Source: Bugula neritina
Lineage: Eukaryota; Bryozoa; Gymnolaemata; Cheilostomatida; Bugulidae
Reading direction: 5' to 3'
Assembly (NCBI GenBank): GCA_964035545.1
Contig: OZ037767.1
Span: 32,163,628 to 32,227,627 of the forward strand
Length of the DNA stretch: 64,000 nucleotides
This document shows, one piece after another, positions 1 to 64,000 of the stretch (the first letter of the stretch is position 1; every line of letters begins with the position of its first letter). Made by a program: the position numbers and the translations under genes. The notes beneath the pieces were generated by a model. That model was not told the origin of the DNA and made no database searches. It saw only the letters and a list, made by a program, of their open reading frames with translations.

Positions 1-360
1 TTTTTTAAATAGAATATTATGATATTGCAAACAATATATAACCAATATTATTACTATGTTATTCTAGTGTCTGCACTTATAGTGGTCTTTATATAAGCAA
101 TGCTAACTAATGTTCTTTCTACATGAACCATTAACTTACACACTTTACCAAGATTAGATTTTATGATTCTGGACCACTTGATACAGTGTCATGTGACCTA
201 TACTAGCAATAGCCTGCCGTCTACAATGTCATGTGACTGGCATGTGTGTGCATGTGTATTGTGTGTGTATGCGTACACGGTACACGGTACACGTGTATAT
301 TATGTATTACTTGTAGTATCAGTGTTTAGGTTTACAGCTCATACTATGGCTTGTAGTTCA

Positions 361-366
361 TTTATT
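361..366 (-). terminator. polyadenylation signal AATAAA for the antistasin-like gene
   Basis: AATAAA on the minus strand, 77 bp downstream of the TAG at 443-445. The position fits a short 3' UTR and supports the small terminal exon. Confidence 0.45.
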
Positions 367-442
367 AGACATCAATGTGTAGATATTCAGAATTATTGTA
401 TTTATAGAAACTTCTTCTTGGGGTAGTTTTCCCTTCAGCCAT

Positions 443-2232
443 CTATTTGCCAGAGAGACGAGGCAACTCTGTAAATCAGTAGTGTGAGTTTTACTGCAAC
501 TGGAGCTACTTTACAACTTTCAGATTTAATGCTTGCTGAACTTATATGAATTATTACAAAATTTTTATTCAACCTAGTTATAAAATACTTTTCACTTGTA
601 TACATATTATATATGGTTAATGAATCTTCACTGCATACTTAGCCAATCATATATATGTTCCTAGCAGTAATATATATTACTGCTAGTAATATATATTACT
701 AGCAGTAATATATATTACTAACAGTTATATACATTATGTTTATAAGACTGATCATACAACATGGAAATGTTATACTGTATACTTACTGCACTCACAAATA
801 GGGCAACCGTCAACCATAACGTTGCCATATTCACAGTACATCATACAAACAGGTGGACAATCTGAAATCAGTAATAAGTTACATATTATCTTTTTCCTAT
901 AGTACTTTGTATTGAGTTGACTTTATGCTATATACTAGTAAACTGTAGACTTGTAAACTGTAGACTAGTAAACTGTAGACTAGTAAACTGTATACTAGTA
1001 AACTGTAGACTAGTAAACTGTAGACTAGTAAACTGTATACTAGTAAACTGTAGACTAGTAAACTGTAGACTAGTAAACTGTATACTAGTAAACTGTAGAC
1101 TAGTAAACTGTATACTAGTAAACTGTAGACTAGTAAACTGTAGACTAGTAAACTGTAGACTAGTAAACTGTAGACTAGTAAACTATATACTAGTAAACTG
1201 TAGACTAGTAAACTGTAGACTAGTAGACTGTGGACTAGTAAACTGTAGACTAGTAAACTGTAGACTAGTAAACTGTATACTAGTAAACTGTAGACTAGTA
1301 AACTGTATACTAGTAAACTGTATACTAGTAAACTGTATACTAGTAAACTGTAGACTAGTAAACTGTAGACTAGTAAACTGTATACTAGTAAACTGTAGAC
1401 TAGTAAACTGTAGACTAGTAAACTGTAGACTAGTAAACTGTAGACTAGTAAACTGTAGACTAGTAGACTGTAGACTAGTAAACTGTAGACTAGTAAACTG
1501 TAGACGAGATAAAGAGCTGTGAAATAATATGATGCAGAGAGACACTTATCACATAACCAACAGGCTGGTTGGTGTGATCTTCTGTTTATTTTATTCTGGA
1601 AAGTTCTAAGCCCTTCATTTGATGTAAGTAACAGAGTTTATTTGACAACTGACCATTTGATGTAAGTTCATGTAGTTTAAACTCTCACTCTCAGTGAGAT
1701 ACTGTCAGTGAGATACTGTCAGTGAGATATTTAGCCTGAGTTTTCTACTGGTTTACGACTAGCAGAAGACTCACCGCACTGACAGGTGCTGCATCCGTTG
1801 ACCTTGACATGACCATATGGGCAGAAGATGGCGCATTGTACAGGTGGACAGCTCGGAACTGAAAGTTTAAACCAAAATGTAGACAGAATTTGGCAGATTC
1901 ATTCAATTCAATATTAAAGCAGAATAATATAGGTATCAAACGTCTATTGATTTTCAAACTAAGGAATACAAAGTTAATTTAAACTGTTCTGGACTTTTTA
2001 TTCTGAGCAGCAGCAACTATGTTTTGCACAATGGACTCTGAATGTAGAAATTAAACATGTGGCCTCCAGTTGAAACAAAACTGCTCGAAGTGACTGACCA
2101 GAAACTGAGCTATTAGCAGCACGTTTACTGGAGCAAAAGCAAGCAATAGAGTTGATGTCATGAAACCTACTCACCGACAGCAGTGGCAGACGTCAGCAAC
2201 ATGAAGCAGCTGAAGAGAAGAAGTGTCCTCAT
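443..2232 (-). CDS. secreted two-domain antistasin-like protein
   Basis: Four exons on the minus strand: 2232-2175 (58 bp), 1858-1775 (84 bp), 861-787 (75 bp) and 468-443 (26 bp, ends TAG). All three introns are phase 1 with GT-AG ends, and the total is 80 codons plus stop. Exon 1 starts at the first ATG after a TATA box and encodes a hydrophobic signal peptide (MRTLLLFSCFMLLTSATAV). Exons 2 and 3 each encode one compact Cys-rich unit with the antistasin spacing: CPPVQC..FCPYG..KVNGCSTCQC and CPPVC..YCEYG..MVDGCPICEC. The tail is KLPRLSGK. Antistasin-family proteins are secreted, disulphide-rich serine-protease inhibitors; inhibition here is inferred from the family. Each domain sits on its own 1-1 symmetrical exon, so domain number could change by exon duplication. 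The tiny last exon is the least certain part. Confidence 0.8.
930..1506. repeat. 15-bp minisatellite (TAGACTAGTAAACTG)
   Basis: About 38 near-perfect copies inside the second intron of the antistasin-like gene. The unit length is a multiple of three and lacks stops in some frames, so it yields a spurious 201-codon ORF. Variants are single-base (GTAGAC/GTATAC). Confidence 0.95.
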
Positions 2233-3144
2233 TGTGGCAGAACTTTCTAGAATGTCTCTGCTTTCAGCCCACTTCCTGTTATATAGAGCCCTAGACTGTG
2301 GTGCGTGTGAGATAGACTTCCTAACCTAGGGAGGGCCTTATAGCGCGCCCTCCTTAGTGCACACAGGATATAAGTGAACTAGTCTATTCTAAGTACAGTT
2401 ATTTATAGCAACAGATCATCTGCTGGTCGGTTTGTGTCAAAAATTTCAATCGGTTATTTATACTTTTGACAGCTGCAGCAGCACGTATTTACCTCGGCAG
2501 CTCCACTGTAACATGCCCACATGTTGTGTTGATTAATTATGACATGATATGCTAGCTACACTGCTAGCCATAAATAAGTTGATATAATATACAATTAATA
2601 TAGTAAATATATACTATTTTCTCACCTATCTCCACTTTGTCCTGTTCGAGTAGCGGGAGTAAATAATATACTATATAGTGTATTGTATAATATACTATAT
2701 AGTGTATTATATAGTGTATATTATATAGCATATAGAATAATATACTATGTTATACACAAATGAGTTGGAAGGTTTTGCTAGTATGTTGTTTATTGTGTTA
2801 CTCTTCACCTTCCAGTTACTGATGGAGACAAACTAACAAACGTTTCTAATCTCTAAAGAAGCTGATTTTCATAGAACCAAGTGACTCAGCTTGTCTGCCA
2901 AACATCTTATTTATTAGATTGTAAATCAAATGATGTCATAGAAACACAGAAATAACATAATATACTAATATTACACAAGTGAAGTTATTCTCTCCCAGCA
3001 CTGTCATAAAATATTATATTTGTCGTATTAAAACAAAAACTTTGAGGTAAACCTTTTAAAACAACAAGTATAATGCAATGTAATCTTCAGTGCCAAAGAG
3101 CTCAAAGCCTCTGATCTTAACAAATACAGAGCCTCGAGTCTGGG
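2233..3144. other. intergenic, no gene seen
   Basis: Between the antistasin-like gene and the 3' end of transporter A. It contains AT-rich palindromic runs (about 2660-2760, built on TATACTATATAGTG) and otherwise unique sequence. I found no coding exon. Confidence 0.5.
2279..2286 (-). promoter_or_regulatory. TATA box of the antistasin-like gene
   Basis: CTATATAA on the minus strand, about 47 bp upstream of the ATG at 2232. Transcription would start near 2250 and leave a 5' UTR of roughly 20 bases. Confidence 0.5.
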
Positions 3145-6100
3145 CTAGTTGATTGTTGTGTTGACAAAGCATGGAGGGATGAAAGATTCTGGTTTAGCCA
3201 AGTCTTCTATTGCTGCGTATATAGTGACGGCTCCCCCGAACCCCCCAACTCCTATCATTATGATGCACAGCACCTTCTCGTACAGAGCTATCTTTCTGAA
3301 AACACCAGCAGTTACTCACTCAAAGCATTCACAAAAATAAACTCACAGTTGTTGAACTTCTTTATTATAAAAATGTATGTTTCGTTGATTACGAAAATCA
3401 ACATTATTAGTGTTTGATTTTTAAATATTTAACCAGGACCATTTAGTGCAGTGTTTGTAGTTAGACATCAAATACTCGTTCTACACTTTGATGTAAGACA
3501 CTTAAAATTTTTAACATATTTTTGGTGTTTATGTTATGCGAAATACTTTGCAGGTAAAAGGAACATGATCTAAATACTAGGCATAAATTTACCTGTCAGG
3601 CCATTTACCATCTTTAAAAGAACACAGTTTCCAGTAGAACACGCAGGGGAAGATGATACAGAGTAGAGTGTTAGTTGAGCCTCCCACAAGGGAGAGTATA
3701 GGTGCGAAGTGGGGCATAAGCTCTGAGACTAAGAGTACGAGTAGCACGCAAGTAGTCCTGCATACTGCCCTCTTCCATGTGAAATCTGAAAGTACACAAC
3801 TACTGAAGTAAAAGGGACGGGTTGTACTATGATAATGATGTGTTGGTCTGTATAGTGTTGTGGAGCTAGATGAGTATAGATAGACGTGATGAGATCATTT
3901 GACCCTGGCATCACTTCCTGTTAATGAGAAGACAATTCACATGATAGTTGAATAAGTAACTGACTTTGTGGAATATCGAGTTGGTGCTCTATAGCTTGAC
4001 AGAGAGGGTTGAGGACAATAGTGAAGGCGGAGAACAGGTGAGTGCACATGCATATCTGTATTATGTAATACATCCAGGTAGGGTATCCTTCCAAAGTGTC
4101 CAGGATATTGGCACTTAGAGTGTCTCCCAGAAATGTATAACCAACAACTGCCACTGGGAAGTACATCATTAGCAAGGCTGCAACAGATATTATGGTCTAA
4201 GGCTATATAACTCTCAACTATAGTTAGACTCTATAAGCATGTTTAACAATTTCAGATTAAGCTCACAAAAAAGCAGCATGCAGACAAAGAATGGCTAATT
4301 AGAAGCTCACCTAGAAAGCCCAGGATCACTGCCTTGTTGAAGTCACTTGTTACTTGCATGTCGTGCTGAATAGTGGGGAATGCTGGAGCACCCCCAAAGG
4401 CAAACAGAATGATTCCAAACCCTAAGGCACACCGCTCTACGTCTAGGGGTGTGTGCTCGACGTACTCGACACCAGTTCGGGGGTAGAGTACCATAGAAGG
4501 GATGAGAAGTAAACTGGCTATTCCAGTGGTCACTGTGGCAGCAACAGCTATTGGCCTGCCATCAAACAGTAAACAATTCAACATGCTAAACAAAACTGAA
4601 TTACACTTGTAGTCATGCTAAAAAATTATTTTATGCAACTTTTTAAAATTAATGGCTTGCTTGTATTACTGTGAAACACATTACCCTCTTCTTCCTTTTT
4701 TTACAGTAAAGTAAAACACAGAAATAATGAGTAATTTATTCCATGAAACTATGATTTTCTTTATAAATCAGTTTATAACCAGACAAAATTTGAGATCAGC
4801 TCTTGTATAATTTAAAAACCTTTAACATTTAGAATTTGTTTGTATTGTAAATATTAGACATTTTCATGTTTACTAAAAATCTTATTAGCACATAATGGAT
4901 TACAAATATTTCACCATAGAATACAGATCTAGGAACCAGCCAATAGATAGAATACAGATCTAGGAACCAGCCAATAGATAGAATACAGATCTATTAACCA
5001 GCCAATAAATAGAATACAGATCTAGGAACCAGCCAATAAATAGAATACAGATCTAGGAACCAGCCAATAAATAGAATACAGATCTAAGAACCAGCCAATA
5101 AAGAGAGTACAGATCTAGGAACCAGCCAATAGAGAGAATACAGATCTAGGAACCAGCCAATAGAGAGAATACAGATCTAAGAACCAGCCAATAGAGAGAA
5201 TAATCTCACCAAAAGTCTTTAGGTGTTCCCAGCCACACGACTGGAATTTCTATGACTGTGATGATGATCATGTAGAAGCAAGGAGAGAAGTGCAGGATGG
5301 GCACCTTGACAAAGATGTCATTTAGGTTGGTGGCTGCCAAAATCATGAATACCACAGCCACTCCAAACAGCGTGACGTTGATACAGGCTGAGACTAGAAA
5401 CCTGGAGAATTCAACAACAAATTCATCAGGTCTCTACTTGCTACTACCTTAATGCTTAAATAATTACTAAACACAGTAAGTAACTACTAAACACAGTAAG
5501 TAACTACTAAACACAGTAAGTAACTACTAAACACAGTAAGTAACTACTAAACACAGTAAGTAACTACTAAACACAGTAAGTAACTACTAAGCACAGTAAG
5601 TAATTACTAAGCACAGTAAGTAATTACTAAGCACAGTAAGTAATTACTAAACACAGTAAGTACTTGTAATTATTAAACACAGTAAGTAACTACTAAACAC
5701 AGTAAGTAAACTGAGTAGTTTGATTGTTTCCTAAAACCACTTACCTTCCCGGTTTCCCAAACACTTCAAAGCCGATGGCGGGGTAGGGGTTTCTACACTG
5801 CTCCTTATACTCCGGGAATCTCTCCTCCAGAATGAGCCAGCAACGTCCCAGTAGGATTCCACACCAACCATTTGCTACACAGCATAGTGGTAGGAGCACT
5901 ATCCCAATCCACCCTGTCGTCACATTATATTCATATGTTTATATATACATGTATATAGTCTAATATATATTCATATGTACAATCTACTCCATGTTTATTT
6001 CATATTCCTATATTCATAGTTTATGTTTGATGTGTATAGATACAACACAATGCATACATAATATATATTCTAATAACATTACAGTAATAATGCCAACCTG

Positions 6101-7071
6101 GAGTAATATGATATGTCATGTGATATGATATGTCATGTGACATGGTGTGTCATGTGACATGGTGTAACATGTGACATGATATTGGTAACAGGAGCTTTTT
6201 GGTGAAAGCTTTTTGGTAAGAGATTGAGGGTTGTTAGCTATTAATGTTATGGTATGAGTCAGTGCAAGTTAAAGAAGTGAAGGAGAAAAGTTAGCTGTAT
6301 TCACTTCTCTTATTATTTTTCTTTTGTATGAAGATGTACATAACTTTCCATTTATTGACAAAATAATTGTAAGTATTATGTTATTTTTTATTTTTATTGA
6401 TGCAACAGTTCTCTAAGCTATAAAGTTGTGTAATTAATGAGTGTAAATTAAACCAGGTTATTTATACTCTGAGGTTACAGTCTCATACGTGGAACTATAT
6501 AGAACCAATGATTTGATTCATCGTGCAGCATCTGCATTCAAAGTCTAAGCATCCATGTCATACAGCAGCCTGCTGTCACAATATTTGACGCACCTGTGTC
6601 TTCAACAGCTCTTGGCAAAGCCAACACACCACTTCCTGCAATCTCTCCAGCTATGAACACCACTCCAGTCCACACAGACAGTTTGAGTGCATCCTCATCT
6701 GGGCTGGTGTATCCATCCTACAGGTAAACAGGTAAACAGGTAGTACAAGTAGTACAGGTAGTACAGGTAAGCAGGTAGTACAGACAAACAAGTAAAGGGG
6801 TAGTACAGGTGGTACAGTCAACTGCCTCATAAAACACAGTTTAGTATGAATGTATAACACACATGAAGGCCTACCTTGTGTATGCTCAAACATCCACAAA
6901 CCAATTGATGGATGACTCAACACACTACATATACTGGTACTCAATATCTAACTCAACTCATAACTCTCTTAAGTCTTTGAAAGTAACCTGTGGCAGTGCA
7001 AGCACCAGACTAATGTTGATACAGGACGCATGTATGCCCTCACTCACCCGAGAAGGAATGCAGGAACTCAT
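3145..7071 (-). CDS. AAAP-family amino-acid transporter, copy A
   Basis: Eight minus-strand exons: 7071-7048, 6717-6594, 5913-5745, 5401-5210, 4555-4311, 4177-3965, 3785-3593 and 3295-3145 (ends TAG). All junctions are GT-AG, reading phases agree throughout, and the product is about 436 aa. It is a multi-pass membrane protein of the Aa_trans/AAAP fold. TM1 carries the family signature ([14 protein letters not shown]), and a middle helix reads [20 protein letters not shown]. After TM2 comes a conserved loop ([21 protein letters not shown]). Family members move amino acids across plasma, lysosomal or vesicle membranes, usually with protons; the substrate here is not evident. The 8-codon first exon (MSSCIPSR, donor GTGAGT) is a tentative choice; the other seven exons are firm because copy B matches them exon for exon. 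Confidence 0.88.
4919..5203. repeat. 31-bp minisatellite in transporter A intron 4
   Basis: About nine copies of a unit containing ACAGATCTAGGAACCAGCCA. It ends a few bases from the donor of the exon at 5401-5210. Confidence 0.9.
5458..5708. repeat. 20-bp minisatellite in transporter A intron 3
   Basis: About twelve copies of TAAGTAACTACTAAACACAG. It lies between the exons at 5913-5745 and 5401-5210. Confidence 0.9.
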
Positions 7072-7136
7072 TCTAGCATCCAAATTGATCCTACAAATCA
7101 ATATAATATTTTTTCCAGTCAATTTCATATATTATT

Positions 7137-7312
7137 GTATACTGTATAATATATTACTGTATACCATATAATATATCACTGTATACTGTATAATACATTA
7201 CTGTATACCATATAAAATATTAGTGTATACCATATAATATATCACTGTATACTGTATAATATATTACTGTATATTGTATAATATATTACTGTATATTGTA
7301 TAATATATCACT
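7137..7312. repeat. AT-rich repeat (ATATTACTGTATAC motif)
   Basis: Six or seven imperfect copies of a unit of roughly 25 bp, just upstream of the proposed first exon of transporter A. Units are partly palindromic. Confidence 0.75.
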
Positions 7313-7616
7313 ACTGAATACGGCACACTTCATACCTACCACTCTATCTTACACACAGGTAGTGGTGGCCACGTTTAATATCTCAAAACACAATGTGTGA
7401 TAGAATAGACTGTACTTTTAATGCCTATTTCAAATATTAAAAAAACAGTATTGAATCATAGTCTGTTACCAATATTAGATCAAGACTGGTTTTCCCAGTA
7501 ACAGAAGGATTCCTAAAGTTATCTTCTCTCCATGACCTGACAACTCCTGATATAGCAAGTTATTGTTGCTGCAAGAGTTAATTACAACGAGCTGAGTTAT
7601 GAAGGAGATGAAGTGT

Positions 7617-8350
7617 TAGATATGTTACAGTTTGTAGAGTATAGTATGTTACAGTTTGTAGAGTATAGTATGTTACAGTTTGTAGAGTATAGTATGTTAC
7701 AGTTTGTAGAGTATAGTATGTTACAGTTTGTAGAGTATAGTATGTTACAGTTTGTAGAGTATAGTATGTTACAGTTTGTAGAGTATAATATATTGCAGTT
7801 TGTAGAGTATAATATGTTACAGTTTGTAGAGTATAATATGTTGCAGTTTGTAGAGTATAGTATGTTACAGTTTGTAGAGTATAATATATTGCAGTTTGTA
7901 GAGTATAATATGTTACAGTTTGTAGAGTATAATATATTGCAGTTTGTAGAGTATAATATGTTACAGTTTGTAGAGTATAATATGTTACAGTTTGTAGAGT
8001 GTAATATGTTACAGTTTGTAGAGTATAATATGTTACAGTTTGTAGAGTATAGTATGTTACAGTTTGTAGAGTATAGTATGTTACAGCTTGTAGAGTATAA
8101 TATATTGCAGTTTGTAGAGTATAATATGTTACAGTTTGTAGAGTATAGTATGTTACAGTTTGTAGAGTATAATATGTTACAGTTTGTAGAGTATAATATG
8201 TTACAGTTTGTAGAGTATAGTATGTTACAGTTTGTAGAGTATAGTATGTTACAGTTTGTAGAGTATAGTATGTTACAGTTTGTAGAGTATAGTATGTTAC
8301 AGTTTGTAGAGTATAGTATGTTACAGTTTGTAGAGTATAATATGTTACAG
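7617..8350. repeat. 24-bp minisatellite, about 30 copies
   Basis: Tandem copies of a unit containing TTACAGTTTGTAGAGTATA, intergenic between transporter A and the PAN-domain gene. The 24-bp period keeps both strands open, giving artefactual 264- and 288-codon ORFs. Confidence 0.95.
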
Positions 8351-8981
8351 GCTTTCAGTAGTTCACAAACTCTGCCTACACTTAATATCACTCACACGCT
8401 CATATCATTATATAAAACTATTTTAGGTTTCCTGCTTTTGTATTTTAAAAATACTTTCAGCATTTGTTTCACTTTATAGAGAAAATAACTGCGAACCACA
8501 AACTGCTTTTACGAAGTGACTATGTTACAAATCTCAGCTAATGTTATATTTAACACAATCGTTTCTATTGATATATCTATCTATGTCATCACCCAGCTGA
8601 CTTCTATACTTATAATATATATGTCGATATAACTTAGCTGTTGTAGAGCTTATAGACTAAGTTAATATATAGTCAGTAAATTATATTATATTATAATATT
8701 ACTACATGATATTTTACCCACACATGAATCCATAGTTAGAGTAGTAGTTGCTGTAAGGAGTGCCGTGTGCAAGTGAAGACCATCATATAACTGTAGTATG
8801 ATGAGATAGAGTATAGTGCATCTATATCCCTTCATCTTATCCTTTACATTCCTCACTACCTGCATATTCACCACAACTTAAGTTATAACGTGCATTGTAA
8901 TATCTTGTTGACTTTTTGTTTAGTCTACGTTATGTTATAAATGAGGTTGTACATGACTTACTCATTGACTTCATTAGGAAT
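8351..8981. other. intergenic, nothing recognised
   Basis: Unique AT-rich DNA between the 24-bp minisatellite and the TA tract. I see no exon, RNA gene or mobile element. Confidence 0.4.
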
Positions 8982-9277
<296 letters not shown>

Positions 9278-9644
9278 TGTATCATATATATACACATACA
9301 TGTTATATATAATATAACATATATGTATATGATACATAATATTTACATGTAGGCATACATGTAAATATGTTTCTAATATATCTTCTTTTGAAGGCACATG
9401 CTTAAAACGTTCCAATTTGCTTTGTATCTCACTGTAATTGAAACGTTCACGCTGTGTAATTAAATTTCAAGATTAAAATCAATAAAACATAAAGTTGTTG
9501 ACATGAGGATGTAATGGAAATGTTCATCTGAAAGTTTTACATTTAAAAATGTTAATTAAAAACATACCTTTTGATGTTGCAGAGAATGAGCGATTGATTG
9601 AAACATCTTTCTTGTTCTTTTCCAACCAGTAGCCATCATCTCAG

Positions 9645-9650
9645 TATAAA
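9645..9650 (+). promoter_or_regulatory. TATA box of the PAN-domain gene
   Basis: TATAAA, 75 bp upstream of the ATG at 9725. This predicts a start near 9676 and a short 5' UTR. Confidence 0.5.
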
Positions 9651-9724
9651 ACATTCAACTTGTAAGTAGCTACAGACAGTTGGAAGGGAGATGTAGACGT
9701 TTAGCAAACATTCAGTTTGTCACT

Positions 9725-12683
9725 ATGAATATTTCAGCTTGTTGTATCCTTTGGGTAATCCTGTGTGAGTATAGATATTTGTTTATATATGTGGATATGT
9801 GTGTGTACTTTGAGGGTGCAGTTGATATATATAGAACTATAAACTGATTCTTTATACAATATGGCAGAAATAGAAAAGCAATCTTTGCTAGGTCATGGTG
9901 GAAATAGATGTAGGTCCCTTATTATATTTTAAATATATCTATTTTTTGTCATAGCTCACAAATATTCAAGTTTCTCAACTTCCACTCGAGTCTGTGTTAC
10001 ACTTGTTATTGTCTAGCTAGTAGCTAGGAACACTATTGCAGCGTGACAGCTTTTGTAACTCTTGTAGGGGCAGCCATATTGGAAGCTGTTCCTGTAACAA
10101 TTTCACGTTCACAAAGTTCTGTAGACAAGATTGATGTACTCAAGTTTGGTGAACATACAACCTCCATGATACCAACATTTGACAGCCACAACGAGAACGT
10201 CTTTTACTTAATTCCTGCTGAAGTTCATTATGGTAACTTACGGGCACTAACACGGTGTTTTATTTCACCTGACTACGTATCTTGCATCGAAATCTGCAAG
10301 ATCTGTAAGTAACAACCTTTGTTGATTTATTGGTAGTATGTTTACTGTATAACTATAGATGTTATACATCTCATGTTATATGTAACTCTATGCATGTAGA
10401 AGAATGTAAATTAGCTAATATACATTAGTATAAACTGGTGAATCTCATAGTGTAACAGATATAATAGACTTGAGTTACTTTGTCATAGCTACACAAATGT
10501 ACAACCAGTGGAAGTAACTCCTTTTTATAACAAAATAGTTATTGTACAGCAACGCGTGCTGAGTTTGTGGATATGGTTGTTCTGGACTCTCTGATAGTCA
10601 TCCTGGCCAGCTATGGCGGTATCTTTCTTTATGAGAAACCAATAGGATTGAGAGACTTTTGTACATTTAAACCATCAAGTTTTTCAGTTTATGGAACTGA
10701 AAAAAAGTATATAGAGAATGTAAAGGTAAGGAAGTTATGCAACTGTTTCAGTTCTATTATCTGTATCAGTTCACTAAAATAAGGGAGCACATCTGTTATC
10801 TCAAAGTTGAAAGCATCAGCTTGAGAATAATTATTATGGAGTAACTATCAGCTGTGATATCAGCTACAAGTCAACATCTAAGTGATGCAACCTATACTAA
10901 TAAGAAGAATATTATTGTATGCGTTATAAACCAAACATGTGTACCTAAACTTAATAGAAGTGGCAAAAGTTTTTCATACTACATGAAGCAATAATATATT
11001 CCAGTTCAGTAAATAAACGTAATAGTTACTGAAACTCAACTTAGATGCAGCAGACTACAGTTGCACGAACCTCGTTTCCAGACGAACATACAAGTACCTT
11101 TAGTCTAGTTTGTCATACTTACTGTTTTAGATCTTCCCCTACAGCTCAGTAGAGTTCTTTGCTAGTTGGACAAACACCAAGTATGACAAGGTGGTGGTAG
11201 TAGCTCTGTTGAACGCTGAAACCAGCTCCCACACTTACCTGTTTCCCAGCTACAACCCCAAACCCCTCTCTACTCTAACTCTGTCAAACTGTGACCAGTA
11301 CACTCTGGTTATTACTGAGTACAGTAGCAAAACCAAAGAGATTTGTGTTCAGTTCAGCAAACTCAACGCTAAACATAGCTTTGATGGTGCTAAGAGATTC
11401 TGCTTAGCTCTGATGGAAAGTGGTAAGAAATTCAACTATAATTGTGAGCTGTTCAGTCATATATACCTGTCAGACACCAAGGAAGAGAGGTGATAGTAGC
11501 TAGATATTCTATTCTCCCCCTCCTGCGTTTGTCTAGTGAAAAATGCATTTTTATGACTTTGGAATTCAAAAGAGCTTGTCCAAATCTAAGCTACAAGTTA
11601 AAGTTCAAAGTTAGTCCAATAGCAAATGTACAGATGTGTAAGGGAAATGTAGCTTAACTCAGACTATTAGGCCAGACTCGGACTAAAACTTGCGTCTACT
11701 AGAACTGCTCAGTCTAAAATAGCTTAGGGTTTCATCATATGTATCAATGTTAGAAATAATATTTACTTTGTAAGTTACAGGAGTTATGCTCTCCTGATAC
11801 AACTTATACTTGTTGCAGACGTTGAGGGAATCCTTGACCTGTTTGTGAGCTGTAACAATATACTCTATCTCATTGTGACCCACACAAAGCTAGGCAATGT
11901 CCTCTACAAATGGGACAGGCCATCCATAACAGACCTAACCGAAGAGCTCAAAGTGCAGACCAATGCAAACCCGCCACTGGCAGGAAGTAAGAGTAAACTA
12001 CTTTTCTACAATGACAACAGGAACATCATGTTAGTAGATTTAGGTAAGTTGTTAATTTATTTTCACTCAGTATACATAACTAAATGTGATATAATATAAC
12101 ATCAGTTACATGTACCAATCTTCTCATAGCTCGCAGTTCTTGCTCATAATTAATGTATATTGTCTCCCTTGCAGACAAGAGTTCAAAAGGTCAAGACCTA
12201 GACACCTCTGCTGAAAACAACCAGCAACCTTCACCTCCTGACCATCCTGCTGCTTCCCAGACATTTCCTGGTATAGCAGATACTGCAACCAGTCCGGCAG
12301 CGTATCCTGACAGCTCGGCAGCACCAGAGGCAGCACCAGAGCTGACACAACCAGACACATGCTCTAAAGGTGCTGGAAACTTTCCCACAACAGTAAACCA
12401 AATGCAGATAAAGAGGTATAGATTCAAAATCTCCTCATCCTGTAGACATAAATACTCTCAGTATAGAGAAGCTGCCAGACCTCAGCTGGTTCCAGGAGAA
12501 TCTACCCGTGAATGTGCTGTAGAATGTGCCTTTGCTGACCAACAGACCCAGTGTGTAGGATTTGTCTTCAATTCGGCTGAAGTTAGTTGTAGCTTGCTTA
12601 CATGGGCTGAATCCGCGACTTCCCTTCCATATCATGATTACCGGGATGAGAATTATGTTTGTTATGAGAAGATTGACAACTAA
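9725..12683 (+). CDS. secreted protein with C-terminal PAN/apple-like domain
   Basis: Six exons: 9725-9764, 10068-10304, 10550-10725, 11131-11422, 11819-12043 and 12175-12683 (ends TAA). Phases agree (1,1,0,1,1) and total 492 aa. The first exon and start of the second encode a signal peptide (MNISACCILWVIL). Residues about 20-323 have a few cysteines and alternating hydrophobic strands, with no family I recognise. A Pro/Ala/Ser-rich linker (about 330-385) leads to a last domain (about 405-490) with the PAN/apple pattern: paired Cys (ECAVEC), then CVGFVFN, then a later Cys and an aromatic end. PAN domains bind proteins or glycans outside the cell. The gene lies on the opposite strand between two paralogous transporters. 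The spliced structure is strong; the function is unknown. Confidence 0.82.
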
Positions 12684-12806
12684 AGTTCTGTCTTGGTACT
12701 ATTTCCCAGAAGATGTTTGTATGCATGTGTAGTTGTCATTCCATTTCTGTTGTTGAGTATATAGCGCTTTTTCCATCAAGCATAGGTTGTATCATTTAGT
12801 TGCTTT

Positions 12807-12812
12807 ATTAAA
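12807..12812 (+). terminator. polyadenylation signal ATTAAA of the PAN-domain gene
   Basis: ATTAAA about 124 bp after the TAA. It is the common variant of the signal, and no AATAAA lies closer to the stop. Confidence 0.35.
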
Positions 12813-15013
12813 GGAAGTGGTGTGTACAGTTCCATGTTGGATCATATTCTATTTTTTATCTATATTGCTAGATAAAACTCTTTATCTGATACCCCTACGC
12901 ATGTTTGCTGTAGCAGCTATACTTTGTTAAAGCTGTGGCCTTATGTATCATGCATTCAGTAAGACACTTTCCATTTAGTGGGCACCATTAGCTGCATGTT
13001 TCAAGAATTGCATTTTCAAGTCTGTCTGTTTGCTGGGTTTAGAGTTCTCAGGTTGTGGCAGTTATGATGTAGTTGGTTGAGTTTTACAGCACCTGTAGCT
13101 GAGCTTGATATTGTTTCTGTAAGATAGCTTGTACAGCTTGTTGTCATTGGATACTTATTGTTCTAGTATTAATAACATTGCTTTTCAGAGGTACTTCACA
13201 AGATGCTTTACAAGAGCGGTGAGTTATACCATATTATGTTTATTCTTGCTCTTATAGGTTTGAATGTGCTGGTAATATATTTTGGTTTAGGTTTTAGCTT
13301 GTGTGCATATGACTGTAACCTCTTTTGTCAATGACGTTTTGGTGTTCCTGGTGGTTTGTTGGAAGTTGTTTCTAAACCTCTGCCTGATTTTGAGTAGTGA
13401 AAATATTATAATCAGAGTGCAGCATTCTGCCCCATCATTGAAGCTGCCCACGGTGATGTCGGATAGAGAGTTGTCCTCTCTACTCATAGAAAACTACAGG
13501 AAGCTCAGTTTCTGTTAGAGTTGTATATCCTGTAACAAAGGCCTAGTGCAATATTCAGCAAGTCTTCGGTTAAACAGCAATGAATATGCAAGAAATAGTT
13601 AGTGTTGATGCTACCTTGATTGGTGAACTATTAATGGTAGCTGCACATGTATTGGTTGAAATAATTAGAGTTGGTACAATCAAGTTGTTAACTTGGTCTT
13701 TGTATTCAGCTTACATAGACTATTATATCACTATATGAGTATTAATTGTCAGAATATTTCACAGTGACTTGGTGAACAACACTAGAGTGTATCATCATTT
13801 CCACCTTATAGTACGTTGATAGTATTTCAAATATTGTATACATGTGATAGTCTACACTATCACGTGTAACACAAAGTATGAAATGGAGACATATTTACTG
13901 ACTATGTTTTCCAGATATGGGAAATAGACAGTTATGATATGAAATTCATTTAGCATTGCATAATGTATTGATGTATTGATGTTATCATTGCCTATATAAT
14001 GAATACGTAGTGTGGTGAACTTTAACTCCTCTGTTGAGATGCAGATAAACACTCTCTTATGCCGTTTAATCAAGGAAAAGTATTATTTTCTTGTTTATTT
14101 AACCATCGTTAATTAGAAAAACACAAAATTAATTGGCAAAAAAAACTTTAATGAAAATCAGGAAAAATATTAAACAATACAAATGAGTAAGACAGTGCAC
14201 TAATTTGTATGTTCAAGATTGTTGCGATATTTTAATGTATACTATTTATAAAAGTTGTATTATTAAAGCTGCAATTTAAATGAAAATAAGAAAATATAGT
14301 ATAAGTCAGTTACTCAGTGTTTTGATTGGTATCTATTCAAGTTGGAGTTTTATGTTCAACATAGTAAATATAGCTGTTATATTTTGTTATACTACTTAGA
14401 AATACAATTGCCTTGTGTGGAGCCGTCTTTTTATGTGTCAAGTTTTGACTAAGCATTGCATAAAGTGACTTTGCTAACAAATATTATATAACTCATTGTC
14501 TTGCCTTTTTGTAGTGCTGCTGGTTATTTATATTGCAAAATTACTTATTTTTTAATTGTTATATGCGTAAAATCTTGGTTGATATAAAAATGGCACAAGT
14601 CAATGTTGATGATTTCACATTTTGTAACTGGATTTATTTGAAATAGTTCAGCAATAAGACTCAATGGGAAAGTAAAAACAATAGCTCTTTTATTTCTAAA
14701 CTATAAATATAAAATAAATTATATATTATGTAAATATCGGGAGAAAATACAAAATTCAACAAAAAATAATATCATTACAACTAGTTAGATGTAAATATTA
14801 TAAATGTTATTTTGATATGAATTCTTCACTCACAATGGAGGTATAATAACTTCATATAAGAACATCGGATAACCTTGGTGTATGATATTGCTGTCTATTG
14901 CATAATTCGTTGACTTTTATAGATAAGTAGAGACTGATAAGCATATAAAAAGGAAAAACAATATCCTTAAAAATAAACTAAAAAATTTGTGTATATATTA
15001 GAGAATATAAAAC
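12813..15013. other. intergenic between PAN gene and transporter B
   Basis: Mostly AT-rich unique sequence. Two short stretches look weakly exon-like on the plus strand: 13187-13218, framed by TTTTCAG and GTGAGT, and about 13423-13518, an open run containing LKLPTVMSDRELSS. Neither connects to a gene, so neither is called. Confidence 0.4.
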
Positions 15014-18000
15014 CTATAATATGTCTGTAGTGTTTATAAAACAAGGCGGGACTAAAGTGGCGGGATTTGCTAACGCTGCAATGGCTGAGTAAGTGGAGAT
15101 AACTCCCCCTACCAGTCCTATAGTTATCATAAACACAGCAAATATCTTCTCGTGCAGCTCTATCGATCTACAAACAGCGGGCAACTCCATTATCAGATAT
15201 ATATATATAAATATGTGTGTTACTAGAGAGTAGACAACTCTAGGTACGTTACTATAGAGTAGACAACTCTAGGTACGTTACTCACCTGCGCGGCCAGCCT
15301 CGGTTGTCCATAGAACAGAGTTTCCAGTAGAAGGCGCAGGGGAAGACGAAACTGAGTAGAGTTGTGGTGGACCCACCAATCAGAGAGAGAATAGGACCGA
15401 AATGCGGCACTAACTCGCCGACCAATAAGGCGAGAAGTGTGCACGCAGTTCTTGTTACAACCCGTTTCCACGTGAATCCTACAAATAGCATTCAACTGAC
15501 AAATGGCTATGAAGTTACCGTGGCAACCGAGCAAGTATATCCTGTTCAGAATGTATCCATGCTATAGACATGGCTGGTCTATTTAGTGTTTAGTAGAGAG
15601 TCATATTTCAGTGAGACAGTGAAGAGAGTCAACTCACGAGGGGGTACTTTGAACAGCTTCTCCACTCCTTGACACAAGGGGTTGATGACGATGGTGAATG
15701 CTGACAGCAGGTGTAGACAGATGAGAACCTGTACCAAGTAATACATCCAGGTGGGGTGGGCCTTGAGCGTGTCCAGTATGTTGTCACTCAGATTGCTGCC
15801 GAGCAGTGAATAGCCAACAGCAGCAACAGGAAGGTAGAGCACCATGAGGACTAGAAATATGCACAATGATTAGAGTGTGTGATAATGTGACCTTCTTATC
15901 AGCTGATAATGTGACCTTCTTATCAGCTGGTAGAGCAGATGGTAGAGCAGATGGTAGAGCAGATGGTAGAGCAGATGGTAGAGCAGCTGGTAGAGCAGAT
16001 GGTAGAGCAGATGGTAGAGCAGATGGTAGAGCAGATGATAGAGCAGCTGGTAGAGCAGATGGTAGAGCAGATGGTAGAGCAGATGGTAAAGCAGCTGGTA
16101 GAGCAGATGGTAAAGCAGATGGTAGAGCAGATGGTAGAGCAGCTGGTAGAGCAGATGGTAAAGCAGATGGTAGAGCAGATGGTAGAGCAGATGGTAGAGC
16201 AGCTGGTAGAGCAGATGGTAGAGCAGATGGTAGAGCAGATGGTAGAGCAGCTGGTAGAGCAGATGGTAAAGCAGATGGTAGAGCAGATGGTAGAGCAGCT
16301 GGTAGAGCAGATGGTAGAGCAGATGGTAGAGCAGCTGGTAAAGCAGCTGGTAGAGCAGATGGTAGAGCAGATGGTAGAGCAGCTGATAGAGCAGCTGGTA
16401 AAGCAGATGGTAGCACAGCTGATAGAACTGAACATCGTGTGACAAACTCATGTGACAAAACAGTCATATGTGAGTAAAGCAACTAGTTGGCTTTAAGATA
16501 ACAATACATACACAAGTTCAGTCATGTAGTTTAAAGAAAACAACTCCTGGATAAACTGAAGCTCCCAATAAATACCTGCGAAGCCCAAGAACACAGCCCG
16601 AGGGAAGTCTGTGGTGACTCCCATGTCGTGTTGAATTGTAGGGAAGGCGGAGGCGCCCCCGAAAGAGAAGAGTATTGTACCAAAGGCTAGAGCGAAGGAC
16701 TTCACGTCTATAGGCGTGTGAGTGACCTTGGAGGGCAGGTTGGTTGAGGAATATGAGGCTATGGCTGCTATGAGAAACCCGCAAGCTATGGCAGTGGCTA
16801 CTGTGGCTCCAACAGCTATTGGCCTGAAGGGAACACAAGTTGACACACACTGAGATACTACACTCTCACTCTCTGCTTATTGTTACTTGAATTGTTTGTC
16901 ACCGCAGAGGGCTAAGGCACTCTGTGTTGAGCTGATGAGGGGACAACTCCATACAACACCCTAACATATAGGACGAGGGAAAACTCACCAGAAGTCCTTT
17001 GGGGTGCCGAGCCACACGAAGGGGGTGAGGATGGCCACAAGAATGATCATCCAGAAGCAGGGAGAGAAACCAAGAGCCGGAACCTGCTGGAAGACGGCGC
17101 TAAAGTTGGTGGCTGCCAGCAGCATAAAGACCACCGAAACTCCAAAGAGGGTGAGGCTGACACAGACGGTCACTAAAATTCTGTGGAAATAGTGGTTGTG
17201 TATAGTGGTTATGTATAGTGGTTGTGTATAGTGGTTGTGTATAGTGGTTGTGTATAGTGGTTGTGTATAGTGGTTGTGTATAGTGGTTATGTATAGTGGT
17301 TGTGTAGAGTGGTTGTGTATAGTGGTTGTGTATAGTGGTTGTGTATAGTAGTTATGTATAGTGGTATAGTGGTTATGTATAGTGGTATAGTGGTTGTGTA
17401 TAGTGGTTGTGTATAGTGGTTGTGTATAGTGGTTGTGTATAGTGGTTTAGTGGTTACCTTCCAGCCCTACCGAATGCCTCAAAGCCGATGGCGGGGTAGG
17501 GGTCCCGGCACTGCTCCTGGTACTCCGGGAATCTCTCCTCCAGAATCAGCCAGCAACGTCCCAGTAGGATTCCACAACAACCAACCGCCACACAGCAGAA
17601 GGCAAGTATTACGAGTCCGATCCAGCCTATAAAGTATAACACAGCAACTATACAGTATAACAACTATACAGTATAACATACTATACAGTATAACATACTA
17701 TACAGTATAACATACTATACAGTATAACACCTATACAGTATAACGTCTATACAGTATAACATCTATACAGTATAACAACTATACAGTATAACATACTATA
17801 CAGTATAACATACTATACAGTATAACATACTATACAGTATAACACCTATACAGTATAACGTCTATACAGTATAACATCTATACAGTATAACAACTATACA
17901 GTATAACACCTATACAGTATAACACCTATACAGTATAACACCTATACAGTATAACACCTATACAGTATAACATACTATACAGTATAACATCTATACAGTA

Positions 18001-18904
18001 TAACACCTATACAGTATAACATACTATACAGTATAACATCTATACAGTATAACATCTATACAGTATAACAACTATACAGTATAACGTCTATACAGTATAA
18101 CGTCTATACAGTATAACGTCTATACAGTATAACAACTATACAGTATAACATATTACTAAACTGAGAGTAAAAGACTGAGAGTAATAGAAGGGGTACCTGT
18201 GTTCTCCACTGCCTTAGGTAGGGCAAGTACTCCGCTCCCCGCCATTTCTCCCACAATAAACACCATAGCAGTCCCAACAGTAAGTTTGTGAGCTGCATGA
18301 GCAGCATTGCTGCTGGAGCCACCATTCTTATCATTCAATAAAATACAAAGCCAAATTCAAATGTTGCTATGCGGAATCATATATCTGTTTACTATTGTCC
18401 ATTCAAGACGAATATATGAATGTGAAATATAGCTACTTTGTTTCCGTGAATAAATTTGAAAACACTATAGTATTAACATGCGTGTTATTGCAGTAACCTG
18501 CACCACTTGAATTAGGTGACAAAATAAGTAATTTAAGTTTTAACTCATAATTTTAGGCATTAAAATATAATAATTATCAAATTAGAAACAAATAACTCAT
18601 GAATTAAAATATTAAAAGTTAAAAAGCAAGTTATAATCGTAGTGATAGTACAAGTTTTCACTGTAAGTAAAACATTTAAAGTAGCTGTAATTGTAAAAAC
18701 TACACAAGTTAAAGCTCGGTTTTGTAATAGTAAAAGTATTAATATTATTAATTATCATTTTAACATTTCAAGCACCAAATTATTACTCACATCAACTGCT
18801 AAGAGAGCTTCTCTCTCCGACTCTGCCTCTCCCTTTAAAATGCTGGCATGCGGATACTCTCCACTGGGATTCCCTGAATCATCTTTCGACTCTCTAGCAC
18901 CCAT
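15014..18904 (-). CDS. AAAP-family amino-acid transporter, copy B
   Basis: Eight minus-strand exons: 18904-18791, 18326-18197, 17626-17458, 17180-16989, 16823-16576, 15850-15638, 15478-15286 and 15167-15014 (TAG). The product is 470 aa. Exon lengths 169/192/248/213/193/154 match copy A (169/192/245/213/193/151) with the same phases. The N-terminus ([16 protein letters not shown]..) is a soluble tail of about 50 residues before TM1. TM1 has [14 protein letters not shown], the loop is [21 protein letters not shown], and a later helix has [20 protein letters not shown]. It is a multi-pass transporter of the Aa_trans fold with unknown substrate; SLC32/SLC36-type relatives are the natural comparison. 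The main difference from copy A is the N-terminal tail. Introns hold three separate minisatellites. Confidence 0.92.
15926..16420. repeat. 12-bp minisatellite (AGCAGATGGTAG) in transporter B intron 5
   Basis: About 41 copies, with AGCAGCTGGTAG and AGCAGATGGTAA variants arranged in a higher-order pattern. It produces false open frames on both strands. Confidence 0.95.
17185..17452. repeat. 13-bp minisatellite in transporter B intron 3
   Basis: About 19 copies of TATAGTGGTTGTG starting next to the donor of the exon at 17626-17458. The first intronic bases (GTAACCACTAAACCACTATAC on the minus strand) already resemble the unit. Confidence 0.93.
17640..18152. repeat. approx. 17-bp minisatellite (CTATACAGTATAACA) in transporter B intron 2
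   Basis: About 30 copies of a partly palindromic unit. Lengths alternate by one base (AACATACTAT, AACACCTAT, AACGTCTAT). Confidence 0.93.
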
Positions 18905-20703
18905 TACGATTATAATTGTGATTCAAATGAAATGGCTAATTAACCAATTCTAAAGACACCACAGACTAAGCGTTCTAGTTCTAATTGAATATCGAGTCCT
19001 GAGACTTAGTTACTACTTACTACTTTGTAACTGCAAAGTAGTCTAAACAAAGTAGACTTTCTTTTGTCTTACTTGTACGCTTAGAGTTACACTTACTGTT
19101 AGTTCAATTTTAAATTCAGAGTTATAATTTTATCTATTTTACCTTTACTTTTAAGTTTTACCTTTATCGTTGTTATATTTATCACAGAGATTTGTTTAAA
19201 TAATAATCATAATGTGCTTAAATTTTAGTTATCATCATACTTTCCTCATAAGTTCAGAATGAAAATAAACGTTGACTTATTACTAAAATTAAAGGGAAGT
19301 ATTACGAAGTTGAAACAAGCGTAACAATACTTGCGGCCATGTTTTTATCATGTGATTGAAAAGGGGGCGTGAAAATTGTAACATGCGTTTGTTCGCAATT
19401 CCTGGTTGCTAGGTATTAACTGCTCGTAACTTAAAACAAATAATAAGAACTTAGTCTATAATTGTTTCTCGTTGCCATTTATTTATCAATGTTATTTGTT
19501 AAACGCCCACTTTTGTAATTACGTCATATTATATTGGCTGCATACACAGGTCCTTTTATAATTATTGCTCTTTGTTTCATGAAATCAGGATTTTGGGTTA
19601 TAAAAGAGACATAAATTTATTGACATATTATATTAATGTCACTTAAAAGTTAGAATTTTAGGGTGAGAGCAGGCATGATACAATCATCTAAGCTTAACAA
19701 GTATTTTATTACAGCTTTTGTGAAACTCGGTTGTGAAGTGTTTAATATATTACCATATAGCTGTTATTTCAATGATATTTATTACTCATCCTATATATCC
19801 CTCTTCTATCACATGAATGTACCAGCAAATAAAATATAAATAAATTAACTTTTTAGATAAATATGTACACCTATGTCAATTTACATGCTTTGGTTTCTCA
19901 TTACAAGAGTTGATAGATGACACACTTAGGGTGACAGAGATTGCTAAGCGCTTGCAAGGTGCTTGTTAACAGCTCACTCTAGGCCATTCCCAGTCTTTCA
20001 TAAAGCTTTATCAACATTGCATTAAGGGGGAATATATCATAAATATTTACAATTACTTGATCTGAAGATTTTAGTTGCAAAATAGTATCTATGTTATTAA
20101 ACACAAATCACTCATACTTTTATATAATCTTGACAGTAATAATTTAAACATAATTTTTAAGTACCTTTCACAGACAAAATGTCATAAATTGCAAACAATG
20201 TTTTTAGTGAGTTGATTCTAGCAAAATCATTGAAGCACTTCTTTTTAAATAAAAAATATATATAATTAAATTATATATTTATTATTTAGCACAATTATAC
20301 TAAATAGTTGATAATATTATTACTCTATTTTCTGATATAGTATATATATTTATACTTTATTTTCTGATAGAGCATATATATTATTAGCACATTTCATAAC
20401 TACAGTGAACTATAGATAGATGCAGAGGCTGCTGTGTAACTTGAAGCTATAAGTAAAAGTATGGGTCAATAAGCAGTACAAGATCAGCACTTAAAACTAC
20501 TGAAGATAAATTAATAAACTAATTTTAATATTATTGTTCATAGCATAATTGTTTTGACTAAACATCTGCATGCATAAACTAATTTTGTTGATAATTGAAT
20601 TGTATTGTGGAAATGAGTTGACACAACAGACCCTTTCTGCTATGCAAGCAGTTTAGTTTTGTTCACAGCTAATGAAATGATAACAAAACAGAGATAATTG
20701 TAA
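18905..20703. other. intergenic, possible bidirectional regulatory region
   Basis: This separates the divergent starts of transporter B and the first candidate androglobin first exon. It is AT-rich unique DNA. I see no exon, repeat array or RNA gene. Confidence 0.4.
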
Positions 20704-20774
20704 ATGCAGCAGTCAAACTCTGATCATATTGTAAATGCTAGTGAAGAGTTACCACTCAGTGAATCTACATATAG
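20704..20774 (+). CDS. candidate androglobin alternative first exon V1
   Basis: ATG through 23 codons to a phase-2 donor (TAT AG|GTAGGG). The peptide is MQQSNSDHIVNASEELPLSE then STY, acidic and Ser-rich, unlike the basic later variants. The -3 base is T, a weak start context. Joined to the acceptor at 33758 it makes Arg (AG+A) and stays in frame. It is the farthest upstream and least certain member because I found it by looking for the phase-2 pattern. Confidence 0.4.
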
Positions 20775-20888
20775 GTAGGGGATAATTTAACTTTATAATG
20801 TTACTGATTTTCTGAGCTGTTTTCATCTCCCTCAAAACGCTCTATCAAGTTAAATTACAAATGCTATGCTAGGAATATTCTAATTACT

Positions 20889-21966
20889 ATATATCACTGT
20901 ATTATTATATTACTACCTTCTTAGATATACATATTACACATACTATATATTATTATATTACTACCTTCTTAGATATACATATTACACATACTATATATTA
21001 TTATATTACTACCTTCTTAGATATACACATTACAAATACTATATATTATTATATTACTACCTTCTTAGATATACATATTACACATACTATATATTATTAT
21101 ATTACTGTCTTCTTAGATATACATATTACACATACTATATATTATTATATTACTACCTTCTTAGATATACATATTACACATACTATATATTATTATATTA
21201 CTGCCTTCTTAGATATACATATTACACATACTATATATTATTATATTACTACCTTCTTAGATATACATATTACACATACTATATATTATTATATTACTAC
21301 CTTCTTAGATATACATATTACACATACTATATATTATTATATTACTACCTTCTTAGATATACATATTACACATACTATATATTATTATATTACTACCTTC
21401 TTAGATATACATATTACACATACTATATATTATTATACTACTATACTACCTTCTTAGATATACATATTACACATACTATATATTATCATATTACTACCTT
21501 CTTAGATATACATATTACACATACTATATATTATTATATTACTACCTTCTTAGATATACATATTACACATACTATATATTATTATATTACTGTCTTCTTA
21601 GATATACATATTACACATACTATATATTATTATATTACTACCTTCTTAGATATACATATTACACATACTATATATTATTATATTACTACCTTCTTAGATA
21701 TACACATTACACATACTATATATTATTATATTACTACCTTCTTAGATATACATATTACACATACTATATATTATTATATTACTACCTTCTTAGATATACA
21801 TATTACACATACTATATATTATTATATTACTACCTTCTTAGATATACACATTACACATACTATATATTATTATATTACTACCTTCTTAGATATACATATT
21901 ACACATACTATATATTATTATATTACTACCTTCTTAGATATACATATTACACATACTATATATTAT
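20889..21966. repeat. 48-bp minisatellite, about 22 copies
   Basis: Units contain TATTACTACCTTCTTAGATA and are almost identical. The array ends 18 bp before the ATG of first-exon candidate V2, so it would lie in that exon's promoter or 5' UTR. Confidence 0.95.
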
Positions 21967-21983
21967 TTCATAGACCAAAATCC

Positions 21984-22078
21984 ATGTCACTTTCATCCTT
22001 CGGGGCCACAAGAACATCTCCCAACTCAAGCAAAGGGAAGAAGATCTCATTCCATGCATTAAGCAGTTTGCTTGTGAA
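21984..22078 (+). CDS. candidate androglobin alternative first exon V2
   Basis: ATG through 31 codons to a phase-2 donor (GTG AA|GTGAGT, near consensus). The peptide starts MSLSSFGATRTSPNSSKGKK and is Ser/Lys-rich. Junction codon with 33758 is AAA (Lys). The antisense strand of the same stretch is also open, but the plus-strand reading ends at a consensus donor and matches the other members. Confidence 0.55.
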
Positions 22079-22104
22079 GTGAGTCAAATTTAACTGTTAG
22101 TTAG

Positions 22105-22388
22105 ATACACTGCCCAGTATATAAGTATATATTATAGTGTGTATATACATACATCTACTAGCATATAAGTATATAAGTATATATATTATAGTGTGTATAT
22201 ACATACATATACTAGACACACTGCCCAGTATATAAGTATATATTATAGTGTGTATATACATACATCTACTAGCATATAAGTATATAAGTATATATATTAT
22301 AGTGTGTATATACATACGTATACTAGCATATAAGCATATAAGTATATGAGTATATATTATAGTGTGTATATACACATACATCTACTAG
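22105..22388. repeat. AT-rich repeat (ATATTATAGTGTGTATATAC)
   Basis: Five imperfect copies of a unit of about 45-80 bp, immediately downstream of V2. Confidence 0.8.
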
Positions 22389-22810
22389 CAAAGACCTTGC
22401 GGTGGAATGATTGGGATTAAACTGTTTACAAGATGTAATAGGGTAATGAGCTAACACTTTTCATTATTTGTTTTCACTTCTCAAGACAAGTTTTCACCAC
22501 TTATAGTAAGTCTAAGATACTGGCAGTCAAACTGAGAGAGACTGCTGAGTAGAAATGTACACAAATCAGCAACTTAAGAGATCAGCTCCAACCAACTGGC
22601 AGCTCAGGTTATATTTAATCAGTTTATTTAGCTCCTTAAGTCTAATCTGTGCACATATAAATACATTTAGAGCAGCTGTCATAAATATATTGAAAGTTTT
22701 TATTTCTAAATTAAAACTGCAATAGTTATAAATCTTGGAATACAATTATTATATTCATTGAGCTGAGGGAAGATCTGAAACGATATCTGAGGATTTAACT
22801 TAGCTTTGCT

Positions 22811-23172
22811 ATGAGCTTTCACAACCGACCTCAAATCAAACCTAACAGATTTTGTGCAGCAGCAAAATCAGTTATCAAGTTGAAGAAAGAAAATGGAAAG
22901 ACAACTGGAAGTAAAAAATTGCTTGATTTTGACTCTCGTAAAACAGATTTGACAGGAATCAGCTTTAAAACTGCCTTCAACACCAAAGACTTGACTTTAT
23001 CTGCCAGAAACAACTTGACTCTACCTGCCAGAAACAACTTGACTCTACCTGCCAGAAACAACTTGACTTTACCTGCCAGAAACAACTTGACTTTACCTGA
23101 CAGAAACAACTTGACTCTACCTGCCAGAAACAACTACCGTAGTCCATCTCCAAGTTCTCTAAACCCTTCCAG
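22811..23172 (+). CDS. candidate androglobin alternative first exon V3 with coding repeat
   Basis: ATG (context GCTATG) followed by 120 codons to a phase-2 donor (TCC AG|GTGTGT). The frame stays open beyond the donor to a TAA at 23282, so an unspliced 157-aa product is the alternative. The basic N-terminus (MSFHNRPQIKPNRF..) leads into a tandem 24-bp coding repeat at about 22991-23133, giving LTLPARNN six to seven times, then a Ser/Pro stretch (RSPSPSSLNPS). Joined to 33758 it makes Arg. No known domain is visible. Confidence 0.55.
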
Positions 23173-24082
23173 GTGTGTTGTAACTCTATCAGAAATAAAT
23201 TCAAAAGTTACCAAAGTTTTGAAACAAAATCTTGCGATTCTTGAGCTTGTCACTGACTGGTATTCAAAGTGCAACGTTGATTAATAATACTCCAATAACT
23301 TGTAGCCTTTTTATGTCATATGTCATTGACTTCTTCCATATCCTCATTGACCTCTTTAATCAGAGCAAATATCTTGTTTTAGTGATTATTCTGAGAGCCC
23401 TTTTAATGAACTGGTTTTAGTTTTAGTTAAAAATTCGTTTTATTTTTCATGCGCATATAACTGTAGTACAAGAGATCAAAGAATTATCCTCTCTTGACAC
23501 AGCTGAAAAATAACATCCATTGTATTTTAAAGTAGTTATATTCCCTATGCTATAATTATACATAAATCATTCTCCTTGAGTTGTATTTTTAAAGTCAAGA
23601 AGTATAGCAACCGACAGAATTAAATGTACCATATCAGTATTCTCTCTTGAAACACATTCTAGTCTTCATTTCCCATTCTTTGCAGCAAATCACTTGTAAG
23701 TCATGAGTATTATGTAGTTGAAGAGTTTAATGGATGGTATTGTGTATTGCTTGATGCCAAGGGTTGCTATGTTAACGCAATTCTGCTCCGACAGTTTTAG
23801 AGAATAAATTACAACATAAACACAGACTCTACAATAGAGTTCAATTATTGCTAAAGTAGGCACTGCCTTTATTCTATTGTGTAGAAAGCAAAATCCACAT
23901 TGTTTTAAGCTTTTAGCTCTACTTTGACTTTACACACTGCATTATCACACAGAATACAGCCACGACACTCTAGGGCAGGTGCTTTATATGCAAGGATAAT
24001 CTAGCTGCCTGTAAAACAGCCTAGCATGGTGAATTTTGCTTGAGTAGATAGCTATACCAATCAAATAGAGTATTAGAGACTT

Positions 24083-24096
24083 GTTGCTATGACGAC
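24083..24096 (+). promoter_or_regulatory. X-box-like (RFX) motif at V4 start
   Basis: GTTGCTATGACGAC fits the nematode X-box consensus RTHNYYWTRRNRAC at every position. RFX factors and FOXJ1 drive ciliary genes, and androglobin is known as a cilia- and sperm-linked gene. Overlap with the ATG is unusual, so this may be chance. Confidence 0.25.
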
Positions 24097-24159
24097 GCCA
24101 ACAACTAAGGGCAAGGACAAAGCGAGTAGGCTGTCCAGCGCAAGTCCAGCTGTGAAAGT
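24089..24159 (+). CDS. candidate androglobin alternative first exon V4
   Basis: ATG plus 23 codons ending at a strong phase-2 donor (AAA GT|GTAAGT). The peptide starts MTTPTTKGKDKASRLSSASP and is Thr/Ser/Lys-rich. Junction codon GTA (Val). The start codon lies inside an X-box-like sequence (24083-24096). Confidence 0.6.
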
Positions 24160-24387
24160 GTAAGTTGTAACATTTACAGACTTGGGATAATTTAAGTCAG
24201 ACTTGAGATACTTGAAATGGTCAGTTGTACTCAACTCTCAACTTGGCTTGCCTTGAGAATATGCTAGGTACAAACAAGTAGATGTGTGTTACTTATTACA
24301 CTCTCATAGGCATACATTGTGATATTACTTTTACATAATCAGCTCAACATCATATACGCTCTAGCAAATAATTCTACTATAACACAC

Positions 24388-25070
24388 TTTCATAGCACTC
24401 ACTTTCCTAGCACACACTCCTATAGCACACACTCCTATAGCACACACTCCTATAGCACACACTCCTATAGCATACACTTCTATAGCACACACTCCTATAG
24501 CACACACTCCTATAGCACACACTCCTATAGCACACACTCCTATAGCACACACTCCTATAGCACACACTCCTATAGCACACACTTCTATAGCACACACTCC
24601 TATAGCACACACTTCTATTGCATACACTCCTATAGCACACACTCCTATAGCAAATACTCTCATAGCACACACTTCTATAGCACACACTTCTATAGCACAC
24701 ACTCCTATAGCACACACTTCTATTGCATACACTCATATAGCACACACTCCTATAGCAAATACTCTCATAGCAAATACTCCTATAACACACAATCCTACAG
24801 CACACAATCCTATAGCACACACTCCTATAGCACACAATCCTACAGCACACAATCCTATAACACACACTTCTATAACACACACTCCTATAGCACACAATCC
24901 TATAGCACACACTTCTATAGCAAATACTCTCATAGCACACACTCCTATAGCACACACTTCTATAGCACACATTCCTATAGCACACACTTCTATAGCACAC
25001 ACTCCTATAGCACACACTTCTATAGCACACACTTCTATAGCACAACCTCTTCTATTATAGCATAGACCTC
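24388..25070. repeat. 15-bp minisatellite (TATAGCACACACTCC)
   Basis: About 45 copies between V4 and V5. It is open in several frames, giving spurious ORFs of up to 248 codons. Confidence 0.95.
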
Positions 25071-25457
25071 TATAGCAAATAATTCGATAGCAAACACTAT
25101 TATAGTATATACTACTATAGCATAATATACTCCCATATAGCAAACACTTCCACTGTGATATGCTATGCCAATATAAATTCCCAGCTCACAAGTATAACTG
25201 TATAACCTAGCAATAACTTGGAGGGACACAATGGCTGGTCTGCTAATTCTTTCACCATAACAATTTATTAATTTGGCACCTTAAAGACAAATAAGATGTT
25301 TTCTATTTGTCTAATGAGCAATTGTTCACGTGTCTTTGAGTTTGGCAGTAACTCAGTGCAGATTTGTATTTCAACTAACATAACATTGCTGGGCGGACAT
25401 GTTTGGCAGCGTAAAGCTAGCACTACGAGTCTAACAGCTGTCTGCTTGAACGTCAGC

Positions 25458-25513
25458 ATGCAGGGCAGCTCTAAAAGGAGTTTCAGGGCAACAAGTTCTC
25501 TCATAGGCAAGCT
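25458..25513 (+). CDS. candidate androglobin alternative first exon V5
   Basis: ATG (AGCATG, purine at -3) plus 18 codons, MQGSSKRSFRATSSLIGK, to a strong phase-2 donor (CT|GTAAGT). Junction codon CTA (Leu). Short, basic and Ser-rich like its neighbours. Confidence 0.6.
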
Positions 25514-26278
25514 GTAAGTCATTTTAAGTATTTAAAACATTATTTCTCTCATCATTATTTTTAGCAATGCTTAATTACCTGAACAGTGCTAGAACAGAAA
25601 CCATGAGTCATAGTCATAGTCTTTCATTATTTAATTAAACATAACAGTATATGACAGATCTTCAGCACCACCATTTCTATGCTGTCTGTCTGTGTGTCTA
25701 CTGTCTGTCTGTGTGTCTATAACTGTGTAAAGTACCAAGTATAGAGATTTTAATTATATACATATCTAAAGCATAAGGTGAGCAAATCTATAAATAACTG
25801 TGTGGCAACCTAATGCTACAGTTATGATTTATTTAAATTTCTAAATATTGTATTTCAATTAAAATTGATCAATATTTTATTCTGTATACTGTAATACGAG
25901 AGGCGATGGTGCCAGCCACTCGAAAACATAGCCACGTGTTTCAACTTAACGCAGATTGCGTCGCCTATAGCAAATGCCCTCACAGCTTTCAGATTTCGTT
26001 TTCTAAAAAAATAAAGCTAACGTTTTTCACGCATGATTACCAAGTTGCTATCCAATCCTTTGCTTGTTGTTTTTTGAAAAGTTTTCAATATAGAAATTGA
26101 TTCAGGAAACACAGCCCCGGGCGATCAGGAAAATCACTTCAAATTGTTTCAACATATCGCCAATAACTCTCACCCCAAAGAGCAAAGTTATTGAGCAGCC
26201 TAAAAGTATTCTTTTCTGATTACCCTCACCAGTCACTCGGTGATGTACTGCATAGTGTAGCAGAAAGAGAGATATAGC

Positions 26279-26403
26279 ATGTTTAAAAAGATTGCAGGAA
26301 AGGCGAGAGAAAGTGTCACACCAACTAAGGGTGCTGCCAGAGAAAGTGCTGGCCAATCACGGCACAGCAGCAGCGCAAAAGCTCTAATCAAAGTTCTGCA
26401 TGA
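26279..26403 (+). CDS. candidate androglobin alternative first exon V6
   Basis: ATG (AGCATG) plus 41 codons to a strong phase-2 donor (CAT GA|GTGAGT). The peptide begins MFKKIAGKARESVTPTKGAA and continues Ser/His/Lys-rich. Junction codon GAA (Glu). Unspliced reading would stop at once (GAG TGA), so an exon end here is needed for a longer protein. Confidence 0.65.
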
Positions 26404-27250
26404 GTGAGTTTTAAACAGAGGTCTTGTTTAGAAACAGTTTAATTTTAATTTTACTTGTATTTCCTTCTTACTCTATCGTAGCTTTATTTATTACTGTCAC
26501 TTTATCTTTCACTGTTAAGGTGCTTGATTGCGTATTTAACCAACAAGGGAAGAGCAACTCAAAATTTTATTTAGAGTACAACTGTTTTAAACTTAAATCT
26601 TCACTTTGTTTCATAACATGGACATTATTCATTGTATTGTTAAGCAAGCTTTTACTCAGAATATTGACAGAATGCACACAAATATTTTACTTCCACACGG
26701 AGAAAATTGTACAATTAAATTACTTCAAGTTTTTCCTATAATTCTGAGTCATGCATGGTATAGTCATAGTCCTAGACATAGTATAGTAATGGTAAAGCGT
26801 AATATATATGACTCCACAAGTAGTTGATGCTGTCACTATCTACCAATACTTGTGGTAAATTGAGTTCTAATAAAGAAAAAGTCTTATAGTACATACAGTA
26901 CATGACTGAATGAGTGAGTGTTTAGCTAAACTTGTTAACAACGCTGATTGTAAAATGTACGATAAGAGAAAATAATATTATATATGTTCTATAACTCTTA
27001 TCATTTTGAATATAAGACTAAGTTGCTAAGGTATGCCACACGCTGTAGTCATTACGTTGAGGTATCTACTTGACTTCACCCAGTCTCATAGTCTGCAGTC
27101 TTTAGCACTAGTTGCTCTTTTCTCTCCTTCTAGTGGCGTCAGGCTTTTGCATATTTGGGTCCTCTCCTTGAATATTAAAAGTAATTATTGAGTTGAAAAT
27201 TGGAATCAGCTAAACGGGAAAAGAAGGTGTATAGAACTAAGAGAAGCAGC

Positions 27251-27456
27251 ATGTCTGGGCGTAAGTTAAAGGGACCGGTCAACACTCTTCTCTCCGCTGA
27301 GAATTCTATCTCCACCGCGAGCAGACGGCTCTCAGCTCCCATACGAGATAAACTCAGTGGGGGGAGAAAGCTGACTCATGCTGCCTTAACTGACCTTAGC
27401 AGTGTTGCTAGCTCTTTCTTGTCTCCTAGAGATTTGAGACTGACACCAAAGACTGG
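27251..27456 (+). CDS. candidate androglobin alternative first exon V7
   Basis: ATG (AGCATG) plus 68 codons to a phase-2 donor (ACT GG|GTAGGT). The peptide starts MSGRKLKGPVNTLLSAENS and is rich in Ser, Arg and Leu, with RRLS, SPRD and TPK sites that basophilic or proline-directed kinases could use. Junction codon GGA (Gly). Length and codon pattern make this one of the better coding candidates. Confidence 0.65.
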
Positions 27457-27978
27457 GTAGGTTGATGCAACTAATTATTTCAAATTCCTTAAACAATATT
27501 GAGTGAATTGCTGAATACATAGTAAGAGGCCTTTAGTACACAGGCTATATCCCTGACCTACTAGGGAAGGTGATTGGGCTGAAGCTTACAGGATTATAGA
27601 GGGGGAGGTTTATGTTACTTGAGCACAACTCTTTCTCTCCTTCTCATACACTGTGTTATATTGTTTACTAGACTTGTGCAGTTCTACATAATGTATGCAG
27701 GATACATATTAACAGTTAACACAGACTCTAGCATAAAGTCTCTTTATCTCTCATCTCTTATTTACATACACTGAATCAACTGCCTAAAGTAATTCTGTCC
27801 TCTGAATAAAGATTAGGTTTAAGAAATGTAATCCTCTACCCAATATAATGTCAACCATTCAAGAAAGCTTTAGCTAGACATAGTTTATAGGTTTCTCTAA
27901 ACCTGCTGGCAGCATACATAAAGGCAGCTGCCGCAGACACATATAGTCATTTAGTCACGAGCGCAAAGTTTTAGTAGC

Positions 27979-28094
27979 ATGGCTAGTCCGCAGTCAAAAA
28001 GGTCTCGACTCAATGTTGTGGATGACTCATTGAGTAGAGGATCTCCTGTTGGCAGGTCTCGGACTACTAGTGCTGTGAGGTTGAACAGTGGAAG
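27979..28094 (+). CDS. candidate androglobin alternative first exon V8
   Basis: ATG (AGCATG) plus 38 codons to a phase-2 donor (GGA AG|GTTTGA). The donor is weak after GT. The peptide starts MASPQSKRSRLNVVDDSLSR and has further SPVGRSR/TTS segments. Junction codon AGA (Arg). A short TAACTGCTAACTAGG repeat follows at about 28160-28215. Confidence 0.55.
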
Positions 28095-28215
28095 GTTTGA
28101 GTTAGATATTTACTTAGTTTATATCTCTTACATCTAACACAGTATACTATACTAACTGCTAACTAGGTAACTGCTAACTAGGTAACTGCTAACTAGGTAA
28201 CTGCTAACTAGGGGC

Positions 28216-29508
28216 TGTAATACATTGCTTACCATTATAAAATAACTTAGTTTCTAGGAATATTATGTTTGTACGTGTTTTTTAAGGGTTAGCAAAACAA
28301 ATTTATGCCAAAGTGGTAATTTGCTTATGATAAATAATAACACTCAGGCTCAATGCTTAAATTTGTGATATTTTAGTAAAAATTCAAGTGTGGTAGCATC
28401 ATTTTCAATTTTAATTGGTGTTAAAATAATAATAATTTAATTACTTTAAAAACATTGTAGAAAACCTCTTGAATCGCCTAATTAACTTAATTCAACTTAG
28501 CACTCTCTTTTATAATATTTAAAAGTTTGCTGAGATCGAATGATATTTGGTTATCTGCTAATATATCCTTTGAGAACAAAAGCTAATCATAATATCCCGA
28601 CATTATGATATTTAGATGTTCCACATGCAAGATTACTGTTGTTGCTCCCTGCTCCCTGCTCTCGGCAGTGGCTGGTCATGGTGACATTATATAGAATGTT
28701 ATTTAAAGCTATATATTTTATAGAGCAGACAACCCTTAGACAGAAATACATACTACCATCACGCTAGTAGCGTTTATCCTTCACTGTTGCTAAAACATAT
28801 TTTTACTTCAATTTGCTAAACCCATCTTTGGTCTATATAGCCCAGTTCTTATTCACCCCACAATCTACACTCTATTGAGTTCAAAGCTGACATAACTATA
28901 AGCTGCCAAGTAGAAGGCAGCACTTCTCTTCTCGCTGTCCACCTGCAGCTAATACTTAGATCATTATTAAAGTCTATAAAGTATTGATTGCTGTGAATGT
29001 TTTATCAAACAATTCGCTGCTAAAAGCTACATGTGGTGTTGCTATGTTCTAATTCTCCAATACTTATAAAACAAACAAATATCCCTCTTAAGAAAACACT
29101 CTTTCCATTCATTAGTCTACAATTTCTTCAAATCAACAATTAACATGTGAATGAGTAACTAATTTCTCACCAATTAGACGTGAAGGCAGCAGCTCACTTC
29201 ACATAAGACTCTCTCTAAGAAAGCAGCAGAAAAGATAAAACTGCCGCAATATTTCCTTTCGCTTGAGGAAAGTTAATTCCCGGTGCTGATATCCCTGGGA
29301 AGTGGTGAACTCTTGACCTTACAAGCAAGTTCAGTCTTATATCAGGACAGAGCAGGGAGTCAATCATCAGAACAGAGTGACTGGAGCAAATCCAGTGGCT
29401 GATTGGTTATAACCTGAAACTGGAGAGCAGCGTTCTAATTGGTTACGTGACAGGAAGTAGCTAAGGGACAGGAAATAGTTAAGTGACAGGAAGTAGCTAA
29501 AGGACAGA
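28216..29508. other. unique sequence between V8 and V9
   Basis: AT-rich, with no further convincing first exon. Two ATTGG motifs (inverted CCAAT boxes) lie at about 29402 and 29438, roughly 70-110 bp upstream of V9, and could be promoter elements. Confidence 0.3.
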
Positions 29509-29645
29509 ATGGATGCGCTGCCTCCAGCCAGTCAGAGACAAGTAACCAAAGACAAACACCGCGGATCTATCAGCAGACCAGCAGCAGACCTGAATCAAAG
29601 AAGAGACAGTTTGGATAAATACAACAAGTCTAAAGACAGGTCAAG
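29509..29645 (+). CDS. candidate androglobin alternative first exon V9
   Basis: ATG (AGAATG) plus 45 codons to a phase-2 donor (TCA AG|GTAGTT). The peptide starts MDALPPASQRQVTKDKHRGS and continues SRPAAD..RRDSLDKYNKSKDRS, highly charged. Junction codon AGA (Arg). Confidence 0.62.
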
Positions 29646-29834
29646 GTAGTTAATGGACCAATCAAGTGTCTTCTACATTCAGTTCAGGTTATCCAACCAA
29701 TACCCATGTTCTTTTACAAAACTCTCCATATTGGTCAGGCATTGGGTTATGGAATTTTTCTGATATTTGTTTGCTTTCTTGGTCTTTTAATCATTTCATG
29801 GCAGATTAAACATTTAGATGCTTTAATTTTGTTT

Positions 29835-30035
29835 TAGTATTGCTATAGGTTTCCTCAAGGGGGGGGTTATGTTTTAGTATTGCTATAGGTCCCCTCAAGG
29901 GGGGGGTTATGTTTTAGTATTGCTATAGGTCCCCTCAAGGGGAGGGGTTATGTTTTAGTATTGCTATAGGTCCCCTCAAGGGGAGGGGGGTTATGTTTTA
30001 GTATTGCTATAGGTCCCCTCAAGGGGAGGGGGGGT
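29835..30035. repeat. approx. 43-bp minisatellite with poly-G runs
   Basis: Four to five copies containing TTTTAGTATTGCTATAGGTC and a CCCCTCAAGGGG palindrome. The length of the G run differs between copies (slippage). Confidence 0.9.
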
Positions 30036-31186
30036 TAATCCCTTGTTGATTGCTATGATTTTTCTTAGCTTCTATACCTCCTTAAATTTGAATTTTGCAG
30101 TGAAATCAAAGCACTTCTATTATTGTTAGTCCTCTAGCATTAGAGATTAAATCCTCAGACAGCGTCCCTCTCTTCCCCTTTCACCTCTTTAGCATGGTAT
30201 TGTAGCTTTGGTTTAGTGACTTTACCTCATTGAGGATGTACCTATATCTCACGCAGGTTGTGTTTCCCCATCACATATTCTATGATATACTCTATGGTAG
30301 ATTATAGAGTGGTGTCATCTCACTTAGACGCTTCCCAGTTAGACGCTATTTATTTATTTTGGTGCAATATGTATTTTATGTGCAATTTATTTTAATATCA
30401 TTGAAATAAATGTATGTTTAAATAAACTTGGATCAATTGTTTGCTATTTAGTACATAAATAAATTTTTTTGATCTGCATTAACTTATTAATTTTGCATAT
30501 TCTATACTTTTTGTTGTTTGAAAAAAATATTCCGTTAACAAATATTCATTAAAAATAATGTCTATTATTAATGTATTACTGTTTTTTGCCCCACACAAAT
30601 CTGCAAAAATTAGGCTATTATTCCAGATAATTTTTATTAGCTATTATAGCTATTATAAGCATGTATTAGCTATTTAGCAATCAACACACCAGTTATAATG
30701 TAAAAAATAGCGTCTAACTGGGAAGTGTCTAAGTAGGAAGTGTCTATCTGGGATGAAACCCATAGAGTATATTATATTACATGTCGTATTTACATAACTT
30801 GTGTATATAGTAGACAGATAGGCTGACATACACACATAGTTGAGACTTTGACTAAGTTCCGTATTGTTGTTGGGGGGGGGGGGTATTTGATGAGCCCCAT
30901 GACTGTGATTACAAAATAATCAATACTCTTCAGACAATAAGCTTCTGTATAGAAACATAGATGCAATTTTTGATTGATATTATCTATTGTTTCATCAATA
31001 CGTGCTGATTGTTGGCCAGTTCAGTGTTAGCGTGGCAAGTTACAGTCACCTGGATACTGCCGCACTCATCAGATAGAAGGGTTTATACGACAGGAGTAGA
31101 TGAGTGACGGCCACCGGGTTATTCTACTGCTTGCATACAGGAAGTAAACGAGTTTACTAAAACAACTGACAGACTTGCTTTGAGCC
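30036..31186. other. unique sequence between V9 and V10
   Basis: No exon recognised. It includes a poly-G run near 30872-30883 and inverted copies of a CTTCCCAGTTAGACGC-like motif (about 30330 and 30710). Confidence 0.35.
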
Positions 31187-31515
31187 ATGAGTGCACATCC
31201 CAGAAGTGTGACACAGATCGGGCGTTACCAAAACGCCCGCAAGAAAAGCAGAGATGAAGTGTTTCACCGACTAAGCAGATGGTACCCCTCTGTCTCGGAC
31301 ACCCCTGAGGAGGCCATCCTTCTGATGGTGAATGGAGGCAGCAGTCTCTCTGGAGCCGGCAGCACTCTGCCACCAAAGTCCCGAGTTGATCAGTACGTGC
31401 TGAGGACAGAGTCCAGAGTACAGTCAGTCTTAGAGACTCCGGACGTTATTTCAGAGTCACTCACTAAACCAGAAGGAGGAAAAATATCTAAGCTATTGCA
31501 GTTTAGTATGAAAGA
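31187..31515 (+). CDS. candidate androglobin alternative first exon V10
   Basis: ATG (GCCATG, strong context) with an in-frame TGA two codons upstream, so the start is well defined. 109 codons run to a phase-2 donor (AAA GA|GTGAGC); without splicing the frame stops at once (GAG TGA). The peptide starts MSAHPRSVTQIGRYQNARKK and includes FHRLSRWYPSVSDTPEEAIL, which looks partly folded. Junction codon GAA (Glu). It is the longest non-repetitive member and has clear coding character. Confidence 0.7.
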
Positions 31516-32323
31516 GTGAGCTACTTAAATTTATATACTAACAGCAAGTCTATAAGCTGAGTATAATAGGCAACACTGAGTTGTAAAATGTAGTTCACAT
31601 CAAATAACTTTATGGGTATGTTTACGTGCTATGCACTTGACTCTGTGAAGAAAGCCATAACTTGTAAACACAGTCAGTATTCTCACGTATTATATGTTAG
31701 GTTAGGCGGGACAATTTAGCTGTTGGTGTTGAAATTTGACTTTGATCACTACAGTTATTAACTAGGGTAACTGCATCTTGAAGCAATAAACTTTTGAACT
31801 GATTGTTATATTGGTGGAATAAGTAGAATTTACTATAAAAAATTATATGAAACAATAATTATCTTGTTTGAGCTATAAATAATGTGTGATTTGGCTTACC
31901 CATCCTGAACGTATCTGTATATAACACTGACAGTTTGGCAATTACTACATGCTTATTTTGTTGTAATTAAATTAGCAAACAAGCTATCAACCACTAACTA
32001 TTTTTAGTCATGTCTATTTCCACGTTTAAAGGGGGTAAAAGAACATTAAATAAAATAGTCCAGCGCCATAGTTTTCACAAAACTTCAAAATTATTGTTGG
32101 CTTCGACGAACTTAGGTGAAGTATTTTTGCTCAATTAAGAGTTGTGCACACTTGATTGTACTACAAAATGCGCATGCGTAAAATCAGTTGTATAAAATAT
32201 TACTGGGCAACGGATGAAATGGACACGAGATTCATCGTGCTATGCTAGTAATCTTTTTGAACAACTTAAATTTGTGTTCACAAAATTTTTCTTTATAATT
32301 GATAACACTTGATGGTTTTGAAT
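31516..32323. other. unique sequence between V10 and V11
   Basis: AT-rich, with no exon that I can support. Confidence 0.35.
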
Positions 32324-32385
32324 ATGCCTGCCAAAACTCCCAAAAGAGTAGAATCTAGAATGAATTCTGCAGCTCGAGGGCATGA
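32324..32385 (+). CDS. candidate androglobin alternative first exon V11
   Basis: ATG (AATATG) plus 20 codons, MPAKTPKRVESRMNSAARGH, to a phase-2 donor (CAT GA|GTAAGC). Junction codon GAA (Glu). It shares the basic, Ala/Ser-rich character and the CAT GA end of V6, though the sequences do not otherwise align. Confidence 0.6.
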
Positions 32386-33392
32386 GTAAGCATTAATTCA
32401 TAATTGACAACCAGTCACTGTCAGAACTTAAGTGAACGTAAACCGTAAACGGCGTAAACGTAGAGGTAGCATTCGATTCTAACTTCCAAGACCATAGTTA
32501 TACTTACAGTAATTGTTATTGTGGTTGTGTGAATGAGTATCGGAATGATTGGGCTGCTTATTTTTTCTGTGATGAAATTTAACTTCAAGTGCGAGTCACT
32601 TTTAGTTTTAGTGTGAGGAATTTTAATTTAAAAATGACACTCATTCCGAGCTGGCCGACAACTAACAATCACCGTGCCATTGTGATAGCTAAACTTACGG
32701 TAATAATTGTTATAAGTTATTTTCTAATTCAGTAATTTTAGTTCTCAGGGCTAAAATTTGCTGCAATATAAAAATTTAGTTTTTGCTCAAGATCTAGATT
32801 AGGTTGTTACTCTTATCTATGATTATGATAAGGTTATTGTCATTATGATTATGTAGTTGAATAGATAGCTGATCAGCTCGAAGATAACCCTAATTTAGCT
32901 AGAATAGACTTTAGAATAAGAATAATTAGTACGTCAATGTATGATCGTGTGTTTTTAACTCCTAAGAGCTCTACAAATCTCATTACTGCCTACTCACCTC
33001 TCTCTATTTCAAGTAATTCCTTCTTTCAGTCTAACAGATTTAATGTTTCTTGGTGTGTCCACATCAGCTTAACTCGAAATGAAATATAAATACTTCACCT
33101 CTCTTTTGATATATTTCTAAATATATTGAAACAAAAGCCTTACAACTTATATTTGAGCCTTTATTATACCAATGTTATAATCTAGTTTATGTATCTCTAT
33201 ATCTATAGAAAAATGTTGTATTCAGCTAGTTTTTAATTCAAAAACACTGAATATGATATGGGCATTGATAATAGTTACTGAGTGTTAATCACAGTAACCA
33301 TGTAACACTAGCACCTTGTTGTGATTAGTGTGACTCCATTGTGATTAGGGTAACGAAGTAGACAGTAGACTGCTATTTTTTGTAAGTAAAAC

Positions 33393-33478
33393 ATGGCAAG
33401 CAGGCGTTCTTCTAAAGTGCTCTCTGCCAAGCGAACAGCTAGCAATACAAACTCACAGAGCTTGGCGCAAGTGGATGA
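33393..33478 (+). CDS. ADGB: androglobin first exon V12 (nearest to exon 2)
   Basis: ATG (AACATG) plus 28 codons to a strong phase-2 donor (GAT GA|GTAAGA), 279 bp before exon 2. The peptide starts MASRRSSKVLSAKRTASNTN and is basic and Ser-rich, so probably disordered. Junction codon GAA (Glu). As the closest upstream exon in the right phase it is the default N-terminus. With it the whole gene model is 51 exons and about 2,199 aa. Confidence 0.75.
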
Positions 33479-33757
33479 GTAAGACTTGAAGTTACTTCTT
33501 TTCGATACAAATTGATTGTTTAGATACATTATCTTTTTTTATATTATGTAAGTTGTATGTGGAGAGTTGAGATTGGGTGACCATTCTCATATCAGCAGTT
33601 ATCTTTCCTATTGTGTCATGTGCTGGCGCTAAGTAATAAATTCTCTACTAGGCTGAGTATCTCAGGACACCTTCAAGTCGACAAGAGTCACTGTTTGAGT
33701 AGTTCTTGTAATGTACTTGAGTAGTTCTTGTAATGTACATAACTGTGTTTGTTTCAG

Positions 33758-36430
33758 AGCGGCCTCTTTGGCAAATCAACCCAAGAAGATTCAAGTTTGG
33801 CCCGAGTGGAGTGACAACGATGTGAATGCTGAGAAATGGGTATGACTTTAAAATATATAACCCTAGTATCTCATACTAGTAACTCATAATCTAGTACTAG
33901 TAACTCATACTCTAGTACTAGTCACTCATACTCTAGTACTAGTAACTCATACTGTAGTACTAGTCACTCATACTCTAGTACTAGTCACTCATACTTTAGT
34001 ACTAGTCACTCATACTCTAGTACTAGTAACTCATACTCTAGTACTAGTCACTCATACTGTAGTACTAGTCACTGATACTCTAGTAGTAACTCATACTCTA
34101 GTAGTAACTCATAACCACATTGTGATGATATGTTCCTCTGTCTCTAGGGCCCTTCTGGCATTTCCGTTTCCAAGGTAATTAAATAATATTCTGCAGGTTT
34201 GCTTTTCAATTCATTCTTCAGTTTGGCCCAACAAGTCTTGTGCATGGCTTGGGCTACATATATCTAAGTTGGGCTACATATATCTATGTTGGTCACGGCT
34301 GGCATATGATTTCAAGACTTTATCATCTGTGTGGTGTGGAACATCATGTATTTACTTGCGTATTCACTTCTCCACATTTGATCTGCTTCGTTTCATCCCT
34401 GAGTTGCTTTCATCTTTTGACAAAGTGATTTTCTGGTTTTTATGGCTGGCTGATGCTTCATATGGTTTATACAAATAAGTTGCTATTAGATACGACAAAA
34501 TAACAAATTATGCTAATCTGCTGTAATTAGTGTAATGTAAATATAATATATTTACTATTGATGTAATATAGTAATATAGGTATAATATATAATGTAATAT
34601 AGTAATATGAATTATAATATTATATAATGTATATGCAGTAATATAATTATGTAATGGTAACTACTGTGTTATGTTTTCCTACAGTTCAACTTAATTGCTA
34701 GATTGGCCGAGGTGAGAACATTTGGAAGTGAAGTTTTGATTTTAGTTTCTTATTTTCTAGTCAGCACTTCATTCATTTAATTCAGTAGCTGATGCAACTA
34801 CTACTACTAGTACTACTGCTACTGCTAGTACTACTACTAGTACTACTGCTACTGCCAGTACTACTAGTACTACTACTAGTACTACTACTAGTACTACTAC
34901 TAGTACTACTACTACTACACTAAATATCACGCTATTTTTGTCATTTCTTTTAAGCACTCCATGTTTTTATGTTTCGTCAACCTATAGTAATATTTTAATA
35001 TTGGACGTTGCTTTAGGATACGGCCCACAAAGGCAAAGATAAAGTCGAGAAAGGGAAATCTCCAGTAGTAAGTGTTACTACTTTCGTCTTATGCTCTCAC
35101 TACCTATTTGTATTCACATACCTGTATGTACACAGGTATGTACACAGGTATGTACACAGGTATGTACACAAGTATGTACACAGGTATGTACACAGGTATG
35201 TACACAAGTATGTACACAAGTATGTACACAGGTATGTACACAGGTATGTACACAGGTATGTACACAGGTATGTACACAAGTATGTACTTGCATATTACCT
35301 GCTGTTGAAGTTAATTCTGTCTTATTTGTTTCAGAGTTCGGGGATATTCTAGGAAAGTATGAGCTGAATAATACAGTGTTTTAATACAGCATGTTATAAC
35401 CCAGTATTATAATACAGTATAATGTGCTATAATATACAGTATAATGTGCTATAATATACAACGCTTTGCCTGCCACTCGTTGCAAGCTTTTCATGTGTAG
35501 TTTACACTGTAGTCCAAAAATGTAGTCACGTAGGCTGTTCCCATGCTGTAGCAGGTAATGCAACTACTGCTGCAAAATATCCACTGCACTATCACTCTGT
35601 TCCTGGTCTAATAACACCACAGGATGTAGTAAACTCTACCCTAGCACTCAATAGTACCCTTCACACTGTACTCAATAGTACCCTTTACACTGTACTGAAT
35701 AGTACCCTTCACACTGTACTCAATAGTACCCTTTACACTGTACTCAATAGTACTCTTTACACTGTACTCAATAGTACCCTTTACACTGCACCCAATAGTA
35801 CCCTTTACACTGTACTGAATAGTACCCTTTACACTGTACTGAATAGTACCCTTTACACTGTACTGAATAGTACCCTTTACACTGTACTCAATAGTACCCT
35901 TTACACTGTACTCAATAGTACCCTCTACACTGTACTGAATAGTACCCTTTACACTGTACTGAATAGTACCCTTTACACTGTACTGAATAGTACCCTTTAC
36001 ACTGTACTGAATATAGTAAAAACTGCATGTATAGTGTTCTAGTAATTATCCCCTCTTACCCAGGTAATTTCTGTTAAGTTTATTAGTTTTACCAAATGTC
36101 CTTAGGTCCAGCATTTCTTTGATGACCCTGAGGGGAAGGTAGACCTCCCGCCCTCACTGAGAGTCACGCACTGGAGGAGACCTCATGAGTATATCGTAGA
36201 TAAGGTAACTCCAACACACTGCTGTATGCTGCCAAATTCACAGCTAAATATCATATTCTTCTAACTATGTGTTAGACTCTGGCTTCAGAGGTGTAAATGT
36301 GCTGAAGAGATTTAAACTGAAGTTTCTCTACAAGTTATTTGTGTTTTAGACACCTCAAGTCGTTGACCTTGAAGAAGGTCAAACGCAATTTGATTTGCTG
36401 TCTTCCAATGAAGCGTGTTCGGAGAGCGAG
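33758..36430 (+). CDS. ADGB: androglobin exons 2-7, N-terminal segment
   Basis: Exons 33758-33839, 34148-34174, 34685-34711, 35017-35067, 36106-36204 and 36350-36430. Exon 2 carries the conserved entry motif (VWPEWSDNDVNAEKW) and the phase-2 acceptor shared by all first-exon candidates. Two 27-bp microexons (GPSGISVSK, FNLIARLAE) and a Lys-rich exon (HKGKDKVEKGK) follow, then HFFDDPEGKVDLPPSLRVTHW, the conserved lead-in to the calpain-like region. All downstream junctions here are phase 0, so the microexons could be skipped without a frame shift. Confidence 0.85.
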
Positions 36431-39400
36431 GTAAGCAGGAGTTGGCTCCTCCGTATTCGATGAGCAGTTGGAAGGGAATCATTTTTCTTAACTAGCCATG
36501 ATTACTGAATAAGCTGTTTTCTGCATCTGCCTTCTGCACTTGTGTTCTGCATGTGTTGCCAGCTGGTGCGGTTCATCCTGAGTGAGATACTGGCGCTATG
36601 GAAGATGCACGAGGCCAAAGTGCCGGTTGAATCAGGCACCGACGCTGCCAACGCTGGTCTCACAGAGGAGACGGTGCACAACTGGAGGCCTTGGGACCAC
36701 ATATATGCCATCAACAAGATAGGGAAGGGACCCGTACTCCCCTCGTATAACCCACATGGGAAGTATGTGGTGAGACTGTGGTGGATGGTAAGACACCTCT
36801 GGCATTTGACTCATTCAGTGTTGGCAGCACTCTGAATACCGTCACTTTTGCTGCTGATACATTGGTTGACATGTATTTAATTAATGTACTCTAATCACTT
36901 GTTTTAATGCATTTTAATGAGTCCTAGTAAATCTGTATAGTAATTAATGCACTTCTAAATTGTTTCCATGAACTTTAGGCAGCAAGGTGATGAATACAGT
37001 GAAAGTTTAGCGTCTGTCTGTTACAGGGCTGCTGGAGAAAGCTCATAGTGGATGACCTCATGCCCTTTACTGATGACCAGCTGCCCCTCCTACCCACAAC
37101 AGCTTTAGGAACTGAGCTATGGCCAATGTTGCTCACTAAGGCGCTCATCAAGGTTGCGTCATTAGAGTAAGTGACGAATCGTTACGGGGAGACAACTTGC
37201 CTTGTGATGGTTTCTTCTAGCAGTGAAACTAAGCATTTCCTCTCTAGTCTTATAACTTTGTTTTGGATGTTGGACTGTTCTAGACTGTTCTATAGGTATG
37301 TTACTTAGAGGTGTATTAGCTTTTAATGTATTCTATTTCCAGTTACAATGGAGGAAACAGTTGTTGTGAGTTTGGTGACTTCAGTGCCATTCACTGCCTG
37401 ACTGGGTGGCTACCAGAAACGATACCACTGCAGTAAGTGTAGAATATGTATTATGTAGAGTAAGTGTAGAATATGTAGAGTAAGTGTAGAATATGTAGAG
37501 TAAGTGTAGAATATGTAGAGTAAGTGTAGAATATGTAGAGTAAGTGTAGAATATGTAGAGTAAGTGTAGAATATGTAGAGTAAGTGTAGAGTATGTAGAG
37601 TAAGTGTAGAATATGTAGAGTAAGTGTAGAATATGTAGAGTAAGTGTAGAATATGTAGAGTAAGTGTAGAGTATGTAAAGTAAGTGTAGAATATGTAGAG
37701 TAAGTGTAGAATATGTAGAGTAAGTGTAGAATATGTAGAGTAATACAGAGTATGTAGAGTAAGTGTAGAGTATGTAGAGTAAGTGTAGAGTAAGTGTAGA
37801 GTATGTAGAGTAAGTGTAGAGTTTACTAATTTTGTATCAATTCAAAGTTTTCATGGATTTGATCCTGTAACCTCACAATGACCTCTCATTGACCTCACAT
37901 TGACCTCACAGGATATGACAATGACCTCTCAATGTATTTTCTACACTCCATTCTTCTATTTGCTTTCTCATTTCTTCTAGAGAGTTGTTTGCCCGCAGCT
38001 CTGGCTTTTGGAATTCCTCCCTCCGACCAATAAGAAATGCCAACCATGCTATATCCTGCTGGGAGTACAGCACCTGTCACACTATCCACATGACCAACAA
38101 CCATCTCTCTCTCACATTCCTCACTAACACTTCTGGCAACTTGCCACCTGGGTCACATGACCCACTTCCTGTCACATGTCAACCCGCTCGCTATCAGCCT
38201 CTCTGCTGCTCTCTCAGTGGAATCACACAGGAAACCCGAGAGGCAGTTACTCGACTACCCGAGTATCTGCTGGTCGGTGATCCTAGACATGGCGTCATCT
38301 GTAGATGTCCTTGTCACACTTCGGATATCAAAGAGTCCAGCGCTATTGTCTCTCATCGTAAACGTAGGCTTATCATCGAACAGCCTGTAGTTCCAAAACC
38401 TAGTTTAGATGTTGGTTTAAATGTGAACAGCTCTAACAACAACGTCGTAGGTGGCTCCTCTCGAATTATCAGTCATAGGAATTATGTTGTCAACACTAAC
38501 GCTGACACCATACTAGCACGGTACTTCCTGTCACTCTTCATGCCTCTCTTTTATTTACCATTTCCTGTTTTAAATTTTCACTTTTCTTCTCCTTGAATTT
38601 GGTTTTTGATTGTGAACTACATTTAAATAAGTAAGTATATGAACTGACTAACTAACTTATATGTATACACTGTACAGGTATGGCCATCTGGATGAGATCT
38701 GGGGTCTGCTTAGGTCAATAGTGCCACAATTCCAGCTGCCAGAGTTGCCAGTAGAGAGGCCTGCTGAACTCGAGCCCAAACCAGAGTCTGTTGTACCGGA
38801 ATCAGGGCTAGGAGATGAAACTTCTTCTGAGCAACCTAAAGTAAGTATTAGTGTTGTCTGGTTAGTTGTGTGATGACACACTCTGGCAGGTGTCTGGTTA
38901 GTTGGGTGATGACACACTCTGGCAGGTGTCTGATTAGTTGTGTGATGGCACACTCTGGCAGGTGTCTGGTTAGTTGTGTGATGACACACTCTGACAGGTG
39001 TCTGGTTAGTTGGGTGATGACACACTTTGACAGGTGTCTGGTTAATTGGGTGATGGCACACTCTGACAGGTGTCTGGTTGGTTGTGTGATGACACACTCT
39101 GACAGGTGTTGTATTTGTCTTTTGACAGGATGCGAAAAAGTCAGAAAAAGCTGAAGTCAAAACAGCCAAGGGTAAAGGTAAAGGAGCTGATGCTAAAGGA
39201 GATAAAGGCAAAAATGTCGACAAGGATAAACATGGTAAGTTTCAAATACTTTTGAAGTTGAACTGTACTGTTTATATTGCTAGTTCACATTGCCAGTTCA
39301 CATTGCTAGTTCACATTGCTAGTTCACATTGCTAGTTCACATTGCCAGTTCACATTGCCAGTTCACATTGCTAGTTCACATTGCCAGTTCACATTGCCAG

Positions 39401-42400
39401 TTCACATTGCTAGTTCACATATATATAATATTAATATTGTTTCAGCTGCGAAACCTGATGAGGTGACAACTCCAGAACATCCTGAGATGGCAGTTTTTGC
39501 TTCTTTTACAAACGCAGGGAAGTTTCCACCCAAAATATCGGCTTTAGGTGAAATGTCTGATGCATCTGAACGGTTGCGACAGGTGAGTGAAAGTACTTCT
39601 TTGTAGTGTTCCATTAGTGATATGTGACTGCAGGTGAGTGAAAGTACTTCTTTGTAGTGTTCCATTAGTGATATGTGACTGCAAGTGGGTGGGTATTTCT
39701 GCATTCAATGTGTCTTATTGAAAATCATTTTCAACTTTCAGAACAACATATCTCACCTCTACCCTCATCCAGTGTGGATCCGGCAGACCAGAGACGGGCC
39801 TCTGGAACGCCCCCCTCCTGAGGAAGTTATTCCTCCTTGGAAGCTTATTAGACCAAGAGTTCCCAAAGAGCCGCTCACTGATGAGCCAAGGGCGTTGCCT
39901 GAACCCCCCAAACCAATACAGTGCCTAGAGATTAGCTCTCCTTATATAAACTACAAAGTCAGCCCTATTCCTATTCCTACGGACACGTAAGTATTCTGGA
40001 AGCTTCCATGCCATAAAATCTTTAAACCTCCAGTAGAAATTTTATATCCTTCCTCATCTGCAGTGTTGTTAATTGTACCTGAAAATATAATACTTAGCTT
40101 TAGTTCTCATGATATGTTCATTGTATTACAGTGGGCTGTCACCACCTTCTCCACCCATTCCAGAGTCAGTATAGAAACTTTGTCTTGCAACATTTACTTT
40201 GAGTGTTGCATATATTTCTTTAGTGTAGCTAATGCTATCTGTATGTTATTAGAGTAACAGATAGTCACTTTGAATATGAACTAGAAAAGCTGCATATTGC
40301 AGTCGCTGTACGCTTTATGCTACTCAGGCTGTCATTACTTTGATTCTTCCAAACCAATAATGCTTCGTGTCAGCAACGCCTTCTCTATTTCTTCTAGAAA
40401 ATTTCAAATATTTATAAAAACTTCATTTCTAATGGGGCGAAGTTGCAAAAAGTAGTGAGTCAATTAATAATTGAATCAGTGAGTTAGTGAATCAGTGAGT
40501 TAGTAAATCAGTGAGTTAGTGAATCAGTGAGTTAGTGAATCAGTGAGTTAGTGAGTCAGTGAGTTAGTGAATCAGTGAGTTAGCGAGTCAGTGAATCAGT
40601 GAGTTAGTAAATCAGTGAGTCAGTAAATCAGTGAGTCAGTGAATCAGTGAGTTAGTGAATCAGTGAGTTAGTGAGTCAGTGAGTTAGTGAGTCAGTGAGT
40701 TAGTGAATCAGTGAGTTAGTGAATCAGTGAGTTAGTGAGTCAGTGAGTTAGTGAGTCAGTGAGTTAGTGAATCAGTGAGTTAGTGAATCAGTGAGTCAGT
40801 GAGTTAGTGAATCAGTGAGTTAGTAAATCAGTGAGTTAGTGAGTCAGTGAGTTAGTGAATCAGTGAGTTAGTGAATCAGTGAGTTAGTAAATCAGTGAGT
40901 TAGTGAATCAGTGAGTTTGTGAATCAGTGAGTGAGTGAGTCAGTGAGTTAGTGAATCAGTGAGTTAGTGAATCAGTGAGTTAGTAAATCAGTGAGTTATT
41001 GAATCAGTGAGTTAGTGAATCAGTGAGTTAGTGAATCAGTGAGTTAGTGAATCAGTGAGTTAGTGAATCAGTGAGTTAGCGAGTCAGTGATGAATTAGTA
41101 GTTGCCATGCACTCTCAACTCCACTTCAGCTGTCTGTAGTATAGGTGTAGTATAGGTTTAGAGATTATCTGAATTTAGCTGAGTGTTTACATTGGTTGCT
41201 ATAGCTACGACTATTCTAGGACCAGACCACATTCAGTGTTAGAGAGGGGTGGCACAAGACCCGGCACGTCTGCTGTAGAATCGATCATGGAGGCAGATGA
41301 AAACGCGCTGATGTCTCCCGTAGGCACCCCTCGTCACCCGAAACTCTCTGCAGATCAGGGTGAACTGAGAACAGAAGTAAGTTGTAGCTCAACTCTATAC
41401 GCTGTTTGATCATTCTATATCCTAGACATACAATAATCTATGTACTTAATCTGCACACACAGGGTTTACTCGCCACTCCATCTCTCACTCCGCTAGTTAA
41501 ACACAAACGGGTATGTACGAATACATTGCATGTTGTCTCTTGTCTTGTCTGTAGCTTTACACAAGTCCGTCGCATTTCCTTCTTCAAGCACACAAGTGCT
41601 CCCTCAATGGTTTTCTTTTCAATATTTTGACGCCTTCCTAGCATTTACATGTGTGGGTTTGAATTTTATTAGAATATTGAATAATATTAAAACTTGCTTT
41701 CTTATGACTGATGCAAATCTTGTCTATGCTTGAGAGACGTAAGTGTTACTATGTATACTCTGTACTCCAGTGTTACTATGTATACTCTGTACTCCGGTGT
41801 CACTATGTATACTCTGTACTCCGGTGTTACTATGTATACTCTGTACTCCGGTGTTACTATGTATACTCTGTACTCCAGTGTTACTATGTATACTCTGTAC
41901 TCCGGTGTTACTATGTATACTCTGTACTCCGGTGTTACTATGTATACTCTGTACTCCGGTGTTACTATGTATACTCTGTACTCCGGTGTTACTATGTATA
42001 CTCTGTACTCCGGTGTTACTATGTATACTCTGTACTCCAGTGTTACTATGTATACTCTGTACTCCAGTGTTACTATGTATACTCTGTACTCCGGTGTTAC
42101 TATGTATACTCTGTACTCCAGTGTTACTATGTATACTCTGTACTCCAGTGTTACTATGTATACTCTGTACTCCGGTGTTACTATGTATACTCTGTACTCC
42201 AGTGTTACTATGTATACTCTGTACTCCAGTGTTACTATGTATACTCTGTACTCCGGTGTTACTATGTATACTCTGTACTCCGGTGTTACTATGTATACTC
42301 TGTACTCCGGTGTTACTATGTATACTCTGTACTCCGGTGTTACTATGTATACTCTGTACTCCGGTGTTACTATGTATACTCTGTACTCCAGTGTTTCATG

Positions 42401-45400
42401 CTCAAACTTAAGCTTCAAACAAAAATAAAACAAAGATGAAAGTGTCATTCAGAGTGTATTAATTAGAAATCTCCAGCACTTAGTATTTCTCTGTACAGGA
42501 GCTTCTACTAAAACCATGTCCATTCTTTTAGCTAAGTACATGTTCTTCTCACCAACCAAGGCCAGCCAGTTTTGTGGGCGTCGTAGCGTCACCCTCGCGC
42601 CGACCCTCCAGTCTTAGCTCTGGTCGTAAGCCTTCAATGTCCAGCTTGAAATCACCAACTCGTGATCAAAGGCTTTCTGTAGTTTCAACATTTGAGGTAT
42701 AACCTTGCCCTCTGACCTTTGACCTCCACACTGCTTGACAGTATTCTTATGATTTGCTCCCCTTCTGCGTTGGTAGTCCCAGATGTAGTTCACCAGTCCA
42801 TATTCACTCCCCTTACACTCCATCACACCGAATGTATTTTTGTGGCAGAATTTGCCTTGCTCATTAGTCATTACTAATTTTCTGTTTGACCTTTCCACTA
42901 GCTGAAGTTCCAACCTTTTCCAGCCTGTTGAAGGATTAATGTCTATTAATCATTCCTTTACTTCTTTGAAATATCTTATTAGTCAATTTTTCTAAACTTT
43001 GGTTTATTGTCTAGACTCTAGAGTATAATTAGCTTATGGGATGTTAGTTTCCTTCCTTAGTACAGCCTCATGTTATCATGTGACTTCATCATGTGATCTT
43101 CTCATCATGTAATCTTCTCATGTGACTTCATCATGTGACCTTCTCATCATGTGACCTTCTCATCATGTGACCTTCTCATCACGTGACTTCATCATCTGAC
43201 CTTATCATGTGACCTTCTCATCATGTGACCTTCTTATCATGTGACTTCATCACGTGACCTTCTTATCATGTGACTTCATCATGTAACCTTCTTATCATGT
43301 GACTTTATCATGTGACCTTCTTATCATGTGACTTCATCATGTTACCTTCTTATCATGTGACTTCATCATGTGACCTTCTTATCATGTGACTTCATCATGT
43401 GACCTTCTTATCATGTGACTTCATCACGTGACCTTCTTATCATGTGACTTTATCATGTGACCTTCTTATCATGTGACTTTATCATGTGACCTTCTTATCA
43501 TGTGGGTCACATTCTAACACTGAGCTGTGTGACATGGAATTATAATGTTGTGTGTCACTTCAATCAGGTGGATAAGCCGAGCAGTGCCAGGTCCAACACT
43601 ACAGTCACTACCAGTAAGGGTGGCAAAACAAAGAAGGAGGTGACTGGCTCAGCTGACAAGTCTGGCAGGAAAGATGAGGTAGGCTGAGTGAGTGGTGAGT
43701 CAGTGTCTAGTTAGTGTTTATATCACAGGCCTAGTATGATGGCAGGAGTTTAAACCCTCACTATCAGGAGTCCTTACAGAGGTGTAGACTTCAAACACAC
43801 AAATTTTTATAAACAAAATTTATGAAGGGATAAAATTTGTTTTGTGTAATCATGTAACATGGGAAACTGCAATCACGACAATATTTGCTATGAAATATTA
43901 CAATAACCTTTCTCAATAGATGTTTGTCGGGGCTAATGTAACATAGCTGTGTGATCCTACAAAGAATTTAGGTGAAATTATGTTCTAATAAATCGTAATG
44001 TGTGGGGATCAAACTTTACAACTGAAGTGAAACCGATCTCACTCATTTTCATAGAACTCACCAGAAAGCTGTAACTTTTCCGAGGAAGAGGTAAACTCAA
44101 ATGGATCCAAATTTTATTACTATTAATTTTTATAAGTTGCTCACCAGCTGGCGTGTGTATGTACACACTGCAATATTAGTTTCAACCCCAGCATGTTCCA
44201 TACTACAACTTCTCTAGGTTGACCATTATATGCTTGCATTAGTTGAACACTAGAGTCGAGACCCATCAAGTCACTGTATATCCAATCAAGTCACTGTATA
44301 TCCCATCAAGTCACTGTAAATCCCATCAAGTCACTGTATATCCAATCAAGTCACTGTATATCCCACCAAGTCACTGTATATCTCACCAAGTCACTGTATA
44401 TCTCACCAAGTCACTGTATATCCAATCAAGTCACTGTATATCCAATCAAGTCACTGTATATCCCATCAAGTCACTGTATATCTCACCAAGTCACTGTATA
44501 TCCAATCAAGTCACTGTATATTCCATCAAGTCACTGTATATCCCATCAAGTCACTGTATATCTCACCAAGTCACTGTATATCCAATCAAGTCACTGTATA
44601 TCCCATCAAGTCAATGTATATCCCATCAAGTCACTGTAAATCCCATCAAGTCACTGTAAATCCCATCAAGTCACTGTAAATCCCATCAAGTCACTGTATA
44701 TCCCATCAAGTCACTGTATATCCCACCAAGTCACTGTATATCCAATCAAGTCACTGTATATCCCATCAAGTCACTGTATATTCCATCAAGTCACTGTATA
44801 TCCCACCAAGTCACTGTATATCCCACCAAGTTACTAGTTCTGTATAGCGCTGTATATCTGAATATTGCAGCTGTCAATGCGTTCAGTTGCCCACCGAGTG
44901 CAGGCAGCGCTGGCATTTCAGGTAACTCCAGTCTTCTGATTGGTTGACTCTAAACTAGCTCGAAGTATTTGGCGTCACTCCTCAGCCGTCTGGTTCCGCT
45001 TTAGCAGTTTCTACATCAATGTTTAGTGGTTTCTGTCACGACATGGCACCTAGAATTATTATTATTTTATTACCTGGAAACCGTTGATGTTATGCAAACT
45101 GTTGAAGTAGTGCAAATTGTTGAAAGTAGCACAAGCTGTTGATGTAGTGCAAACTGTTGAAAGTAGTGCAAGCTGTTGAATTAGTGCAAACTGTTGAAAG
45201 TAGTGCAAGCTGTTGAACTAGTGCAAACTGTTGAAAGTAGCCCAAGCTGTTGATGTAGTGCAAACTGTTCATGTAGTGCAAACTGTTGAAAGTATTTTAT
45301 GACGTAGAAGTGCAGCAGGACGTTGCTAGGAGTTGAACATCAAGTGCTTTGACTTGGTTATTTCTCTCTACTTGGTTGTCAGTGTTATACTTTATGTCAA

Positions 45401-48400
45401 TGTGGGTGTAGAGTCAATGTGAGTGTAGAGTCAATGTGAGTGTAGAGTCAATGTGAGTGTAAAGTCAATGTGAATGTAGAGTCAATGTGAATGAAGAGTC
45501 AATATGAGTGTAGAGTCAATGTGAGCGAAGAGTCAAGGTGAGTGTAGAGTCAATAGTTAATGTGACTGCAGAATCAATGTGAATGTAGAGTCAATGTGAA
45601 TGAAGATGTGGGGAATCAGACATGGTGTCAGTCTTAGAGCTTTTATCCCATGTATCTAACTTCGTTTTGCTCTGACAATTAGCTAGTATTTGGAGAATTT
45701 TTGTAGAGCCCATGCTTATGGCTTTACTTTCTACTATGATCTCTATATGTTTGTGTGTGCATTACCAAACAAGTAACATTTACTGTAACAGCTGTTCATA
45801 TCTTTCGTCACACATTGTGATTTTCTGTGCTCGGTGGGTCTCATTTTATTTTCCTGTAAACTTAGTTGCGGACTGATTTGAAAGTCTCAACACTTTGAGA
45901 ACAGCTTTGTATAACCTACCTAAATTCAGTCATTCTAAAGTATACTAATTCTGAGTGAGTTATGAGCTTTCGTCTGAGTATTAGCAAATTTTTTAGTTTT
46001 TTGCTAACAATTTATGTTTCTATTCAAGATGGCCGCCGGACAGCTGGTGAAGTCTGGGAAGAGAGAATCTGGAGCTCTCAAAGTCGAAGATAAAAAAGGA
46101 AAGAAAGACCGAACTGATTCTGCAAAGACCTCCAAATCAGACGTGAAGGGTGGGCATGAGTTCTTTATTGAATATCATTACATTGTTTGTGGAGTTCCCA
46201 AGACTAAGATTGGTGTTAGATTTAATTGTCATGTGACTATATATAAAGTAAATACTGCTGTAGGTAAAGTCACGGGATTATATATAAAGTAAATACTGCT
46301 GCAGGTAAAGTCATGTGACTATATATAAAGTAAATACTGCTGCAGGTAAAGTCACGTGATTATATATAAAGTAAATACTGCTGTAGGTAAAGCAGAAAGT
46401 CACGTGACAGATGCAGACGTGGTTCCTGTGACTCCCCAGGGAGAAGATGGGGGGTTCAGCGAGACTGGTGGTGTCGGTGGACCTCCTGAAGAGTCTCCAG
46501 AAGGACCTGCTGTTGATGAAGAGACTAAAAAGAAGATGTGGATGGACTTTGATGTCTTCTGCAAGTGTTTCAAGTGAGTGAAGACATCAAATTAATGTAA
46601 TGAGGTGGTGGGGTTGTTGATGCGACAGTATATACTAGAGTACATACTGATATGTTATGACCAGCATTGTGTTACTGTAGAACTCTCACTGTCTACCACA
46701 AGCCTCACACCTACCCACATAAAGCTCATCATACAGATAATATGAAGGTGAGTTGTTGCCACTAAGTTTAAACTCTTTGCTTTTGTCTGTGAGTGACCTA
46801 AAGTTATATTACAGAGTGACTTTACTCACTGAGTGACATCATCAAGTGAGATCACTCAGTGACATCATCAAGTGAGATCACTCAGTGACATCATCAAGTG
46901 AGATCACTCAGTGACATCATCAAGTGAGATCACTCAGTGACATCATCAAGTGAGATCACTCAGTGACATCATCAAGTGAGGTTACTCAGTGACATCATCA
47001 AGTGAGATCACTCAGTGACATCATCAAGTGAGATCACTCAGTGACATCATCAAGTGAGGTTACTCAGTGACATCATCAAGTGAGATCACCGAATGACATC
47101 ATCAAGTGAGATCACCGAATGACATCATGAAGTGAGGTCACTCAGTGACATCATCAAGTGAAGTCACTCAGTGACGTCATCAAGTGAGGTCACTCAGTGA
47201 CATCATCAAGTGAGGTCACTAAGTGACATCATGGAGTGAAGTCACTCAGTGACATCATCAAGTGGGGTCACTGAACTATGTGGCTGCACTAAATTAAAAA
47301 GCACCGTAATTGTTAATCGTAGCATATGGAAATGAATGTCTTCTTCAATACATATAAATCTGACAAACTCACTCTGCTATTCTCTCCATAGCACTTCATA
47401 GAGAGATACTTAGCACCTGGCTTCTCTATATCTCTACAGGTTTGTCTCCATTTTCCTCTCTCTCTTACAACACTCAGTTTTATACTGTTTTCTGTTCATG
47501 TTAGCCTGTATTCCCGTGATGCTTGTACTCCCATCTCGCCATCTTCCTATAGCCTGGCTTTCTTGTGACAAAAACTTCTTTTCTACTCCGAAGATGGCCG
47601 CAACAGTGATCTACATCACTGTTGATTTAACTTTAAAACTTGAGAGGCTTGTGTTTATCTTGTAATTATCTTCTCTTCGCTGTTTCCAATGCATGACTAT
47701 ACTGTTTTCATTCTGTTTATAGTTTATACTTATTTACCGTAACACAAATATTTCACCGAACAGTTGACATTTCTGTGTGTACCGCAGCTAGTGTGTACTA
47801 CAGTCAGTGTACCACAGTCAGTGTACCACAGTCATTGTGTACTACAGCTAGTGTACCACAGTCAGTGTACTACAGTCAGTGTACCACAGTCAGTGTACTA
47901 CAGTCAGTGTACTACAGTCAGTGTACCACAGTCAGTGTGTACTACAGTCAGTGTACTACAGTCAGTGTACCACAGTCAGTGTACCACAGTCAGTGTACCA
48001 CAGTCAGTGTACCACAGTCAGTGTACTACAGTCAACTTTCTATTACTATTGCAGGGGGCAGTGCACCAGCCTATAAATCCAAGATTAGACAGAAAAGGGC
48101 AGACAATTCTTTACAATGATGAAGCACCAAGATTTCTGTGTATGAACATCTCATGTGTATAGATAGAGACTAACTTCTTCACATTATTGTAACAGTAGCT
48201 TGTTTCTGAACAAATGTAGGGAAATAGTTTAAGTGGGTGTGGTTTGTCTAAGTGGGTGTGGTTTATCTAAGTGGGTGTGGTTTGTCTCATTGGGTGTGGT
48301 TTGTCTCAGTGAGTGTCTAGAGTTTTGAGTTTATCTAGAGAAAAGCCTCATGTACTAACCAATAGAACATGTAAACATGAAGTTTTGTACGTTGTTGTCT

Positions 48401-51400
48401 CCACGTTGTTTGTGTTCAACTATGACCTTGACATTGCTTCTAGTTGTGGATAGCCTGAAACCCACAGAGATCATCATTTCCTTCACGTCCTTCTCGAAGT
48501 GGCTGGACCCGGTGCAGTCGACTCACTCCGTGCCAGTTATCAGCGCGTCTAACCCTTCCAATATCAACGTCGCCAAAACAGGCAAGGACAGCAAAGAGCC
48601 CAAGACTCCCGACAGACCCCCCGGCACTGCTGAGCCTCCTTCTGGTGTTGGCAGCGTAGCGGGTGGAGAAGGTGGGCTCACAGTTTAGTGTTCAGTTGTG
48701 TTGAGTAGTATAAGTATTGTGTTGAATAGTATAAGTATTGTGTTGAATAGTATAAGTATTGTGTTGAATAGTATAAGTATTGTGTTGAATAGTATAAGTA
48801 TTGTGTTGAGTAGTATAAGTATTGTGTTGAATAGTATAGGTATTGTGTTGAATAGTATAAGTATTGTGTTGAGTAGTATAAGTATTGTGTTGAGTAGTAT
48901 AAGTATTGTGTTGAATAGTATAAGTATTGTGTTGAATAGTATAAGTATTGTGTTGAATAGTATAAGTATTGTGTTGAGTAGTATAAGTATTGTGTTGAAT
49001 AGTATAAGTATTGTGTTGAGTAGTATAAGTATTGTGTTGAATAGTATAAGTATTGTGTTGAGTAGTATAAGTATTGTGTTGAATAGTATAAGTATTGTGT
49101 TGAATAGTATAAGTATTGTGTTGAATAGTATAAGTATTGTGTTGAATAGTATAAGTATTGTGTTGAGTAGTATAAGTATTGTGTTGAGTAGTATAAGTAT
49201 TGTGTTGAATAGTATAAGTGTTGTGTTGAGTAGTATAAGATGATGCAATGACAATAATAATTTAATCGTAGTGTTCGAAAAGGAAGTAGAAAAGCTACCC
49301 ATAACACCCGGCACCTTGATTGCTGAACCACATTCTTGGAAGTCACTGGCTATTGGTCAGCCAATTTTACGTATAAGAACTACAGCCAATAGGTTTGTGA
49401 TTCACGCAGAAGAAATTAAAAACTTTAAGTTCAGTTTGAATAATTAATTAATATTTTGACAAACAATTCAGTCAGCATTAAATTTGTATTCTAACAAAGG
49501 CCGGCAGTGTCTTCATAGTTTGAATACCTTGTAGGTCGGCTGCTTTATCTTTACCTCCGGGACGCCATGTGTTGAAATTCAACATGTCCGCCCCTCTTGG
49601 CTATTACGTCAACTTAGTCTCAACGACGGAATTCACTTTTGGAGATGAGGAAGAAGTGATGCCTAAACTCAAGCTGGTATAATGTCTGCATTTGATTTGT
49701 ACCCAAATCTTGTCACAACAAGATTTACTCATAAAACTGAGCATTAGTATAACTTATTTGTGTGTTTGGTGGCTCGTATAGAGCAGTGATGACTCATGTT
49801 TTGCACTCTTTAGGAAAGTTTAAGATACAAGGACAATGCTGTGCGTATAATCAGCAATCTGTGCAAGTGCATGCAGACGTTCAATGACGTAGAGGCTTTT
49901 GTGAAAGCCTGGGACGAGTTTGAACAGAGTCATTGCCCCTATAGAAATGAGAAGCAAGTCTCAAAGACACATCACTACAAGGTAACGAGTATTAGCAGAC
50001 GTATAACTAGCAGACGTATAACTAGCAGACGTATAACTAGCAGACGTATAACTAGCAGACGTATAACTAACAGACGTATAACTAACAGATATATAACTAG
50101 AAAGTGATGAGTACATGTGTACATCCAGGTGTTCCACGATGCTCTGTACAGTACACTGCGTAAGACACTCCCTCCAGAGTTGCTCACCGCAGAAGTGGCA
50201 TTTGCACTTCGAGCAATTTTTAGAGACTCCACAACTCCCAATATCCTTGGTTTGTCCTCATCAAGTAGACCAGGTACGTTTCTCTGATGTATCTCTAAGA
50301 CTATACTATAACTCTCTCTACAGCTATATATACCTACCTCTATTGTTCTCTATACTATAACTCATTCTACAGCTATATATACCTACCTCTATTGTTCTCT
50401 ATACTACAACTCTCTCTACAGCTATATATACCTACCTCTATTGTTCTCTATACTATAACTCTCTCTACAGCTATATATACCTACCTCTATTGTTCTCTAT
50501 ACTATAACTCTCTCTACAGCTATATATACCTACCTCCATTGTTCTCTATACTATAACTCACTCTACAGTTATATATACCTACCTCCATTGTTCTCTATAC
50601 TATAACTCTCTCTACAGTTATATATACCTACCTCTATTGTTCTCTATACTATAACTCTCTCTACAGCTATATATACCTACCTCTATTGTTCTCTATACTA
50701 TAACTCTCTCTACAGCTATATATACCTACCTCTATTGTTCTCTATACTACAACTCATTCTACAGTTATATATACCTACCTCTACCTCACATTCCTTTCTT
50801 CTCTATCACCAGATGTCTCTCTCCAGAACATTTCTAGAAATTCACCATCAGAGACGGGCTCTTCTGGCAGACCCACTCCTAGTAAACGGCGGTTTGCTGA
50901 GACTTCAGATTTAGATAGTACGGCCAATTTCCTGTTTCTCGTTACATGCCTACATCTTCCAAATCATTTCCATGTTGACTTTATACGTTTGTTTTTGTGA
51001 GTTTTATTTCTATCCATAAAGACTGAAGATCTGTTCAAGTGTAGTTAAATAGGTATATCTTTCTGTCCAAACAGTTCGTAGCTTTGTGATAGAGAATTTA
51101 CAACAAGCCAGTCAAAGTAAATATCTTCACCAGGTTTAACTGAGTGTATTTTTACTCACAGCTACTGGAGCCAGTGCTAATCACAGAGGTTCTGCTAAGG
51201 AAAAGAAAGACAAGAGCAAACCAGGAAGTAAGTCTCAGTAACGTCATTTCTCTTCTCTCAACATTTCTAGCAAATATAATTTTGTCCTAAGGCCTGAATA
51301 TAAGTCAAGAATGCTTTACGCCGTAATCAGATTTTTATTATGGTATAATTTATTTTTCAATTTTGTTGGTTATAAGGATGAGACAACTCTACAATTGTCT

Positions 51401-54400
51401 GCTCTTTTATTATCACATTTTTGTTGCACCAAATTCACACTGTGCGACAATCAAAAGCTGATATTTTTCTGCCCAGAACATGCAGGACATGCTGAACGAG
51501 ATTCAGATCTCCTTGCTCATGGTAAGATGCTGCTAGATAACAAACATTGTGGCTAGTTGTCAATTCTGTCAGCTCATTGGCTAACTGGTTTTATGTGATT
51601 GACTAGCTGGTGCTATGACACTGACTAGCTGGTTTTATGTGATTGACTAGCTGGTGCTATGACACTGACTAGCTAGTGCTATGACACTGACTAGCTGGTG
51701 TTATGACACTGACTAGCTGGTGCTATGACACTGACTAGCTGGTGTTATGACACTGACTAGCTAGTGTTATGACACTGACTAGCTGGTGCTATGACACTGA
51801 CTAGCTAGTGTTATGACACTGACTAGCTGGTGTTATGACACTGACTAGCTGGTGTTATGACACTGACTACCTGGTGTTATGACACTGACTAGCTGGTGCT
51901 ATGACACTGACTACCTGGTGCTATGACACTGACTAGCTGGTGTTATGACACTGACTAGCTGGTGCTATGACACTGACTAGCTGGTGCTATGACACTGACT
52001 AGCTGGTGTTATGACACTGACTAGCTGGTGCTATGACACTGACTAGCTGGTGCTATGACACTGACTAGCTGGTGCTATGACACTGACTACCTGGTGCTAT
52101 GACACTGACTAGCTGGTGTTATGACACTGACTAGCTGGTGCTATGACACTGACTAGCTGGTGCTATGACACTGACTAGCTGGTGCTATGACACTGACTAG
52201 CTGGTGCTATGACACTGACTAGCTGGTGCTATGACACTGACTACCTGGTGCTATGACACTGACTACCTGGTGCTATGACACTGACTAGCTGGTGCTATGA
52301 CACTGACTAGCTGGTGCTATGACACTGACTAGCTGGTGCTATGACACTGACTAGCTGGTGCTATGACACTGACTAGCTGGTTAGTGTCAACTCAGATTTG
52401 TCATGTTATTGAAGTTGGTTTTGTTGTATGTTGCATTGACCTTCCTGGCTAATAATTGCGTTATTTCTTCTAACTCCAATGTGACATGTTGATGTAACAT
52501 GTTGATGTGACACGTTTATGTTGATGGGACATGTTGATGCAAGATGTTGATGTAACATGTTGATGGAACACGTTGATGTTACTATTAGTTAGTTAGAGTG
52601 CTGATAGCCACTGCTATGTTTGCCAGGGGAGGCCGACAAGGTTCCAGAAAAGTGGGTCGACCATGAGATTACGGCTGAGGAGATGTTGGCGCAGGTGAAG
52701 ATTAGCAAGGTGTGGAAAGGTCACTTTGTGCGCCGCCTTGAGAATGCGAGAATTCCGGGCCATGACGTGCACCGGGCCACCTACGACTGTCTGGTAAAGA
52801 TAAGTCAGGCTCTGGAACCTCACGCGGAAACTGCCGGCCTCAACCTTCTCAGGTGGGTTTTTCCTCCATCTGCTTGTCAGTTTAATTAACATAAACCAGC
52901 CATGAGCTATAGGCACGTATTCCATGTATTCAGATAGCCATGAGCTATAGGCGCGTATTCAACGTGTTCAGAAGGTTGAGACTAGAATATAAGTTTGCTC
53001 TTTACATGAGCTGATTTGTAGCATAAATATTCTGTTTCCTGTGTGGAATCAGGGGATACAACTCTTGATGTATTCTCCAGAAAACTTTACCTACTAACTA
53101 TGAGCTGCTGGCAACCCAAAGCTGCAAGCCTTGGGTCTAATCAATATTTGTGAGTAGAGAGGGGCCTTAGGCTAACTGTAGTTAGGTAACAATGCATGCC
53201 ACCCCCCCCCCTTCCCCATGTAATGGTCAACCAGTAATCACACACTATTTGCACAAAGTTTAAAACACTTGAAGTTGTCTGCACACCTCAGGTTATGCTC
53301 ATGAACCCAGGTCTATGTTAGTCAGTACTCAGGTCTATGTTAGTCAGTACTCAGTACCCAGGTCTATGTTAGTCAGTACTCAGTACCCAGGTCTAAGTTA
53401 GTCAGTACCCAGGTCCATGTTAGTCAGTACCCAGGTCCATGTTAGTCAGTACCCAGGTCTATGTTAGTCAGTACCCAGGTCTATGTTAGTCAGTTGGTTG
53501 TTCAGCAGAATTTGAATCTCTTCTCCTTTCACAGGTTGTTCTTCAAAGCCGAGCCGGATTTGATGCCCAAATATCCATTTTATAAAGACGAGTGGAACAA
53601 GATATCGTACAATGACTACAGCGGGGGCTACCCTGACCAGCCCGCCAACACCTGGTTTATTGTCTTTAGAGAAATATTTTATGTTTCTGAAGACACGCTG
53701 TGTGTACCTAAAATGTATATACAGGTAAATATGATTCATCTGTTAGGTATTCAACAGGTAGATATGACTCATGTGTATACAGGTAAATATGACTCATGTA
53801 TGCAGGTAAATATGGTATATTGTAGGGAGGGCTGAACACGTGTCTTCTTCGAGTAGTTGATAATGACACCGGCACTGAAACTCCAAGAATCTTCCAGAAG
53901 GTGGCTCCTCAAGTTTACAAGAGGAACAAGAAAGGTTCTGCTCTTCTGTATTCTATCACTATACTATACTGTATACTATCACTATACTATACTGTATACT
54001 ATCACTATACTGTATACTATCACTATACTGTATACTATCACTATATTATACTGTATACTATCACTATACTGTATACTATCACTATACTGTATACTATCAC
54101 TATACTGTATACTATCACTATATTATACTGTATACTATCACTATACTATACTGTATACTATCACTATACTATACTGTATACTATCACTATACTATACTGT
54201 ATACTATCACTATATTATACTGTATACTATCACTATACTATACTGTATACTATCACTATACTATACTGTATACTATCACTATACTATACTGTATACTATC
54301 ACTATACTATACAGTGTACTATCACTATACAGTGTACTATCACTATACTGTATACTATCACTATATTATACTGTATACTATCACTATATTATACTGTATA

Positions 54401-55902
54401 CTATCACTATATTATACTGTATACTATCACTATACTATATACTATCACTATATTATACTGTGTACTATCACTATACTGTATACTATCACTATATTATACT
54501 GTATACTATCACTATATTATACTGTATACTATCACTATACTATACTGTATACTATCACTATACTATACTATATACTATCACTATATTATACTGTATACTA
54601 TCACTATACTATACTGTATTCTATCACTATACTATACTGTATACTATCACTATACTATACCGTATACTATCACTATACTATATACTATCACTATACTATA
54701 CTGTATACTATCACCTTATTGGACTGTATACACTATACTATACTGTATACTATCACTATACTATACTGTATACTATCACTATACTATACTGTATACTATC
54801 ACTATATTATATTGTATACACTATACTATACCGTATGCACTATATTATACTGTACGTATATATTACATATTTAAGGCTACACGTTTGTGGCGGAGGCTCG
54901 CTCCTTAGACGCAGCTATTACTGGAAATAAATGGAAGATGCGTCTGATTGGCTCAATGGCTCAGTTGCCCCACCCATCCCGACCAGAAGTTCAAAGTTCA
55001 TTTCACATGAGAGAGATTAGAGACTACTATGTGCCTCAAGATAACCACGTAATGCTGAGGTATATGACCAAATATATTGTGTAGTGTAATATATTATATG
55101 ATGTGATATAGCAATATAGTACCTGATATAATAGAATGTAACGTAGTAATATATTACAATATAATATCGTAATATAATTTGATGTAGTATAGTAATATAA
55201 TATGACGTAGTATAATAATATAATATAGTAATACATGATGTAATATAGTAATATAATATGATGTAGTATAATAATATAATATGGTGTAATATAGTAATAT
55301 ATTACAATATATTATAGTAATATAATATGATATAGTATAGTAATATAATATGATGTAATATAGTAATACATGATGTAATATAGTAATATATGATGTAATA
55401 TAGTAATATAATATAGTAATACATGATGTAATATAGTAATAGGATTTGTAGATATGTAGTGAAAGTGTTTGAAGACAACCACCTGGTGAGTCTCCAGCTA
55501 AACACCTCCAAACCTGACGTCTACATCAAGCTGCAGGTGCTCGATCAAGAAGAAGAGGTCCTTGCTGCCGTTGGAAAGGGTCATGTGGTGCTGCCTTCCT
55601 TCATATTCCAGAAAGATGCGAGTGCTGACGACTCTGAGAAAAGACCGAGCTCTCGCGGATGTGAGTACAGAATGCAAATAACTACGATACCACTAGTACT
55701 ACTACTAGTACTAGTAGTACTAGTGGTAGTAGTACTAGTACTACTACTAGTACTAGTACTACTACTACTACTAGTACTACTACCACTACTACTACCACTA
55801 CTACTACTACTACTACTGCTACTACTACTACTACTACCACTACCACTACTATTACTACTACTACTACTATTACTACTAGTACTATTACTACTACTACTAC
55901 TT

Positions 55903-55965
<63 letters not shown>

Positions 55966-56016
55966 GTACTACTACCACTATTACTACCACTACTACTACT
56001 ACTACTACTACTGCTG

Positions 56017-56053
<37 letters not shown>

Positions 56054-59000
56054 CACTACCACCACCACCACTACCACCACCACCACTACCACTACTACTA
56101 GTACTACTACTACTACTACTACTACCACTACCACTACTACTATTACTACTAGTACGACTAGTACTACTACTACTATTACTGCTACTACTACTACTAAGAT
56201 ACATTCATAACTGTCTCTGTTATGTTTGAAGCTGCTAAAGGAAGTAAGAATAAAGGATCGTCCAATAAGAGAGTTGGTTCCGCCACTCAATCGGTAAGTA
56301 ATGAGAGGTTAGGTGTTTAACTAGTTGTCCGCCCCACTGCACCCTCCTATTTCTCTTCTACTCACTGTGAAAGGGGAAGTCCCTTGTCATCACTAAACAA
56401 CTCTCTAGGCAGATTTATATACGTGACATGTTGAATTGTTTACTAAACTGTTTTTAGAGTTGCCCTCTCTTTGTAAAACTTGTTCTAGTCTTACTCAAAA
56501 CTCACTGATATTTAGTTGTGTAGAGATTGTGAATTAATATTGAAATCCTGTTGGAATTATCTGTTGATGTGACACAACAGAAAAACAGCAGACGACTTTG
56601 TAAAGCTGTATCCACTGACCGTTCTGATCGTATGGTATGTGCTTGTCCCCCTTTCAGCTGTTGCTGCATGCTAACAGACATCTAGTCTCTGCGCACTTCT
56701 TCTCTTGGCCCTTTCTCCTCGGACTTTACTAGCTTCACCAGCTTACTCTTGGTTCAAATGTTTGCGAATTTCTGGATTATTTCTTCTTGTTTTGGATTAA
56801 AATGAGTTCTTTTGCGCCGTACTTTTTCTCTTAAACCCGGTGAAGTTTCCTCATCTTTCTGTGTTGGTGCTGAGAACTGAAAGTTACATCGTAACATGGT
56901 TGGAGTTTTTTAGTGTTTGGCAGCAACAGCCAACTATCTTTCTTCTTCAATGTATAATGTAGAAGAGTTCAAGTGTCCTAAAGAGTATACTTTTATTTTA
57001 TGTGCTACACACTCTATAAGTAGCTCGTCTAATTAGACACTGTGACTTGACTTTACCATGAGTATGTAGTGTAGTTATCTCTCTCCAGCCACGAGCTGAA
57101 AGTCGCACATCTCTGGACGGAATGGAAGAAGAGGAAGTGGTGAGTGACTCGAAGGAAGTGAAGTCACACAAGTACGTCATACAGGCGATGGTGCTTAGGG
57201 ACAGCTGGCCTCTCAACCAACACCAGTGGGCGTTTGTTGAGGAGTTGAAGGAGAAGGAAAGAGAAGAACTAAAAGGTTAGCCTCGACATTGTCTCTTTGT
57301 TTCCTACATGAATATATTAGAGTCTATTCTCGCATTATCTGTCACCTCTATTAATCTCTCATACTGAGAATGCTGACTTTGTGTGGGTGTGTCTAGTTTA
57401 CGCTGACAGGAAACACGACCTGGCCTCTTCTCACACCCTCTCTAGAAATACTATTCCTCCAGCCAGAAATGCATCTGCTACTAGCGGTCTGTCATCTTTC
57501 ATCACGTTCTCTTCAGTTTTGTTCTGTTACATCTTCTCTTTCTTTCCTTGGGAGTTATCCTCTCTGAAAACAAGACTTAGTCTGTGATTCAGTCTTAAAG
57601 AATTGCTGTATGGCTAGACTCTAATATACCTACAATACACTACCTGGGACTACCTACAATATATTACCTGTGACTACCTACAATATATTACCTGGGACTA
57701 CCTACAATACACTACCTGGGACTACCTACAATACACTACCTGGGACTACCTACAATACACTACCTGGGATTACCTACAATATATTACCTGGGACTACCTA
57801 CAATACATTACCTGGGACTACCTACAATACATTACCTGGGACTACCTACAATACATTACCTGGGACTACCTACAATACATTATTTGGGACTACCTACAAT
57901 ATATTACCTGGGACTACCTACAATACATTACCTGGGACTACCTACAATATATTACCTGGGACTACCTACAATACACTACCTGGGATTACCTACAATATAT
58001 TACCTGGGACTACCTACAATACATTACCTGGGACTACCTACAATACATTACCTGGGACTACCTACAATACACTACCTGGGATTACCTACAATATATTACC
58101 TGGGACTACCTACAATACATTACCTGGGACTACCCTGTTCAATGATTCCTTTAGCCATTGCTTAACTATCACTTACATATTGTAGGTGACAGAAAGCTAT
58201 TTATGTACCTTTCATTCACTTACTTGGCACTGTTTGTTACCCAGTTGCGTGTTCCATTTCAGCACACATTTGATTTGTTACTGTTTTATTTTCCATCACA
58301 ATTTTGTTGAATATTTTAGCCAATTATGAAGAAGGTAACTGGGCTGAGCTCTTATAATGTAGCCACTAATCTGCACTAAATATCTGCTACTCATGTCTAA
58401 CTTTAGTTTATAAACTGGGTAGATTGAAAACTACTTAGTGAAATCCATCCAGTTAATTTCTTAACTCAAAATCTATACAAGAACTAGACTTCAATCTGCC
58501 GTAGTTTATAGCTGATTAACAATGAAACTGCTGAGATATATAATAGAATATGCAAAAGAAGATGATTCTGCAATGATTATAGTGCGAGTTGGCCATGTGC
58601 CGTAACTGTAAGGCTGTGTGTGGTGAAGTGATTTGATTAATTCTTCCACTAGTCTAGTAGATCTCATGTAGTAGTTTCTGAATCTCGCAATAGTGAGTTT
58701 CTTTCAACTTGTGAGATGAAAATGCTCTCGCAATCAGTGGATGTAAATGAAAGAAGTTGAGTGGTTGTGGTTTTACTGTAGCCTTAGTATTCTATGTTTG
58801 CTGTAGCCTTAGTATTCTATGTTTGCTGTAGCCTTAGTATTCTATGTTTGATGGTAGTAATGAAAGCAAAGGACAGAGAGCAATCCCCCTCGGGTCAGGC
58901 AGCTGCCAAAGAGCAGAAAACTCCACAGGGCACGGCTAAAGGAGGTAAAGCCAAGGGTAAAGAGAAGGTAGATAAAAGTGACAAGACAAAGGCAGGGGGG

Positions 59001-62000
59001 CTCTCCTCACGCCCTTCCAGTGTCTCATTTGATGTTGCAAAACCTCACTGGACCTTGCGGATAGTGAGCGACGCTCCAGCCGCTGTGAGTCAACTCGTAT
59101 ACTTGGAATATTCCTTGTAGGTCACTGTAGGTTATTGTAGGTCACTGCAGGTTATTGTATACCTCACTGCAAGTTACTCTAGGTTACTGTAGGTTACAGA
59201 TTGGTAGGCTTGCTAGTATTTTAGACATTTATTGGCCAAAGATTTAGTGTACTATTAACCAACTAAACTGCGAACTGTGTTCGTAAGCTTACAATGTTTG
59301 GGAGTTGAGTGGTTCTTGGGCGATTAGTCATGTATCACAATACACGTCTTATCCTTGGCCTCACATAACTTGTCACTAATAAACGAATAACAGAAGTTGT
59401 GTATTTGCCTGTCACTAACGAGTCACGACTTTCTTGCCAGCAACCCCTCGAGTCTTCCACCAATAAAAAAGTGACAAAGCCTGCGGAAGTGGTTGAGTCG
59501 GTGATAGTAAGTGTTGCAAGTGTAATCTCTCCTCTGATTCGTCCGCGTGACTGACTGTATCCCCAGTCTCAACCAACTACTCCTTCTCATCCTTTCATGT
59601 AGTCTTAGTCGACTCTCTGTGACTATGGATCACTGTGTGTCACTAGGTGTCACTGTGTGTTGGCATGTGTCACTAGGTATCACTGTGTGTCGGCATGTGT
59701 TACCAAGTGTCACTAGGTGTCACTGTGTGTTGGCATGTGTCACTAGGTATCAGCATGTGTCACTAGGTGTCACTGTGTGTCGGCATATGTTAACATTTGT
59801 CACTGAGTGTCAATATGTTTCACTAAGTGTCAGCATTGGTCACTATGAGTAATAGTTGCCAAATAACTTTCTAATACTTCAACTAACCACTGTTAATCAT
59901 TCTATCCCTCTTCATCAGCTGTCTTCTACTTTAGTATGTCTAGTGCTCAACTGCTGAGCTATCATTACTATAGCCACCAATATCTCTTTCTGTTTTAAAT
60001 ATTTTATTAATTATTTTGCAGCAAAACAAGAAACTTAAGGTATAAATAATAATTCATTGTATTTAATAATTAGTATGTTGAAAGTAGATCCACTTTATAT
60101 ATTCATCTTTGCCAGTTTAATGTTATTTTCCTCCAGTTAAGAAATGGTTTGCTTTGATTTTGATGTTTTTCGTGATGATAGTTTTATTTCTGTAAAAATG
60201 CTTGCATCAAATGTTTCACTAGATGTTGAGATTATAATATAGGGGTGTATAATATAGGGGTGAATAATATAGAGGTGTATAATATAGGGGTGTATAATAT
60301 AGGGGTGTATAATATAGGGGTGTATAATATAGGGGTGGATATACTAATGTTCTGTTAGGAAGAAATAGAAGTCAAGAAAGATACTGAACGGGCAGATGAA
60401 ATTAGAGCCATGAAGAAAGCGTGGGAGGAGGCTGAACCAGGAAGAGCTACGAAGGTTACCAGAATATATATCACTCATATTACTCATATTACCAGTACAT
60501 ATTACTCGTATTACCAGAATATATTGCTCATATTACTAGTATATGTTACTCGTATCACTAGTATATATGTTACTCGTATTACCAGTATATGTATTACTCA
60601 TATATATTACTAGTATTACCAGTATATATATTACTCGCATTACCAGTATATATTACTCATAATACCAGTATATAGTACTCGTATTACTAGTATATTTTAC
60701 CCGTATTACCGGAATATATTACATTACTCGTATTACCAGTATATATATTACTCGTATTACCAGTATATATTACTCATACCAGTATATATTACTCATAATA
60801 CCAGTATATATTACCCGTATTACCAGTATAGTAATTAGCTGTGGTACGTTGTATAGGCACAACTTTCCAGACAGAAGTACCTGGCGTCACACATGATCAA
60901 AGTAGACGATAATGAGGAGTCCCTACCACCCCCTCCTACCGCTCAGTCAGCCGACTTTGAAGAGGAAATGGTCTACAGTTTGCAGCCCCCACCTGGCCCT
61001 AAGGCGAAGGAAATCCTACAGCCATTAGATGTGACACCCTTCCTCAGGTAAGCTGACACCTTCTTCAGGTAAGCTGACACCTTTCTCAGGTAGGCTGACA
61101 CCTTTCTCGGGTAGGCTGACACCTTCCTCAGGTAGGCTGACATCTTCCTCAGGGATGCTGACACTTTCCTCAGGTAAGCTGACACCTTTCTCAGGTAAGC
61201 TGGCACCTTCCTCAGGTAGGCTGACACCTTTCTCGGGTAAGCTGACACCTTCCTCAAGTAGGCTGACACCTTTCTCGGGTAGGCTGACACCTTACTCAGG
61301 TAGGAAACTGTTGTATATATTATATATATAAATATATATTTGTTGCATACAGGAAATTGTATGACACGCCGAGATATAAAGACGAGGCAGAAGATCGCAG
61401 ACAAATGGAAGCTCGGCAAAAAGAGATACAGGAATACAGGATGTTCAGAGAAAAAGTGGAACAGTGGAGAGAAGAAGACCTGCAGGAGAGGAACAGAATG
61501 AAGGTTCAACAACTGGAAGAGTGTGAGCGTCTGCAGGTAAAGGGAGACGACATTGTGTGCGTGTTGATAATTCACCTGCTGGACATCTAACAAGACGTGC
61601 TAACCAACTAATCTATGTGCACAATAATCATGTGTAGAAGTGACTTGGCCTTTTCATTGGTAGACCGAGTGGCCAATGGGGATGTTGTTTGCATTTCACT
61701 GTGCTGTTAGACTCTGTGGTAAAGATGAGAAGGCGTATTGCATTGACATGTATGTTGGTGTGATTGATAGGCAAGGGTTGACTCTATTCGACACATGCGG
61801 TTACAGAATCACCGTAGACTGGCAGAACGGGCCACTGTGTATGATCCTTTCTCTGTTGTTTATTTATATTGTACTAGATGTAGGCTAACCCTGTGATAAT
61901 CAACTCCAATCACTGCAACTACTCTTTCCCAATTGTGTTTGTGTGATTCCCAAGTCACAAGTACTTGAATCTATGACTCAATTTCACTCGATTAACCGAA

Positions 62001-62671
62001 TCACCTTCCAGTAGATAAGTAGGTGAACATTTAGCCTTCATAGCCCAAAAATGAATGCAGATTTGAGAGTTTTAGATGTCCTCTTCCTTTGATCTAATCT
62101 AGTTCAGTTGAATGCTTCGTTTGTGCTTTTGTATCACAGATATTATTTAGATGTGAATCCATTATAATTATATTTATGTTGTCTTTGACTCTTCTATTTT
62201 AAATGTTGAAGTTATGATGTGTAGTTTCATGTGCATTCTCCATACCACAGACATTGCAGTTGTCACAGTAGTATACATACTGTTGTATTATACAACAGTA
62301 TATATACTATTGTATTATACAACAGTATGTATACTATTGTATTATACAACAGTATGTATACTATTGTATTATACAATAGTATATATACTGTTGTATTATA
62401 CAACAGTATGTATACTGCTGTATAATACAACATTATATAATATTACATGTATTTTTAGGCAAAATTAGATGAAAAACGGGCGGAGATTAACGCTCCAAGA
62501 GAGGCATTTAGGCAAAAATATTTGGAAGCTGAGAGATTGCGATTGGAGGAACTAGCGGCAGCAGAGGCAGCGTTAAAAGCAGATGCAGAAAAATTAGCCC
62601 CGTCACCAAAAGGGAAGAAGAGTGGAAAGAAGAGTCCTAAAGCTAGCGGAAAATCCGGCAAAAAGAAATGA
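33758..62671 (+). CDS. ADGB: androglobin, constant region (exons 2 to 51)
   Basis: About 50 GT-AG exons whose phases agree end to end, spread over 29 kb. Domain order is that of animal androglobin: calpain-like region, circularly permuted globin interrupted by an IQ-type motif, then a long C-terminal part. Recognition rests on runs such as WSDNDVNAEKW, HFFDDPEGKVDLPPSL, IHCLTGWLPE, NTWFIVFREIFYV and RADEIRAMKKAWEEAEPGRA. Androglobin is a large cytoplasmic protein of ciliated and sperm-forming cells, required for sperm flagellum formation in mouse and controlled by FOXJ1. The model of about 2,200 aa exceeds the human protein (about 1,670 aa) because of extra Lys/Ser/Pro-rich linkers. Exon coordinates are given in the segment entries. 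Weaker points are exons 16-18, some small exons, and acceptors at 46387 and 58858. Confidence 0.9.
33858..34112. repeat. 21-bp minisatellite in androglobin intron 2
   Basis: About eleven copies of ACTCTAGTACTAGTCACTCAT with AACTCAT variants. Confidence 0.92.
34795..34920. repeat. (TAC/TAG)n trinucleotide tract, androglobin intron 4
   Basis: Runs of TACTACTAG and GCTACTGC trinucleotides. Confidence 0.92.
35120..35292. repeat. 12-bp minisatellite (GGTATGTACACA), androglobin intron 5
   Basis: About 14 copies. Each contains GGTATGT, a potential decoy donor. Confidence 0.93.
35640..36015. repeat. 24-bp minisatellite, androglobin intron 5
   Basis: About 15 copies of AGTACCCTTTACACTGTACT plus CAAT or GAAT, ending 90 bp before exon 6. 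Confidence 0.93.
36563..38840 (+). CDS. ADGB: androglobin exons 8-12, calpain-like domain
   Basis: Exons 36563-36787, 37027-37166, 37343-37432, 37981-38520 and 38678-38840. Recognisable calpain-fold elements are GKYVVRLWWMGCWRKLIVDD, ELWPMLLTKALIKVASLDYN and IHCLTGWLPETIPL. I see no Gly-x-Cys-Trp catalytic cysteine motif ahead of these strands; the GCW here sits in the strand that follows WWM. Proteolytic activity is therefore doubtful. The 540-bp exon contains a long Cys/His/Ser-rich insertion (CCSLSG.., CRCPCH, then an Asn-rich run) that I do not recognise from other androglobins. It resumes homology at YGHLDEIWGLLRSIVPQF. Confidence 0.87.
37433..37822 (+). repeat. 20-bp minisatellite starting at the exon 10 donor
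   Basis: About 19 copies of GTAAGTGTAGAATATGTAGA. The first copy begins with the real donor (CA|GTAAGT), and nearly every further copy repeats GTAAGT. Confidence 0.95.
38850..39112. repeat. 36-bp minisatellite, androglobin intron 12
   Basis: About seven copies containing GTGTCTGGTTAGTTG and TGATGACACACTCTGGCAG. The last units run into the acceptor region of exon 13. Confidence 0.93.
39129..44921 (+). CDS. ADGB: androglobin exons 13-22, low-complexity linker region
   Basis: Exons 39129-39234, 39446-39582, 39742-39986, 40132-40168, 40398-40454, 41179-41376, 41463-41510, 42532-42696, 43568-43678 and 44871-44921. Content is mainly charged or Pro/Ser-rich: GKGKGADAKGDKGKN, then a conserved HPVWIRQTRDGPLERPPPEE block followed by WKLIRPRVP, then RPSSLSSGRKPSM and TSKGGKTKKEVTGS. 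Exons 16-18 are the least secure. The exon at 41179 could instead start at 41204 with a different phase, and 40398-40454 has two possible donors. This stretch explains most of the extra length over vertebrate androglobin. Confidence 0.75.
39280..39420. repeat. 13-bp minisatellite (TTCACATTGCTAG), androglobin intron 13
   Basis: About eleven copies with GCTAG/GCCAG variants. Confidence 0.93.
39583..39684 (+). repeat. 51-bp tandem duplication containing the exon 14 donor
   Basis: The real donor (CGACAG|GTGAGTGAAAG) is followed 51 bp later by a second GCAG|GTGAGTGAAAG in an identical copy, then a decayed third (GCAAGTGGGTG). Confidence 0.9.
40470..41092. repeat. 16-bp minisatellite (GTGAATCAGTGAGTTA), androglobin intron 17
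   Basis: About 38 copies. The GTGAGT core also occurs at the proposed exon 17 donor at 40455. Confidence 0.95.
41745..42394. repeat. 27-bp minisatellite, androglobin intron 19
   Basis: 24 copies of a unit containing TTACTATGTATACTCTGTAC and ending CCAG or CCGG. It is open in four frames, giving false ORFs of about 220-250 codons. Confidence 0.96.
43075..43503. repeat. approx. 29-bp minisatellite (ATCATGTGACTTC / ATCATGTGACCTTCTT)
   Basis: About 15 copies in androglobin intron 20, ending about 65 bp before exon 21. Confidence 0.93.
44262..44832. repeat. 20-bp minisatellite (ATCAAGTCACTGTATATCCC), androglobin intron 21
   Basis: About 28 copies ending roughly 40 bp before exon 22. Confidence 0.95.
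45095..45605. repeat. two adjacent repeat arrays, androglobin intron 22
   Basis: About 45095-45292: alternating GTTGAAAGTAGTGCAAACT-type units. About 45405-45605: 18-bp GTGAGTGTAGAGTCAAT units. Confidence 0.88.
46029..48671 (+). CDS. ADGB: androglobin exons 23-28, pre-globin region
   Basis: Exons 46029-46149, 46387-46573 (or from 46393), 46681-46747, 47392-47439, 48055-48139 and 48444-48671. A Lys-rich exon (KVEDKKGKKDRTDS) is followed by MWMDFDVFCKCFKTLTVYHK and FLFVDSLKPTEIIISF, both conserved blocks ahead of the globin in androglobins. The last exon ends in a Pro/Gly-rich tail. Two exons use GTGGGC donors. The acceptor of exon 24 lies in the last unit of a repeat built from the same acceptor sequence. 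Confidence 0.82.
46210..46388 (+). repeat. approx. 41-bp repeat carrying the exon 24 acceptor
   Basis: Four copies of a unit with ATATATAAAGTAAATACTGC then TGYAGGTAAAG. Each holds the same TGCTGYAG|GT acceptor. Only the last leads into an open frame. Confidence 0.9.
46815..47275. repeat. 26-bp minisatellite (GACATCATCAAGTGAGATCA), androglobin intron 25
   Basis: About 17 copies, decaying towards the 3' end. Confidence 0.94.
47788..48034. repeat. 13-15-bp minisatellite (AGTGTACCACAGTC), androglobin intron 26
   Basis: About 18 copies ending 20 bp from exon 27. Confidence 0.93.
48692..49235. repeat. 21-bp minisatellite (AGTATAAGTATTGTGTTGA), androglobin intron 28
   Basis: About 26 copies starting 20 bp after the exon 28 donor. 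It gives false ORFs on both strands. Confidence 0.96.
49272..50273 (+). CDS. ADGB: androglobin exons 29-32, first part of permuted globin
   Basis: Exons 49272-49392, 49535-49676, 49814-49981 and 50129-50273. The region begins with a conserved beta-rich block (SLPPGRHVLKFNMSAPLGYY, then FGDEEEVMPKLK), followed by helices matching globin E and F: NAVRIISNLCKCM, then WDEFEQSHCPY with the expected proximal His, then VFHDALYSTLRKTLPPELL, resembling G/H. In androglobin the helix order is permuted, with A and B placed after the IQ segment. By eye the distal E7 position is Asn rather than the usual Gln or His. Confidence 0.83.
49988..50098. repeat. 15-bp minisatellite (AGCAGACGTATAACT), androglobin intron 31
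   Basis: About seven copies beginning almost at the exon 31 donor. Confidence 0.92.
50290..50790. repeat. approx. 48-bp minisatellite with acceptor-like CTCTCTACAG, androglobin intron 32
   Basis: About ten copies. Each ends in a pyrimidine tract plus ACAG and could mimic a 3' splice site. Confidence 0.94.
50813..51521 (+). CDS. ADGB: androglobin exons 33-35, linker inside the globin
   Basis: Exons 50813-50917, 51162-51227 and 51477-51521, all phase 1 on both sides and therefore skippable as units. They encode Ser/Arg/Lys-rich low-complexity sequence (SGRPTPSKRRFAETS, HRGSAKEKKDKSKPG). It is inserted between the E-H part of the globin and the IQ segment. Confidence 0.72.
51590..52382. repeat. 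22-bp minisatellite (TATGACACTGACTAGCTGGT), androglobin intron 35
   Basis: About 36 copies, the longest intronic array of this class here. Confidence 0.96.
52627..53724 (+). CDS. ADGB: androglobin exons 36-37, IQ-like motif and globin helices A/B
   Basis: Exons 52627-52852 and 53535-53724. KISKVWKGHFVRRLENARIP occupies the place of the IQ motif, but the defining Gln is Ser and the first Arg is Lys. It is followed by a helix pair (CLVKISQALEPHAETAGLNL, then LRLFFKAEPDLMPKYPFY) matching globin A/B and by NDYSGGYPDQPANTWFIVFR, strongly conserved in androglobins. In vertebrates the IQ motif binds calmodulin; here binding may be weaker or altered. Confidence 0.88.
53300..53495. repeat. approx. 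22-bp minisatellite (AGGTCTATGTTAGTCAGTAC), androglobin intron 36
   Basis: About eight imperfect copies shortly before exon 37. Confidence 0.9.
53715..53816 (+). repeat. donor-containing repeat, androglobin intron 37
   Basis: The real donor (TATACAG|GTAAATATGA) is repeated three times as CAACAG|GTAGATATGA, TATACAG|GTAAATATGA and ATGCAG|GTAAATATGG. Confidence 0.85.
53826..55660 (+). CDS. ADGB: androglobin exons 38-40, post-globin beta-rich region
   Basis: Exons 53826-53934, 54876-55059 and 55452-55660. Conserved runs include RIFQKVAPQVYKRNKKG, then YTFVAEA, WKMRLIGS, EIRDYYVPQDNHVMLRYVVK and TSKPDVYIKLQVLD. The layout resembles two calpain domain-III-like beta modules; that assignment is inference. 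The donor after 53934 is GTTCTG, a poor match, directly followed by a TATACTATCAC repeat of about 900 bp. Confidence 0.86.
53945..54860. repeat. TATACTATCACTATAC repeat, androglobin intron 38
   Basis: Over 900 bp of 17-24-bp variants, open in several frames. It fills virtually the whole intron. Confidence 0.95.
55080..55440. repeat. AT-rich repeat (GATGTAATATAGTAATATA), androglobin intron 39
   Basis: Imperfect 18-30-bp units filling the intron. Confidence 0.85.
55683..56196. repeat. (ACT)n trinucleotide tract, androglobin intron 40
   Basis: About 510 bp of ACT with AGT, ATT and CAC interruptions. It yields false poly-Leu, poly-Val and poly-Ser ORFs. Confidence 0.96.
56232..59084 (+). CDS. 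ADGB: androglobin exons 41-45, basic linkers and conserved WPL block
   Basis: Exons 56232-56293, 56581-56634, 57089-57275, 57397-57486 and 58858-59084 (or from 58867). Charged linkers (KGSKNKGSSNKR, KGGKAKGKEKVDKSDKTK) flank a conserved helix-forming block, MVLRDSWPLNQHQWAFVEEL, and the run FDVAKPHWTLRIVSDAPA typical of androglobin C-terminal parts. Confidence 0.8.
57630..58136. repeat. 24-bp minisatellite (ACCTACAATACATTACCTGG), androglobin intron 44
   Basis: About 21 copies. The 24-bp period keeps two frames open. Confidence 0.96.
59441..62671 (+). CDS. ADGB: androglobin exons 46-51, C-terminal coiled-coil tail
   Basis: Exons 59441-59506, 60022-60039, 60359-60454, 60857-61047, 61353-61536 and 62459-62671 (TGA at 62669). 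It contains KKDTERADEIRAMKKAWEEA, then EPGRATK, a Pro-rich bridge (ESLPPPPTAQ), and a long charged helix (RRQMEARQKEIQEYRMFREK onward) likely to be coiled coil. It ends in a Lys/Ser-rich tail (SGKKSPKASGKSGKKK). The 18-bp microexon at 60022 (QNKKLK) is tentative. Confidence 0.85.
59620..59850. repeat. degenerate GTGTCACTAGGTGTCACTGT repeat, androglobin intron 46
   Basis: Irregular units of 10-30 bp. Confidence 0.8.
60240..60345. repeat. 15-bp minisatellite (AATATAGGGGTGTAT), androglobin intron 47
   Basis: About seven copies ending 13 bp before exon 48. Confidence 0.92.
60460..60835. repeat. ATTACCAGTATATATTACTC repeat, androglobin intron 48
   Basis: About 17 imperfect copies filling the intron between exons 48 and 49. 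Confidence 0.9.
61024..61306 (+). repeat. 21-bp minisatellite spanning the exon 49 / intron 49 boundary
   Basis: Unit TGACACCTTCCTCAG|GTAAGC. The first unit is the last 16 coding bases of exon 49 plus its donor. About twelve further copies follow in the intron, most keeping CAGGTAAG or CAGGTAGG. Confidence 0.93.
62277..62432. repeat. 27-bp palindromic repeat, androglobin intron 50
   Basis: About five copies of a self-complementary unit (ACTGTTGTATTATACAACAG) ending 26 bp before the last exon. It could fold into serial hairpins in RNA. Confidence 0.9.
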
Positions 62672-62714
62672 GTAGCATCGCCTGTAGTAACTTCAGAATT
62701 AACAATTCATTGCC

Positions 62715-62848
62715 ATTCAATATCCGTCCATTGGCATTCAATATCCGTCCATTGCCATTCAATATCCGTCCATTGGCATTCAATATCCGTCCATTGCCAT
62801 TCAATATCCGTCCATTGGCATTCAATATCCGTCCAATGCCATTCAATA
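62715..62848 (+). repeat. 21-bp repeat in androglobin 3' UTR
   Basis: About six copies of TTCAATATCCGTCCATTGSCA, starting 44 bp after the stop codon and before the polyadenylation signal. Confidence 0.9.
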
Positions 62849-62936
62849 TTGTATTTTTGTATTAGCTGTTATAGTTGGTTGTTTCGAATTTGTGCTCTTC
62901 AATGTATATAGCCAGTAAAATTCAACACAATTTTAT

Positions 62937-62942
62937 AATAAA
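62937..62942 (+). terminator. ADGB: androglobin polyadenylation signal AATAAA
   Basis: AATAAA 266 bp after the TGA at 62669-62671, the first match downstream. Confidence 0.6.
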
Positions 62943-63270
62943 TATAATATAATAATTACGTATCACTCAACGTGTTATTAAACCTTCTGCATTTCTCAGG
63001 CTTATGCATTATCAGCCATTTTCAAAAAGATGTCCAGATAAGACAAATTCACATAGTCAAAGTTGATTTTTAAGTAAATCAATAAATACATTGTATTACA
63101 AAACTAGAAAATAACTCCAAATGGTAGAAATAAATGTAGAGTTAGTTGTATGATGCACATAATATTTACAGAACACACAAATTATATGACTATCCCGTCA
63201 GCTTTAAACGAGTAGAACTGTTGATGACATCATCTGAGAGAGATGAGACCGTATGCACTCACAACTGAGT

Positions 63271-64000
63271 CTACTTATCACCAGGTTTCCATCCATAAAG
63301 ACAGAAGCTCTGGAGGGCGTCTATTGAAGGAAGAGGAAAGTGTTCATCTAGCAGGGCCTGATACCCATTGATGCCGCACTTGGCCTGTATTCTGAGAGCT
63401 TTGGTGAGCGTCTCCTTCGACCAGCTTTGGCCACGTTTAGTCTTTCCAGTCAAGACGCAGAGTTGGTCCTCATTGAACACTTTGCTCAATCTCTCATGCA
63501 GAAACTCTGTCTGTTTTTTGAGGGCTGTGTGAGCCACCCCTTCCTACAGCATCATACAACACTGTGACTGTATACTAACCTCTCACCACACAGTCAATGT
63601 ATATTCACACGTATCTATGCACATACCATTCTTTCTCTTTTCTTCCTTCCTTCTAGAATGCTTATCAACGAGTCAATTTTCCTCAACAGTGTGTCTTTGT
63701 CCATGTCTACCAGCTCTCTAGAACTGCGCACTGGGTAGTCATCTACAATATCTCCTGCGATAAACCTTCCAAAACTATTGACTATTACAAAATTTGATAT
63801 TTTCTTTACAAAGTAAACTCACCCATGAATGTCCTACCATCTTTATTTACTGAGTAGTTATGCTCCGAACCCTCGACAGTATTGGCTGTGGAGGTCTCTT
63901 CTGATTCAGTTAACTCAGTGGGTTCTTCACTAGCTTTCTGAGAAACTGGCGACTCAGAGACGTTGGGTGGACTGGAGTTTGTTTCAGCGACGTCTGCGGA
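63271..64000 (-). CDS. THAP9/P-element-transposase-like gene, 3' part (continues off the window)
   Basis: Three minus-strand exons: 64000-63823 (5' end outside), 63742-63627 and 63543-63271 (TAG). Junctions are phase 1 and phase 0. The order is an acidic Ser/Thr/Glu-rich stretch (SEEPTELTESEETSTA), a predicted coiled coil (KDTLLRKIDSLISILEGRKK), then a block resembling the N-terminal part of THAP9/P-element transposases: TKALRIQAKCGINGYQALLD followed by PLPSIDALQSF. The protein ends at KPGDK soon after, so no RNase-H catalytic region follows. It therefore looks like a host gene that has captured or retained a transposase segment. Whether a THAP zinc finger precedes it cannot be seen. It is convergent with androglobin. 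Confidence 0.7.

Follow-up and report, generated by a model that had tools for sequence, protein, structure and literature searches.

In the UGT1A, GCNT2 and clustered protocadherin loci, variable first exons lie in tandem ahead of one constant part, and these variable exons are large and encode protein domains. Each first exon of UGT1 is preceded by its own promoter (PMC3325998; PMC1885805), and variable exons of the UGT1A, GCNT2 and protocadherin type are described as having arisen by duplication (PMC1885805). In plectin (PLEC), about a dozen first exons supply N-terminal tails that are short and differ from one another, and roles of these exons in expression and targeting, e.g., the targeting of P1b to mitochondria, have been shown. 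Here, we describe a locus of the bryozoan Bugula neritina in which the gene for androglobin is preceded by a tandem array of ~10-12 candidate alternative first coding exons (V1 to V12). Judging from its sequence, the array would add androglobin to the known genes with multiple variable first exons, and we consider it very probable that these exons are alternative and arranged in the plectin-like manner. Androglobin occurs in motile cilia and in sperm and is required for male fertility in mice; to our knowledge, little is understood of how it works and how it is regulated.

The body of the androglobin gene (ADGB) was predicted, from a gene model and Pfam searches, as a series of exons spanning positions 33758-62621 on the + strand of the window (the whole stretch of 64,000 nucleotides analysed), and it encodes calpain-like and androglobin domains. 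Pfam matches above the cut-off were obtained for Peptidase_C2 (partial) and for Androglobin_II, IV and V, and a match below the cut-off for FAP42_B2. Androglobins are further characterized by a globin domain that an IQ motif interrupts; no Pfam globin match was found in the androglobin pieces scanned. The 5' part of the body has one good locus in the genome, and in a tree the androglobin of this genome falls within Spiralia, with a contig protein as its sister and annelid and nemertean sequences nearby. The common exon 2 (33758-33839, +; AASLANQPKKIQVWPEWS...) has a single phase-2 acceptor and coincides with the common junction in homologues. The upstream limit of the array is the first coding exon (18791-18904, - strand) of a divergent neighbouring gene, an amino-acid transporter (Aa_trans, E = 7e-31).

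The initial annotation had proposed twelve ATG-initiated exons with phase-2 donors upstream of exon 2, and all 12 starts were confirmed: each has an ATG, an open frame and a GT donor in phase 2, with a length that leaves 2 bases over, and keeps the frame when joined to the acceptor that precedes 33758. These tandem coding first exons share one donor phase (12/12) and one constant acceptor. None of the 12 junctions creates a stop, the junction codons are 4 Arg, 4 Glu and one each of Lys, Val, Leu and Gly, and a purine occupies position -3 in 10 of the 12 exons, V1 and V2 being the exceptions. The encoded tails are 19-121 aa long, mostly basic and rich in Ser and Thr.

All V exons are located on the + strand. 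V1 (20704-20774, 24 aa, phase-2 donor GTAGGG) is acidic, has a low codon score of 1.5, looks different from the other V exons and is doubtful as an alternative first exon. V2 (21984-22078, 32 aa, phase-2 donor GTGAGT), which is basic and Ser-rich, is a probable one; its codon score is just 1.1, and its GC content is 0.44 compared with 0.19 and 0.25 in the flanks. V3 (22811-23172, 121 aa, scan score 13.1, donor GTGTGT) includes an in-frame 24-bp minisatellite at 22989-23135. The next candidates are V4 (24089-24159, 24 aa, scan score 12.6), V5 (25458-25513, 19 aa, scan score 6.6, donor GTAAGT), which has a low codon score, V6 (26279-26403, 42 aa, scan score 13.8, donor GTGAGT) and V7 (27251-27456, 69 aa, scan score 17.3), which has one match in the genome. 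V8 (27979-28094, 39 aa) ends at a weak phase-2 donor, GTTTGA, at 28095 (score 2.8), which is outscored by a phase-0 donor at 28075 (3.9); V2, V5 and V8 appear less secure than the other V exons. The array continues with V9 (29509-29645, 46 aa, scan score 15.6), V10 (31187-31515, 110 aa, scan score 28.1), V11 (32324-32385, 21 aa) and V12 (33393-33478, 29 aa, scan score 8.1), the last with the weakest donor (2.7). The median donor score is 4.2 for the 12 V exons and 5.5 for the predicted body exons.

A scan for non-overlapping ATG-to-donor frames, blind to phase and run over 19000-33757 (+) with a score threshold of 6, returned 13 candidates, including all 12 V starts. Twelve of the 13 were in phase 2, as were 8/9 candidates at a threshold of 8 and 6/6 at thresholds of 10 and 12; the minus strand of the same region yielded 2 candidates. 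Over 400 kb of control strand from the same genome, 144 candidates were found, 71 in phase 0, 35 in phase 1 and 38 in phase 2, and the phase-2 excess in the array relative to these controls is significant (binomial p = 1e-6; 2e-5 with a one-third expectation). It had been cautioned that V1-V3 were recognized with the pattern already in mind; the bias holds for V4-V12 alone (phase 2 in 8/9, p = 2e-4). The one candidate outside the V set (28625) is probably spurious. The density of candidates is not special: the array has 8.8 per 10 kb and the controls 3.6, but the region of the neighbouring gene (1-18999) reaches 6.8 on one strand and 10.5 on the other. Short ATG-to-GT frames are common in the control DNA and on both strands of that region (13 and 20 candidates), which favours reading the array as chance open frames picked in the initial annotation, with just one real first exon. 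However, the phases are mixed on the strands of 1-18999 (phase 2 in 5/13 and 8/20), and none of the 40 control strands of 10 kb reached 6 or more candidates of which 80% or more shared a phase, the nearest having 10/14 in phase 0. Given the phase bias in a phase-blind scan and the existence of relatives of V10, V11 and V4 (see below), chance is a highly improbable explanation.

All 12 V exons are GC-richer than both of their 300-base flanks. Furthermore, the net charge (p = 7e-5) and K+R+S+T content (p = 3e-7) of the encoded tails are higher than in the 144 control candidates selected by the same scoring, and both are near the mean of 59 homologous N-termini. Significant relatives were identified for just 3 of the 12 V exons, namely V10, V11 and, by class profile alone, V4. 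V10 has homologues in bivalve androglobins, namely their long 'YPSxSD' N-terminus (phmmer E = 1.2e-5 against Crassostrea virginica models; 14.0 bits with a mollusc profile, the best of 2000 shuffles reaching 10.5). V11 scores 15.6 bits with the profile of the canonical class, the widespread type of androglobin N-terminus, its 500 shuffles reaching no more than 10.8, and resembles the N-terminus of the nearest relative (P0001). By both comparisons, the usual androglobin exon 1 is V11 (32324) and not V12, the one nearest exon 2. V4 matches the same profile less clearly, with 10.4 bits compared with at most 9.7 for its own 500 shuffles and 14.1 for shuffles of V5, and is probably, if narrowly, of the canonical type. 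The best reading of these relationships is that at least two exon classes are older than the split from molluscs.

When the V peptides were compared by blast with the 59 distinct N-termini, the score was equalled by 0 of 200 shuffles for V10, 5 for V12, 25 for V6, 40 for V11, 153 for V4 and 58 to 195 for the remaining V exons; the value for V12 is suggestive of similarity to other androglobin N-termini. We do not claim kinship of V2 and V6 to the 'FKK...' N-termini of molluscs and nemerteans, a class picked after looking; the relationship is suggestive, with 13 and 35 of 1000 shuffles counted among 12 tests. Kinship of V10 and its bivalve class to the 'YP.LP..LDEIYDR' N-termini of echinoderms and hemichordates was not established either (hhalign E ~0.09; core profile, 14 to 205 of 500 shuffles for seven sequences), V10 itself giving no match to that class.

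The restriction of significant relatives to V10, V11 and V4 and the low codon scores of V1, V2 and V5 are compatible with the use of only a few V exons (V11, V10, V4 and perhaps others), the rest being decayed or incidental frames in a long first intron. However, exons in decay would be expected to go out of frame and to have their donors erode, whereas phase 2 and the rise in GC are common to all 12 V exons, and charge and composition set them apart as a group; we regard this alternative as unlikely.

The predicted body acceptors, with scores of 0.4-8.6, provided the reference range for sites preceding the V ATGs. V1, V11 and V12 lack an AG anywhere from the last in-frame stop to the ATG, and the acceptors before the ATGs of V4, V9 and V10 all fall short of the lowest-scoring predicted body acceptor. 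Serial splicing is disfavoured for these six exons because none of them has an acceptor within the body range. The other six, which could conceivably be spliced serially, are preceded by acceptors inside that range, as found for V2 (3.3), V3 (1.5), V5 (3.7) and V8 (0.8) and, in another phase, V6 (2.8) and V7 (0.7). V5 has a fair phase-2 acceptor directly 5' of its ATG, V2 has several in a repeat 5' of its ATG, and those of V3 and V8 are weak. A scan of the array for internal exons produced five matches, all at V exons (V3, V6, V7, V9 and V10), which were scored from acceptor-like sites inside V3, V7, V9 and V10 and 15 bases 5' of V6; as had been claimed, no other exon was detected between the V exons at the scan threshold. 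These sites would fit a longer N-terminus in which some or all V exons are serial or cassette exons with an in-frame Met, and the 2-2 phase would permit such splicing. Yet twelve successive exons each having a Met close to their beginning would be unusual, and the differing N-termini of other species join the common part directly; as an account of the array, serial use of the V exons is very unlikely. By their length, V10 and V3 could stand on their own, and some V exons could in principle represent independent small genes or the first exons of a different transcript. However, the array shows internal-exon-like sequence at V exons alone, the neighbouring gene runs in the opposite direction, and the relatives of V10 are androglobin N-termini; this alternative is highly improbable. 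The same confinement supports alternative first exons feeding one androglobin body, as does the homology of V10 and the canonical type of V11 and, narrowly, V4.

Further support for this reading comes from other animals, in which differing N-termini join at the same residue. Protein records of molluscs and other animals contain many different androglobin N-termini joined at one point. In seven hand-picked species, 17 models with differing N-termini turn identical at '|AAS', ahead of WPEW; the first residues of the identical stretch are AAS (AAC in the periwinkle), except that in two species it starts 1-2 residues earlier, and it continues without a break for 15 to 590 residues beyond the beginning of WPEW. 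Isoforms in protein databases, such as those of Crassostrea virginica and Mytilus edulis, show this joining of differing N-termini at a common residue, and one class of them is homologous to V10; different tails within a single species are also found in an echinoderm, amphioxus and a tunicate. Of the 59 distinct N-termini, 46 have Arg or Glu at the junction, the residues that a phase-2 junction after AG or GA yields; one junction residue, the Asp of P0045, is not what phase 2 with a purine would give. The relatives are known from protein models, mostly automatic predictions, and contig proteins, with up to 4 kinds of N-terminus per species among those listed, and clustering at 90% identity may hide more. 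Two protein searches for 5' fragments or V exons of close relatives returned 24 and 4 proteins, none above ~55% identity in the aligned part.

The variety of N-termini at a common point in molluscs and other animals thus suggests an old, little-noticed gene layout. The remark in the initial annotation that no androglobin with variable N-termini of this kind was known to have been described stands for the accessible parts of the androglobin literature searched, which contained no description of alternative N-termini and no paper linking androglobin with an alternative promoter, but such variants are visible in protein databases for several animals. A 2026 survey noted that several androglobin sequences per species may be 'isoforms or annotation artifacts' (PMC13331133); multiple sequences per species could partly be real products of this layout.

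The locus had also been likened to the UGT1A and protocadherin clusters. The likeness extends to the tandem first exons and one constant part but not to paralogy: the V exons are short, are located 5' of the folded domains and are mostly not detectably inter-related, although V4 and V11 may share the canonical type. Among 66 pairs of V exons, the best (V2-V5, 0.007-0.010 per pair) was non-significant after correction, and DNA matches among V exons were limited to the minisatellite, the overlap of neighbouring stretches and two matches of 14-22 bases. Because the V exons are mostly not detectably inter-related, plectin is the closer parallel; although it is another protein, the V array resembles it, at the level of sequence rather than messages, in providing short differing tails from about a dozen first exons.

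With alternative first exons, transcription would begin 5' of one V exon, and the chosen exon would be spliced to the sole phase-2 acceptor, at 33758, with all V exons downstream of it skipped. A single gene would thereby yield many proteins with a common calpain-like/globin body and differing short tails, presumably with one promoter per V exon, exclusive use and cell-type-specific choice. In ciliated cells and sperm, the tails may send androglobin to distinct sites, in the manner of the plectin first exons. A broader and more tentative possibility, to which we give somewhat less than even weight, is that androglobin carries an ancient N-terminal address system, its gene having retained a battery of alternative first exons that includes the canonical and 'YPSxSD' classes, both of which would be older than the divergence of molluscs from this lineage, each promoter-exon unit placing the protease-globin scaffold in its own cilium, flagellum or compartment. 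If the one gene has a dozen front ends, work in which one N-terminus is tagged or deleted, or which begins from one annotated protein, shows only part of it, and the V exons offer handles for asking which tail goes to which cilium. X-box-like (RFX) sites were identified overlapping the ATG of V4 (24083-24096, +; p = 0.002 against control windows) and 125 bases 5' of V11 (32199-32211, +; p = 0.015). Across all 12 V exons, the Fisher p is 0.001, with the signal coming from V4 and V11 and p of at least 0.05 for the other ten.

Twelve candidate alternative first exons, V1 to V12, start at 20704, 21984, 22811, 24089, 25458, 26279, 27251, 27979, 29509, 31187, 32324 and 33393 of the window, which belongs to an animal genome of 215.8 Mb. 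The layout described in the initial annotation was recovered in full: all 12 exons lie at these positions, each with an ATG start, an open frame and a GT donor leaving two bases over (phase 2), each reads on, with no stop, into the frame starting at 33758, and 10 of the 12 carry a purine at -3. The acceptor before 33758 reads tgtttcag, followed by AG, and exon 2 behind it (33758..33839) encodes AASLANQPKKIQVWPEWSDNDVNAEKW. The GC content of every one of the 12 exons exceeds that of its 300-base flanks on both sides.

The predicted body following the array, from 33758 to ~62621 (+), is androglobin: above the Pfam cut-off it shows androglobin domains II, IV and V as well as part of a calpain domain. 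A quick tree of 32 proteins places it among spiralians (SH-aLRT 98), with a contig protein (P0001) as its sister and annelid and nemertean proteins near. The 242-residue 5' part of the body matches five places in the window and, because its only other match in the genome is one weak place with internal stops at C58 (E = 7e-4, 37% over 60 residues), the gene is taken as single copy. V10 and V7 each occur once in the genome.

A GTAA, GTGA or GTAG donor in phase 2 itself creates a stop codon, which could bias a search by eye for frames closed by donors towards phase 2; therefore, all three phases were scanned for every ATG from which 15 or more codons stay open up to a donor scoring over a fixed threshold, using generic splice-site tables and a codon table trained on the androglobin body of our own gene model, spurious tiny exons included. 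On the forward strand of 19000-33757, the scan returned 13 non-overlapping candidates, namely all 12 starts and an extra one at 28625. Phase 2 held for 12 of the 13; V8 alone differed, the scan having placed its end at a phase-0 donor 20 bases 5' of the phase-2 one. The reverse strand of the same interval gave 2 candidates. Control DNA, 400 kb in all from the two strands of 20 stretches 10 kb long, yielded 144, 38 of them in phase 2, and the neighbour-gene region at 1-18999 held 13 and 20 on its two strands, in mixed phases. The density of candidates in the array is not special; its one-phase make-up is, with a binomial p of 1e-6 if the control proportion is the expectation and 2e-5 if one third is. 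None of the 40 control strands had at least 6 candidates with at least 80% in a single phase, the nearest having 10 of 14. It had been cautioned that only V4-V12, the nine exons found before the pattern was known, count as independent evidence, and in these alone the phase bias persists (binomial p = 2e-4).

Compared with the 144 control candidates, picked by the same scoring, the V peptides are more basic (p = 7e-5) and richer in K, R, S and T (p = 3e-7), with charge and composition near the average for 59 N-termini of other androglobins. V1, the sole acidic V peptide, is unlike the other V exons and may be noise. Codon scores are low for V2 and V5, and donors are weak for V8 and V12. V3 contains an in-frame 24-bp minisatellite (22989-23135, ~6 copies, repeat unit LTLPARNN), given which the length of its peptide may vary among individuals.

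Serial splicing, with the V exons joined one to the next, finds some support in acceptors inside the body range, mostly at its low end, before the ATG of six exons (V2, V3, V5, V6, V7 and V8), those of V6 and V7 being in another phase. It is the less likely reading for those six. The other six lack a body-range acceptor: V1, V11 and V12 are without any AG from the last in-frame stop up to the ATG, and for V4, V9 and V10 the best acceptor before the ATG scores under every predicted body acceptor, so that half of the V exons cannot well be internal. An internal-exon scan, at a threshold that found 34 exons in the body (30 overlapping predicted exons), found 5 in the array, all at V exons (V3, V6, V7, V9 and V10), their acceptor-like sites lying inside the exons or, for V6, 15 bases before; the earlier claim that the V exons have no other exon to serve agrees with the absence of further hits in the array. 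The body-range acceptors of six exons somewhat lower the odds of alternative first exons feeding a single androglobin body, which stay the probable reading, and slightly raise those of serial splicing, which keeps a slim chance.

The N-termini of at least 120 androglobins (a protein search gave 151 proteins, 120 of them listed) differ widely, and in most the variety ends just before a common stretch of the type AASIAAS...WPEW. Seven species were picked for having at least two listed proteins with different N-termini, a selection and not a rate: four models from eastern oyster, three from blue mussel, and two each from sea cucumber, amphioxus, periwinkle, zebra mussel and the tunicate Styela. 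Within each, the records, mostly automatic gene models like the other proteins, share a single unbroken identical stretch starting at AAS (AAC in periwinkle). Identity begins 1-2 residues before AAS in two of the seven, which chance can explain, and extends 15 residues or more beyond where WPEW starts in all seven, and >230 in five. Of 59 distinct N-termini, 46 have Arg or Glu directly ahead of AAS, as expected where exon 1 ends in AG or GA, the junction is in phase 2 and exon 2 opens with a purine; one Asp among the 59 conflicts with such a junction. The junction residue is likewise Arg or Glu in 8 of the 12 V exons. Yet another N-terminus occurs in the oyster-like protein P0005, whose 1736 codons fit in a contig of 6358 bases, from which we infer a spliced message.

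Against a profile of 29 canonical N-termini of our choosing, which represent the usual androglobin exon-1 type, V11 scored 15.6 bits (maximum of its shuffles, 10.8) and V4 narrowly passed its own shuffles (10.4 versus 9.7 bits), with V5 shuffles reaching 14.1; a blast test against the 59 distinct N-termini singled out neither. V10 resembles the long 'YPSxSD' N-terminus of bivalves (E = 1.2e-5 among 117 N-terminal stretches) and scored 14.0 bits against a mollusc profile, above all 2000 shuffles (best 10.5), the common core being FHRLSRWYPSVSDTPEE in V10 and FYKTIKFYPSISDLPDD in oyster. Judging from the V11 and V10 matches to known N-termini, the canonical and the V10-like classes of first exon, at least, seem older than the split of the Bugula neritina lineage from molluscs. 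The remaining nine V exons have no significant relative among the androglobin N-termini tested; kinship of V12 to other androglobin N-termini is suggestive. Profile comparisons established no link between the V10 class and the long echinoderm and hemichordate N-termini.

Each V exon would have its own promoter. A search for the X-box (RFX), a ciliary-gene element, with a generic matrix gave good sites at V4 (p = 0.002) and V11 (p = 0.015; Fisher p = 0.001 over all 12), and the other ten V exons did not stand out. ADGB expression is reported to be raised by RFX2 and FOXJ1 in human cells (PMC7949040), and androglobin is described as a ciliary central apparatus protein in Tetrahymena (PMC8175508) and as required for male mouse fertility (PMC9249397). 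Plectin has twelve first exons that are each joined to exon 2 and supply short N-termini known to act in targeting (PMC8468861); by analogy, the variable tails might steer androglobin to different places. The literature searched on androglobin isoforms, alternative splicing and alternative promoter, with subscription journals mostly outside its scope, yielded no description of alternative androglobin N-termini or promoters. A 2026 survey (PMC13331133) says that where one species has several androglobin sequences, they may be 'isoforms or annotation artifacts'; the terms 'alternative' and 'first exon' are absent from its text.

Upstream lies an amino-acid transporter gene (Aa_trans, E = 7e-31) that starts at 18904 on the minus strand and runs in the opposite direction, and the array therefore occupies the space between the two genes. 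The predicted divergent gene (1-18904, -) has the transporter start sequence twice, and so may be two transporter genes in tandem that the prediction fused. At 63271-63543 (-) lies a 90-aa open frame with nothing in Pfam at 0.01, which by eye we take to be like a THAP/P-element transposase. Minisatellites crowd the introns and intergenic DNA, with 39 tandem-repeat rows (some of which overlap) across the 24 kb of 12000-36000 and others in the androglobin introns; one is ~1 kb long. A 21-bp TACTAGT-type repeat behind exon 2 (33874-34103) has many relatives in the genome, a 243-base query holding it giving 81 matches, nearly all in its repeat part.
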